Made by a program: the position numbers and the translations under genes
Part shown: positions 1 through 64,000 of the stretch, one piece after another
Layout of the letters: the number at the start of each line of letters is the position of its first letter
Numbering within the stretch: position 1 is the stretch's first letter
Notes under the pieces: generated by a model
What the model was told of the DNA's origin: nothing
Seen by the model: the letters and a program-made list of their open reading frames with translations, nothing else
The model's database searches: none
Assembly (NCBI RefSeq): GCF_008831285.2
Contig: NC_045147.1
Span: 14,052,854-14,116,853 of the forward strand
From: Nymphaea colorata
Taxonomy: Eukaryota > Streptophyta > Magnoliopsida > Nymphaeales > Nymphaeaceae
Direction of reading: 5' to 3'
DNA: 64,000 nt

Positions 1-658
1 GATTGAAGTTTTCTTTATTATTTTCAATTAAATAAATGTCATACATTAATCAGTACTGTCTAATTTTCACGTAAAAAAATGTCAAGTACTGACTTAAAGT
101 AAAATTTTTGTTAGCAAACAAAAAAATTGACAGGAACATAATGTAGTGGTAGAAGTAATCTTAAAAAAAAAAAAAATTGCAGCGTGACCGCTTTTCGTCT
201 TCAAGCCTTGGTAAGACAGTTTTCGTGAAAATTAAGTGAGGTCATTCTTTAAAGAATTACAGACAATATTTTTTTAAAACAAAAAAATTATACTTTTACC
301 ATCTTTGCTGTCACCAATGTGACTTTATAATCAGAAACATTTCCTTGAAGAGGAATTAAGTGCACTTTTAGATGTTCTTCCTCGAAGGAGAAGCTGCTTT
401 ACACGCATTTCTACTGTTTGCATCTCTTTTACAGTAAGAGAACTGGAGCTCCATTCTTGTAGTTTTCCCTGTGGAATTATCGCAGTAGCATTTGAACCCA
501 TTAAACTGTTGATGTTCTTCCTCGAGGGAGAAGCTGCTTTACACGCTGCTTTCCAAAAAATGACTGTTTTACACGCAGTTGGGCAGTTCAAGAAGAAGAA
601 GCAAAACCATTTTCGTCGTTTTGTTGGGAAGCAAAAGAAAACCTGCCTCTTGGCGGGG
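1..658. repeat. Foldback-type repeat arm (left partner of 29,988-30,488)
   Basis: Positions 1 to about 370 and 515-658 match the reverse complement of 29,988-30,488, with 1 corresponding to about 30,488. The stretch 370-640 also matches 29,609-29,860 in direct orientation. The outer 45 bases recur as a remnant at about 22,818-22,862. It contains two copies of a short motif (GATGTTCTTCCTCGA near 372 and 511). A 123-codon reading frame on the minus strand lies wholly inside the repeat and has no recognisable domain. The element may begin before the window. The family was not recognised. Confidence 0.7.
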
Positions 659-1072
659 CCTTTAGCATGGCCATAGGCGAGTACGTGTCCCTCTACTCCC
701 AAGTCGACATCGAGCTCGCTCAGATGGAAAGGGAAAAGAGGTACGCCGACGTCGAGTCATCGCCGGAGAATGAGGAGAAGGAAAAGGAGAAGATGCCGAG
801 CCCATTGCAGGCGGCGGGGGCGTCGGCGGTGGCCTTCGGCATCGGAGCAGTGTTGCCGCTTCTGGCCGGCGCATTTATCAATCAGCACTGGGTTAGGATC
901 GGCACTGTCTCCAGCTCTGTTTGGTTGGGCTGGTGCATTCCTGGGAGGCTCGCCCATTTACAAGTCAACGGTTAGGGTTGTGGTCGGAGGGAGGGCTGCC
1001 ATGCTTGTTACCTTCGGAGTGCTGAAGCTCTTTGGCTTGGTGTTTAAAATGGATATAAGCGGTGCTCACTAG
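659..1072 (+). pseudogene. Vacuolar iron transporter-like (VTL/nodulin-21 type), C-terminal half, frameshifted
   Basis: The reading frame from about 659 gives FSMAIGEYVSLYSQVDIELA, the conserved segment after the second transmembrane region of plant VIT-like proteins (CCC1/VIT1 family, vacuolar Fe/Mn import). A charged loop follows, then a hydrophobic helix (QAAGASAVAFGIGAVLPLLA). The frame then breaks near 890-925. The C-terminal part continues in another frame with GWAGAFLGGSPIYKSTVRVV and a final KLFGL-type tail ending at the stop at 1070-1072. The N-terminal half is absent here and homology starts exactly where the repeat arm at 1-658 ends. I infer a dead fragment joined to, or captured by, the repeat. 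Family recognition is strong; function is lost. Confidence 0.75.
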
Positions 1073-2130
1073 CTTAACTGTAAGGCGCATGGTTGTTGTT
1101 ACTGTGGAACTTGAAAGAGAAGATTATAGAAAATAGAAAAGCATTGAATATATGATATTTATTTAAAACTAAATCCCATTAGAACCCAACCAGATGTTGT
1201 TTCTTAAATCCAAATACAATCCGTTCTCATAAACGGCGAACATTAAAAAACGAGACGTTGAAAACTGTGGAAGAGAGAACCTTGGGAAAATACTTAAAGG
1301 ACGTCGGCCGGCCAACCATTGTACAAAGATGTCGATGGGCGGAGGAGCTTTAGGGGTTATGCTCTTAGCGGGAGAGCGCGGTGAGGCGCACCTTTCCGTA
1401 TACGTATTCGCACTCGTATGGCCATCAAACTCAGTCGCAATCCATCAACAGGAAAGGAACCGTTCCATTGGAGCCCTTTCAAATCCAAACGGGCACTTAG
1501 AACAATCTATTGGCAAGTTCATTTAATATTTTGCTTCCTTTTTATCTTTTGACGTAATTTGTTTCGGAATACTTCATTAATGCATAGTACTTGGTTTAGG
1601 TCACCCGCGTTTCTATGAAAAGGGTTTACTTACCAATAGTTCAAACCACATACATGAAAGTAAACTATAAACAACGGTAGGAGTGAAGTTGGAAATTTTA
1701 TTTTATGAAACAATAAACATAAATATATAGTAAACAAAATTTTAATTGGTCATAAAGCAGGTCTCATGGACTTAGATTCATCCAAACTAAACCACTAATG
1801 TAAGTTTTTAGATTGCACTTGTCTTTTCAGTTGCAGTTTTCTGTAAATATAAATATATTTCTTTACACAACTCCGAAACGATAAATGTACGCATTTTAGT
1901 AAGGTCATCCTGGATGTATGTTGTACCAAAAAATTCATATGAATTAAGATGGGAAAAGGGCATGAATTAAGAAAACAAAAAAATAATTTGGAAAAATGCG
2001 ATCCGGGAAAAATAGGCTTAAAGAGATACTCTTTCAACGGAGTCAGATACTGGCACCAGGGTGTGCGTGGAAAAGGCCCACTTGCTCGTCGGCTCCCTCA
2101 CCTCCACTTTTTTTTTGCACTTTCTTCCGT
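1073..2130. other. Gene-less stretch
   Basis: AT-rich DNA between two iron-transporter-like fragments. The 3' flank of the first fragment runs to about 1,095, where a similar sequence recurs in inverted orientation at 3,061-3,077. The small reading frames here (for example 1,329-1,526) show no domain or coding character that I can recognise. Confidence 0.5.
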
Positions 2131-2139
2131 CTATAAATC
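2131..2139 (+). promoter_or_regulatory. TATA box upstream of the VTL-like N-terminal fragment
   Basis: CTATAAATC lies about 75 bases upstream of the ATG at 2,210 and is followed by a C/T-rich leader (CTCTCTCTTTCTTTCTCTCC type), as in plant core promoters. It suggests the N-terminal fragment kept its original promoter. Confidence 0.45.
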
Positions 2140-2209
2140 TTGGCGTGTGCCGTCCACACTCTCACCATCATCCACCCTCTCTCTTTCTTTCTCTCCCCTT
2201 TTGAGGAAG

Positions 2210-2410
2210 ATGTCGTCACAAGGCCCTCCGGCTGCTGCTGCTGCACAGAGGAACGCAACAGTTCATGGACTGAGATCGCCGGACACGGTGGTGACGATTC
2301 CACCACCATTACCAGCGGCGGAGCTGTCCAAGGGCAAGGAGAAGACGCCCTTCGACTACTCCGAGCCGCCGTCCTTGGCGCCAACGACGGCCTCGTCTCC
2401 GTCTCCGTTG
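2210..2410 (+). pseudogene. Vacuolar iron transporter-like, N-terminal fragment, frameshifted
   Basis: From ATG 2,210 the frame reads MSSQGPPAAAAA and continues to TPFDYS, the usual cytosolic lead-in of plant VIT-like proteins. About 14 bases equivalent to the family's RAQW-type residues are missing and the frame shifts. The hallmark LRAAVLGANDGLVSVS of the first transmembrane region follows in the next frame (about 2,361-2,408). Homology stops there. The remainder of the first half is not found in the window, and the C-terminal half lies upstream at 659-1,072 on the same strand, so the order is reversed relative to a normal gene. It cannot encode a working transporter. Confidence 0.75.
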
Positions 2411-2469
2411 AATTCAAAAGTGGTTAGCAACTCAAGTAATGCATGCTTGCTATGCCTCCGCTCTTCTTC

Positions 2470-3545
2470 TGGACGTGCATGGAACACGAGGACTCTTTTT
2501 CTTGCTCACCAAGAAAGCCTATCTGTGTTTTTTCTTTTTATTTTAAAAGAGCGATGTTCCTATAACTAGTTTCATGACAAAACTTTTTTAACTTTAGAGT
2601 TTTAAAGTCAACCTACTTTATAAGTTGCCTTCTTTTCCCTTTTGCAGTTTACACTTAAAATGGTCCGTACGCGACCTTCTTCTTTCCTATAACAAAGATT
2701 ATTTCTTGAGTTTTGCTAACTTATCTATCTTTTGTTAAATAAATAAAGCTTTGCCATCTGGGACTGAAAGTCTATAGCGCTTTTCGTTTTTCACACGAAG
2801 TAATGCACTTCATTGATGAAGCGAACTGTCCAGCGATAGCTTCCAATTAAGCAGGTTACAATTGGAGACATAAAAGATTGTGCATTTGATATCTTCCTCT
2901 TAACTTCAATTTTTGAGCAGTAGTACATCTAAAAAAGGGAACAAGTTGTTCTCCCGCTCCCCAACTTGGCAAAATTCTTAAATACAAAATAGAACATAGC
3001 CTTTTTTAATACATGAGGATACGAAATTAGAGAGCTAAACCTTTGATTTTCCCGAACGATGCGCCTTACAGTTAAGCTAGTGAGCACCGCCTGTATCCAT
3101 TTTAAACACCAAGCCAATGAGCTTCAGCACTCCGAAGGTAACAAGCATGGCAGCCATGAGAATTCTATCAATATATTTCTTTCGCTTCTTCAATGAAGTG
3201 CATTACTTCAGGTGAAAAACGAAAAGCGCTATAGACTTCCAGTCCCAGATGGCAAAGCTTTATTTATTTAACAAAAGATAGACAAGTTAGCAAAACTTTA
3301 AGAAATAATCTTTGTTCAAGGAAAGAAAAAGGTCGCGTATCGGCGTATGGGCCATTTTAAGTGTAAACTGCAAAAAGGGAAAAGAAGGCAACTTATAAAG
3401 TAGGTTGACTTTAAACCTCTAAAATTAAAAAAGTTTTGTCATGAAACTAGTTATAGGAACATCGCTCTTTTAAAATAAAAAAAAAACTGCAGATAGGCTT
3501 TCTTGGTGAGCAAGAAAAAGAGTACTCGGGTTCCACGCACGTCCA
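2470..3545. mobile_element. Foldback-like element with about 355-bp inverted arms
   Basis: 2,470-2,823 is a close inverted copy of 3,183-3,545, with a spacer of about 359 bases. The inner ends carry GAAGTAATGCACTTC/GAAGTGCATTACTTC, itself nearly palindromic. The spacer contains a minus-strand piece of a VTL-like gene (3,077-3,158). No transposase is present. I did not identify a target-site duplication at the outer ends. The structure fits a foldback element or a local inverted duplication. Confidence 0.6.
3077..3158 (-). pseudogene. VTL-like gene, last codons, inverted copy
   Basis: The minus strand reads MAAMLVTFGVLKLIGLVFKM and on to a stop at 3,077-3,079. It is the same C-terminal end as at 995-1,072, with a few substitutions. 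It is a fragment only, inside the spacer of the foldback structure. Confidence 0.6.
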
Positions 3546-6500
3546 ATGCCTTCCACAACCCAATCATGTCTCTGAAAATTCAATTGCTGTTAGAAGAAAT
3601 AGACAACTCAATATGAAGGTTTACGGGTTTATCTCTTCTGTTAATGTCAGCACTGAACTCGTTCCACTATGGTTATTGAACTCCGTTGTGGAACAAATTT
3701 GGGGATTGCAGAATGAGTCCACTCTTTGGCTTAGAAGTCGGAACTGATTGCCTCGTGCAGATACGGTCTATGTCAACTCCTTAACTTCATCCGACAAATG
3801 TTAAGATTCGAGCTACTAGTTAATTAAAACTAGCATCAGTTTTTCACTAACACATTAGAAACTACTAATTGGAACATCAGTTTTTCATGCGCGCACACTG
3901 CTATTTCGTTGACTATTCAGTGACTCTAATTGGTGCTTTCAGCTGGAGAAGAAAAAAAGTGTCCATGTCTAAGTTGAATTTTCAATTTCATCGGCCGGTA
4001 AGCTTCCGTCATACCCCTTTATACGAGTGATTTTTCTTGGCTTATCTAGTTTGTGATGTTACACGGATGCACCACTTGGTTACCGGGCTTAATTATCACC
4101 TGCAAATTGCAACTAAAAAGAAACACCGTTTCATTTTTCTTTAATAAAATATTTTATGTTTTTGAGACTTCCCACTTGGAACTAAGTTACATCACTCTGT
4201 CGGATCTTGGTTGTATTCAAGATGTGCTTTCTTGTTCACATTTAAACTCATAGTATGAATGGGTAGGCTATATCTGACAAGCCAGAATATATTATTATAA
4301 TTGGATATGTTCAACTTTTCACATATTATTGGCATTAGAAGAGATAAAAAGAGGAAAAATATAGAAGAAGGCGAAAGAAAACAAGATCGAATTGAAAATG
4401 CACAACCTGAACGAGCACATCCTGTTTATAAATTCTATGGGCTGCCCTCTACCATTTATCAACTCGAACCGTCATTCCTATGAAGTCGAAGGAATTCTAA
4501 AATTTGATCTTGGCATACCCTGTGACACATCATAAGAAGATACTCTGCTAAAAGTCTTTTTTTTTTTTTTTTTTCTATCCCCTGGATCAATACCTTCTCT
4601 TGTCCAGGAGCAATGGTGCAAGCCTGTTTTTCTCATATGCAGGAAAAATTAATCTGACAGAATGTACCCTGATGCTGCCAGAAATAAAAACATAGATGAA
4701 ATAAAAAATAGATATCATAGTTCACTACTTAGAAGATCTAATCAATTATCTAATGCTCCTTCCCTTTGCCCGATCTAAATGTCTCAATAGGGATCTCCTC
4801 CCACAAAAGGAAAAAAAGACGTCCACAGTAAGTCCGAAGGTAAATAAAACAGGATATCAGGCTGAGACTGTGTGCATGAATTGCTTCGATCCTGCCATCA
4901 AGTTTACAAACAGTTTCAGTTCCTTCTTCTAATGCTCAGGAATCAAACTAACACACGTAGACACATCCTGGCCAGGAGAGGAAGGAGTCTCTCTCTCTCT
5001 TCAGGCATTTCTGCTGGCTCTCCGGATGCCTCCATTGTTGCAATAAAATGCTGGATGTATCATCGACGTTAACTCAGTCCATTCTTGGAAGAGATATCTT
5101 GCGGCTAAAAAGCTTCCCTCGGTCAGGGACCACAGGCTTAGGAAAGTCAAACCAACTTTTATATTTAGCAGGTTTAACTTGTCGCAGTAACAAGCTATAT
5201 TCTGATCTGGATTACAGTAAGGAAGCAAAAAGGGCATCAAAGTTTGTAAACAGACAGGAATTTTCTCAAGGTAAATCTTACAAGTACAGTCTTAAGTCTT
5301 TCGGGTCGTAATTTCTTGAGTTGCTCTTTTTCCTGGTTGAACAAATTATTTTGGTCCCTTTTCACCATTTGTTACAGCTCATGACTCCCCTTGCTAGCTG
5401 CCGCGCTTAGGATTATAAAGTTTTCTTAGGCCAAAAGCTAGACGTTCTACTGGAATACTATAAGAAACAAAAGAGAGAGAGAGATTTCATTACAATCGTG
5501 GACTTTTTCTCTAGAAAATATGCCAAAGCTTTAGCTCTTCTAAAATTGGAAATCTTGCTTTCTCAGGGTAAATATTTCTCCATGAGCAGCAAACAGTCTC
5601 TCAGGCTGGCAGTTTCTCTAAAAGTTTGCAAGGTAATCTTCTTGCTATAGTGGTGAATGGGGTTTAGAGCGAGTGGAAAAGCTACAGTGAGATGGGGAGG
5701 AAAATAATTTTCCTGTATAGGTTACAGTTAGCTTTTCATATTGAAGGCCTTCCCTGGCATCTCCTTGCTACATACATTGAAGACCTTTCCTTTCATATCT
5801 CTTGTGGTTTACATAATTGTTGGATCATGATGCAATGGCTTTTCTCTGTACTCAAATCCTATCTTTAGGAGTAGGGACACTTGAACTTAACAATTTGTCG
5901 CGAAGATGGAGTCGACCCCCTAAATCTTAAACTTCAATAGACTATGTGGCTTAGGGACCTTCGTTTAGCTGTAGGATATGGGACGACGACAGACGCTTAT
6001 GTAGCTATTGTGAGTTGATGCCAGTGATGAGATCATATTGCACGTCTGAGATAGAAAAAAGGCATATCCCTAAGGGGGGAAGAAAGAAAACAGATGGTAA
6101 AACTGTGAATAGGACCATTTGACATGATTTAACCAGGGTGTACTCTGGTTAAGCTCAATCCTCAAGTGTTTTTTCTTGTGAATTACTTGAAAAACCTAAG
6201 AACTTAAGACTGACATCTGTAAATTGGTTAAAGCTAGTCTTGGAAATGGAGATTATGTATACATATAATTAGTAAGAATACTATGCTATCTCTATTCTCA
6301 TGGAATGCATATTTAATAAAGTGAAATTGTACATGTGGGAAACTTTGTTCTAACTTACCCTAAACATGGCACTTATTGTGTATTTCTTTCTTCGAATGTT
6401 CGTTAAATGTTTAATAGAATAAAAAATAGGCTCAGTCATCATAGACTTGCTGGAAGCTATATGTGCATCCACACGCACACTCTCTTCTTGGGTAGGGTTG

Positions 6501-8392
6501 CATTATTAGTAAAAATTTTATGTGATTAAACAAAATAAGAAATAAATAACTCGAAATGTGAGAGGTTACCTGCTTCATCAAAGTGGATCAAGCCTTTTTC
6601 TTTTGGGCTGTTTTTCCATAATAGCATTGCCTGTTTTCGATCCATTTGTCCATATTTAAAATTTGTCAATCTGTTTCCTTTGGGTATACTTGAGAGAGCC
6701 AAGAATACTAATCGGTTATGATGTATAAGACCGAAGGCAAGAGAGTTCAGTAAGAGGACAATTTTAACGTTGTTGCAAGAATGACTTAGGTATAAATAAA
6801 AAGTAAAGATTATTTTCAAGGCTGTGAAAATAAATAAAGTACGGTTATTTCACAATTCGTTAATAGATGAAAAAGAGTAGACTACATATATATAGGCACA
6901 TACGCACACACATGCCTCTCTGGCTTTGGTTCTAGATCAGGGTCTACTTTTGTGAGATTGGGTGTGAATAAGAGTAGCAAAAATTCTAAACTTCAATTGG
7001 TCATTTATATTTGCTACTTGTTTGTCAAGGAAGTGCTTGAATACACCGACAGATCGTCATTGTTTGAGGAACCTATCTTAAAAATTGAGGCAGATTCATA
7101 TAACATTGTATAACAACAGTATTTTATGAATCTATCCTAATTTCTTGAGATATATTAAAAAACAAACAACATATTACCTTTGAGATGCAGTGATGGACGT
7201 GTCCCTGGAAGAAAGAATACAAATTCCAAATGGATGATTTTGAAATGAAATTGACATTTGTACTGCTCAAAATACTAACAAACATATTTGTAAGAATTGA
7301 ACAAATATGACTGAAATTGTTAGGGAGGTAATGTTGGTACTAAAGTTAAATTAGCATGGTCAGTACCGAAGTAACTCGAAAATGATTTATCAATCAAACA
7401 AAAAACTGGAAAAGTGTTTGATAAATAGTTTATTTTGATAAGAACATGAAGCACTGATGTGAGGAAAATATGAATTCACGATAATCAGGTATATATTTAT
7501 TTATACAGTCGAGAGGTCACCAACTCAAGATGATTCGCGGAAGCTGGCGAATGAATGGACGTCTCATCAGCAAATTCCATACAAGGTATATCTCTAGGCA
7601 CAAAGAAATTATGCCTGTGCATAAGCTCTTTTTTAAGCTATTTAAGCTTATACAACTATAGAAACACACACTCTCTCTTTCCACCTCAAAACATGAATGT
7701 TTTTTTTAGCTTGATTCAGAAGACAAGTAATTCTATATAAACATAAAGTTAAAGAAAATCGTGCCTATGATTGAGTTTGTGAGGAGACCACCACTCCTCT
7801 TTACTCAGAACGCATGTGTATAAATCTACAGTTTTAATTAAAGTAAATCAAACCAAAATTTTAACAAAGTCACTAAACCAACCTAATTAGCATATAGCTG
7901 TCACCATGATTGGCCATCGTTAAATAATTATTGGATCACATCTTGAGGTTACGTTTTGATGTTTGAGTTTGACTATAACGCCCGAACATATTAGTTCACA
8001 TTATTTCTTGCTTGTTAGTTGTTTATCCAAATGACGCGTACCCCAAAGATGTGTGTAGCATTCGTGTCTTCAATTTGCATTGCTCATCCCTATATCATGT
8101 TACGTCACATTGTTCCACAAAATTATTTGGAAGCATGAGATTGATTTCCTATTAAAAAAAAACCTCATCTGCACTCTATAGAACTTTTTAAATAAAAGGA
8201 TCCATTGTTTTAACTTTTTTATTTTGGAATAAGACAATTATTAGTCAACTTTTTTCATTTTCGTTTCACATAATTTTTCTTTGTTAGTCTGCTAAGTCTA
8301 TGGGCGGAGGGATGGGGGCTTATGAGGGGCCTTGGTCCCTTCTCAGATTTTAAAAACTTTAAAAATTTATATGTAAATCTAAAAAATTTTAG

Positions 8393-8428
<36 letters not shown>

Positions 8429-11400
8429 CGACCCTTGTTAAAATTTTGAAACTATAGTTGGCCCCTGCACCAAAATTTTATGGCTCCTCCTCTTATGCCC
8501 TACCATGTCAAATCAGTTACTATCTCGCATTTGCTCAAGAATAATTGAATCCCTAGGGCCTGTTTGATGGCCAAAGACAAAAGTTCATGGATAAAGATAT
8601 ATGGATTTTAATCCATGTATTAATCACCAGGAGACAATTGTTCATGGCCTAACAATTAACATTTTGTCCAGCGTATGATGGGCAAGGATTAAAATCCCTG
8701 AAATATTGTCCACCGTGTGGTTGAATTGGATTAAAATCCATGGACAAAAAAAAAAATCCATTGCAAAGATTGGCCTCCTATTCAGTAAGATAAAAAAAAA
8801 CTGGCCATTAGTCCAACCACGTTTGATCTGTCCAAGCGAGAAACTCTCGCATATGGGGAATATGCAGAAACACTTTTCCTTGTTAACTAAAGCCATTGAG
8901 AAAAGATTATGCAGAAATAATGCAGATGGATTTCATAAAAGAACTATTGGATATGGTAAAAAGTGATTAAACGTGAAAAATACTATTTTATTGCTTACAC
9001 AAGTTGCTTGGAGATGCATAAATCATATGTCCATCAAGACAAAACCTTTGAACTTTATCTGATCTTAGAGACAACAAGATGCTTTATCTGGTACTAACTA
9101 TTAAATGCTAACTACTAAAACATTAGGCTGCTTGATTTATGTATTATACAATTTCTTCTATTGTTTCTGGTTTGAAGGCCCACCAAGTTTTGAAGAAAAG
9201 GGAAGATCGATTTTGATAAATGTTGGAGATGCGGAGAACACTTGATAGCATATTGATATAATGATTTTTTTGGCTGCAAAGGCGGTGGAATGTCTTCAAG
9301 GATCATATACTTGACTGTTGAACAAGTATAAACTAATTCCAAAGTTATAAATGTTTTATCATTTCCAAATTTCATATATTAACTTCAAGTAAGAAAAGAA
9401 AAGAGAAAGCACCCCATCTTAGGACTGCCGTCATCTTAAGGACTGCCATCTTAGAAACACTAAGTTTTAGATGTAATGGTTGCCATGGTTATTCAAGTAA
9501 AACACAAAGGTAATGTATAAACAGCAATCAAAGAAATTAAATTGGAAATTGTAGTCCTGAATTTGTAGTATACTTAAATTAATCTTTGCCTTTGTGAATA
9601 ATTATCAAAGCAATTAGAGTTCTTATAGAAAATTATCCAAAATCGTAAAACATATGAACTAAATAAGAACCTGACAGTATGAGACCGGACAATTTGGAAC
9701 TTTCTCATTTTTGGAATTCGACCACTTGATTGTGATGTAGAAACTACCATTAAATCATCTATTCACAACACGTAAACACGTCAAAAGTTTTCCTTTTTCT
9801 TTCAAAAAATTGTCTTACAAGTAGCGACAAAAACCCAATCACCTATTTATCTCAATTCTTCATATTTTTTGTTCTTCGAGGGTTTATTCATGCCAAAAGC
9901 CTTGTATGAAAGGTTCTCGGTACCAATTTATTTTTCCTAATCATCATGTAAGGTGGCTAGCTGTAAAGTTTTTTGGCCTTTGAGTGTCTCTGTGATCTTT
10001 TAGTCATTTGGACGAAATGGATTCGTGGCAGAGTTGGTAAGGCCATGAATGAAAAATACTGCATGTCCTATCAATGGATAACTCTGACAATACTTCATTC
10101 TTATCTAACCAAGTAAAAAATGCCCTTTTGATTGGTAGCTACACCTGTTCAAAATTCATTGCAATTTGATCAAGTGAATAGGTAGATATTGATCAAGTGG
10201 ATAGATAGATAGAGCCACATGGCTCCATTTGTAAGAAAAAACAAAAATCAACTAGTTTTGGTTCCCTTCTTAATTTGAACGGATACTCGATCTACTTAGA
10301 TGCTGAAAATATATTGGTGCCTGATGCGGAGCTACAATTTTTTTTCCGTGATACATTAGTTAACAAATTTTTAATTGGCCTTGAAATAGTGATTCGGGTG
10401 TGGTGTGGTTGGTCCATATAACTGGATCCATATCTCGTTCCTGGGCCTGATTGGAGAAGTTCTCCAACCCTGTAAAGAATTAAACTCCGAGAATAAAAAC
10501 TTCTTCCATTTTCTGTTTATAGAAAGAACAAACAAGAAGATGAGATCAAGAGAACGGAACTGAAATGGCCTGTGGTTGTCAGGCCCTTTTGTTTCAGGGG
10601 CTGCTTGATACGAAGCTGAAACTTTTCCTATGAGAAGTTTCAACAACTCTGGTCGTATGGGAAAGGAGAAGCCACCTACTATTCACTAAGTGGTGGTGGG
10701 AAGATATGTCCTTTCTTTTACCATGAAAAGGTGTTTTGGTAACTTTATAGGGTAATTTTTAGATTTCACTTTTACCTTTACAAGGGAGCAATATTTCATT
10801 TCATGTATATGAGTATTTTGGTGATTTCTGGCTCATAACAGGGGAAACTGCATATAACCAGCTCAGTGAATTTTCAGCTGCGATGGAGAAATTTCTCTTG
10901 TCAACCATCCTCCTATCAAATTATGGAAAAAAAAAAGTTCATTTATCTGCTTCCTTTTTTTAAACGTATTGGTAAAACGAGGCTCATTTTTGTGAAATAT
11001 TGGGGTTTCGATTCATCTCTTATAACTTAGTTAGATTGCTAGGAGTTGATGAATTATTTTTATACAGAAAGTTAGGATGAGAAACTAGATATTGATTTCT
11101 TGCCATCATGCGTTGGAAGATAACATTCTTTGGTTGGCACAACAAACAATGTAGGCGGCTGGTTGCATCACCATCCATAAACGAACTCCTTTTTTTTTTT
11201 TTCCTAACAGATAAAAAGTGGAGCCGAATGATTTGTATACGTTGAGCGTACGTAAACTTTTAACATATATTATAACTCAAAACAGAAGTTTTTAATACAG
11301 TGTTATCAAAAATGGCATGTAAAACAAGATTTGAATCTAATCATTGGCAAACCGGTGGCTGATTCAAAAATGTCAACTTTTCTGTCATCAATTTTTCTTT

Positions 11401-11834
11401 CAAATATTATAATTTTAAGAATTTTCGTTTCCTTATTATATTTTTTACTTTGACCATTTTTCAACCGGTTGGGCACTCCCACTAATTGGATTCGGTACAT
11501 GTTTACATCCAAAATGACTTAATGCTAAGACTTTTGTGAAAGTAAAACATGAAACAATAATTGAAAGATGGGTGTTTAAGGGGTTTTTTTTTTTTGTGAA
11601 GAAGAAGAGTATTTAATTCGATTGTAAAAGTTTATGGCCCCGTTCTTCTTTTAAGGTACAAGCCTACTTTTAGTTCGGCATTCGACACTTTTTTAAGGTA
11701 CGAAGCCTGCTTTTCAGTTTCTCGAACTAGTGTTTGGATCGTCTAGAAGCTGATAAGTTTTATAAGTTTTTACGTATGTGCACCGATGGCACAGCTGAAC
11801 TTGTTTAACCTGTTAAAGAAAATAAGGATTAAAT
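3546..11834. other. Long gene-poor stretch
   Basis: About 8.3 kb without a recognisable gene. It holds poly-T (about 4,557-4,575), a (TA)n run at 8,397-8,426 inside degenerate repeat-like DNA (8,290-8,500), and a terminal-repeat-like motif GGGCCTGTTTGATGG near 8,557 with no matching inverse end nearby. A second such motif (GGCCCCGTTCTTC) lies near 11,637, just outside the inverted duplication. The small reading frames (for example 4,872-5,311 +, 6,526-6,819 -, 9,115-9,375 -) show no domain I can name and no splice-linked continuation. Confidence 0.5.
8397..8426. repeat. (TA)n microsatellite
   Basis: An uninterrupted AT/TA dinucleotide run flanked by A/T-rich DNA. Confidence 0.9.
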
Positions 11835-12591
11835 TATCTGTCATGAAAGTGATTTTTTAATATTAAAAAATTCAAATTTCCAAAATAATTGTGAAAAGGA
11901 CTTCTTCTCTTCTTATCCGCCTTTAAGAAGCCCTCGTAACAATTTTAATGATCACATCAATTGAATATTTTATGAATTATAATACATCTTTTATGACATT
12001 TTTTTGTTTTATAGCACTAACGTCTACGTCCTTTCATACTTTTTTTTTTTTGGTACACAATTTTCTACTTTCTACTTCATTTGAGATTATGGGCGTGCAT
12101 CGACCAAATCATTTGATTTTTTTTATTTTCTATTGTCAGCATTTAACTCAAATTATAGCAATTTGGTGTATAGAGTCTGACGTTATTCTTCTTTTTTTTT
12201 CTGGGAGGGGTTTATATTCACAAGATCATTTGAAACTAGAAGTAAATTTGGTAAAGTGGAACATCAATTGAAATAAACTTGAAGTAAAGGGAAACATCAA
12301 TTGCGATGAAGTGATGAACCCACCCACGCTGATTCCTCTCCTTGGAGAAAGAAATTAATATATTTCCTTCATCTTTCCTTGAAAGGAGAGAAAAGGGACC
12401 TGCTTCCCCTTATGAGCCATGAACATATTCATCCCTACACGTTAAACACTGTTGACAAACTCGTCTCATAACTTTGGGCAAATTCGTTTCTACTTGCAGT
12501 TAGATCTGTCAAAAGTCAGGAACAGTTTAGTTTTCACGAAAATGGAATCTGTTCCCTTAAACAGATATTAAAAACCTGAGAAAATGTAGTG

Positions 12592-12840
12592 GAATTAAAG
12601 GCCTTTTGTACTGAAATAAATCCATCGGCGGAATTCCAACTATGCTAGAACTAGAGTTTGAATTAAAGATGTTTTCCACTGAAATAAATCCATTTGCTGA
12701 ATTCCAACAATGGTAGAACCAGAGCTTGAATTAAAGGTCTTTTCTACTGAAATAAATCCATCTGCTGAATTCCAACTATGCCATAACTAGAGGTTGAATT
12801 AAAGTAGCTGAATTCCAACAATGGTAGAACTAGAACTAGA
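12592..12840. repeat. 68-bp tandem repeat, about 3.5 copies
   Basis: The motif GAATTAAAG...CTGAATTCCAAC...TGGTAGAAC starts at 12,592, 12,660, 12,728 and 12,796, an exact 68-base spacing, with the last copy partial. An inverted counterpart lies at about 21,720-21,975 in the other arm, so the array predates the duplication. Confidence 0.85.
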
Positions 12841-13273
12841 GTTTGCTCCGGTAATCTCCCACTGAGTTATCAACAAAAATGAAACCCTACGTCGGAAAAC
12901 GCAGAAACTTGAAGACCCGTTGTTTGATTGTAAGAAGATTGGCGTTTCACCGAAAATTTCCTCCTTTTTAAAGAAAAAGGAAGATGAACCATCATTGCGT
13001 CGCCCACCCACGGTTAAAAAGTTGTATATTTTAAGAAAAAAGAAGGGGAAGGAAAGCTGCAAAAGTAAAACAAAAACCTAATCTTTTCACTGTACTGAAG
13101 ATAAACACAAAAAATGGCAGAAAAAAGAACCTCCAAAAACAGAAGAAATGCAAGATTTTCTACCAATTTCTAGAAACCTACCAACATGACAAGAAAACCT
13201 TGATTTCAGCTCTCTTTTTCAGATGGTACACGGGCAATTTCGTCTTTCTCCGGCCTCCCCTTCCGGCCGCATC

Positions 13274-13777
13274 TCAGACGGCGGCAGCAGGGAGTGGCGG
13301 GGCCTTGTCGGGGGACTTCTCGGCCAAGCAGAGGCCGCGGCACGTCGGGCAAGAGTCATGTGAGGCGAGCCACGCCTCCACACACGCCACGTGGAAGCCG
13401 TGCCGGCACCTCGGCAGCACCCTGACGCGTTCCCCGTCGGCGAACTCCGTGAGGCAGATGGCGCACTCCGCGGTCGCCCCCGCGAGCTCCATTCCCGACG
13501 AGTACACCAGCGCCGGTGAAGCGGGAATGGCGGCAGTGGCAGAAGCGGCGGGCTTGGTGGACTCCGACGGGTCGTGAGCGGCCTTCCACCAGCGGACGAC
13601 CAAGCGGGCGACCGCATGGATGGCGAGGCCGCAAGCGAGCGAGCAAATGAGGGCCACCAACACCATGGACAGACTGGAGCCGAAGTTACCCGAGCTGGAG
13701 TACGGCCACCACCTGTCGGAGGACGCTGCCGGCGAGGTCTGTTCGTCGGTCGGCAAGGGTGGTTCACTCCTCGACAT
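13274..13777 (-). CDS. RING-H2 finger E3 ubiquitin ligase, ATL type (left copy)
   Basis: A single-exon gene of 167 residues. A low-complexity N-terminus is followed by one transmembrane helix at about residues 35-62 ([20 protein letters not shown]) and a basic/Trp segment. A RING-H2 domain spans about residues 109-148, with the C-x2-C-x15-C-x1-H-x2-H-x2-C-x10-C-x2-C spacing and the core [14 protein letters not shown]. This layout is that of the ATL family: membrane-anchored E3 ligases that bind an E2 through the RING and ubiquitinate substrates. The classical GLD motif is weak (about SSGMELAG), and the Pro usual before Trp-Leu is Ala. The ATG at 13,777 has an upstream purine/GA-rich leader. 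The paralogue at 20,768 differs at the N-terminus and about five other residues. The substrate is unknown. Confidence 0.9.
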
Positions 13778-13779
13778 CG

Positions 13780-13802
13780 TTGAGAGAGAGAGAGAGAGAG
13801 GA
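13780..13802. repeat. (GA)n microsatellite in the 5' leader of the left RING-H2 gene
   Basis: A GAGAGAG run immediately upstream of the start codon. The right copy has the complementary (CT)n at about 20,741-20,763 in the same place relative to its gene. CT/GA leaders are common in plant 5' UTRs. Confidence 0.85.
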
Positions 13803-15089
13803 AGGGAGGGAGGGGTTTGGTTCTGTGACGTGGGTGCGAAGGACTGAAGACGTGAGGAGAGAAAAGGGGGAGGAGGGAAGGCCTTGTAGAGAAAGGGCAG
13901 GGTCAGGGATGGATGCTGCTCTTCTTTTCATGTCGCCATGATGCTGACGAGTGTAAGCTTTTCCTGTACAACTTTTCATTTAGGTGTCCCTCATGATCTC
14001 AAAAAAATGTTTTATATCTTTGAATTTCCTCATACATGCTTGATCCTACGGGCATATGCCAAGCAAGTAAGGATTTATTTTTTTTATGGTGTGTTTGTTC
14101 CATAAGGAATCTTAGATACGAAATGATAAATCTCAGATCGACGGGTTTCAGGACAAACATTTATCCGACTTTAAATCTATAGTTTTTTTTACATACAATG
14201 CAGATTTAAAATATCTTTCTTTCAAAGGACACCTTTTAATGCAGCTCAAATGTAAGCTTTGAGACTGTCAAACTCAATCCTAATGAAACATCCCTTCTTC
14301 GTTGTCGCCCGGTCTGGCTATCTAGGTAAATCGTCTGAACTCTGTTTTTCCTTGAATTTACATTGCAAAATACGAAACTACACTTACATGACGGCCGGAA
14401 AAGTACCACTTATATGAAAACATGGAACTATGGAGTCTGTTTCTAGAAAAGGACTTATAGGAAAGATTTTCCCCATTTGTTTGTATTCTGGCGCTACCTT
14501 CTTTCGGTGTTTGGTGTCTACTGGGAACGAACGTTGCGCGGTTGTTCGTGCTCTGTGTAACTGCCAAAAATAAATCTGGGTTTCGACCGTGGTTGAATTG
14601 AATCTCACTCCAGGAACACATGTAAGTGATTGGTAGCTTGGCCATGGATTTGTTTGAAAAACTAATCAGAAGATATTAATTATTAACCATGTGCGCCTCT
14701 GGCGAAGCCTTTATTGCAAATGAAGCGCTGGTTCCAGTTGCTGGTTCGTATACCTAACATCCGACGAGCATAAAGGACATGAGTACAAGCGCAAAGGAGA
14801 GTCCTCTCATCTTCATCATTTTACTGTACAAATTTTCCCATAGCAGTTTCCTTGTAGTATGTGATGATTGCTGGTTTCTTTCTTAAACAGGAATTGAAAT
14901 GAATACGCAGCCTTATATGATCAGTGATGTGCTGCTTATATTCCTCACACTTGTTAATGTGCATACTCCACTAAGTCCAAATTTGTAAATTGTAAGTAGA
15001 GACCAAGACTTGCAAAAGAGCAATCATCCAAACCAAAATAGCAAAAAATATCTAAATTCTGTTAAGCTGATATCTTCAAAACTCCTTTT

Positions 15090-15290
15090 AGGCACGATGA
15101 TTTGCACTGAAAAATTTATGGGCCTCTTTTCCAAAAATGGTATGTCTCCATTACCATCACTAACAATCTTTCACAAGGATTAAGTGCGCTAGGCACTATG
15201 ATTTGTATTGAAAATTTATGGGCTTCTTTTCCAAAAATGGTATGCCTCCATTACCATCATCAACAATCTTTCACAAGGATTCACTTGTTC
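15090..15290. repeat. About 100-bp tandem duplication
   Basis: Two copies of a segment starting AGGCAC(G/T)ATGATTTG and ending in CAATCTTTCACAAGGATT start about 101 bases apart (15,090 and 15,191). The same pair is found inverted at about 18,340-18,540. Confidence 0.8.
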
Positions 15291-16017
15291 AGGTTCATCT
15301 CCACTTGGGTGGCTGATCTTTTTAAGTCTGTTTTTCCTTTAGTGGAGGACCTTGTCTTTGAAGGCCTATATTGAGAAGAAGATTTCTAGAGGCCAAAATT
15401 TTCACATTAGTAGCTGAAGCGACCTCATAGTTGTGTCAACTGCCAAACCCAACTTTAAACTGTGGTTAAAATCTCAATGAAATTGAAGTAAACAGTATCT
15501 GTGTCTTTCCTTTGTATTAGATTAGATTGGTCCTTAGCAGCATCCTTCTCTCAAGAGAAAAGAACCATAAAAGAGAAAGCAGTCAAACGCACACACTTTT
15601 TCAAAGATGCAAACAGAATGTAGATGGCATTTTTTTAGTAACTTCAAAAAATTATGAGTGCTTTACTGGATCTAGCAGCAATAGGTTGGCCTGTAAGGAG
15701 ACAATTAATTTTTTTACCATGAATTTAAGGACTTGGCATTAGAGTTCAAGAGTTCTGTCTGCCCTAAAGTGAGTGGGAGACCAACCTGCACCTGCATGGG
15801 AAAATTGAAGCACCTTTGCCTTTGGTGTGCCATTGCCTCCCCCATTGACATAGAGGCAGTTGTAAAGATTATGCAAAAGCTAAAAATCATCCAAATTCTT
15901 ATCCTACTACAATTGACAATGAAATTTCCTAAAATCACGGGTTATCCCAAATATGATAAGAACAACGTTCTTTCTTTCGGGGAATTTCGTCTTTTCTAAA
16001 ATCCCCAGTTGCCAAAG

Positions 16018-16250
16018 GTATAACCTGGGCACGGGCTCCTGGTTCGACAGATCCTAACCCGCCCCCTAACAACTTCGGTTCCAATCCTAAAAAGACTAGA
16101 AACCAGGACTCAAACCAAGACTCAATTTCTGTTTCAATCCTAAAATGGCTATGAACCAAGACAATCATCTCATTAATGTGCTCCCTTTATAAGCCATTGA
16201 AGATCTCTCACAATCTTCGATACAAACTAAACTTTTGAGTGTTAGAAAAG
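16018..16250. mobile_element. About 230-bp insertion specific to the left arm
   Basis: The right arm reads straight through GTTGCCAAAGGAGACAAATT. In the left arm the same sequence is split by about 230 bases starting GTATAACCTGGGCACGGG and ending GAGTGTTAGAAAAG. A short AAAG lies on both sides, possibly a target-site duplication. It contains a TATA-like CTTTATAAG near 16,186. It may be a small non-autonomous element or a solo-LTR-like remnant. The family was not recognised. Confidence 0.4.
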
Positions 16251-16702
16251 AAGACAAATTATACACTATGGCTCTTAAGGAAGACTATGTTTTATGAGTT
16301 GCAAATTACCAACATACTCCTATTAGTTCAATAAATGGAAGATATTTCTTTATAAAAGTAAATGTAAACTTTAGAAAATTTTTATCCTATAAAATTGTTA
16401 AAATATCCTATTCAGTCCAGCTCATGCTCATCAAACACACAAACACTCGAAGTTCATTTCAGGAAAACTTTTTCTTAAAAAGCGAAGGGAATGGGCAATA
16501 AAATTCTCATTCCACTCGCTTCTGTAAATATCCCAGTATATCAAAAAACCTACCAAGAAACGAAAAAGAAATCAGCAAGAGTCCCCACTTTCTGCTGGAC
16601 GTCAAGGGTTTCCTTCTTCGTTTCGCTCTGTCGTATTTCTTTCTGTGGGTCTTCTTCTTCTGGTGATCAGAGGAAGGGGAGGAGGAGGGGACCAGGAAGG
16701 TG

Positions 16703-16777
16703 ATGGCCAAGGACGAGGTGAAGACTGTGACGCTCAAGAGCTCGAAGAAGAAGATGGAAATAACAAGAAGAAGCTAA
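16703..16777 (+). pseudogene. SKP1-like 5' gene fragment (left arm)
   Basis: A 24-codon frame starts MAKDEVKTVTLKSS, the usual beginning of plant SKP1/ASK proteins (adaptor of SCF ubiquitin ligases). It then diverges into a Lys-rich tail and stops, and none of the BTB/POZ-like or F-box-binding part follows. A G-rich leader with CTTCTTCTTCTGG precedes it. I infer a captured or truncated 5' end of an SKP1-like gene. Only 14 residues support the identity, so a chance resemblance remains possible. Confidence 0.35.
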
Positions 16778-17140
16778 AACTTGACGTCACACCCAACCAC
16801 ATTTTTAACATTTATTTAAAACCGGTTTGATGTATTGGAAATATGGAGTTGGAAAGATGTTTTCAAGAATTGAAGAAATGAAAACAAAATATGGAGTTGG
16901 AAATATGGAGACGATCTGCATCTTCTCCCTTGCCTTTCTCTCTTCCTTCATTCCCTACCGCCGGAAGCGAGGCTAGAAGGCCTCCCAATTTTCTATACCT
17001 TTAGGGTCCTACAGTGCACATTCAATTTGGATATTGCGCCCTACCACTTTTCTAACATTTATTTAGAACCCCTTTCATGTATTAGAAATATGAAGTTGAA
17101 AAGAAGTTTTCATAAACCTTTAGAACGTTTTCCTTCGTTT
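16778..17140. other. Loop of the inverted duplication
   Basis: About 363 bases between the arms. It contains two direct copies of a segment of about 75 bases (16,793-16,870 and 17,038-17,115; AACATTTATTTA(A/G)AACC...TGTATT(G/A)GAAATATG). Their orientation is direct, not mirrored. The bases between the two copies are unrelated to the arms. Confidence 0.7.
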
Positions 17141-17215
17141 TTAGGTTCTTCTTGTTATTTTCGTCTTCTTCTTCCAGCTCTTGAGCATCACGGTCTTCAC
17201 CTCGTCCTTCGCCAT
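17141..17215 (-). pseudogene. SKP1-like 5' gene fragment (right arm)
   Basis: The mirror copy of the fragment at 16,703. The minus-strand frame from 17,215 reads MAKDEVKTVMLKSW and then a Lys-rich tail to a stop at 17,141-17,143. It has the same 25-codon length as the left copy, with a handful of substitutions. Confidence 0.35.
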
Positions 17216-18702
17216 CACCCTCCCGGTCCCCTCCTCCTCCATTTCCTCTGATCACCACGAAGAAGAAGACCCACAGAAAGAAATACGGCGGAGCGAAACG
17301 AAGAAGGAAACCCTCGACGTCCGGCAGAAAGTGGGGACTCTTGTTGATTTCCTTTTCGTTTCTTGGTAGGTTTTTTGATATACTGGAAATAGTGAAAACG
17401 AAATAAGTTTTGGAAAGATATTTACACAAGTGAGTGGAATGGGAATTTTGTTGCCCATTCCCTTTACTTTTTAAGCAAAAGTTTTCCTGAAGTGAACTTC
17501 CAGTGTTTGTGTTTGATAAGCATGAGCTGGATTGAATAGGATATTTTAACAATTTTATAGAATAAAAATTTTCTAAAGTTTACATTTACTTTTATAAAGA
17601 AATATCTTCTATTTATTGAACTAATAGGAGTATGTTGGTAATTTGCAACTCATAAAACATAGTCTTTCTAGTATATAATTTGTCTCCTTTGGCAACTAGG
17701 GATTTTAGAAAAGAAGGAATTCCCTGAAAGAACGTTGTTCTTATGATTTTAGGAAATTTCATTGTCAATTATAGTAGGATAAGAATTTGGATGATTTTTA
17801 GCTTTTGCATAATCTTTACAACTGCCTGTATGCCAATGGGGGAGGGCAAGGGCACACCAAAGCAAAGCCAAAAGGTGCTTCAATTTTCCCATGCAGGTGC
17901 AGGTTGGTCTCTCACTCACTCTAGGGCAGACACAACTCTGAACTCTAATGCCAAGTCCTTAAATTCATGGTACAAAATTAATTGTCTGCTTACATTCTGT
18001 TTGCATCTTTGAAAAAGCGTGTGCGTTTGACTGCTTTCTCTTTTATTGTTCATTTCTCTTGAGAGAAGGATGCTGCTAAGGACCAATCTAATCTAATACA
18101 AAGGAAAGACACAGATACTGTTTACTTCAATTTCATTGAGATTTTAACCACAGTTTAAAGTTGGGTTCTTGTTTGGCAGTTGACACAACTATGAGGTCGC
18201 TTCAGCAACTAATGTGAAAATTTTGGCCTCTAGAAATCTTCTTCTCAATATAGGCCTTCAAAGACAAGGTCCTCCACTAAAGGAAAAACAGACTTAAAAA
18301 GATCAGCCACCCAAGTGGAGATGAACCTGAACAAGTGAATCCTTGTGAAAGATTGTTGATGATGGTAATGGAGGCATACCATTTTTGGAAAAGAAGCCCA
18401 TAAATTTTCAATACAAATCATAGTGCCTAGCGCACTTAATCCTTGTGAAAGATTGTTAGTGATGGTAATGGAGACATACCATTTTTGGAAAAGAGGCCCA
18501 TAAATTTTTCAGTGCAAATCATCGTGCCTAAAAGGAGTTTTGAAGATATCAGCTTAACCGAATTTAGATATTTTTTGCTATTTTGGTTTGGATGATTGCT
18601 CTTTTGCAAGTCTTGGTCTCTACTTACAATTTACAAATTTGGACTTAGTGGAGTATGCACATTAACAAGTGTGAGGAATATTAGCAGCACATCACTGATC
18701 AA

Positions 18703-19349
18703 GTGAATAATGTAGAATAAAAACTTATTTCCTAGCAGCTCCGAGCCCAGAACTGTGCAGGCCTGAGGCCCGAGCCGATTAGAATAAAAAACATTTTATA
18801 CGTATAAAATTTTTGAAGATAGCAAGGTGCTCAAATGCATAGGAAATGATTTTTTGATCTTGAACAAAAGAACAAAGCTAAGAATAAGCAAATTAGACAA
18901 GGTTTAATGCATTAGAGATATGCTTATATCACTTGGATATGACAGAGATATTGCAATTTTTGAAGATAGCAAGGAACTCAAATGGTTTGTATGTGTGCCA
19001 CCAGCGTGGAACTTTGCACGAGTGTTTACTTGTCTGATATTGATCCAATGAAATGTATCCATATCTTGATCCTTTAGAATGGCAACTGGATGAGTTTGGA
19101 TAAATTAACCCCATTCGCACTCAAATCTGCTCCAAATTTATCTCAAAGGTGCACTACAATTCAATCACGCTAAACAGAGTCCAGATCCAAGGCTCAACCC
19201 ATTTGCACAAAGCCACAAATAGATGTCTTTGGGTTATTCCATGTAAGGGTAACTATGAGTCCAAGCAAAAGTTGAGGCTCTAAGTTCAAAGAAAAGCCCA
19301 AGATGGATGAATGGGCACCAAAACTCTTGAGGGTTTAGTGCAGTAGAAG
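18703..19349. mobile_element. About 650-bp insertion specific to the right arm
   Basis: This segment is absent from the equivalent place in the left arm (about 14,912). Inside it TTTTTGAAGATAGCAAGG occurs twice, near 18,809 and 18,955. It has no recognisable reading frame, and no clear terminal repeats or target-site duplication were seen. It could equally be sequence lost from the left arm. Confidence 0.4.
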
Positions 19350-20767
19350 GCTGCGTATTCATTTCAATTCCTGTTTAAGAAAGAAACCTGCAATCATCAC
19401 ATACTACAAGGAAACTGCTATGGAAAAATTTGTACAGTAAAATGATGAAGATGAGAGGACTCTCCTTTGCGCTTGTATTCATGTCCTTTATACTCGTCGG
19501 ATGTTAGGTATACGAACCAGCAACTGGAAATGCAATAAAGGCTCCGCCAGAGGTGCACATGGTTCTCGCAAATGAGTTGATACGTTGATTATGCCAATGG
19601 CATTTTTACTGCATTGTATTTTGACAATGTTCTAACTTTACTAACATGTTTAGTTGCCGTTTTATCAGAAAAATAAGCTCTAGTTAGTAGCCCGAAACAA
19701 CGACAGATACCATACACATATTTTGGATTAATGTTTCATATATTTTACATAAAACACCAAAAGAAGGCTTCATCAAGAAATAATCAACCAAACTGAATGT
19801 GGCAAATTGATTTGATTCAGCAGCAACCCTTTTTTTCAGTTTTTTCTAAGAATCTATAGTTTTTTAAGTTAATAATTAATATCTTCTGATTAGTTTTTCA
19901 AACAAATCCATGGCCAAGCTACCAATTACTTACATGTGTTCCTGGGATGAGATTCAACCACGGTCAAAACCCAGATTTATTTTTGGCAGTTACACAGAGC
20001 ACGAACAACCGCGCAACGTTCGTTCCCAGTAGACACCAAACACCGAAAGAAGGTAGCGCCAGAATACAAACAAATCGGGAAAATCTTTCCTATAAGTCCT
20101 TTTCTAGAAACAGACTCCATAGTTCCATGTTTTCATATAAGTGGTACTTTTCCAGCCGTCATGTAAGGGTATTTCGTATTTAGGAATTTCATTTCAAGGA
20201 CAAATAGAGTTCAAACGTTTTACATAAATAACCAGTCCCGGCGACAACTAAGAAGGGATGTTGCATTAGGATTGCGTTTGATAGTCTCAAAGCTTAGATT
20301 TGAGCTGCATTAAAAGGTGTCCTTTCAAAGATATGTTAAACCCGCATTGTATGTAAAAAAAGAAAAACTACAGATTTAAAGTCAGAGAGAATGTACGTCC
20401 TGAAATCCGTCGATCTGAAATTTATCATTTCGTATCTAAGATTCCTTATGAAACAAACACAACATAAATAATAAAAAAATAAATCCTTACTTGCTTGGCA
20501 TATGTCCGTAGGATCAAGTATGTATGAGGAAATTCAAAGATGTAAAACATTTTTTTGAGATCATGAGAGACACCTGAATGAAAAGTTGTACAGGAAAAAC
20601 TTACACTCGTCAGCATCATGGCGACATGAAAAGAAGAGCAGCATCCATCCCTGACCCTGCCCTTTCTCTACAAGGCCTTCCCTCCTCACGTCTTCAGTCC
20701 TTCGCACCCACGTCACAGAACCAAACCCCTCCCTCCCTTCCTCTCTCTCTCTCTCTCTCTCTCAACG

Positions 20768-21277
20768 ATGGCGAGGATTCTGCGTGAACCACCCTTGCCG
20801 ACCGACGAACAGACGTCGCCGGCAGCGTCCTCCGACAGGTGGTGGCCGTACTCCAGCTCGGGCGACTTCGGCTCCAGTCTGTCCATGGTGCTGGTGGCCC
20901 TCATTTGCTCGCTCGCTTGCGGCCTCGCCATCCATGCGGCCGCCCGCTTCGTCGTCCGCTGGTGGAAGGCCGCTCACGACCCCTCGGAGTCCACCAAGCC
21001 CGCCGCTTCTGCCACTGCCGCCATTCCCGCTTCACCGGCGCTGGTGTACTCGTCCGGAATGGAGCTCGCGGGGGCGACCGCGGAGTGCGCCATCTGCCTC
21101 ACGGAGTTCGCCGACGGGGAGCGCGTCCGGGTGCTGCCGAGGTGCCGGCACGGCTTCCACGTGACGTGTGTGGAGGCGTGGCTCGCCGCACACGACTCTT
21201 GCCCGACTTGCCGCGGCCTCTGCTTGGCCGAGAAGTCCCCCGACAAGGCCCCGCCACTCCCTGCTGCCGCCGTCTGA
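20768..21277 (+). CDS. RING-H2 finger E3 ubiquitin ligase, ATL type (right copy)
   Basis: A single-exon gene of 169 residues and the paralogue of 13,274-13,777. It has the same transmembrane helix (about residues 37-64) and the same RING-H2 domain (about residues 111-150, core [14 protein letters not shown]) with all eight metal ligands. It differs from the left copy by a two-codon longer, altered N-terminus (MARILRE against MSRSE) and about five substitutions. By family it is a membrane-anchored ubiquitin E3. The ATG follows a (CT)n leader. The coding region is open in both arms although flanking DNA has acquired indels, which suggests selection or a fairly recent duplication. Its partner E2 and substrates cannot be read from the sequence. 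Confidence 0.9.
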
Positions 21278-24200
21278 GATGCGGCCGGAAGGGGAGCCCG
21301 GAGAAAGACGAAATTGCCCGTGTACCATCTGAAGAAGAGACAGCTGAAAGCAAGGTTTTCTTGTCATGTTGATTGGTTTTTAGAAATTGGTAGAAAATCT
21401 TGCATTTCTTCTGTTTTTAGAGGTTTTTCTTTTTTCTGCCATTTTTGTGTTTATCTTCAGTACAGTGAAAAGATTAGGTTTTTGTTGTACTTTTGCAGCT
21501 TTCCTTCCCCTTCTTTTTTCTTAAAATATACAACTTTTTAACCGTGGGTGGGCGATGCAATGATGGTTCATCTTCCTTTTTCTTTAAAAAGGAGGAAATT
21601 TTCGGTGAAGCGCCAATCTTCTTACAATCAAACAACGGGTCTTCAAGTTTCTGTGTTTTCCGACGTAGGGTTTCATTTTTGTTGATAACTCAGTGGGAGA
21701 TTATGTTTTACCGGAGCAAACTCTAGTTCTAGTTCTACCATTGTTGGAATTCAGCTATTTTAATTCAACCTCTAGTTATGGCATAGTTGGAATTCAGCAG
21801 ATGGATTTATTTCAGTAGAAAAGACCTTTAATTCAAGCTCTGGTTCTACCATTGTTGGAATTCAGCAAATGGATTTATTTCAGTGGAAAACATCTTTAAT
21901 TCAAACTCTAGTTCTAGCATAGTTGGAATTCCGCCGATGGATTTATTTCAGTACAAAAGGCCTTTAATTCCACTACATTTTCTCAGGTTTTTAATATCTG
22001 TTTAAGGGAACAGATTCCATTTTCGTGAAAACTAAACTGCTCCTGACTTTTGACAGATCTAACTGCAAGTAGAAACGAATTTGCCCAAAGTTATGAGACG
22101 ACTTTGTCAACAGTGTTTAACGTGTAGGGATGAATATGTTCGTGGCTCATAAGGGGAAGCAGGACCCTTTTCTCTCCTTCCAAGGAAAGATGATGGAAAT
22201 ATATTAATTTCTTTCTCCAAGGAGAAGTATGAGAGTTGGTGGGTTCATCACTTCGTCGCGATTGATGTTTCCCTTTATTTCAAGTTTATTTTAATTGGTG
22301 TTTCGCTTTATCAAATTTACTGCAAGTTTCAAATGAACTTGTGAATATAAACCCCTCCCAGAAAAAAAAAAAAGAAAAACATTTATTAATGGAAGTATGA
22401 TCTTCTTAAATGACTTCGGACTGTTTACCCCAAATTGCTATAATTTGAGTTAAATGCTGAGAATAGAGAATAAAAAATCAAATGATTTGGTCGATGCACG
22501 CCCATAATCTCAAATGAAGTACAAAGTAGAAAATTGTTTACCAACCAAAAAGTATGAAAGGACGTAGTCGTTAGTGCTATAAAATAAAATAAAAAATAGT
22601 CATAAAAGATGCATTATAATTCATAAAATATGCAATTGAATGTGATCACTGATTATTAGTTAGTAAAATTGTTACGACCTGTTAAAGGCGGATAAGAAGG
22701 AGAAGAAATCCTTTTCACAATTATTTTGGAAATTTGAATTTTTTAACATTAAAAAAATCGCTTTGATGACAATTTAATGTAATCAAGCAAACTATTATAA
22801 AACTAAACATGATATCCTAAATAATGTATTTATTTAATTAAAAACAATAAAGAAAACTTCAATCCAAGGATCTTTTTTCACCATGGAAGGCCACCATCTG
22901 CCTTGAGGATCGATGGGATGAGATTTGATATTTATACTCTTTGTTTGTCATAATCTTTAGAGATTTCACTTTTTTTAGCGGTCCTCTTTGTTGATAACAA
23001 CGCTATTATTATTTTGTTTAGTGTCTTTACCTCCAAGGATGTAATTTCCTTATGGTTCATAATATGATTGTTAACAATAGTGACTTTCCTTTTGTTGGGA
23101 AGGTCCTATTTGATCATGTTAGATATTTGGCATACGCAAACTTAAAGATTTCAAGAGATATTTCAATTGACTTTTTTTTTTTGCAATGCATTCTTGTTGA
23201 TAACAATGTCATTATTATTTTTCTTGACTTCTTTACCTACATAGATGTCATTCCCTTATAGACCACAATGTTATTTTTAATAATAACAACCTCCCTTTTG
23301 TAGTGAAAATCTTGTTTTGTAACTTTTATATTTTCATCCTGCGTCAAACTAGACAACGTATTTGAAAGTCCTAGTTGTCCTGGAAAAATTTGGGAAGATT
23401 GATCAAGCTATTACATTGTTGAACAAGCCCCCATTTAGAGGCCATCATTGAACCCTAAATCTTCTTCAGCAAATGTTTATCATTATCCATCCTTGCATTT
23501 TTCATCCTAACTTCATAATCACTTTAAGATTAGGATTAATTCATTCTGCATGCACCATGCAGGGATCATCTTGCTTCGGTACCATGCTAAAAAACTTAAC
23601 AATAACATAAGTATGAGGTTTAACATGACTTTTTGCCACAGAAGGCTACCTTCGACCTTAAGGATCGATAACGTGAGAATTGATACACTTTGTCCCTTTG
23701 CAAGAAACTTTAGATATTTTCCTTTTTTTTTTACCCTACTTATTGATATCAATGTTATCATTATTTTTAATGACATTTGTGCCTACATATATATTATTTT
23801 TATAAATTACATGAGTTAATGTTTACATAGTAGTTAAACGAGTTAATGCTTACACGAGTTGACACTAAACGAGTTAACACCTAAGCGAGTTAAATGGGTT
23901 AAATGAGTCGAGTTGAATTTCGATTTTGTGTAGTCGAGCTTGAGCTTGTTATAAGAAACTTGAGTCAAGTTCGAACCGAGCTCTAGTTTGAGTTTTTGAG
24001 TCAAGTGCTGGCTAAGCTTGGGCTCAACTCGGCTCATGTGTAGCCATACCAAGACCCTATCATGGTCTGCTCAAATTTGAAGAAGCCAAACCTGGCCTAT
24101 ATCATACCGCAGCCCTACCTAAACCCTAGGGTCCCCCAAAGAATATTGGTTCCCCTCTGCCTAGATCCCCACACAGCTAAAATTTAACCATACCATCATT

Positions 24201-24540
24201 AGATGCCCTTACACATGTGCCCCCACATTGCATCAGAAGGCACATGGGAATGCAATAACTGCCTCGAGATCCATATATATATATATATATATATTCTTTT
24301 GTTTTAGTATGTTCGGAATATAAATGTAAGGATTTAGCAACGAGATCTGTGGTGGGGAGGATTTGGTATTTTGATGCAATCACAAACCCTCAGCATGGTG
24401 TTATATGGTGTCAAGTTTGGTCTCACTTACTCATCCGGCACTTAGAAATATGTTCAAATATCTGTATGTTTAACCTCCTTTAACTTTAATGTTTACTTAG
24501 GAGAAAACTGAGTTACCCTTGTACATCATTCAACTAAAAA

Positions 24541-24642
24541 CTTTTTGCATTTCAAAAAGTAACACACTAAATCATGACTGTGACCACGAGATTCGAACCC
24601 TTGAATGTGAATTGTTTTGCTACTCAGTTGCGCTACACCCAT
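24541..24642 (-). mobile_element. tRNA-like SINE head (candidate)
   Basis: The minus strand reads GGGTGTAGCGCAACTGAGTA, then about 20 bases later GGGTTCGAATCTCGTGG. These resemble an RNA polymerase III A box and a near-perfect B box (GGTTCGAATC). It lacks a full cloverleaf, so it is a tRNA-derived SINE or its remnant rather than a tRNA gene. The equivalent place in unit 2 lacks it. Confidence 0.4.
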
Positions 24643-26053
24643 TGATTTAACTTCCTTCTAACTTCGAAAATCACCTTAAGCACATTAACTCTGAGATTGA
24701 ATTGTAACAGAAGAGGGAGTTGGTGCAGGGTGAATCGACCTCTCTCAACAAGTGATGGGAAGTCCGTTTATGGGAGTTGCATAAGAGCTCTGCAACAATT
24801 ATACAGTGCCAATTCCATTAATTTATTTTGTTTTTGAAGGGACATGAAAAGATGGCCATCTCCTAATACAAATTTAGAATAAGATGAAACATGACGTACA
24901 TTTTGTCCATAACCGCCCTTTTTCATGAGCTTGAAATCTTAGCAATGTGAAGAACAGGACCATACGTTCAATCATAATTGAGGGCCCGATTCAAGGGCAG
25001 AGACAGGTACGCAAGTCCGATTTCAATACATCGGATCCTTTTTTTTTGGCAGATAAATTCAGCCACGTATACCAATCAAGGCGGAGAGGGAGAGATTTCC
25101 GAGGGCCAGGGAGACGACGAAGTAAGCCATTTTTATCACGTACCTTCTTCTTCTTATCTGTTCATGATACTTCCTCCTCGCTTTACGAGCCAAGGAAAAG
25201 ACATTTTCCCCGCAGCCCTGTTTGATGACCTGGTGCAAATCAAAACCGAAGAAGCGCAATACCAATGCAATCCAGGTTTTATTTTCCCAAAAAGAGAAAG
25301 AATCCAACACCCAATACGAAATCTGGATATCCAAATCCATGAAAAAGCGCTTCAGGGATCATGTGTGGATCTACTAAGGCAAGTGGAAGGCCGAAAGCAT
25401 TATTACCGGGACATGGATTTCTGGATCTGCTGGACTTGTGGGCCCTGTGACCCTGTTTGTTTCGCAGGAAACAGATGCATTTTCCTGAGAAAAGGGCCGT
25501 CACGTAACGTAAACGGGTCCCACGATGAGCGGTCAGCCCACGGGAGCAGGTAGTGGAGAATATTTCCCGAGGGGCGCCCCTTGTTTTCATGGTTTCGTTT
25601 TGGTGGGAACCCTTTTCCCGCATAAAAAGACACGGAGAGGTGAAGAAGGGACCGACTGCCAGAGGTTTATTGCTTTATTTAGCTTTTTCTTCAAAATAGT
25701 ACGCACTTTATTAGACATTTTTCATATTCCCACTTTATTTTTCTTACATTCTCGAATTCGTCCTTTACCTTTTTTTCAACCAGTGGGGTTATAACTTATA
25801 AACCGTTTTAACAGTTAGATTTAGTCATATTTGATTGGAATTCTATTAATTATCATTCAATTAAACCACTATTTGTAGTCTAAAAAAATAACACAATGAA
25901 ACGTGACAACAGAGGCGGAGCCACATATGCACCCGGTGTGAGCAGTTGCCCACACCAACTCCTCAAAATTTCTTTATTTTCAATGTAATTTTCAAATATT
26001 TGGTTTGTTATATATATGAGTGCTCTTTTGGACATATAATCTGTAGCCCCCTT

Positions 26054-26058
<5 letters not shown>

Positions 26059-26106
<48 letters not shown>
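26059..26106. repeat. (TA)n microsatellite
   Basis: About 48 bases of uninterrupted TA in a part of unit 1 that has no counterpart in unit 2. Confidence 0.9.
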
Positions 26107-26108
<2 letters not shown>

Positions 26109-26691
26109 CGATTTAATACAGTGGCAATGAAAGAGAGGGATCAGCATTGTTTTGGAAGCATCTGGCAGATTTTTTTCCAAGGTGGTAGTTGGCGAAACCA
26201 CCACGAGTTAAAGTTTTTTGTAGTCGTATGGAGTCGTTGTTCTACCATTATGTGAAACTTTTGACAAAACTTGTCGAGATCTTGTTTCTGTGAAGCGTGG
26301 AGACGGCCATGGATGAAGTTAGAGCAGGTGGAATCAATCGTCTTCTAATCCGTAAGAAGGCAGAAAGGATAACCATGATCGACTGACATGATCAGAGTAG
26401 GGCCGCCCCCCCATCACATGAAACGATCACCATCACACTGTAGAATTCATAAGAAATTGGTTCCGGCAGTCGGTACGATCAGAGTAGGCCCACCCCAATC
26501 ACATGAAACGACGACCACCACACTACAAAATTAATAAGAAATATGGATCGGATAGTAGATATACATTGCATGCATGTTTTCTCTTTTGAGAGTCGCTCTA
26601 TCTGCTAAGAATGCATGTATGTCTCTCCTTCGATAGGCTCACTTAAGTGCGGAGTCAGGATTTTATCTTTAGGGAGAGGAATAGTCCTATA

Positions 26692-26933
26692 TAGGGGTGA
26701 ACAAACCGACTCGTTAAAGCTCGGCTCGTGAACAAGTTCGAGCCGAGTCATTTAGTTAACGAGTTGTTTAAATAATCAAGTTGAGTTCGATCTCAACACG
26801 TAACTGTCGAGCTGGAGCTCGAGCTGCTTCCATCAAGCTATTCTCGAGCTCGAGCCGAGTTTCGAGGTTTCATTTCTCGAGCCGAGCTCGAGCTGACTGA
26901 ACTCGAGCTCGACTTAACTCGTGTTCGCCCCTA
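26692..26933. mobile_element. hAT-type MITE, copy in unit 1
   Basis: Terminal inverted repeats TAGGGGTGAACA and TGTTCGCCCCTA (one mismatch) enclose 242 bases rich in CTCGAG/GAGCTCG. They are flanked by GTCCTATA (26,684-26,691) and GTCCTACA (26,934-26,941), an 8-base target-site duplication with one difference. The 8-bp duplication and terminal sequence fit hAT-derived MITEs. No coding capacity. Confidence 0.75.
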
Positions 26934-29416
26934 GTCCTACAATCAGCACTAAATAAAATTTTTGAAAATTTTTAACCGAAGTTATCCCGAAGAGGCTCAA
27001 GCCCCTCCCCATTTCTCTTTTCCTGTTGAGTTCATGATTGCTGTGGGATCCAAGGTCACCCATATTTTCACAAACTTTTTATAATGGTAAAACTAAAATT
27101 TTGAAAAAAATTAATCGGTAAAGGCCCACCTAGACATTTGTTGGCCTTGATCATGGATCAATAGTCCATCCAGATATGATTGGCGGCCCCAGTGTCTAGG
27201 TATTGACATTCATCTCCAACATCAACTTGCCGTTGGCGGAACCAAAAATTTTAATTGAAGATATTAATTTAAAAAGTATTAGACACTTCAATTGATTGAA
27301 GGCACCAACATCCAATAAGAAATGGTTAAACGCATGACAGTGAATCAGCAATCAATATTGTTCTATCCATTTATTGAAAAACATGTAAAATATATATGTA
27401 AGTATATATATATATAATTTAATTGTAAAAGAAGAACCTCAATAAAAATGTCTACTTGGCACCCATGTATTATTAAATTGAACTGAATTTGAATCGGCTG
27501 ATTAATTCAGGCTAATTTTTATGACACTGGTAGTAACTAGTCTCGTTTTGCAGTGTTTACAGATATATTGTTTACCATCTTAATTTAATGGGATCAATCT
27601 TAAACGGATCTGGAGGCTGATCTAAATATGAAACCAAATGGGGATCCCATGGTGGGTAAGATACAACTATTACATATAATATAACCTTGTCCAATCCTTA
27701 GGGGTCTCGGACTTGGGCTCAAATTTCTAAAACCTAAACCAAAATCCAAATCTGCACAGGGATCCACTGGGCACCAATGCTTGTCCACCTTGCTTGTGTT
27801 AAGCATGTCACTAGCATTGAAGGGCATAGCATAGCTGTTTATGAGACTTGTGGACGGGTGAAAGTTTGGTCATCAATTTGATTCTTGTAGGCAATACAAT
27901 ACTTATTTGAACAAATGCATGACATTTTATTTGATGGGCGTACTATTCTCCATCCAATTTCTAAACCAACTTTAAAAAGAATTGGGCTTCCTAAATTTAG
28001 AGATGTCAATAAATCCGACTTGGATAAAATTTTTGATAAAACGGATCTTAGAAATCATTCATATATATATAAACATTCCATTAAGAAATTAAATCCAATT
28101 TAGATTTAAGAAATGACATAAATTCAAATTCAGATTTGAATAAATATCCAAAAGATCTGGCTGATTCAAATTTAGTTTTAAATAAATATCATGTATTCAA
28201 TATCCATCCATTTTGAAAGTCAGTTATTAACATTCCGTAGGTGCAGTCCATATTCAGTTCCAAAGTCGGATTCAAATTCAGGTGTGTTAAGAAATTGGAT
28301 TTAGTTCGTGAATTCGAATTCACATCCAGGTATAATAATATGGGTTTTAGTATCTAATGCATCCGAACTATTGGCATCTCTATCCTTAATTTTTTGTTTG
28401 GAGTGAAAGAGATGTGCATATATTGCTGCAGTTCCTTTCCGATCAAGAGATGCAAAAGATTGAGTAGAAAACGTCCAAACGAAGGCTTATGCTATGATTT
28501 CAAAAAATTACTCATGGCGTGACAATCACGAAGAAAGGAGAACAGATTATCAACGTTATTAGAAATTTGTTCTAATAATCATTTGGCGCAATTTGTTTTC
28601 TGTGATTCTATCTCACAGAGGATGTCTTTGTAGCTTCTCTGCTGTCGAGGTATCTTCTGCCAAGTTCTTATTCGTGGAGTTGCTTTCTCATCCATGAACG
28701 TTGCTGCTCTTTCTTCATCTAATGCGTCTTCTCTTCTCTTGTTCGCTGTCATATGTAACTCTAGATTATGAAACATGTTACTTTACATGTTCTTGTTGTG
28801 CTTTTTCTGGTGCATATGTTATAATAGGTATGATTTTAAAATTTTAGGCCAATTTTTTGCATTTTGATGTCATCATCATTTCTATGTAGAGCCAGAGAAT
28901 ACTGGAGACTTCAATTTAAGAGAGTTTATCTTGTCAGTGTAGTATGAAGTGGATTAGAAGCAAGTTAGTCCAAGATGTATACAGTGCATTTTTATGAAAA
29001 TTAGAGAAAATGGGTCTAATTCTTAAATCATGAGATGTATATAGCAACATGTAATTTCTTCTATTTTTTTGGTATGTCTCTCAATGTGATATACTCCTAA
29101 TAAAAAAACACGTTAAATACGTGTTAAACAAGTCAGTCGTGTATAAAGCGGCAATTAGATGCGTCTTTGTTAAAAAAATGCCAAAAAATAAAAAACCTGA
29201 AAAAGGGTATTATACTTGTTTTTCGATTTTTTGTATTTTTTATTAATTTTTTTTATAATTTTCATGATTTATTAAATGTCCTGAAATTTTTTAAAAATTT
29301 GCCGAGGTTTTCTTAAGTTATTCTCGAGATATACAACTGTTGGTATTATACCTAAGAAATACACGATATATTAATTGATAAAGATATCTAAGTTGGAATT
29401 TAAGATATCAAAACTC

Positions 29417-29607
29417 AGTGAGGCAGATGGCGCACTCCGGGGTCGCGCCCGCGAGCTCCACTCCGGACGAGTACACCAGCGCCGGTGAAGCTGGAATGGC
29501 GACAGTGGCAGAAGCGGCGGGCTTGGTTGACTCCGACGGGTCGTGAGCGGCCTCCACCAGCGGGCGGCCGCATGGATGGCGAGGCTGCAAGCGAGCGAGC
29601 AAATGAG
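29417..29607 (-). pseudogene. RING-H2 (ATL) gene fragment
   Basis: About 190 bases match the middle of the two RING-H2 genes (transmembrane region to the first RING cysteines), with a deletion of about 14 bases and substitutions that shift the frame. It begins exactly where direct-duplication unit 1 breaks off (29,413) and ends where the foldback arm begins (29,609). At two diagnostic places (TCCGGACGAG and GGGCGGCCGC) it agrees with the 20,768 copy rather than the 13,274 copy. It is not functional. Confidence 0.85.
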
Positions 29608-30488
29608 TGATGTTCTTCTTCGAAGGAGAAGCTTCTTTCCACGCATTTCCACTGTTTGCATCCATTCCTGTAGTTTTCCCTGTGGAATTATCGCCGTAGC
29701 TTTTGAACCCATTAAATTGTTGATGTTCTTCCTCGAGGGAGAAGCTGCTTTACACGCTGCATTCTAAAAAATGACTGCTTTACATGCTGCTGGGCAGCTC
29801 AAGAAGCAAAGCAAAACCATTTTAGTCATTTTTTGGGCAGTTCAAGAAGAAGCAAAACCATTTTACTCATTTCTCCCTCCATTCATTCTCTTCAGTCCTG
29901 CCGAAACAGCTGGACTCCGCCTTTTCCCGGCGTCGGAGTCCGACGGACGTGTGGGGATATTGGACGGAATGATGAGGTGGACTTGTGGGCCCCGACAAGA
30001 GGCAGGTTTTCTTTAACTGCCCAACAAATGACTAAAATGGTTTTGCTTTGCTTCTTGAACTGCCCAACAGCGTGTAAAGCAGTCATTTTTTAGAAAGCAG
30101 GAGCGTGTAAAGCAGCTTCTCCTTCAAGGAAGAACATCACTCAATTCCGGTTCAAGAAAATGTTCCTGATTATAAAGTCACATTGGTGACAGCTAAGATG
30201 GTAAAAGTACATTTTTTTTTTAAATATTGTTTATAATTCTTTAAAGAATGACCTCACTTAATTTTCACGAAAACTGTCTTACAAAGGCTTGAAGACGAAA
30301 AGCTCACGCTGCAATTTTTTTTTTTTTAAGATTACTTCTACCACTAAATTATGTTCCTGTCAATTTTTTGTTTGCTAACAAAAATTTTACTTTAAGTCAG
30401 TATTTGACATTTTTTTACGTGAAAATTAGACAATACTGATTAATGTATGACATTTATTTAATTGAAAATAATAAAGGAAACTTCAATC
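29608..30488. mobile_element. Foldback-like element between the two duplication units
   Basis: The left arm 29,609-29,860 (direct match to about 370-640) and right arm 29,988-30,488 (inverted match to 1-658) face each other around a spacer of about 125 bases. The left arm is truncated at its outer end, where the RING fragment is joined. No transposase is present. Reading frames in the arms (for example 29,771-30,016) have no recognisable domain. Confidence 0.65.
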
Positions 30489-32266
30489 CTATCAGCCTCC
30501 ATTAGATCTTTTCTCATATACACCCATAAAAGAAAAAAAAAAAAGGGCTAGTGTAAACCCCAAAACAACCACCATGAAACCATGGCTCTTACATTTCTGC
30601 ACTTTGCATATATTCACTCAATGTTAGTTGGTCACCTGTAATCTAAGAAAGAAGTCATCCGCACGGTTTTCTTGGCATATCACCTTCGTTAGTGACTTAT
30701 GTTCTCTTTTTCTACTTCAAAAACATTTTAAAAAAAAATCCCAACTACTGCACACATGAATGTTGTTTAAAAAACAACAAAAATATGAGATTTAATGTAG
30801 TTTTTCACCATGGAAGGCCACCATCGGCCTTAAGGATAGATGGGATGAGATTTGATATTTATACTCTTTGTTTTTCATAATCTCTAGAGATTTCATTTTT
30901 TTTTTTGCAACTCCCAAGTCAACGCCTCCCCTTGTTGATAACAACACTATTATTATTTTGTTTGGTGTATTTATCTCCATGGATGTAATTTCCTTATGGT
31001 TCATAATATGATGGCTAACAATAATGACTTTCCTTTTATTGGGAAGGTCCTATTTGATAATGTTAGATATTTCGCATACACAAACTTAAAGACATTTGAA
31101 AAGTCCAAGAGATACTTTCAACTAATCTTTTTTTTTTTTTTTTTGCAGTGTCAAATTGATGACCCTCCTTGTTGATAACAATGCCATTATGATTTTTCTT
31201 GACTTGTTTACCTACACAGATGTCATTCCCTTATAGAACACAATGTTATTTTTAATAATAACAACCTCCCTTTTGTAGTGAAAAAATCTTGTTTTGTAAC
31301 TTTAATTACTTTGCATAATGCCTTGTATGTTCATCCTCCCTCAAACTAGAGGCTGTATTTGAAAGTCCAAGTTGTCCTGGAAAAGTTTGGGAAGATTGAT
31401 CGAGCTATTACATTGTTGAACAAGCCCCCATTTAGAGGCCATCATTGAACCCTAAATCTTCTTCATCAAATGTTTATCTTTATCCATCCTTGCATTTTTC
31501 ATCGTAACTTCATAATCACTTTAAGATTAAGATTAATTCATTTTGCATGCACCATGTAGGGATCATCTTAATTCGATGTCATGCTAGAAAACATAACAAA
31601 TGACATAAGTAAGAGGTTTAACATGACTTTTTGCCACACAAGGCTACCATCGACCTTAAGGATTGATAAAGTGAGAATTGATACACTTTGTCCCTTTGCA
31701 AGAAACTTTAATATTTTTCGTTTTTGTTTTTGTAATGGCAAGTTGATGACCCTGCTTATTGATATCAATGTTATCATTATTTTTAATGACATTTTTGCCT
31801 CGATATATATTATTTTCACAAGTTACATGAGTTAATGCTTACACGAGTTAACACTAAACAAGTTAACCCCTAAACCAGTTAAATGGGTTAAACACACGAG
31901 TTAACACTAAACAAGTTAACGCCTAAACCAGTTAAATGGGTTAAACGAGTCGAGTTCAATCTTGATTTTGTGTAGTCGAACTTGAGTTTGCTATAAAGAG
32001 CTCGAGCTCTAGTTTTTTGAGTCGAGTCAAATAGAGCTGGCTAAGCTCATGCTCAACTCAACTCGACTCGAGTGCAACCTTACCTAGGCACTATCAAGGT
32101 CTGCTCAAGTTTGGAGAAGTCAAGCCTGGCTTATATCCTGCCCGCAGCCCTACTTAATCCCTAGGCTTCCACACAGTTATAATTTAACCACATCATTAGA
32201 TGCCCTTACACATGTGCCCCCACATTGCATCAGAGGGCACATGCGAATGCGATAACTGCCCGGAGA

Positions 32267-32373
<107 letters not shown>

Positions 32374-34715
32374 AAGATATATTTGGGATCCTGAAAACAG
32401 ATTATATTGGGTAGATCGACTTGGAAATTTTTTTGTTTTGGTATTTCCGGAATATAAATGTATGGATTTAGCAACGAGAACTGTGGTGGGGAGGATTTTT
32501 GTATTTTGATGCAATCACAAACCCTCGGCATGGTGTTATATGGTGTCAAGTTTGGTATCAATTAGCAAGTTATCAATAACCGTTAGGCAATTAGAAATAT
32601 GTTCAAATATCTATATGTTTAACCTCCTTCAACTTTAATGTTTAATTAGGAGAAAACTGCATTACCTCCAAAGTTCCGGCTTAGCTGAGTTGGTTTACAG
32701 TACATCATTCAACTAGGGAAAAGAATAACATACTAAGACATGATTCTTCAACTTGGAATATCACCTTAAGCAAATTAACTATGAGATTGAATTGTAACAG
32801 AAGAGGGAGTTGGTGCAGGGTGAATCGACCTCTCTCAACAACTGCAGTAACTCACCACACCGGGGAAAATGTAAAATAAGTTTTTCATGGGGAGTCCATT
32901 TGTGAGAGTTGAATAAGAGCTGAAGAGACGGCCATCTCCCAATGCAAATTTAGAATAAGATGAAGCATGACGTACATTTTGTCCGTAACCGTCCTTTTTC
33001 ATGAGCCTGAAGTCTTTGCAATGTCAAGAATAGAACCATACATTCAATCATAATTGAGTGCCCGATTCAAGGGCAGAGACAGGTCCCATTTCATGTCGTG
33101 AACAAACTAAGCCGCTGATTTTTAATACATCGGATTATTTTTCTGATAAATTCAGCAACCTATAGCAATCATGGCGTAGAGGGTGAGATTTCCGAGGGCC
33201 AGGGAGACGAAGAAGTAAGCCATTTTTATCATGTACCTTGTTCTTCTTGTCTGTTCATGAGACTTGACTTCTTCCTAGCGTTACGAGCCAGGGAAAATAC
33301 ATTTTCACAGCCCGGAGCCCTGTTTGATGGCCTGGTGCAAATCAAAAACGCCCTTCACCCGAAGTAATGCACTTCATTGAAGAAGCGCAATACCAATGGA
33401 ATCCAGGTTTTATTTTCCCAAAAAAAGAAAGAAGAATTACGAAATCTTGATGTCCAAATCCATGAAAAAAGCGCTTCAGGGATCATGTGTGGATCTAGTG
33501 GAAGGCCGTGAGTATTACCGGGACTTGTCGGCCTTGTGGCCCTGTTTGTTTCGCAGGAAACGGATGCATTTTCCCGAGAAAAGGGCCGTCTTTGTGGCAG
33601 CAGGTAACGTCCCACAATGTGCGGTCAGCCCACGGGATATTGACCTGTCAAGCCTGGCCTACCTCTGCCTGCTCGCCCGTCGTCATCGTCGCCACTCGTT
33701 GTCACTGTTATCACCAGATTCGCCGCCATTGCCGCTCACCGATGCTGCCTGTTGGACTCCCCTCGAGCCGTCAAACTGAACCGAGAGTCGAAACTTACGG
33801 GCTGGGTTCATGCCGACCCGGCCTTGCCCGACCCAACCGGGCCGACCGACAAGTACTCGGGTCGAAACCGGGCAGACTTCTAGCGGGTTGGGCCAGCTCG
33901 ATGGCCAGCCATAAATTACAAAGCGACAATATTTTTCAGTTCTTTTATTGTTTACTTAAGGAAGACCATTTTCACTGTAAACTTCCTCAAACCATGTTAT
34001 TGTGCTTTCAAAGTTCTAGCTCTAGCTTGCTTTGGGACATGAATAGACTTATGGTGCATTTTTCATTGAGTGTCTCATTTGCCATTGTTTGTAGGAAACT
34101 GTATGAAACTTAATCAGTCGTAGGTCCTCACCTGAAAGTATTATATCGCTCCGGTCCGATCACCTGAGTATAAGGTACAGCTGTTGGAAGCTGTGTTCTC
34201 ATCAACATAGAGTATACATGTATATATATATTCAAGTGGAGACGAAAGAGAGGGGATCAGCATTGTTTTGGAAGCATCTGGCAGATTTTTTTCCAAGGTG
34301 GTAGTTGGCGAAACCACCACGAGTTAAAGTTTTTTGTAGTCGTATGGAGTCGTTGTTCTACCATTATGTGAAACTTTTGACAAAACTTGACGAGATCTTG
34401 TTTCTGTGAAGCGTGGAGACGGCCATGGATGAAGTTAGAGCAGGTGGAATCAATCGTCTTCTAATCCATAAGAAGGCAGAAAGGATAACCATGATCGACT
34501 GACATGATCAGAGTAGGGCCGCCCCCCCATCACATGCACCAGACTACAAAATTGATAAGAAAAATGGATCGGATGGTGGATATACATGCTAACAGTGCAT
34601 GCATGTTTCCTCTTTTGAGAGTCGTTGTATCTGCTAAGAATGCATGTATGTCTCCCCTTGGGTCACTTAAGTGCAAAGTCAGGATTTTATCTTTAGGGAG
34701 CGGAATAGTCCTACA

Positions 34716-34943
34716 TAGGGGTGAACAACAAGTCGTCCGGCCGACTCGTGAACGAGTTCGAGCCGAGTCATTTGCTTAACAAGTTGTTCAAATAATCAAG
34801 TTGAGTTCGAACTCAATACGTAACTGTCGAGCTGGAGCTCGAGCTGCTTCCATCAAGCTATTCTCGAGCTCAAGCCGAGTCGAGTTTCGAGGTTTCATTA
34901 CTCGAGCCGAGCTCGAGCTCGACTTGGCTCGTGTTCACCCCTA
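34716..34943. mobile_element. hAT-type MITE, copy in unit 2
   Basis: Perfect 12-base terminal inverted repeats (TAGGGGTGAACA/TGTTCACCCCTA) enclose 228 bases. They are flanked by GTCCTACA (34,708-34,715) and GTCCTATA (34,944-34,951). It is the same insertion as at 26,692, so it was present before the direct duplication. Confidence 0.8.
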
Positions 34944-37900
34944 GTCCTATAACCACCACTAAATAAAATTTTTGAAAATTTTTAACTGAAGTTATCCTGA
35001 AGAGGCTGAAGCCCCTCCCCATTTCTCTTTTCCTGTTGAGTTCATGATTGTTGTGGGATCCAAGGTCACTCATATTTTCTCAAACTTTTTATAATGGTAA
35101 AACTAAAATTTTGAAAAAATTTAATCGGTAAAGGCCCACCTAGATATTTGTTGGCCTTGATCATGGAGCAATAGTCCATCGCGGTATGATTGGCAGCCAC
35201 GAGGTATGACATTCATCTCCAGCATCATCAGCTTGCCGGAGCAATGGGTGTTGTGCAGTGGCGGAGCCAAAAAAAATTTAATTGAAGATATTAATTTTAA
35301 AAGTACTAGACACTTCAATTGCATAGTAAAATGATGATTGAAGGCATCACTGTAAACAAAAGCACATGTGGCTCCACTTTGGGGTTGTCCACTGGCGGAC
35401 CAAAAAATATTTTGGCTTAGGAGGGCATTTGTGACGCACCGATTTGTAGATCAGAAAATAGTTATGTGGTATTAACATATGAATAGCAAATTTGTGGGTC
35501 TGTGTGGGCAATTGCCCACACTTGCCTGGGATGTCAAATTTTGAATTGAATTGGTAGGGAATCAGCAGTAGTGAAGCTATGTCGCAGCTGTTGTGGGCAG
35601 TTATCCACACCAGCTCTTTAAATTTGTTTATTTATATATTGAGATATATTTTTTTATATTGTTTTTACATATGAATGCTTCGTAAAAGTTTGAAATTTAA
35701 ACTAAAAGCACCCTTTAGTCAGATATTCCTGGTTCTACCACTGGGGATAAGGACTCAATCCGATGTGAATCACATTTTTTGAAAAATATGTGAAATATAT
35801 ATGTACGTATATACAATCTAATAAGAACCGCAATAAAAATGTCATCTTGCCACCCACGTATTATTAAATTGAACTGAATTTGAATCGGCTGAGTAATTCA
35901 GGCTAATTTTTGTGACACTGGTAGTAACGAGTCTCGTCCTTCAGTGTTTACAGATTTATTGTTTACCATTTTAATTTAACGGGATCAACCTTAAACGGAT
36001 CTGGAAGCTGATCTAAATATGAAACTAAATGGGGATCTCATGGTGGGTAAGATACGACTATTACATATAATATAACCTTGTCCAATCCTTACGGGTTTCG
36101 GACTTGGGCTCAAATTTCAGAAACCTAAACCACATATCAAATCCAAATCGGGATCCATTGGGCACCAGTGCTTGTCCAACTTGCTTGCGTTAAGCATGTC
36201 GCCAGCATTCATCTTGTACATGATCTAATACTTCTTTAAACCGGTGAAAGTTCAGCCATCAATTTGATTCATGTAAGCGATACTTCTTTAAACGAATGCA
36301 CGACACTTTATTTGATAGGTGTACTATTCTCCACCCAGTTTCCAATGCAACCCTAGACCGAAGCGGCAAAGAGAAAAAAAAAGGGGCTTCAGCCCTGGGT
36401 ATCTCTCATCTCCCTTCTATCCCCAAACTACTCCTTTGAACTACAAATGATGGATACACCACATTTAATTGATGAGTGAACTACAAACTACGAAACTAGG
36501 TCAATACATCCAATTTGGATAAAACTTTTGATAAAACTGCTCTCAAAAATCACACACACACATATATATCTATATATCATGTATGCAGTACCCATCCATT
36601 TTGAACATTCCATATTCAGTTCCAAAGTCGGATTCAAATTCAAGTGTGTTAAGAAATTGGATTTAGCTCGTCAATTCGAATTCACATCCAGGTATAATAA
36701 TATGGGTTTTAGTATCTAATGCATCCGATAAATCCGATCTATTGGCATCTCTATCCTTAACTTTTTGTTTGGAGTGAAAGAGATGTGCATATATTGCTGC
36801 GGTTCCTTTCCCATCAAATCAAGAGATGCAAAAGATTGAGTAGAAAACGTCCAAACGAAGGCTTATGCTATGATTTCAAAAAATTACTCATGGCGTGACA
36901 ATCACGAAGTAAGGAGAACAGATTACCAACGTTATTAGAAATTAAAGTGGAAGTTGTTGCATACATATGGGATCCTTGCGCACCAAAATGATGCTCAGTC
37001 TAATACTTTTTTATTTTTCAAATCAATTTAAAAATATTTTAAATAACTTTATGCTGATACGAGCCGGGGCACATCCGTCGAGTCGATACTCCGTATCGGA
37101 GGTTTAGCCCATAAAGTTACGCTACAGATCACATCGTATCGGAGGTTTCCTTACTACCGTTCCGATACGATATAGGCCGATACAGGTTTATATATATATA
37201 TATATATTTTAATCAGTTTAAATTCTTTCATCGCGCGTCGGGTTGTTACCCGACCCGCGGCCCGACGTCCATCCCTGGTTGGAGACCGTGCGATGCAATT
37301 CAAATTAATAAGCTTGGCTGGCGCGATTGCTTGGGTATCCATTTGGCGCAATTTGTTTTCTGTGATTCTATCTCACAGAGGATATCTTTGTAGCTTCTCT
37401 GCTGTCGAGGTATGTTCTGGCTGTAGTTTAAATTTCTTGAGTTTTTATGTTTAGTTCATGGGGATCGCAATCGTATTCTTTTACAGGAGAGTGATTCGAG
37501 TCAAGGGTTGGCTTTTGTAGATGGGATTCTCGAAACCGTAGTCCAGATCAAACCTCTGTGTTTTGTTCTTGATATAAACGTTGTTGGTATCATGTTCCTG
37601 ATGATGGCCGAAAGTGACACGAGAGGCTTGTATTCTTGTGTTTTTGCTTGCGTCCCCAGTTTCTTATTCTTTTTCGTTTCGCTCTGTGCGTACTCTTCCG
37701 TTGGCTTTTTGCTCTTAGAATTTGTGCCCGTTTGTCCCTTTTTTGCAGATTATCATTGCCTTCATACACTTTCTTTTAATGGCATATGGTACCTGTGCTT
37801 ACTTTGGATTTAGGTGTTCTGCCAAGGTCTTATTCGTGGAGTTGCTTTTTCATCCATTAACGTTGCTGCTCTTTCTTCATCTAATGCGTCTTCTCTTGTT

Positions 37901-38429
37901 CTGCTGTCATATGTAACTCTAGATTATGAAACATGTTACTTTACATGTTCTTGTTGTGCTTTTTCTGGTGCATATATTATAATAGGTATGATTTTAAAAT
38001 TTTAGGCCAATTTTTTGCATTTTGATGTCATCATCATTTCTATGTAGAGCCAGAGAATACTGGAGACTTCAATTTAAGAGAGTTTATCTTGTCAGTGTAG
38101 TATGAAGTGGATTAGAAGCAAGTTAGTCCAAGATGTATACAGTGCATTTTTATGAAAATTAGAGAAAATGGGTCTAATTCCTAAATCCTGAGATGTATAT
38201 AACAACATGTAATTTCTTCTATTTTTTTGGCATGTCTCTGAATGTGATATACTCCTAATCATTGTCACAAAAAATTCGTATTTTTTATTGTTTTTTTATT
38301 TTTTTATAATTTTCGGGATTTATTAAATGTTTTAAAAAATTTTAAAAATTTGCCGAGATTTTTCCGAGTTATTCCCGAGATATACAACTTTTGGTATTAT
38401 ACTCGAGAAATTCCTCACCGTATAATACC

Positions 38430-39070
38430 CGTACACGATATATGTGGCAATGCTCCTAATTCATGAAGGTATCTAAGTTGGGATTTAAGATGTCAAAAGG
38501 TAAGCTAGAAGCGATACCAATGGCATATTTCAAGGGAAAGCAACTAACATTTCTTTACAATAGAAGGTTGTAACTTGTAAGTAACATATATTGCTTCATG
38601 GACATGATGTTGACAATGTCTGACATGAACTTGATCGTTTACGGAAGGGCTTTGTTATATCTAGTGCTGATATCAATTTTCTTGTCATGTTTGCACAAAT
38701 GTGCAGAGACTAGACAAATTATTGGTGTATCAGGCACCTTAGTCAAGGGTTTCTTCTTTATTTTTGGTATGTGTCTGAATGCGATATACTCCTAATTCAT
38801 CAAGGTATCTAAGTTGGGATTTAAGATGTCAAAAGGTAAGCTAGAAGCCATACCAATGGCATATTTCAAGAGAAAGCAACTCACACGATAGAAGGTTGTA
38901 AGAAACATATATTGCTTCATGGACATGATCTTGACAATGTCTGACTTGAACTTGTTCGTTTATGGAAGGGCTTTATTATATCTAGTGCTGATGTCAATCT
39001 GCTTGTCATGTTTGCACAAATGTGCAGATACTATACAAGTTGTTGGTGTATCAGGCACCTTAGTCAAGGC
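38430..39070. repeat. 336-bp tandem duplication
   Basis: A segment beginning near TATACTCCTAATTCAT and including AAGGTATCTAAGTTGGGATT starts at 38,466 and again at 38,802, a spacing of 336 bases. The second copy runs to about 39,070. A third partial match to its edge (GATATACTCCTAAT) lies near 38,246. Each copy contains a small open frame (38,598-38,795 and 38,919-39,215) with no recognisable domain. Confidence 0.85.
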
Positions 39071-40084
39071 TTCACATTTAGTTACTCAGATGTATCCTGT
39101 TCGGTTGCCTATCATAATCAGCATGATCAGTCAAGTGAAATCGGGTGCTATGTTAGGCACAAAGATAAAAGAGACTCCACCATGTCTTTACATGGCAAAG
39201 AATGGTTCCTTGTGAAGTCAATCCATGATGGAAGAGTGTTGTTAGATATTCTATTTCTGTATGAGCCTCTAGGAATTCCATGGATGTTTTATGGCTGCCA
39301 ATCGAATGACCTGCCTGTATTGTTTGGACTGGCATCTGCAACATGTGGTCCAATTGCGTTTAGCAAATTTTTGAAAAATGGTCCAACTTAACATTGATAA
39401 TGATAAGTACGTGGAAACAAATGATACTTTTTGACTGATTGAAGGTCATCCATTTCGTATTTGAGTTCTCCTGTTTTGTTTCTCCTGTTGTTTCACATTT
39501 ATTAACATCTCTTGTTGTTTTTCATAGTTCTATGCATGCCAGATCTGCATCACCATCTTATCAAGTAACTCTTTTATGTCTGTTGACTTGGGGGAGTTGA
39601 TAGTTGCTATTTCCTTTTAGATTTCTTGGACTCTGATATTTGTGAATATGGAATCAACATCCTTGTTGAGGGATTTAACCATGCCATGGCATAAAATAGA
39701 TTAGCCTACACTTAACTGTCTGTTTTCCCACTACATAGAATAACCACTTCTGCTAAATGTATAGTCACCAGTTTATTTGCATATTGTTGTGGCACATCCA
39801 GTTCCAGTACATACTCTTGTGACCTGGGTTGTGTTTACTATTAACTGATTACTTGGATCCTATGACCCAAACTGCACTATCTATGATTGGACAGGTAGAA
39901 TATGCGGAGAGCAAACATGCATAGCAGTTCTCGGTTTATCTTATAATGCTTTTAGTCATATGTCATTTTCCTTTTTCTTTTCTCCAGATATTGTTTGATT
40001 TAGCAGTATATGGTGCTTTAGTTCGTCTACCATAGAGGTGGTCATTTCTCAGAGGCTTCCATCTTTTTGCGCATAATAAGATCA
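39071..40084. other. Region upstream of the C78 peptidase coding exons
   Basis: A 127-codon frame (39,008-39,391) includes GKEWFLVKSIHDGRVLLDIL but matches nothing I recognise, and I do not call it a gene. A good 3' splice-site sequence (TTTTCTTTTCTCCAG, ending 39,987) could open the exon that carries the start codon, making 39,988-40,084 5' UTR (inference). Confidence 0.4.
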
Positions 40085-41323
40085 ATGTGTGCATCCTGTC
40101 CTGTCTGCAACCTAAGCTTCCCCTTGCCTGAACTGGAAAGGTACATTGCTTTTCTTATATACTTTAGTCTTTTTAATTTCTTCTTAATTTATCTATTTCC
40201 TTAATAAACTGCGGGATTACCTCATGCCTTTGTATTTTGTTTCAAATGTTCTTTGGTTGTTGATAACATTTACAGGCATGTCAATGATCATTTTGAGGAC
40301 AATGAAATCTCAATGGATTCGGAGCTGGCATGGGCAATTGAATTGGCCCCATCGAGTCCTTTGTCAAAGGTAAGTGCTTGAGCTGGCATTTCTTCATCTT
40401 TGACACTGTTGCATATGTTATCTTAACTGGTATGATAACTTGTTTACAATCACAAATATGTCAGATGATGGAACTTCCTGATGCTTGGAAAATTTTCGTC
40501 TTTGCTTCTTTTATTGCATGACATACTACATATTTATACATAGATGAGCATATTTATCATCTGACATTGACACATAGTTTAGTTTCTTGCAAACTTACGG
40601 GACAACAGAGTATAGGAAAGAAACTGCCATTCAGTTATCTCATATTATTTATTACTATTTATCCATTTACTTCTTGGTGTATGCCAGATGCTACTCCATT
40701 GACCACTTTTACATTGACTTTTGCTATAAAAGAAATATTGTGAGTCTGCATCTCTATAAATCTTGCTCTTCCCTTCCTTCTGGATATGTTGGGTAAGAAA
40801 TCACTTCAGTCAACTGATGAAGCATTTGTGTATTCACATTTCACATTCCATCCATTTTTCCTACTTTTTTTCTGTTTTAATGAGTATGTGATTCCAATTA
40901 TGGGATGATACCTATGCAGTTAAAAGCACACTTAAGCACCCACCTAGGCTTACCTAGGCCATGGGGCCACCTTTCTTACTAGGCTATAATACCTAGTCAC
41001 TAACTTAAAAAGTTTGCTCCTTTTCTTTTTCTTCTTCTACATCTTCCTTTCTTTGTTCTTCCTTTTCTCCTTTGTTATTCTAATCTTTTTTCTTCCTTTC
41101 TTTCTTTCTTTGTTTATTGTTCTTTAGTGCCTACTCCTTTTTGAAGGTTCACTTTCTAGGCCTTCATAGAGCTTGTGGCTACATAGAATAATATCAATTT
41201 CTAAGTCGCATGGATACGGCAGATTGGCCCCTGTACTCATCATGGTACATTTTGAATGTGCCTGGGTCTGACCTGATCCAAAATGCATTTAAACCCTTTT
41301 TCTTCTTAACAAAAGCATGAAGT

Positions 41324-41366
<43 letters not shown>

Positions 41367-41432
41367 CTGATCCAAACCACATAGATTAAACCCTTTTTCT
41401 TTTTAACAAAACACATGAATTTTAGTGGAGTT

Positions 41433-41523
<91 letters not shown>

Positions 41524-43360
41524 ATATAGGCATATTGCCATACCCATGTTTCTGAACTTTCCTTACCTGGACCTGCATCATCTTACTAGTACCCGAGCCC
41601 ACGCCTGTACCCATGTGATTTAGATTAATTTGCACTTTTTATAACAGCATTCATAAACCGCTTTATATTATGTGCTCATAGACTTTACCGCCCTCCTCAT
41701 TTAGAAATAAAGAAATGAATGAAATTAAAGTTGAGGGTTTCTCAACTTCACAAGGATCAAGCTGGAAGCCTTTCATTTCAATGTAATGGATTTCCTGTAG
41801 ACCGGACTTCTGCTCTAGCTTCTGTTTTAAAAAATAGGATTTGCCAGTATCTGTGAACACTTTTTATCTTGCACTGATCTTCCTCATCTTAATTGTTGGA
41901 TGTTCTCACATTTTGTTTCTTCCATCTTCTTGTTTTATTTGTCATTTAATTTCTTAACCCAGATTCATTTGTTTCTCCAGCAGGGTGAATTAAGCCTGGA
42001 TGAAGGATTTTCAGGGAGATGGCTGCCATGTGCTGAGAACATGTCGGAAGGGCAGACTAGTAAGCAGAGTGAAGAAAAAGTTAAACATCTAGTTAGTTTA
42101 CAATTAAGGAGTAAATTCTACCATGTTGAAGATGGTTTAGTGACCTTATTAAGAAACTGCCTGGAGTCAGATACCAAAAATCTATGCAGCATAATTTCTA
42201 GACATGTTGACCACTTTCAGAGTACCAAATCAGAGGATTCAGGTTGGGGTTGTGGGTGGCGCAATATTCAGATGATGAGCTCACACTTAATAACTGAGAG
42301 GAAGGATGCTAGAGAAGTTCTATTTGGTGGCTTAGGATTTGTTCCTGATATTGCTTCACTTCAACGATGGCTTGAAATTGCTTGGGAAAGAGGCTTTGAC
42401 ACCGTTGGTGCAAGGTCATTCCAGAACAGAATATATGGATCAAGCAAATGGATTGGAACGACTGAATGTGCTGCCCTTTTTCGTTCTTTTGGCCTCCGGG
42501 CAACGATAGTTGATTTTGAATGTGAGAAAGTCAATGGTTGTGGCAAGAAAAGATTTATGAAGCAGGTTCATGGACCAATGGACAAGTTTGTCACAAAATT
42601 TCACAAGACTACATCTCAAACAAATGGAAGCGAATACGCAGGTGCTGAACATTCTGAATCTCACATTCGTCCTCCATATTGTTTCCAAGAGAAAGATTCA
42701 ATATCTGACACTTGCGAAAGCTATAATAGTACTGGTGACCATCATGCCCTTGTTGACTGGGTTTGGAATTATTTTGCTAGCGAGAATTATTGCAGCTCAG
42801 GCGGTGTTTCTGTGAGTAAGAAGACGTAAGTTATTCTGAAAATTTATCTCATTCCAATATAGTTGTGGTTACACACACCTGCAACATAAGCAAAAAGTAT
42901 TTTGCTTATACGATCTCTGGCATGATACACGTTCCATTTAGACATAATCATGGAAATATTTTCTGACCGTTATCACACTGAAGTTGTGAGCAGGCCTTTG
43001 TATTTCCAGCACGATGGACACTCCAGGACTATCATAGGGATTCAAATTCATAAAAGTGTGGAAAAGATGTCAAGAGAATACAGCTTGCTGGTTTTAGACC
43101 CTTCTCAGGTTCAAATCTTGTTTATCTCTCTGTACTTAATTTCAGAATTCATGAATGTATGTAGGTCTTCTTTAGTGTTAGACCCTTCTTCGGTTAAGAT
43201 CTTATAAAGCTTTCTGTACTTGATGGCATTATTTCAGAAATATACAGGGTTCATATAGTCCTTGGACTGAATAAGAGGATTATGTGGAATGATTATGAAA
43301 CGTCTAACAGACTTGATTTATAGATTACGAAGTGCCACATTTAAAGTTACTTTTTCCACA

Positions 43361-43397
<37 letters not shown>

Positions 43398-44134
43398 TTT
43401 TCCATCTTTTGCCTGTTATATAATCTTCTTGTCAACTTATGAACATATTCAGATTCTTCTGTGATAAACAGAGAGTTTTTTAACGGAGTCCTTCATCGAG
43501 TCTCATGTTGCTCTGCTATTGTGTCCCATCTCTAGGGTTTTGAATCTTTAACTTCCTTAAAAGGACTATCTCTTGCTTCTTCACTTGGCAAAGGGCATAA
43601 AAATTAAGAAGTTCCAAGAAGTCTTTAGAACTTCGAGTTCTTCTAAGAAGCTCAACCAAAGAACTACCTTATCTTAATCAAAGGATATTTTAGTTGACCT
43701 CACTATGGCCATCCTAGTTGCAGAAGAAGTAAAAATGGGAAATACAGGATCTAGCGTTTTTCCTTTATTGAAGTCCAATATTAAGCACTTCTTAGCAAAT
43801 GGAACAACTTATTCCTGGCAATGATGCTCTCTGCTAATTGACAACCTGATTTTTGTCCATAGCGAACTGTTGATTTGGAAAGTTCACTGAAAAGAAATGT
43901 TGGATGGCAGAGGTTGCTGAAGAGGGGAGTGCATACACTAAAGAAGCCACAATATCAGGTTATTCTCCATTCTTGTTATTTAGTTACTGATTGCTTCATT
44001 ATTTTGGTGCATGCTAGACTTCTCATAGTTGATAATGTTCCCTTTTGTAGTTATGCTATGTGGATCCGGGAATTGCATTTGGGAAGGAATTGGAGCAGCT
44101 TAAGACAATCGACAGCATTCTAGTTGAAATCTGA
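40085..44134 (+). CDS. ZUFSP-type (peptidase C78) zinc-finger ubiquitin peptidase
   Basis: Six coding exons: 40,085-40,140, 40,276-40,369, 41,984-42,825, 42,994-43,108, 43,863-43,958 and 44,051-44,134. All have GT-AG borders and consistent phase, giving 428 residues. The N-terminal C2H2 finger is C5-x2-C8-x11-H20-x3-H24. The peptidase domain has [13 protein letters not shown] with nucleophile Cys140, [11 protein letters not shown] with His340, and LVLDPS with Asp366. This is the papain-like triad of the UFSP/ZUFSP family, and the 25-residue gap after the His fits ZUP1-like enzymes. Family knowledge: ZUP1/ZUFSP cleaves Lys63-linked ubiquitin chains, while UFSPs cleave UFM1. The finger plus its length fits the ZUFSP branch. 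The start at 40,085 was chosen because an in-frame stop lies at 40,019 and no earlier ATG exists. A competing donor at 42,812 is rejected because it would break the frame before TPLYFQH. Intron 2 is full of AT repeats. Confidence 0.9.
41321..41368. repeat. (TA)n(GA)n microsatellite in intron 2 of the C78 peptidase gene
   Basis: A TA run followed by a GA run. A degenerate duplication of the flank (CTGATCCAAA...AAACCCTTTTTCTT) starts near 41,274 and again near 41,367. Confidence 0.85.
41437..41516. repeat. (AT)n microsatellite, about 80 bases, in intron 2
   Basis: A long uninterrupted AT tract inside the second intron of the C78 peptidase gene, about 470 bases upstream of exon 3. Confidence 0.95.
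43363..43396. repeat. (TA)n microsatellite in intron 4 of the C78 peptidase gene
   Basis: A TA dinucleotide tract between exons 4 and 5. Confidence 0.9.
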
Positions 44135-46191
44135 TGGCTTGAATATGTACATCTTAAATGTATATGTCTCACTTTTTGCAGTTTATGTTCTACTGTAAGT
44201 CGTTTACCATGTGATTAGGGATTCAAGAAAGTAATTATAGTTTCTTCAATGGCCACAGGTGTGATTGTTTTGTTTTCTGTCAAGTTTGCATGTGCTGTAA
44301 ATGTGTGCATGCTATTGTCGGTTTCTCTTCTTGTACTTCATAGCTAATTGCATGTGGATGTATGCATCTCACAGCCTGTAGGTCCTGTCGGCAATATGAG
44401 CTGGGTATGTGCCACTTTCGAGTCTGTTGGCCTATGTGCATAATGGATGGAACTGTTCAGTGTTTGTTGTATTCAGAGTGAAGAGTTTATAGATCAGTCC
44501 CCCTATGGGCACAGTTGTTGCCCACTCTTAGTTTCCTCTGTTTCGGGATGTCTAAGATGCCAACCTTCTAATGGGATACAGAACCTCTTGATATTTGAGT
44601 TATGGTGCTTTTGTCAATTATGTAGTTGCCAGTTGAAAGAGCAGCTTGCCTTCACAAATATCTGACATCCTTGGAACTTACCATGTTGTAATCGATTGGT
44701 CATTGATTCTGAAAGAGGAGAAACTGAAGTTCATTAATGAGACGAGTCAGGAATATCGGATTTGGGATAACGGTCAGTCTGATTCTTGAACTTGAACAAT
44801 AATGAAATGAATCTCCATCGGAGCATGACAGATGAAACCGATACATTTGTGGGAATTCCTTCTATTGAACAGAGTTTTGTAAAAAGGCTTCTACATGCAA
44901 AAGGGAAGAAACTATGAGCGGACAAGGTCTACACTGATAACACATCTGAAGGGGACATTTTAATCGGTTCAAAAATCAAGAAGCAAAATTTGGAATACAT
45001 TCAACAGCTTATGAAAAAACCGTGCTACTGCTTCTCTATGTCGATACATACGAGTGTTTTACTCTAGTAGACAAATCTGGTTGGATCCATTTGTTCTTAT
45101 TGGATGTCCTAGAGCTGCGCCTGCATGAGCATCTCGCATGTCACTTTTAAGAAAACTATATTATGGTAGGTCGAAAATGTTCTTTCCTAAAATGGGCGAA
45201 CTTGGGGCAAGCAGATCCATTCTGGCATGTATTAATAAAGATGCACAAATTGGACTCTTAGACCTTCTTCAGCTTGAAGATCTTAGATCTAATCCCTCCA
45301 TTTAACTCAACAAGACACTTGTTGGCATGCGTTGGAAAAAGCATTGATCCAAGAAAACTCTGATTATTTGATTTTCTTATGAATACTGTCATCCTTATCT
45401 GGTAAAAGTAGGCTCCTTCAAAGGAGAAGTTCTTGTATGAGAAAGAACCTGGTAAATGAACTAGGATCCATGCTTTATTTCTGTTAGAGCATGACTCGAT
45501 TTTATGGCGAGTCAAGTCAAGTTCAAGCACACAAGAAACTGCGCTAAAGCACATTACTGCAAGACGATAGTAAATTTTTGGCTGTAAGCTTCTTGGTGAA
45601 GCTCAAACAAACTTATGTAGGTGAGACTTGACAGATTTATGAATTATGAAATAGGATCAAACTAGATTAGGAGTATAATTATAAAAAAGATTTGGGCATT
45701 GATCTAGCTATTGTAACATGTTACTAATTGTGTTGTTTCACCCATTGAGTCTACATTTGGTTCACATATGATCAAATACAAACTCTAAATTTAACCACTA
45801 TTCTGAATTCTATTTGTTTGATGAATCTTTCTCTGTGGTTTCTTTCAGATCCTCTTGTCTTTCTTTGTGGTTTCTTTCAGATCCTCTTGTCTTTCTTTGT
45901 GGATGTTTCCTACTACGGGAGTGATGAAGCCTGGCTAGGCCTGGGCGTCGGGGCTGGGCCGCCGCCGGGTACTCGGCCCGGTCGGGCCCGAGCCGGGAAA
46001 AACCTGGCCCGGGCCCGATAAGCCGGCCCATGTCAGCCTGGCCCGACCGGATTCGGTCCATTAAGGATTAAAAGGGCGGGCCCGAATGAAAACTAACCTG
46101 GGCCGGTTCGATTCGACCCATTAAGGATTAAAAGGGCGGGTTCGAATGAAAGTTTTCATTTTAACAGCATAAAGAAGTTTTTCTTCTTTCA
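44135..46191. other. Intergenic region with degenerate repeats
   Basis: The 3' flank of the C78 peptidase gene, then unassigned DNA. 45,838-45,905 has a short tandem repeat of CAGATCCTCTTGTCTTTC units. 45,930-46,060 is very GC-rich (GGCCCGGGCCCG type), and a similar block lies at 48,340-48,550. CATTAAGGATTAAAAGGGCG occurs at 46,059 and 46,119. A plus-strand stretch near 45,025 reads LLLYVDTYEC, which faintly recalls a Copia reverse-transcriptase motif, but the surroundings do not support it. Confidence 0.4.
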
Positions 46192-46544
46192 GGACCCGTT
46201 TGATGCACTGGAAGAATTTAACGTGATAAATTTAACTCTGTTTGATGTACATGGAAAATTTAAAGTGGTAAGTTTAACCCTGGTTTGATGATGGTAGAAA
46301 AATAGAGAGAATTTTTTCAGAAGTGTTAATAGTCTTTTTTTGTTTTCCTCCTCAATTTGACGTAAGAAGAAAATGGAAGATGATCTTCCAAAAACAACAA
46401 AATATTGAGGGTATTCCCTACCATCGAGACTACAAAGATCAGCACTCGTCCGGAGGTTCCCCAATCTCTCTATAGTGACCCTGCCATGGAAATTGCTTCT
46501 GTATTGATGGATTTCCCTTTGATGCAAAGCTTTATATATTCTCA

Positions 46545-46696
46545 AGCCTAACCGGTAAGCCTGAAAAGCTAATTCTATACAGGTACTTCAAATACTTAAC
46601 CAGAAAAGTATTCACAAGGAAGCCTAACCGGTAAGCCTGAAAAGCTAATTCTATACAGGTACTTCAAATACTTAACCAGAAAAGTATTAACAAGGA
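46545..46696. repeat. 76-bp tandem duplication
   Basis: AGCCTAACCGGTAAGCC starts at 46,545 and 46,621, and the two 76-base copies are almost identical. Confidence 0.9.
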
Positions 46697-46837
46697 TTCA
46701 ACAAAAATCTATTTGATACATTTCAAAATTACAGTCATCTGTTATCTTACAACATTGAGAGAAAAAAACGCATAAGATGCTTTACAAGTAACAAAACATG
46801 GACATACATGAACAAAACCTTAAAAATCTTCAGATTA

Positions 46838-47570
46838 CTAGTAACCCCTTGGACTTCGACTAGAAGTCATGCCAACAGGGCTCCTAACATCAGCAGCACG
46901 CTCAGGTGAAGCACTTTGCTCCTGTCCAACTGAAGGCAGCATCCGAACACCACTGGTCAAAGACCCAGCAGGACTCAGGATAGGACTACCAGCTCGATTT
47001 AAAGCTTCAATCTCTAAAGCCTCTGCTTCCTCCTTCAGCAACGATAGCTGTTTCATGGTGTGCATTAGTCAACATATATGCCCTCCGAAAACAATCAACC
47101 AAAATTGCAAACTCACCCTAACATCATTCTCCTTCAACTGGTGCTGTAGTGAAACAATAGCAGGACTCAAACTGCAAGAGTTCAAGGTCACGTTTAACTA
47201 AAGGCAGTCATTAGGAGATAGCTGCAAAACTAAAGAAAGCACCAGACCAACCAGTACTCCATCAATTTGCATAAGGAGACATGGTAGGTACTGCTTGATT
47301 ATATGCCGTCTTTTCTTCCTCAAACAACATGGTTAGCATATCAATGAATGATGTCAAAGGAGAATCAAGCTTCAGAAGTGAAGAGCTTGGAACAACTTGA
47401 AGAGAAACTTCTTTCCTCGTGTACTCAGCACCACTGGCGTTGGAGACAGTACTTGCTTAGAAAGCACTTGAACAAAATTTCCAGATTCTTTGTTTGTATA
47501 TTCTGAAGGTACATCCTTTCAGAAAGAGGATGCAGATTCTATAATAGAAGCTACAAAGCCATTGGATAGG
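46838..47570 (-). pseudogene. C-terminal exons of an unrecognised Ser/Pro-rich protein, probably broken
   Basis: Three minus-strand pieces look coding. 47,047-46,838 starts LSLLKEEAEALEIEALNRAG and ends SRSPRGY at a stop, after a 3' splice site. 47,174 to about 47,115 reads LSPAIVSLQHQLKENDVR and is followed by a donor, in phase with the next piece. About 47,500-47,285 reads KEVSLQVVPSSSLLKLDSPL and TSFIDMLTMLFEEEKTAYNQ, preceded in another frame by KESGNFVQVLSKQVLS. The frame change near 47,440 and an in-frame stop after SPYAN suggest decay or a truncated captured copy. The helical, acidic character suggests a coiled-coil structural protein. I cannot name the family. Confidence 0.45.
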
Positions 47571-47803
47571 ATTTTTTCTTTCTTTTCTTTCTGTTACATG
47601 CTCATATGCCATAAAAAGGTCTCGTAATGAAAACAGAGCTTATTTAGATCTGGGGAGAAAACTATTCGAGAAAATAAGAAATGTACGAGAGTACAATGAA
47701 CAGATATGTTGGCAAAGGCGACTGTGGCGTTGGCGAACCGGCGGAGGAGCGGCGACGGAAGAGAAACTGTCGTCGACTGCGGAGGGAGGAGGAGACTGGT
47801 GAA

Positions 47804-47975
47804 ACGAGGGGAAATGGCGTATAGTTGGGAAAAGGTCGAGCGGGTGAAATTTCACCCGCTCGTGAAAATTCACCCCGTTTGATACGAGGGGAAATGGCGT
47901 ATGGTTGGGAAAAGGTCGAGCGGGTGAAATTTCACCCGCTCGTTTTAGGAAAAACGGGTGAAAATTCACCCCGCT
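47804..47975. repeat. 80-bp tandem duplication with internal palindromes
   Basis: ACGAGGGGAAATGGCGTA starts at 47,804 and 47,884. Each copy contains the perfect palindrome GCGGGTGAAATTTCACCCGC (26 bases with its flanks), followed by related CACCCCG half-sites. It lies near the right end of the possible element 46,192-48,037. Confidence 0.85.
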
Positions 47976-48037
47976 GAGACGCCCGTACAGATTTTTCTCG
48001 AATTTCTCCTTTTACCCGCGCAATCAAACGGGCCGCC

Positions 48038-48660
48038 TTTCTCTTCTCTCTCCTCTCGTTCGTTCTCTCTTCTTCACGGGACAAGAAAACCAGATCGGCG
48101 ACAGGCTGGCGGCGACCATCGACCAGAGCTTGACGAAGATGCTTTCGTTGCAGGTGGGTTCAATGTTTTCTTTTTTGATATGTTGTCTTTTCCTTCTCTC
48201 TTCATCTGGCTCTATTCCGGCGAAACCAGACAGGCGATGGACCGGAGGACTCTCCCTATGTCGCTGTCTCCCTCTCTCCCCACTGGAGAGTCTGTAACAC
48301 TTTGCATAGAGGGTTTCAGAGAGCTCTGGTCATGATGGCGCTCATGAACGTTGGCCGGTCGGGCCGCTGCCGGAAGGGGAACGGCGGTGGGCGTCGGGCG
48401 TGAAGAGAGAGGGAGAGGAAAAGGAAAGTCCCACCCTCTGGTCCCGAGCCCCCGGCCCGATTCTTAATGTTTCATAATCGGGCCGGGCCAGGTAGGGGCC
48501 AGATTATGAAGCCCGGTACCCGACAGACCTCGGGCCCGGCCCGAAAAATTAAATCAGAGGGATCTTTCTTGTCCAGAAAGAAAGACGATTGTTAGAGTCG
48601 GAGTTAATTCTAATTTCTTTTGCTCCGCTTTTCGGACCGCTGAGCTAGAGGAAGAAAATG
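48038..48660. other. Upstream region of PBG1
   Basis: C/T-rich DNA, then a GC-rich block at 48,340-48,545 (GGGCCGGGCC, GGGCCCGGCC) resembling 45,930-46,060. A 125-codon frame (47,958-48,335) overlaps repeat-like DNA and shows no domain. The PBG1 core promoter should lie at about 48,550-48,660, but I see no clear TATA box. Confidence 0.35.
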
Positions 48661-48664
48661 GAGG

Positions 48665-48712
48665 TCTCTCTCCCTCTCCCTCTCCCTCTCCCTCTCCCTC
48701 TCCCTCTCCCCT
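48665..48712. repeat. (CTCCCT)n hexanucleotide repeat in the presumed PBG1 5' UTR
   Basis: About seven tandem TCTCCC units, ending about 50 bases before the PBG1 start codon. Pyrimidine-rich leaders are common in plant housekeeping genes. Confidence 0.9.
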
Positions 48713-48764
48713 TTTGTAGCCTTCTGTCCCTTTTCGTCTAAAATCTGCTGTTTTGTTTCAGAAC

Positions 48765-51700
48765 ATGTTCGTAAACCCTTCAGGCGAATGCGATTCGAAA
48801 TCTGCCGCCGATTCTGAAAGAACACTGTAAGGTTCCCTCTCCTTCGTTTTCTTTTTGTGCGTTAACGGTCATGTATCGAGATGCAATAGATTCCTGATAC
48901 GTTCATGATCTTTGGTGTCTCTAGTTTGTGCTTGTTATTTTCCGTTCGTCTAGGGAAACTTCTTGGATATAGATGTTAACACTTCGATGATACCGCGATG
49001 CCATGAAATCCCTATTTCTACTTTGGGGTCTTAATTCGAGATCCGCTTCATCGTTCATTTGTTCTAGTTATGATTGCAAAGGAAGGTTGAGATTTTCCTT
49101 GTTGAGCCAGAATGTATTGTTTTACTTTCAGGATGGAAATCCTATGCGACATTTGTGGTGTTGTTGGCATAGGGAAATGCTACTGTTTAGATAATTGTCT
49201 TTCCGAGGTCTTACCTATTTTAGGAAGCCGCTTGAGAGTGGAATATTCAGTGCTTCGAAAAATATGTTCGCGAGTTACAGAAGTACATTTTTAGGATTAT
49301 TGGTTTTTTAGCATGAGAAGTAAAATTTCACGTGATAGCTTATATTTTCATAATTGACAACTCGCATTTAGTATAATAGCATCACGATGTTTATTTTGCT
49401 TTTAAATTAGAGAGGTCAAAAGTAGCACTATGTATTTCATAACTTTATAAAACGCTTTGCAGTTTCAAGAGAACTTTTAGTTGTCATAGTATTTCTACTA
49501 ACTTCTGGATCAGTGTTTTACATCTACCTGCACACCGTCCTTTTTCTCGATTGAGTTTCCTATATTCCATTCAATTTCTCTCTCAGAACGTTAGTTTTTG
49601 TTTCTTGGGTTAAGGAAATATGGATATGTAGAGAAGCCAAATACTTGGTTGTACACTGTATCTTGATCGTCGAGGAAACATACATTAGAGTTTTCATGCA
49701 CTTCTTAGGTCTAAGATGGTTTGAACGTGTGAGGGTGGTAAAATTTGTAAAAGTGTTTGATTATGCCAACATAAATAGTTGACTCAGATGGTGCACATCC
49801 GAGAGATGTTATATTGCTTACATTGAAAAAAGGTGGCTCGTTTGTGTGTGTTTCTTATTTTTGTAGTCGATAATATGAATGGCAATTATAATACATGATG
49901 TATTAGGAATTTAGGATGATAATGCAATCAGTTATTGACCAAATTAGTTTTGTAAAACATCATAGAATTAGGAGATACAGTTTTTGCAGAAAGTTTTTTT
50001 TATCAATCCATCTCAGCTTTGCTGATTTTCCGCTCTTTACAATCTCTGAATTGTATTAACGCTTTTCATTTGAACAGATATTGCTGTCTTGTTGAAACAT
50101 TCTCATTGGGTGGATGTACATTTTCTTTCTAATATCGTTTAAGATATTGTTTGATCTAACGGTTGATGAATTCCATATTTTTGCTAAATGTTGATGAAGA
50201 AAGGGAAATGAAAAAATTTTGCCTTGGTTTTTTGATATTTGTTTGCTTGTGCAATCTTTGGGAACCCCATATGTAGAGGGGTATTCCAATGCTGATATGA
50301 GCTTAAACTGAGAGAATGAATGTTCCACTTATTTGAAATGATTACAGATCTTCTGTCCGATACCCAGCAGCTTGTTATCACTTGAATCAGAGGACCAAAG
50401 GAAAATATCTAGCACCTTTCTTAGATTCATAAAGTCTATAAGACTTCATCGAGCATGCTCTCTGCTTAACACCCTTTTCCTGGAAGATAATGTGGTTCAA
50501 GAAATTTTTTATGCGCTCTTTGGACAGTTATTTATTATGAAAATTTATTGGAAGACAATTTCAAATTTTCTTCAGACAATTGACTCCAAAATGCTAAACG
50601 AAAACATGAGGAGCCACTTTTGCCTTTTGTAGAAACACACACCAAGATGGAGAGAAAGAGAAGGAACACACAATATACGTGGAAAACCTCAAAGAGGTGA
50701 AAAACCACGAAGAAGCTCTAACCTAGGTGCCCAACCGCAACCCTAGGAGAGAGAAAATCTTATATCACTTAATCAACAATTACACTATAAGTGAGATTAA
50801 ATAAGAGGGAAAAACGCCTAGGGTACCGAGCCACTCTCGGTACCCGTGCCCATGGGACCGGGTCTGGATCCAGACCCGGTTCCCTACACATGATATGTTA
50901 ACACTCCCCCTCAAGCTTGGCATACATGTCAAACATGCCTAGCTTGCTTACATTTTTCTCGAATTGAGATGTACATAAGGCTTTGGTTAGAACATCTGCA
51001 ATTTGATCTTCAGACTTCATATAAGGTAGGATCAACTCCTTTGAATCTATGCGTTCCCGTATGAAGTGGCGATCAATCTCCACATGTTTAGTTCTGTCAT
51101 GCAAAACGGGATTATTCGCAAGATTAATTGCAGACTTGTTGTCGCAGTACATCCTCATCTTCTCTTCTGTTTCAACACCAATATCTGCTAGGAGAATCTT
51201 TAACCATAACATTTCTGTAACTCCCATAGCCACAGCCCTGTATTCAGCCTCAGCACTGGATCTAGAGCAAACTTCCTGCCTCTTACTTCTCCATACAACA
51301 AGGTTACCTCCCAGAAAGATGCAGTACCCTGTGGTAGACCTCCTAGTATCAGTACATCCGGCCCAATCTGCGTCAGAGTATCCTTCAATATTAAGTTGGT
51401 CTTGCTGAGTATAGAGTAATCCTTTTCCTGGGTTATTCTTTAGGTACCCCAACACTCTTTCTGCACTCCTCCAGTGACAATCAGTAGGAGCATGCATAAA
51501 CTGACTCAACACATTCACAGCATAAGTAATATCAGGGCGAGTAAGAGTAAGATAGATGAGCTTACCAACCAGCCTCTGATACCGCCCTTTTCCTTCTTCA
51601 TCTAGGATGTTGCCAGTTTTGATGCTTATCTTTGTACCAGACTCCATTGGAGTTTGAAAGGGTCTGCATCCAAGTTTGCCTGTTTCCTTTAGAAGATCCA

Positions 51701-54700
51701 GAGTGTATTTCCTTTGGCTCATAACCAGCCCTGTCTCTGACCGTGCAATCTCTATCCCCAGAAAGTATCTTAGTTTACCCAAATCTTTAAGATCAAATTC
51801 AGCAGCTAACTTCTCCTTCATCTTCTTTTTCTCTTCTTCATCGTCACCTGTGACTATCATATCATCAACATACACAAGAAGAAGACTCACCAGGCCATCT
51901 CTCTGCTTAATGAATAGGGTGTGATCACCATTTCCCTGTTTGTATCCATTTGTCTTCATCACTATCCTCAGTCTTTCAAACCATGCTCTAGGAGACTGCT
52001 TTAATCCATACAAAGCTTTCTTAAGATGACAGCATTTTCCGCTTTGAACATATCCAGGAGGCATACTCATATAGACCTCTTCTTCTAGATTGCCATTTAA
52101 GAATGCGTTCTTAACATCAAGTTGATCCATGCTCCACCCCTTTTTCACGGCAAGTGCTAATATGACCCTCACAGTTTTCAGTTTGGCAACAGGGGCAAAG
52201 GTTTCAAGATAATCAATACCATATTTCTGGCTAAACCCCTTTGCAACAAGCCGAGCCTTATACCTTTCCACAGTACCATCTGGTTTGTACTTCACATTGA
52301 ACACCCACTTTGAACCAACTAAATGAGTCCCTTTGGGAATATCCACAACTTCCCAAGTGTCATTCTTTGCCAAGGCATTCATCTCCTCTGTCATGGCCTG
52401 TAGCCATTTAGGATCCTCTCTAGCATCTTCCACACACCTGGGAATAACAGACTTAGACAAGGATGTTATAAAGCATTTGTAATCCTTACTCAATTTCGCA
52501 TAAGAGACAAATCTCTGAATAGGATGAGAAGTGCAAGACCTGATGCCCTTGCGCAGGGCTATAGGAAGCTCTTCATTGATTAGACTTGGGTCATCCGGGG
52601 AGCTCACAGGATTGGGATTGGTTACATCAACATTTTCAATCACATCTGTCTTCTTCCTTCTGTACACCTGGCCAAACAAATGATCACGGGCTGTAGGCTG
52701 ATTATCATCAAGACCCTCGTCCATGTGACGGTCTCTATCATCTCTGACTGTGTCTGCCACACTTTCACTGGCCTTGTAATCCAAGAAATCCGTAAACTGA
52801 ATCAACTGATTTGAGGAATACTCTTCACTACTGTGTCCTAGATACTCCCCCTGAAGAGGATTCACATGAAAGTATGCCTCATGTTCATGGAAGGTGACGT
52901 CCCGGGAAACATAGACTTTAGAGGTGGTAGGATCAACACATTTGTATCCCTTCTGAGTGGAGGAATACCCCAGGAAGACAGCCTTGACAGACCGATGATC
53001 AAGTTTCTTGAGGGTGGGACTATGGTCATGAACAAAACAGACACACCCGAACACCCGAGGAGTAAGAGGCCAGGGATTCTGAGAAGGCCAAAGCATAGAG
53101 TACGGGGAATGGCCCTGCAACACACGGGTAGGCATACGGTTGATAAGGTGGGTACTAGTGAGAAGCGCATCACCCCAGTAGCGCTTGGGAACCTGACGAT
53201 GGAACAGAAGAGCCCGGGTAACATCAAGCAAATGGCGATTCTTTCGTTCAGCCACGCCATTTTGGGGAGGTGTGTAACTACATGACGTTTCATGGACAAT
53301 ACCCTTGCTCTTCAAGAAATCATCTAGGGATTGAGAGACATACTCTCGAGCATTATCGGTGCGAAAAACTTGGACAGACGTCTGAAACTGAGTCTCAACA
53401 AAGGCCACAAAATTTTTGACAATAACAGGAACTTCACTACGTTCTTTCAACAGATACACGAACGTACAACGGGAGTAATCATCAATAAGGGTCATAAAGT
53501 AATGAAAACCACGACAAGTGGGTACTCCCGAAGGACCCCAAACATCAGAATGAACCAAAGCAAATGGACGAGTGGTTTTATTGAATGAAATAGGGTACGA
53601 GGCCCTAACATGTTTAGCTAACTGACACACTTCACAGGTGAAGGAGTCCATGGAAACAGAATGAAACAAACTAGGAAACAACTTCTTAATCAATGGAAAC
53701 GGAAGATGACCAAGCCGCTCGTGCCATCGCATAATAGTAGATCTGTCTCCCATGCCTGACAACTGTCCACTAGTGGCTGAAATAAGAGCGGACGCAACCT
53801 GCACAGGCAGTCTGTAGAGTCCATCAATAGCCGAACCAATCCCAATCTTCTGCCCCGTCACCAAGTCCTGCAGAAAACACCGATCAGCAGAAAAGATCAG
53901 ATTACAGTTGAGCTCTTTAGTAATACTGCTGACAGATAACAAATTCACAGGAATATTGGGAACATGAAGAGCATTATGAAGACAGTATTTATTTAGCAAG
54001 GACAAACTCCCTTTTCCAGCCACAGAGATAGAAGAACCATCAGCCATAGATACACGTTGCTGCCCCGAAGACAATTTGTATTCTTGGAACATCTTAGGGT
54101 CCCCTGTCATATGATGCGTAGCACCACTGTCAACAATCCAATCACCATGTGAGGAATTACCTTGGTCACTAGTGGCCACGAGAGCTTGGGCTAACTTAGC
54201 CCCCTCAGACGTGGAAGTATCCTCCTGAGTAGTAGACAGCCGGCTGATATACGCTTGCAGTTCTTTGATTTGATCGGAGGAAAGCTTAGATTTGGCAACA
54301 TTTGAAGGACTACTCTGACTAGGCTCAGGCACAAAAGGACTCCGGCGGCTAGAAGGAGGACGACCCCGGACAAGCCGCCTCTCAGGATGAAGATCCCAAC
54401 AAAAATCAACAGAATGTCCTGATTTGTTGCAATGGCTACACCGCCGAACAGGACGCTGTCCAATCCCAGAAGCACGACTAACAAAGGCTGAAGGAGAACT
54501 CCCCTGACTGGTGTCAATATGCATCACCTGTCGACGCTGTTCCTCAGATTCCACACGGGCATACACCTCTTCAATTCCGGGGACCTCGTCACAATTGAGA
54601 ATTTGGCTCCTAATGGATTCAAATTCATCGCGTAAGCCTCCGAGGAAAAGAAACGTCCGATCCATCCACTCTTTGTCCCAGTACAAGGCATGATCAGACC

Positions 54701-57700
54701 CACAGTGCCAGTCATCATTCACATGGTAGTCAAGTTCCTCCCACTTAGTCTTTAGGGCTGCAAAGAAAGCGGCTACAGACAAGTCACCCTGTTTAAGAGA
54801 GTATATGCTACGTTTGATTTGGTACGTACGCAATACTCTCTTCTTACGGCCATACATCCGTGCAAGCACAGTCCACATGTCGTAGGCAGTCGATTTACGC
54901 AAGATCAAAGGCTGAATATCTGCAGAAACAGAACTAATAATCCATACTTTAACCTGACTATCTTCCAACGTCCAAGTAGCCCATCGCGGATCGGTTTTTG
55001 AAGGTGCAGGCTTCTCCCCAGTGATGTAGGGCAGGCGACCACGACTGGTTATCCCAATTTCTAGGGCAGCCGACCAAGAGAGATAGTTATCCTTGTTCAG
55101 CCGGATGGAGGTGACTTGAACAGGCAAGATCTCGCTCTTGGTATTGCTGCCCGAGTCTAGGGCATCATCGAGCTTGAGGGACATCTCCTCGGCCATCACA
55201 ACCACCAAGGAGAAAGAATACCCAGCACCAGAGACGACAAACAAGAGGCAGCGGCGCTGAACGGCGGCGGTGCGGGAGAGAGCGACGGCGGTGGGCAGCA
55301 GTGGCGCGGGACGGCGGCGGCGCTGAAGTGGGCGACGGCGGCGCTGAAGTGGGCGACGGCGGCACGGGACGGTGGCGGCGCAGCTGGCAGAGGAAAAAAA
55401 CGGCGGAAACACGACTATCACACCAACGATCTCTCACGCGTTGGCTCTGATACCATGTAGAAACACACACCAAGATGGAGAGAAAGAGAAGGAACACACA
55501 ATATACGTGGAAAACCTCAAAGAGAGGTGAAAAACCACGGAGAAGCTCTAACCTAGGTGCCCAACCGCAACCCTAGGAGAGAGAAAATCTTATATCACTT
55601 AATCAACAATTACACTATAAGTGAGATTAAATAAGAGGGAAAAACGCCTAGGGTACCGAGCCACTCTCGGTACCCGTGCCCATGGGACCGGGTCTGGATC
55701 CAGACCCGGTTCCCTACACATGATATGTTAACACCTTTCATTTACTTGTTTTCTTTCTTTTTTTTTTCCAGTATGCTTATGAGTTATGGTAACATAATGC
55801 ATTATTTTCCCCCTAATTTTCTTCTTAAAGGTTCTGTTCTTACATTTCAATCCTAATCTCAAATAATTTTTTTCGTTTAAACAGTAAGCTTAATTCAATC
55901 ATCACCAGATTATTCTATACAAAACCTCATATTGAGCAATGTATTTAGCTCTGGAATGATGAATTGCTGCCAGATCAGACTAGCATAAGTGTGAATTATG
56001 CACTTTTTGTCTTAACTGAGAACTTGGACTTGGAATTATATTCGTTGTTTTAGGAGTCTCTTGGTTATTCAATTTGATTGAGGCCTGATCAGATGTCATT
56101 ATCATGTTTGTGCCACAATTTATGATTTTGATGATATCATTGCTTGTTAGACAGGAAAGATGTTTTTACAGCTAAAACATAAATTTCATGATTCACATTT
56201 TTTCATCTACCTTACAAATGGATCTGGTACTTGTTGGGATTATAATGTGCAGCATCTTCCACGTTGTTTGTAATGTTATTGACTAGTAAGATAAGTGGCT
56301 TATCTTGCTGAAATATTCTCTATTTCTTTCTGAAATTCTGACTTTCAGGTATCCATATGTCACTGGTACATCCGTTGTTGCTGTCAAATACAAAGATGGA
56401 ATTCTCATGGCTGCTGATACAGGAGGTCAGTTTTTGAACATGTTAACATTAAAATAAATTTCTGAAGTTTGACTTGAGTGCTGTTTCATCTTCTTATACA
56501 GTGGAAGACAATAGCTGCACTTTAGACAATGCTTAGTGTTCAATGGTTGATGATGACTTCTGAACTTGTTTATTTCTTACTTGTGCTTAGTCATATTTGA
56601 TACAAAAACCATCAGAAGATGACATCCATATTGCTTATGTTTTTGGTTACTTAAACAAGTTTGGTATTGTACTCGAGTCTTATTCTTTGGGACCACGTTT
56701 ACTCGAATTGTAAACCATTGATTTATTGGATTTTGTTAGTCCCAACAGGGTATAATAATTAAGATGGAAAAGAAACTTTTTTGGTATACAAGGGGCCTAA
56801 GATATTTTCCCTCTAAAAGATAAATGGAAGATTTTTGGATGCATTGTAAATTTGGATATGAATTCTATCACCATCTTCCAGTTGGATAGGTTTTCTTATG
56901 ATTTCATATCTATGAATTGTTGACAGGTTCTTATGGATCTACCTTGCGCTATAAGAGTGTTGAAAGAATGAAAGCAATTGGTAAACATTCGGTTTTGGGT
57001 GCAAGCGGTGAAATAAGTGATTTTCAGGAGATCTTGAGATATCTTGATGAGCTGATGTATGTATTCATTCTGAGGAATGTCTCAGTCCTTGATAGGAGTA
57101 GATACATTCAAGTAGTGAGTCTTGTAAAGTTAGCACTTGTTTATGCATATTTTCTCTACTCTCGTTAATGGTTAATATATCTGCAGCTTGTATGATAACA
57201 TGTGGGATGATGGGAATTCATTGGGTCCTAAAGAAGTACACAGCTATCTTAATCGTGTGATGTACAGTAGACGCAACAAATTTAATCCCTTGTGGAATTC
57301 ACTTGTTCTTGGAGGGGTGAAAAATGGCCAGAAATATCTTGGGATGGTAAAAAAAAGTGGTTTTCTTTTTATTTAAGTTGCATCGTTAAAGTATGCATCA
57401 ATTTGGGTATGAATTCTGTGGTTTCCCACAATTTTCATTTTCCAGGTTAGCATGATTGGGGTACATTTTGAGGACAATCATGTTGCAACTGGATTTGGAA
57501 ACCATCTTGCCAGGCCTATTCTGCGTGACGAGTGGCGTGAGGATATGAGTTTTGAGGAAGCTGTTAAGCTTCTTGAGAAATGCATGCTTGTTCTTCTATA
57601 CCGTGATCGATCAGCTATCAACAAGATTCAGGTGGTTATTCTTTGTTAGCTGATTTTTTTTCCTATTTCTACCTATGTAGCATGCAAGGCATGTTTTATC

Positions 57701-57850
57701 CTTAAGGTTATGGTGTAACTAGTTGTTTTCTTTCAGATTTCCCAAGTCACAGAAGCAGGCTTCAATATCTTCCAACCGTATGCTTTGAAGACGTTTTGGG
57801 GCTTTTCTGCATTCGAGAATCCATCAAAAGGTGCTGTTGGGACATGGTAG
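48765..57850 (+). CDS. PBG1: 20S proteasome subunit beta type-4 (beta7)
   Basis: Six coding exons: 48,765-48,826, 56,349-56,425, 56,927-57,056, 57,187-57,346, 57,446-57,631 and 57,737-57,850. All have GT-AG borders and continuous phase, giving 242 residues, close to the known plant length. The propeptide-like N-terminus leads into YPYVTGTSVVAVKYKDG at residue 22. GSYGSTLRYK, GEISDFQEILRYLDEL, DDGNSLGPKE and HVATGFGNHLARPILRDEW follow, all signatures of beta7 (PSMB4/PBG1). In the 20S core this subunit is structural and non-catalytic. It sits in the beta rings and its C-terminal arm holds the half-proteasomes together. Intron 1 is 7.5 kb because it contains a Copia element in antisense. Without that element it would be about 2.4 kb. 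Exon borders and consensus residues are intact, so the gene should still work if the intron is removed. Confidence 0.95.
50623..50627. repeat. Target-site duplication of the Copia insertion (left)
   Basis: CCTTT immediately before the left LTR. The identical CCTTT follows the right LTR at 55,734-55,738. Confidence 0.95.
50628..50903 (-). repeat. 3' LTR of the Copia element
   Basis: 276 bases. In the element's sense the pol frame ends inside it: the last Cys codon and the TAA stop are the first bases of the LTR (TGTTAA). It differs from the other LTR by lacking an AG dinucleotide and by one A/G change in the CCACGAAGAAG/CCACGGAGAAG stretch. Confidence 0.95.
50898..55421 (-). CDS. Copia gag-pol polyprotein
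   Basis: An uninterrupted frame of 1,507 codons. The likely start is Met76 (55,196; MAEEMSLKLDD), because residues 1-75 are low-complexity Arg/Pro repeats encoded by leader DNA. Order of domains: Gag (about 95-320), zinc knuckle CSHCNKSGHSVDFC (328-341), aspartic protease with DSG at 431-433, integrase zinc-binding His/Cys region (about 566-603), integrase core Asp626, Asp689, Glu725 with D-35-E spacing, reverse transcriptase (about 1,020-1,265) with YVDD at 1,184-1,187, and RNase H (about 1,347-1,480; YSDADWAG, SSAEAEY). The protease-integrase-RT-RNaseH order defines the copia superfamily. All catalytic motifs that I can check are present. No frameshift separates gag from pol. Confidence 0.97.
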   Translation of the reverse strand: MIVVFPPFFSSASCAATVPCRRRPLQRRRRPLQRRRRPAPLLPTAVALSRTAAVQRRCLLFVVSGAGYSFSLVVVMAEEMSLKLDDALDSGSNTKSEILPVQVTSIRLNKDNYLSWSAALEIGITSRGRLPYITGEKPAPSKTDPRWATWTLEDSQVKVWIISSVSADIQPLILRKSTAYDMWTVLARMYGRKKRVLRTYQIKRSIYSLKQGDLSVAAFFAALKTKWEELDYHVNDDWHCGSDHALYWDKEWMDRTFLFLGGLRDEFESIRSQILNCDEVPGIEEVYARVESEEQRRQVMHIDTSQGSSPSAFVSRASGIGQRPVRRCSHCNKSGHSVDFCWDLHPERRLVRGRPPSSRRSPFVPEPSQSSPSNVAKSKLSSDQIKELQAYISRLSTTQEDTSTSEGAKLAQALVATSDQGNSSHGDWIVDSGATHHMTGDPKMFQEYKLSSGQQRVSMADGSSISVAGKGSLSLLNKYCLHNALHVPNIPVNLLSVSSITKELNCNLIFSADRCFLQDLVTGQKIGIGSAIDGLYRLPVQVASALISATSGQLSGMGDRSTIMRWHERLGHLPFPLIKKLFPSLFHSVSMDSFTCEVCQLAKHVRASYPISFNKTTRPFALVHSDVWGPSGVPTCRGFHYFMTLIDDYSRCTFVYLLKERSEVPVIVKNFVAFVETQFQTSVQVFRTDNAREYVSQSLDDFLKSKGIVHETSCSYTPPQNGVAERKNRHLLDVTRALLFHRQVPKRYWGDALLTSTHLINRMPTRVLQGHSPYSMLWPSQNPWPLTPRVFGCVCFVHDHSPTLKKLDHRSVKAVFLGYSSTQKGYKCVDPTTSKVYVSRDVTFHEHEAYFHVNPLQGEYLGHSSEEYSSNQLIQFTDFLDYKASESVADTVRDDRDRHMDEGLDDNQPTARDHLFGQVYRRKKTDVIENVDVTNPNPVSSPDDPSLINEELPIALRKGIRSCTSHPIQRFVSYAKLSKDYKCFITSLSKSVIPRCVEDAREDPKWLQAMTEEMNALAKNDTWEVVDIPKGTHLVGSKWVFNVKYKPDGTVERYKARLVAKGFSQKYGIDYLETFAPVAKLKTVRVILALAVKKGWSMDQLDVKNAFLNGNLEEEVYMSMPPGYVQSGKCCHLKKALYGLKQSPRAWFERLRIVMKTNGYKQGNGDHTLFIKQRDGLVSLLLVYVDDMIVTGDDEEEKKKMKEKLAAEFDLKDLGKLRYFLGIEIARSETGLVMSQRKYTLDLLKETGKLGCRPFQTPMESGTKISIKTGNILDEEGKGRYQRLVGKLIYLTLTRPDITYAVNVLSQFMHAPTDCHWRSAERVLGYLKNNPGKGLLYTQQDQLNIEGYSDADWAGCTDTRRSTTGYCIFLGGNLVVWRSKRQEVCSRSSAEAEYRAVAMGVTEMLWLKILLADIGVETEEKMRMYCDNKSAINLANNPVLHDRTKHVEIDRHFIRERIDSKELILPYMKSEDQIADVLTKALCTSQFEKNVSKLGMFDMYAKLEGEC
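55310..55375. repeat. 21-bp tandem repeat in the Copia leader
   Basis: GGCGGCGCTGAAGTGGGCGA units, about 2.5 copies. They encode the PLQRRRR repeats at residues 24-37 of the longest reading frame, which is one reason to prefer the downstream Met76 as start. Confidence 0.8.
55443..55455 (-). other. Primer binding site (initiator-Met tRNA)
   Basis: In the element's sense TGGTATCAGAGCC follows the 5' LTR with no gap. This is the standard plant Copia primer site, complementary to the 3' end of tRNA-iMet. Confidence 0.95.
55456..55733 (-). repeat. 5' LTR of the Copia element
   Basis: 278 bases and the partner of 50,628-50,903. Its transcription would run leftward, antisense to PBG1. TG...CA termini are intact. 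Confidence 0.95.
55734..55738. repeat. Target-site duplication of the Copia insertion (right)
   Basis: CCTTT, identical to 50,623-50,627. Confidence 0.95.
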
Positions 57851-60219
57851 ATGCAGTTCAACGATATTAGTAGTATTAAACATCTGAAATCCAGAGTAGC
57901 TCTTTATTTGTTTCTCTACCTGTCAAAGTTAAGACGCAATCATGTAATGTGCACTCGATTGCTTCAGGATGATGTTTAGTTGCCTGGAATTTTTTCTGTT
58001 TTTGCATTTAATCAACTTTGATTGGGATCTCTGTTGCCCTTTTCCTCCAACAAAGGTTAACGGCTTGATAGGTTTTTCTGCTTTTAATGAGTATTAAGCT
58101 TTACGCTTGGTAAGATAACATATCAAGGATATTCCCGTCTAGCTGTGCCATTGCGCTGACATCGATGGAGGTGCTAGATGAATTCCAGCTGCCTCTGCCA
58201 GGGTTGCTGTCGACCATGTCTGGCAGCTCGCTTGATGTTCTTTATGGAGGTTCTGTAACTGTAGGGATGTAGAATGCTGCTTGTCGGTTCATATGCGCTC
58301 TTTGGGGAGCTTCTTTCTTCCATGGCTGGGGAAAGAAAACAAGGGAAAAATTTCAACTTGAAAAAAAAAGTTTCCAAATATATTATTTCAACATATGCGC
58401 GGACAGGCATGAGTAATTATCCGTCAGGGAACTTGTGTTGGACGGACGGGCATGACCGTGGGTTAGATGTGGCCGGGCAAGTTTTGAGCCTCAGTGGCTG
58501 TGCCAAGTCCTGGCCTGGGTTATGCTTCGTCGATGGGTTTTTTGTCTCGGTAATACGTTATGAACGGTGTTCCTTGTTGTCTAGACGGGTGCGTAGTTCA
58601 AGTTCGTCTGGAGGCCATGGCTGGGGTTTGAGTGATAGCTTTGGACGTTCAGAGCCATAACTTGACCATTCGATATGATACTCTGTGAACTAATACTGGT
58701 ACGTTCTGTTAGTTATTTTGATGATGCGGGCTATGCGTCACTGAAAACCAAAATTTTTATTTTTTTTATTTTTTAGTACTCTCCAGATGGGCTGATCCGT
58801 GAGAATCGGAACCCTTTTGGGGTCACCAGCCCAACCTTACGGGTTCTTCCTCACTTTATGAGTTACCCATCTAGTCCGATTACCTATTTAATGGCTGCAG
58901 TCCTCCCCGTTAAATTCTTTCAGGTCTTGGACCGGTGAAGTTTAAGTGTAAGTACATGTGAAATAAAAGATCAACATCCAGACACGCAGTGACCCACATA
59001 TACATCTTTGATCACCACAAAAATTAATATGTAAGCGTATAGACATACAAATAAAAACTAATTGCATGAAAAGAACAAAGTAACTTTTAGATAAAACAGA
59101 AACAAGAATTTCAAACATTGAAAATGTTTTTGCACCATTTTTTATTTGATTTATATGTCAACTCTTTAATAAAAGGAAGTAGAACTCCATGTTTTCTTTT
59201 ATTTTGTTATAGAGTGCATCATACGGTCATATGTTTACATTCTCCCAACCAATTGATACATTTCCAACACGTTATTGATTTATTTTATAATTTTTTATGC
59301 AAATTCTTATTGCAATGCAGTTTAATAAAGTTAGGACATCCTCACACTCCGGAGTAAACTTACCTTCTGACAAAGAGAAACTGTTCTTGGATAGAACGTG
59401 AGTGTTGCGTAATCTGTTCTAACCAAAAGCAAAACCAATTTCCAGTTTTTGGGTAAATAAATGTTGTTAGGCAATCTTGGGTTCCACCTTACTTCTCATG
59501 TTCCTAGAAATCAGAAACAAGGTGGAAGCTTTTGTACCAACTTCTACATTGTCATTAGGCCGACAATGAAAGGTAGAGAAACTTGACCAGCTTAAGAGCC
59601 CTAAGGGGTTTCATGTGGGCAGTCAAACCAGCCACTATTCGGCAGCCAGTCTCTGGTTAGATTGTCACAATAAACTGGCCAATGCAGCCCGAAACTTGAG
59701 TCACTTGACTAGCCTAAGAAGGCTTTAGATGAAATCTTAGATAACGGATTCTGCCACGGGCATATTTCTGACGTACAACCATATGATTAGAGGAGGATTA
59801 GTCAGTGTCACACCGATAGCCTCCTTAGGCAAATTTTGAACGCTGAGGAAATTAGAAACAAAATATTAGATATACAAAAGGCAAGTAAATTGTAGCAACG
59901 TGAAGCATGATTTATTTTTTATATTCTGAGTCAATAAATTCCACTGCATTTTGTCTCTGGAAGCAGCACCGAGGTACACAAAAGAGGGGATACGGTGTAC
60001 AAAAAATTTTATTGCAACTACAAAAAGATGACAAGGAGACACTAGGGGAAAAGAATGAACCCCCTATCGTTAAAGAGTTTGCATCAATTTACAAGCAAAT
60101 GTTGAAAGGACAGAGCGAAGAGCAGTAAGAAACATATTGATGCTCCTGACCATCCGTTGCTACAAGCTGCACCAACTCATAAGTGGCAGCAGAGCCTACA
60201 AAGTAATAAGACCACTAAG
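57851..60219. other. Intergenic region between convergent PBG1 and LCBK1
   Basis: The 3' flank of PBG1, then about 2 kb in which I recognise no gene. The frames at 58,274-58,660 and 59,907-60,128 show no known domain. 58,770-58,960 has a moderately GC-rich stretch (ACTCTCCAGATGGGCTGATC) that may be an old repeat. The two flanking genes are transcribed toward each other. Confidence 0.45.
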
Positions 60220-62029
60220 CTATACACGATCCTGTGCTGGGCGCCCGATTAATCTGCACTGATCAGGGAGCAACGAGGCAACAACATGACCATTCATCGG
60301 AAGAAGCTCACCATCAATTCCACACCCACAATGAGCATTTTTTCCCGGTGTAAGTCGTAAAGATTTTACCTGCATCACCATTATTGTTCACAATAGCTTC
60401 ATAATTCTGAAAATAGCTCAAGCTAGTCACACACTTTCCACCAAATTACAGTTGGGAATAAGTTTGAATGAGAACCATACCTGTACATACTCGACATAGG
60501 GCAGTGAAAGGTGTTTGCCGAATTGCATTAACAAAAAGAATCTTAATAGTTTTAGCCTTCCATTCCCATGAACGAGCAACAAATCCAGTGCCTTGTCGTC
60601 ATGCTCTGCTTTTGGTGCAAGCACTTGAGAATTCAAATTTTGCACTGTCTTGCACGCATGGTTGCAGAGCAATACACCAAGAAACTCCCCTTTCTTAACA
60701 ACCCACTTTTCTTCTTGTTTTGGCACTTCATCTTTCACCGTTCCCCTTTCTATGTCATCATCTTGCCCAGACAGCTTGAATGCGTCATCAGGAATCCAGT
60801 TGGATTCTGCATACCATTTGGGTTCAGCATCCCACTTAGGTTCTGCATCCCAGATTGGCCCTGGATCAGACACTGTTGATGAAATATCTTCCCTTTCATT
60901 TGCTGCCACAGTTCCCCAAGCCCCACGAGAATCATTTGTTGAAATCAAACCAGCCCAGCCTTTATCTGTCCTTGATTTTGATCTGGTCCTTGGCCAGTTG
61001 GGGTTTGCTGATAGGTGCGGTTGTGGATGAAGAACTTCTTCTGGTTCATGTATGCTGTTGTTTCTGCCAGAAGACATGCGCTTCATTTTGGGGTCTATAC
61101 CACGAACATAGTCAGAAGGTTCATTGCCTGCAAGAGTGCTAGAAGTTGTATCCAGCTCCTCTGAAATTCGACTGGGAGTCAAGATTGAGTCAATACTTGA
61201 CAAACTTGATGCCCTGTGCATCCCCTCTGTCGTAGTCTTTTTCATTGTGTCTGGAAAATATGAAGAATCTAGAGGTTCTCTGTTCGCTGGCACAGTTACT
61301 TCATCTTCTGGTGTGGCCTTTGATACAGGAAGATATTCCACCTCGAAACTATACTTTGGCAAACAGAAAAATTTAAGAACTCCCGCCACAAGATAACGAA
61401 GAGGACCAAAACGCTTCTGATACTTCTCAGATAGCTCCAATACTGCACCAGGAAAAATAAATATAACTGCCAGGGCAGAGACTTTACATGCAAAGTAAAC
61501 ACCAGCCTGTGGATGAATGACCATGCAACATTTGATTGGGACAACAACTATAATCACCAAGCTTGTGACTTAACATGTACCTACTTCAAGACAAGTACGG
61601 AGCAATTCAGTTTTTAGAAGGGCATTGAAGATGTTTAGTAAAATTTCTATCTGTATTCAGCTTCGACCCCAATACGAGAACATATTTCCACCTCCAAGGA
61701 CATTACATCCAAACCTCAAAAAAGGTGCTCCAATCAAACCTAGATTTAAAACTTCTGAACTTCTTTTGAACGATTGCAGATGGTAAATTTAAGAAATGGG
61801 GAAAAAAGCAAATACATGGGCACATTTTGTCCAGAGAAGCAAACATTCAGTGTGAGACAGTCCCACAAAGCCACGTATCAAAAGAATACATGAAATCAAA
61901 ACACAAGCGCTTTTGGTTAATGAAATTACCATCACTAACAAACCCATAGTATGAAACAGTTATACCAAAGTGTATCACACCAGTTTGCATCCACTCCACA
62001 GCAAAAACATCTGCAGCTGTAAGCCCCCC
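60220..62029 (-). CDS. LCBK1: Sphingoid long-chain base kinase, last three exons (partial)
   Basis: Three minus-strand exons: 62,029-61,930, 61,442-60,481 and 60,369-60,220. They have GT-AG borders and consistent phases (split codons G|TA and 0), giving about 403 C-terminal residues. Exon one reads GGLTAADVFAVEWMQTGVIH. The second holds VLELSEKYQKRFGPLRYLVA, a long acidic Ser-rich insert with WDAEPKWDAEPKW repeats typical of plant LCBK1, and LLCNHACKTVQNLNSQVLAP. The last has CGIDGELLPMNG and ends LLPDQCRLIGRPAQDRV. The family (diacylglycerol/sphingosine kinase fold) phosphorylates phytosphingosine-type bases to their 1-phosphates, linked to stomatal and cold signalling. The ATP-binding GGDG exon and the N-terminus are not found up to 64,000, so they lie beyond the window behind an intron of at least 1.97 kb. 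Confidence 0.93.
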
Positions 62030-64000
62030 CTGTTGACAGCAAATGAGAAAGGGAAAAGAAGATGAGGTCAAAAGAACACATGCTTGTCCACAGAGAAGAA
62101 AAACAATCCAACTAGATATTTCAAAATAGGTAGAATGACCACACTCCAAATGGTACAAAAAAGGTAGTTGCATGAATTCCCATGCATTACAATGGTGGAG
62201 GGGACGTTTTAACCAAATTAATAGCTTTCCAAGTAAGTTACAGAACAATATTGATCGTGTTCCCATATTACCAAGCAAAAAAGATAACCAAGAACATCTT
62301 ATAATACAACACGTCTTAACATCATTCGTTGCTTCAGAAACCATGTGCACTGTCAATGAAAACCAAAAACCAGTACGCTGCACCTGCGCACCTTATAATC
62401 ATGCCATCAATCTTAATTTCTCTATACTGCTGAACATTTATATAATAAAGTACAACTAATCACATGAAATTATAGCAACTACAGAACATCTTATAGGTAT
62501 AATATAACGACAAAATCTGCATACTCAAAGACGCTGTGAAAAAACATTATAGTTCAACACATTACTCTTCATTAAATTTAAAAAGCTGCACCAGAACATC
62601 TTATAGGTATAATATAACGACATAATCTGCATACTCAAAAGCGCTGTGAAAAAACATTATAGTTCAATGCATTACTCTTCATTAAATTTAAAAAGCTGCT
62701 GGTGCCAGTGGAAAGTGTTAATATTGGATGGTGGTACCACGTTTATCAAGGACTTCCCACCATCAACAGTAAGTTGAAGTCACCATTGTTGGGTTCATCA
62801 TGTGGCAGCCAGAAGTTTTGGAAAAGATGTGAAAATGATACAATTTTTAGTTTAAGGTATACACCAAACCTAATGAAAAGTCTCAAGAAAATAACCTAAA
62901 GATGAAATGCATTGTGGTGAGAAAAAGAAGTGTATTTTGAAATTATATACTCCAAATACATGAAAAGGAATGCCATTTGTTAAGAGGACGTCAAGGACTA
63001 GGACATTTACTTTCTAATATGTGGGTATACAGTCTTTCTTTGTATATTTGAAACATATGATGTGTGTTAGAGAATTTTCATATTTCCCTTAACAACCAAT
63101 TAATTGGAGAAGCACCTAAATGTCATAATTCAATATCTAGCCATGAGCTTCAATCTTCTAGTATAATGTTGACAGTAACATGCTCCTCAGATCTGGCAGA
63201 TTAACAAATGATAGCATATAATCCATAATCTATTGCATTGCCACATCATAATTCCAATCTCAAACATAGCATCTCAAGGGTTTACTTGGATTCAAACACT
63301 TCTCTGTTTATTCTACTAATTTTGAACAATTGAACTCCTTGGAGTTGCTTAACGATTCCAAATTCCTGACATCGTTTTTCCATAGTTGACCAACAAGATT
63401 GGGAGTTCAGTCCCAAGCAATGGATATCATCATACTCAATGATCTTGCTTGTTCCATATCAATCTATAGAAAAGGTTTACACTTCACGTGACTAATATGG
63501 CTTTCTAGTTTGAACAGAATATGGTTCAAAAATTGAGTTGAATCTTAAAGGACAAATATTATTTCTCCTCCATTTAGTCCTAATATTAGTTTATCTATTC
63601 ATCATTATCTTTAAAATAGTAACTTTACCGTTTACATGCTTGGGATGCCCTTATTAGTCTCAAATCAATCAATTTGCCTGATGATTCCACCAACCTTCTT
63701 CTAGCACAAAGGCTACACACGACTATTGACTTCTTGCGAAGCAGCCATTGCAACAAAATTGGTTTCCATTTTGGTCATCCAAACATGAGATCCAGATAGA
63801 ACAGGAAGCCGCTAATCCAAAAATAAGGTCCGTTTTGGTCATCCTAATATTGTCATTTTTTTTTACCTTGGCATGATTCATTTTTACCTAAAAATCAATC
63901 CTTCAGCTTTCACATCCTTGGAATAAATAATAGAACTTCTGTTCCTTTAATCTCAGCAATCTTACAGGCATCTTCTATCAGCCTGATGTCATAATTTACT
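62030..64000. other. Intron of LCBK1 (continues beyond the window)
   Basis: No upstream kinase exon could be found on the minus strand in this 1.97 kb. It contains the 110-bp tandem duplication at 62,482-62,701 and otherwise unremarkable AT-rich DNA. Confidence 0.6.
62482..62701. repeat. 110-bp tandem duplication in an LCBK1 intron
   Basis: CAGAACATCTTATAGGTATA starts at 62,482 and 62,592. The two 110-base copies differ at only a few positions, so the duplication is recent. Confidence 0.9.

Follow-up and report, generated by a model that had tools for sequence, protein, structure and literature searches.

The forward strand of the window (the whole 64-kb stretch of Nymphaea colorata DNA analysed here) carries PBG1, with a first coding exon at 48762..48826 (ATG at 48765), further exons at 56349..56425, 56927..57056, 57187..57346 and 57446..57631, and a last coding exon at 57737..57850. 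Spliced together, these exons yield an intact protein of 242 amino acids. The best PDB match of this protein is 7qve_u, named 'proteasome subunit beta' (E 2.5e-127), followed by chains named beta type-4 in the human numbering (E 3.9e-59 and weaker). We take 7qve to be from spinach and its subunit 7qve_u to be plant beta7/PBG1; via this chain, the window protein is closest to plant 20S beta7. The gene appears to be single-copy in the assembly. The intron between the first two of these exons (48827..56348, forward strand) spans 7,522 nt, against 2,411 nt once the insert and one copy of the target-site duplication (TSD) are subtracted. The initial annotation had described an otherwise intact gene with an intron tripled in length between coding exons 1 and 2, and this description holds for the exons listed above, except that the numbering would shift if a candidate ATGGAG mini-exon at 48658-48663 is real, in which case the interrupted intron is intron 2.

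The insert is a Ty1/Copia element of 5,106 bp at 50628-55733, antisense to PBG1 and flanked by perfect CCTTT duplications at 50623..50627 and 55734..55738. Both long terminal repeats lie on the reverse strand, the 5' LTR (278 nt) at 55456..55733 and the 3' LTR (276 nt) at 50628..50903; they are direct TG...CA repeats and, together with a TSD of 5 bp (the Ty1/Copia range is 4-6 bp), are typical of this group. The two LTRs differ by one transition and one 2-bp indel. Both changes are derived in the 3' LTR, namely C>T at 50710 and a loss of 2 bp that is private to it. Directly inside the 5' LTR is the primer-binding site TGGTATCAGAGCCA (55442..55455, reverse strand), presumably of the iMet type, and directly inside the 3' LTR is the polypurine tract GAGGGGGAG (50904..50912, reverse strand), again as in Ty1/Copia; both are common to all 21 family copies compared (see below). 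The duplication, the LTR differences, the primer site and the purine tract had all been reported in the initial annotation and were recovered without change. The leader (55197..55455, reverse strand; 259 nt) contains GC-rich tandem repeats.

The reverse-strand frame at 50898-55421 is unbroken, as previously noted, but the 1,507 codons attributed to it are obtained only with a GTG start, which is allowed by the bacterial code; from the first in-frame ATG at 55196, the gag-pol frame (50898..55196) has 1,432 codons, a length shared by related intact copies, and ends 6 nt into the 3' LTR. The polyprotein matches Retrotran_gag_2, gag_pre-integrs, rve, SH3_retrovirus, Pol_BBD and RVT_2 at or above the Pfam cut-off, and Retrotran_gag_3 below it. 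The rve domain (617-718) precedes RVT_2 (1020-1260), that is, the integrase lies upstream of the reverse transcriptase (RT), the order found in Ty1/Copia. The earlier statement that all catalytic motifs are kept is borne out by the presence of CCHC, DSG, D..D-35-E, YVDD and the RNase H D/E/D motif; under our assumed assignment of these motifs to catalytic sites, the catalytic residues of the protease, integrase (D, D and E matched), RT and RNase H are all retained. The integrase HHCC pattern as typed was unmatched, with H-x4-H and C-x2-C legible by eye.

At least 39 other copies with RT identity of 98% or higher are present in the 408-Mb genome (40 were scored among 1,639 first-look candidates). 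For comparison within the family, the 20 copies closest in RT were combined with the window copy, so that the resulting set of 21 is selected by RT closeness. The nearest of the 20 shows 31 differences in 5,105 sites. All 21 copies, here and below including that in the window, have a 5-bp TSD and seven have an unbroken frame; the leader varies from 259 to 425 nt, lengths which assume a 278-nt LTR throughout and are off by a few nt for copies with other LTR lengths. Since LTR divergence is no greater than that of the window element in 13 of the 21 copies, the latter is not exceptionally young; as far as this comparison goes, it belongs to a recent burst of the family, with an age unexceptional among its copies. 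A scan of viral contigs with the RT domain gave 16 pattern matches and no relatives, and among the papers listed by literature searches, none describes this insertion or family, as judged by titles and abstract openings.

Dating of the insertion depends on the choice among substitution rates in use, 1.3e-8, 7e-9 and 1.5e-9, which may not be those of the host. One substitution in 276 LTR sites translates into 0.14 My (95% Poisson limits 0.004-0.78), 0.26 My (0.007-1.44) and 1.2 My (0.03-6.7), respectively. The element, initially proposed to be well under a million years old, can be called very young only as a point estimate. Only the 3' LTR has the substitution and lacks the 2 bp, so both changes arose after insertion. 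Both LTRs of the window element carry a G (55561 and 50731, in the element sense) that is absent from all 20 compared copies; because this base is private among the compared copies, both LTRs derive from one cDNA. The insertion could still be older than it looks if the LTRs were kept alike by gene conversion, with each other or with other copies, and the genome contains plenty of near-identical donors. Such an origin of the LTR likeness is very improbable and was rejected: both LTRs carry the base private among 21 copies, and the 4,552 internal sites contain 13 private changes, which puts the age at no more than about 0.22 My at 1.3e-8, near the LTR estimate. Conversion between the element's own two LTRs would be compatible with these data.

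The insertion sites of the family share a palindromic signal, WTN-TSD-NAW, which peaks two bases to either side of the TSD: T is found at -2 in 18 of the 21 sites and A at +2 in 19, i.e. in 37 of 42 half-sites (nominal P 4e-14 against flank composition, uncorrected for the number of positions). The PBG1 site conforms to this palindrome. This fit also bears on the extremely improbable case of an assembly artefact, in which a copy of a repeat was misplaced into the intron. The element is indeed a high-copy repeat, but the TSD is perfect, the private base is present in both LTRs, the target site is of the family type, the flanks match only themselves in the genome assembly, and there is no N within the window; the artefact was rejected accordingly. 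No empty allele of the insertion site was found in this genome assembly.

The flanks of the 20 fetched copies contain 592 ORFs of at least 40 codons, of which 155 have at least 70 codons. Pfam was searched with 150 of these 155 (30 singly and 120 as a set, ten of the latter being repeated singly). Of the 318 shorter flank ORFs (38-69 codons), 130 were scanned, drawn from 12 of the 20 loci, and none matched a Pfam family. Retroelement domains flank seven loci (L010, L012, L014, L015, L016, L019, where the match is just below the Pfam cut-off, and L023), and the set scan of 120 ORFs gave further retroelement matches, from three families, not traced to individual loci. The only host gene found by the screen is at L013, where a DnaJ gene has a sister copy of the element in one of its introns, in sense orientation. 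The DnaJ match is below the Pfam cut-off, and the assignment is made because three joined exons support it; the 80-aa ORF of this locus alone had no PDB matches, and the locus was absent among the matches of a genome-wide DnaJ_C search. A positive control, the PBG1 exon at 56350-56424, likewise matched Pfam under the cut-off (E 0.00019). The screen is therefore insensitive, so that at least 2 of the 21 copies are intronic; avoidance of genes is not established, nor is a preference for introns. Separately, the T-skew of the flanks suggests that L028 may have an intronic location.

The most probable reading, to which we assign a probability of roughly 0.87, is that of a recent and ordinary retrotransposition into the PBG1 intron, with presumably little or no effect on PBG1. 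It builds on several observations: the element is structurally complete, it bears the signature of a single event, its family underwent a burst, the insertion sites share a target preference, and the host exons are intact. A member of a recently amplified Ty1/Copia family would have been transcribed and then reverse transcribed, and its integrase would have inserted the cDNA into the T-rich intron, at a palindrome of the preferred type, producing the 5-bp duplication; PBG1 pre-mRNA would most likely be transcribed through the insert, which would be spliced out with the intron. Little effect is expected because the terminator and splice signals of the antisense copy face away from PBG1 transcription. 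As a whole, the initial picture of a complete, recent, antisense intronic Copia element in an intact, apparently single-copy proteasome gene stands, with the codon count corrected and the wording of its youth qualified as above.

It is unlikely, though conceivable by analogy, that the amount of full-length PBG1 mRNA is reduced or controlled by heterochromatin in the intron, by premature polyadenylation or by cryptic splicing, as with COPIA-R7 in RPP7. Apart from that precedent (PMC7529245), the position of a full-length element within an early intron would favour such an effect, as would splice-like sites that outscore real ones and the AATAAA variants that the LTR has on the PBG1 strand. In a rough scan with general splice frequencies, the score is -0.2 for the PBG1 donor at 48827 and at most 3.5 for any of the five real donors, whereas the PBG1 strand of the insert has four donors above 3.5 (up to 4.6; the best in the host intron is 2.6). 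On the same strand, an acceptor of 6.2 in the insert exceeds all real acceptors. The left junction creates an acceptor-like site (exon start 50633) with a score of 5.4, higher than the 3.8 of this intron's real acceptor; acceptors of 7.6 and 5.4 were already present in the original intron. The T fraction of the insert on the PBG1 strand is 0.243, against 0.387 in the host intron, and intron recognition might therefore be weakened. Against altered output, the LTRs are antisense to PBG1, exact AATAAA occurs twice on the element's strand but is absent from the insert's PBG1 strand, and a plant homozygous for the allele could probably afford little loss of an apparently single-copy proteasome subunit. 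Quite improbable is the further suggestion that PBG1 depends on EDM2/IBM2-like read-through of the antisense element and that the insertion is a segregating expression polymorphism; if true, the supply of proteasomes would be coupled to the silencing of transposons.

By itself, an ordinary insertion, real and intact as it is, alters no accepted view. Its value is that of a clean, datable case of a recently amplified Copia family in gene introns, antisense in PBG1 and sense in the DnaJ gene, which lends itself to a natural test of the influence of orientation on tolerance of long intronic insertions, accompanied by a sharp palindromic target preference. In Arabidopsis, RPP7 carries a retrotransposon in intron 1, and transcripts terminate in its 5' LTR except where EDM2 prevents this (PMC7529245). 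This element, COPIA-R7, parallels the window case as a Copia copy inside a functional gene's first intron. It is presumably in sense orientation because the transcripts terminate at its 5' LTR, whereas the window element is antisense and resides in a housekeeping gene. Rice Tos17 also has a palindromic preference around a 5-bp TSD, given in PMC6911290 as ANGTT-TSD-AACNT, which differs from the WTN-TSD-NAW of the present family. SMART, described in PMC3281118 as a 292-bp LTR element frequent in grass introns, shares the intronic location, but the window element is a coding Copia of full length. For Nymphaea minuta, PMC13254204 reports recent LTR insertions in which Copia predominates, a case comparable to the window family; it gives the N. 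colorata genome as 409 Mb in 14 chromosomes. With plant Ty1/Copia elements in general, the window element shares the TG..CA LTRs, the 5-bp TSD, the primer-binding site, the polypurine tract and a single gag-PR-IN-RT-RH frame with integrase before RT; no departure from this plan was seen, and the GC-rich tandem-repeat leader of variable length is a trait of its family.

The Ty1/Copia element occupies positions 50628-55733 on the minus strand, antisense within an intron of PBG1, the proteasome beta7 subunit gene (plus strand), and is bounded by two copies of the target-site duplication (TSD) CCTTT (50623-50627 and 55734-55738). Its 5' LTR (55456-55733, minus strand, 278 nt) and 3' LTR (50628-50903, minus strand, 276 nt) are identical except for one transition and a 2-bp indel; on the element strand, TGGTATCAGAGCCA directly follows the 5' LTR and GAGGGGGAG directly precedes the 3' LTR. 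The anatomy given in the initial annotation is correct to the base. Gag, protease, integrase, reverse transcriptase (RT) and RNase H (protease and RNase H by motif only) indeed share a single frame, but the 1,507 codons claimed for it require a GTG start; the first in-frame ATG, at 55196, gives 1,432 codons, which matches the 1,429-1,433 codons of the intact related copies. The 75 extra codons fall in the leader (55197-55455), a GC-rich tandem-repeat array that is 259-425 nt long in the 21 copies compared, with the shortest version in this one. The start of each LTR, in element sense, contains two long GC-rich hairpins; compared with 200 shuffled sequences, the 5' LTR has a far more stable fold (z -5.86).

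The PBG1 exons (48762-48826, 56349-56425, 56927-57056, 57187-57346, 57446-57631 and 57737-57850, plus strand), separated by GT-AG introns, join into an intact protein of 242 aa whose closest PDB match is the proteasome beta subunit 7qve_u (E 2.5e-127), which we take to be the spinach chain of the plant beta7 subunit. The interrupted intron measures 7,522 nt with the insert versus 2,411 nt without it, so the description of the intron as tripled is right. Possibly, a mini-exon (ATGGAG, 48658-48663) makes this the second intron of the gene. A (CTCTCC) repeat (7.2 copies, 48668-48710) lies just 3' of this ATGGAG; instead of a mini-exon, the latter may be an upstream ORF. Within the assembly, the protein matches its own exons six times and one 25%-identical stretch elsewhere, and the DNA flanking the insert on either side yields only self-matches; given that, bar this one stretch, protein and flanks match their own locus, PBG1 appears from these searches to be single-copy. 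The same flanking DNA retrieved no empty allele of the insertion site from the assembly.

Family copies were sought in 407.8 Mb (783 contigs) of the Nymphaea colorata genome, which is reported to comprise 409 Mb on 14 chromosomes (PMC13254204). The best 40 of 1,078 first-look candidates were scored with the LTR and the best 40 of 1,639 with the RT, so the copy numbers are lower bounds: at least 39 places besides the PBG1 insertion match its RT at 98% or more. The 20 copies closest in RT were compared with the PBG1 copy (n=21), a choice that favours young copies. All 21 have 5-bp TSDs (one, L011, when its LTR is allowed to begin with TA rather than TG) and identical primer-binding sites and polypurine tracts, and 7 of them, the PBG1 copy included, retain an unbroken frame.

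The insertion had been called very young, which is borne out only as a point estimate: the LTR divergence of 1/276 corresponds to 0.14 My at 1.3e-8 (Poisson limits 0.004-0.78), 0.26 My at 7e-9 (0.007-1.44) and 1.2 My at 1.5e-9 (0.03-6.7), all at assumed rates. The upper limits extend from 0.78 to 6.7 My, and LTR divergence is no greater than 1/276 in 13 of the 21 copies, the PBG1 copy included (L011, with an altered LTR end, was assigned one substitution by hand); two sister copies, L010 and L015, have LTR pairs free of substitutions. A second clock, based on 13 private internal changes counted across 4,552 sites, puts the age at no more than 0.22 My for a rate of 1.3e-8, and some of these changes may predate the insertion. 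By these measures the PBG1 copy is young, yet a typical member of a recent burst. A T>G change present in both of its LTRs and absent from the other 20 copies ties the two LTRs to one cDNA. At both places where the two LTRs differ, the 3' LTR carries the derived state; the substitution is a C>T change within CCG. C>T or G>A accounts for 8 of the 15 private changes. The private coding changes (8 nonsynonymous, 4 synonymous) would fit a copy that has drifted since it inserted.

The insertion site conforms to the target pattern of the family. T lies two bases 5' of the TSD in 18/21 empty sites and A two bases 3' of it in 19/21, the next position outward being A or T in 20/21 on each side; inside the TSD, T at the first position and A at the last are each seen in only 2/21. 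With half-sites pooled, T occupies position -2 in 37/42 (P 4e-14 versus flanking composition, uncorrected for positions inspected). Palindromic target choice has been described among plant LTR elements, Tos17 being reported as ANGTT-TSD-AACNT (PMC6911290). A limited Pfam screen of the flanks of the 20 sister copies, which would miss many genes, placed at least 7 next to other retroelement sequence. The PBG1 case has a parallel in the family: one sister copy (L013:1507-6703; G000 C10:16165418-16173318) sits in an intron of a DnaJ-type gene, whose exons are at 174-265, 7303-7374 and 7662 onward, and has the same orientation as that gene. Joined, the exons on its two sides keep the reading frame and match DnaJ chains (E 5.8e-10), although the first exon by itself falls under the Pfam cut-off and has no PDB match. 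This screen of 20 copies supports neither preference for introns nor avoidance of them.

The element would have moved by the retrotransposition cycle of the Ty1/Copia superfamily, and the likeliest prediction for PBG1 is that the antisense copy is read through and removed with the intron, being transcribed within the pre-mRNA and then spliced out. The PBG1 strand of the insert has no exact AATAAA, in line with transcription through it. Against this outcome, AATAAA variants occur in the LTR on that strand, and in a rough splice-site scan with assumed frequencies donor-like sites in the insert outscore every real PBG1 donor and any other in the host intron, an acceptor-like site outscores every real PBG1 acceptor, and another is created at the left junction (50633); by the same scan, the original intron already holds acceptors comparable to those of the insert. 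The nearest functional precedent is COPIA-R7 in intron 1 of Arabidopsis RPP7, where transcripts terminate in its 5' LTR unless EDM2 prevents this (PMC7529245); such termination in PBG1 is made less likely by the antisense orientation of the present copy. About 3% of Arabidopsis TEs are within genes, 85% of these in introns, and long TEs are less frequent within genes than between them (PMC4417168). The PBG1 insertion is real and ordinary, and was well described initially; its modest interest lies in being a natural example of a full-length antisense insertion into a housekeeping gene that appears to be single-copy.

Elsewhere in the window, a large nested inverted repeat (12182-22380; arms about 12182-16779 and 17139-22380, blocks 85-99% complementary) is followed by a tandem duplication (22874-38202; block spacing about 7.9-9.2 kb, blocks 88-99% alike). 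An ORF at 60427-61560 matches YegS_C only just above the cut-off (27.1 versus 27 bits, E 4.1e-6), and the ORF at 41900-42829, with a Peptidase_C78 domain (E 4.5e-31), is perhaps a UFSP-type protease gene.
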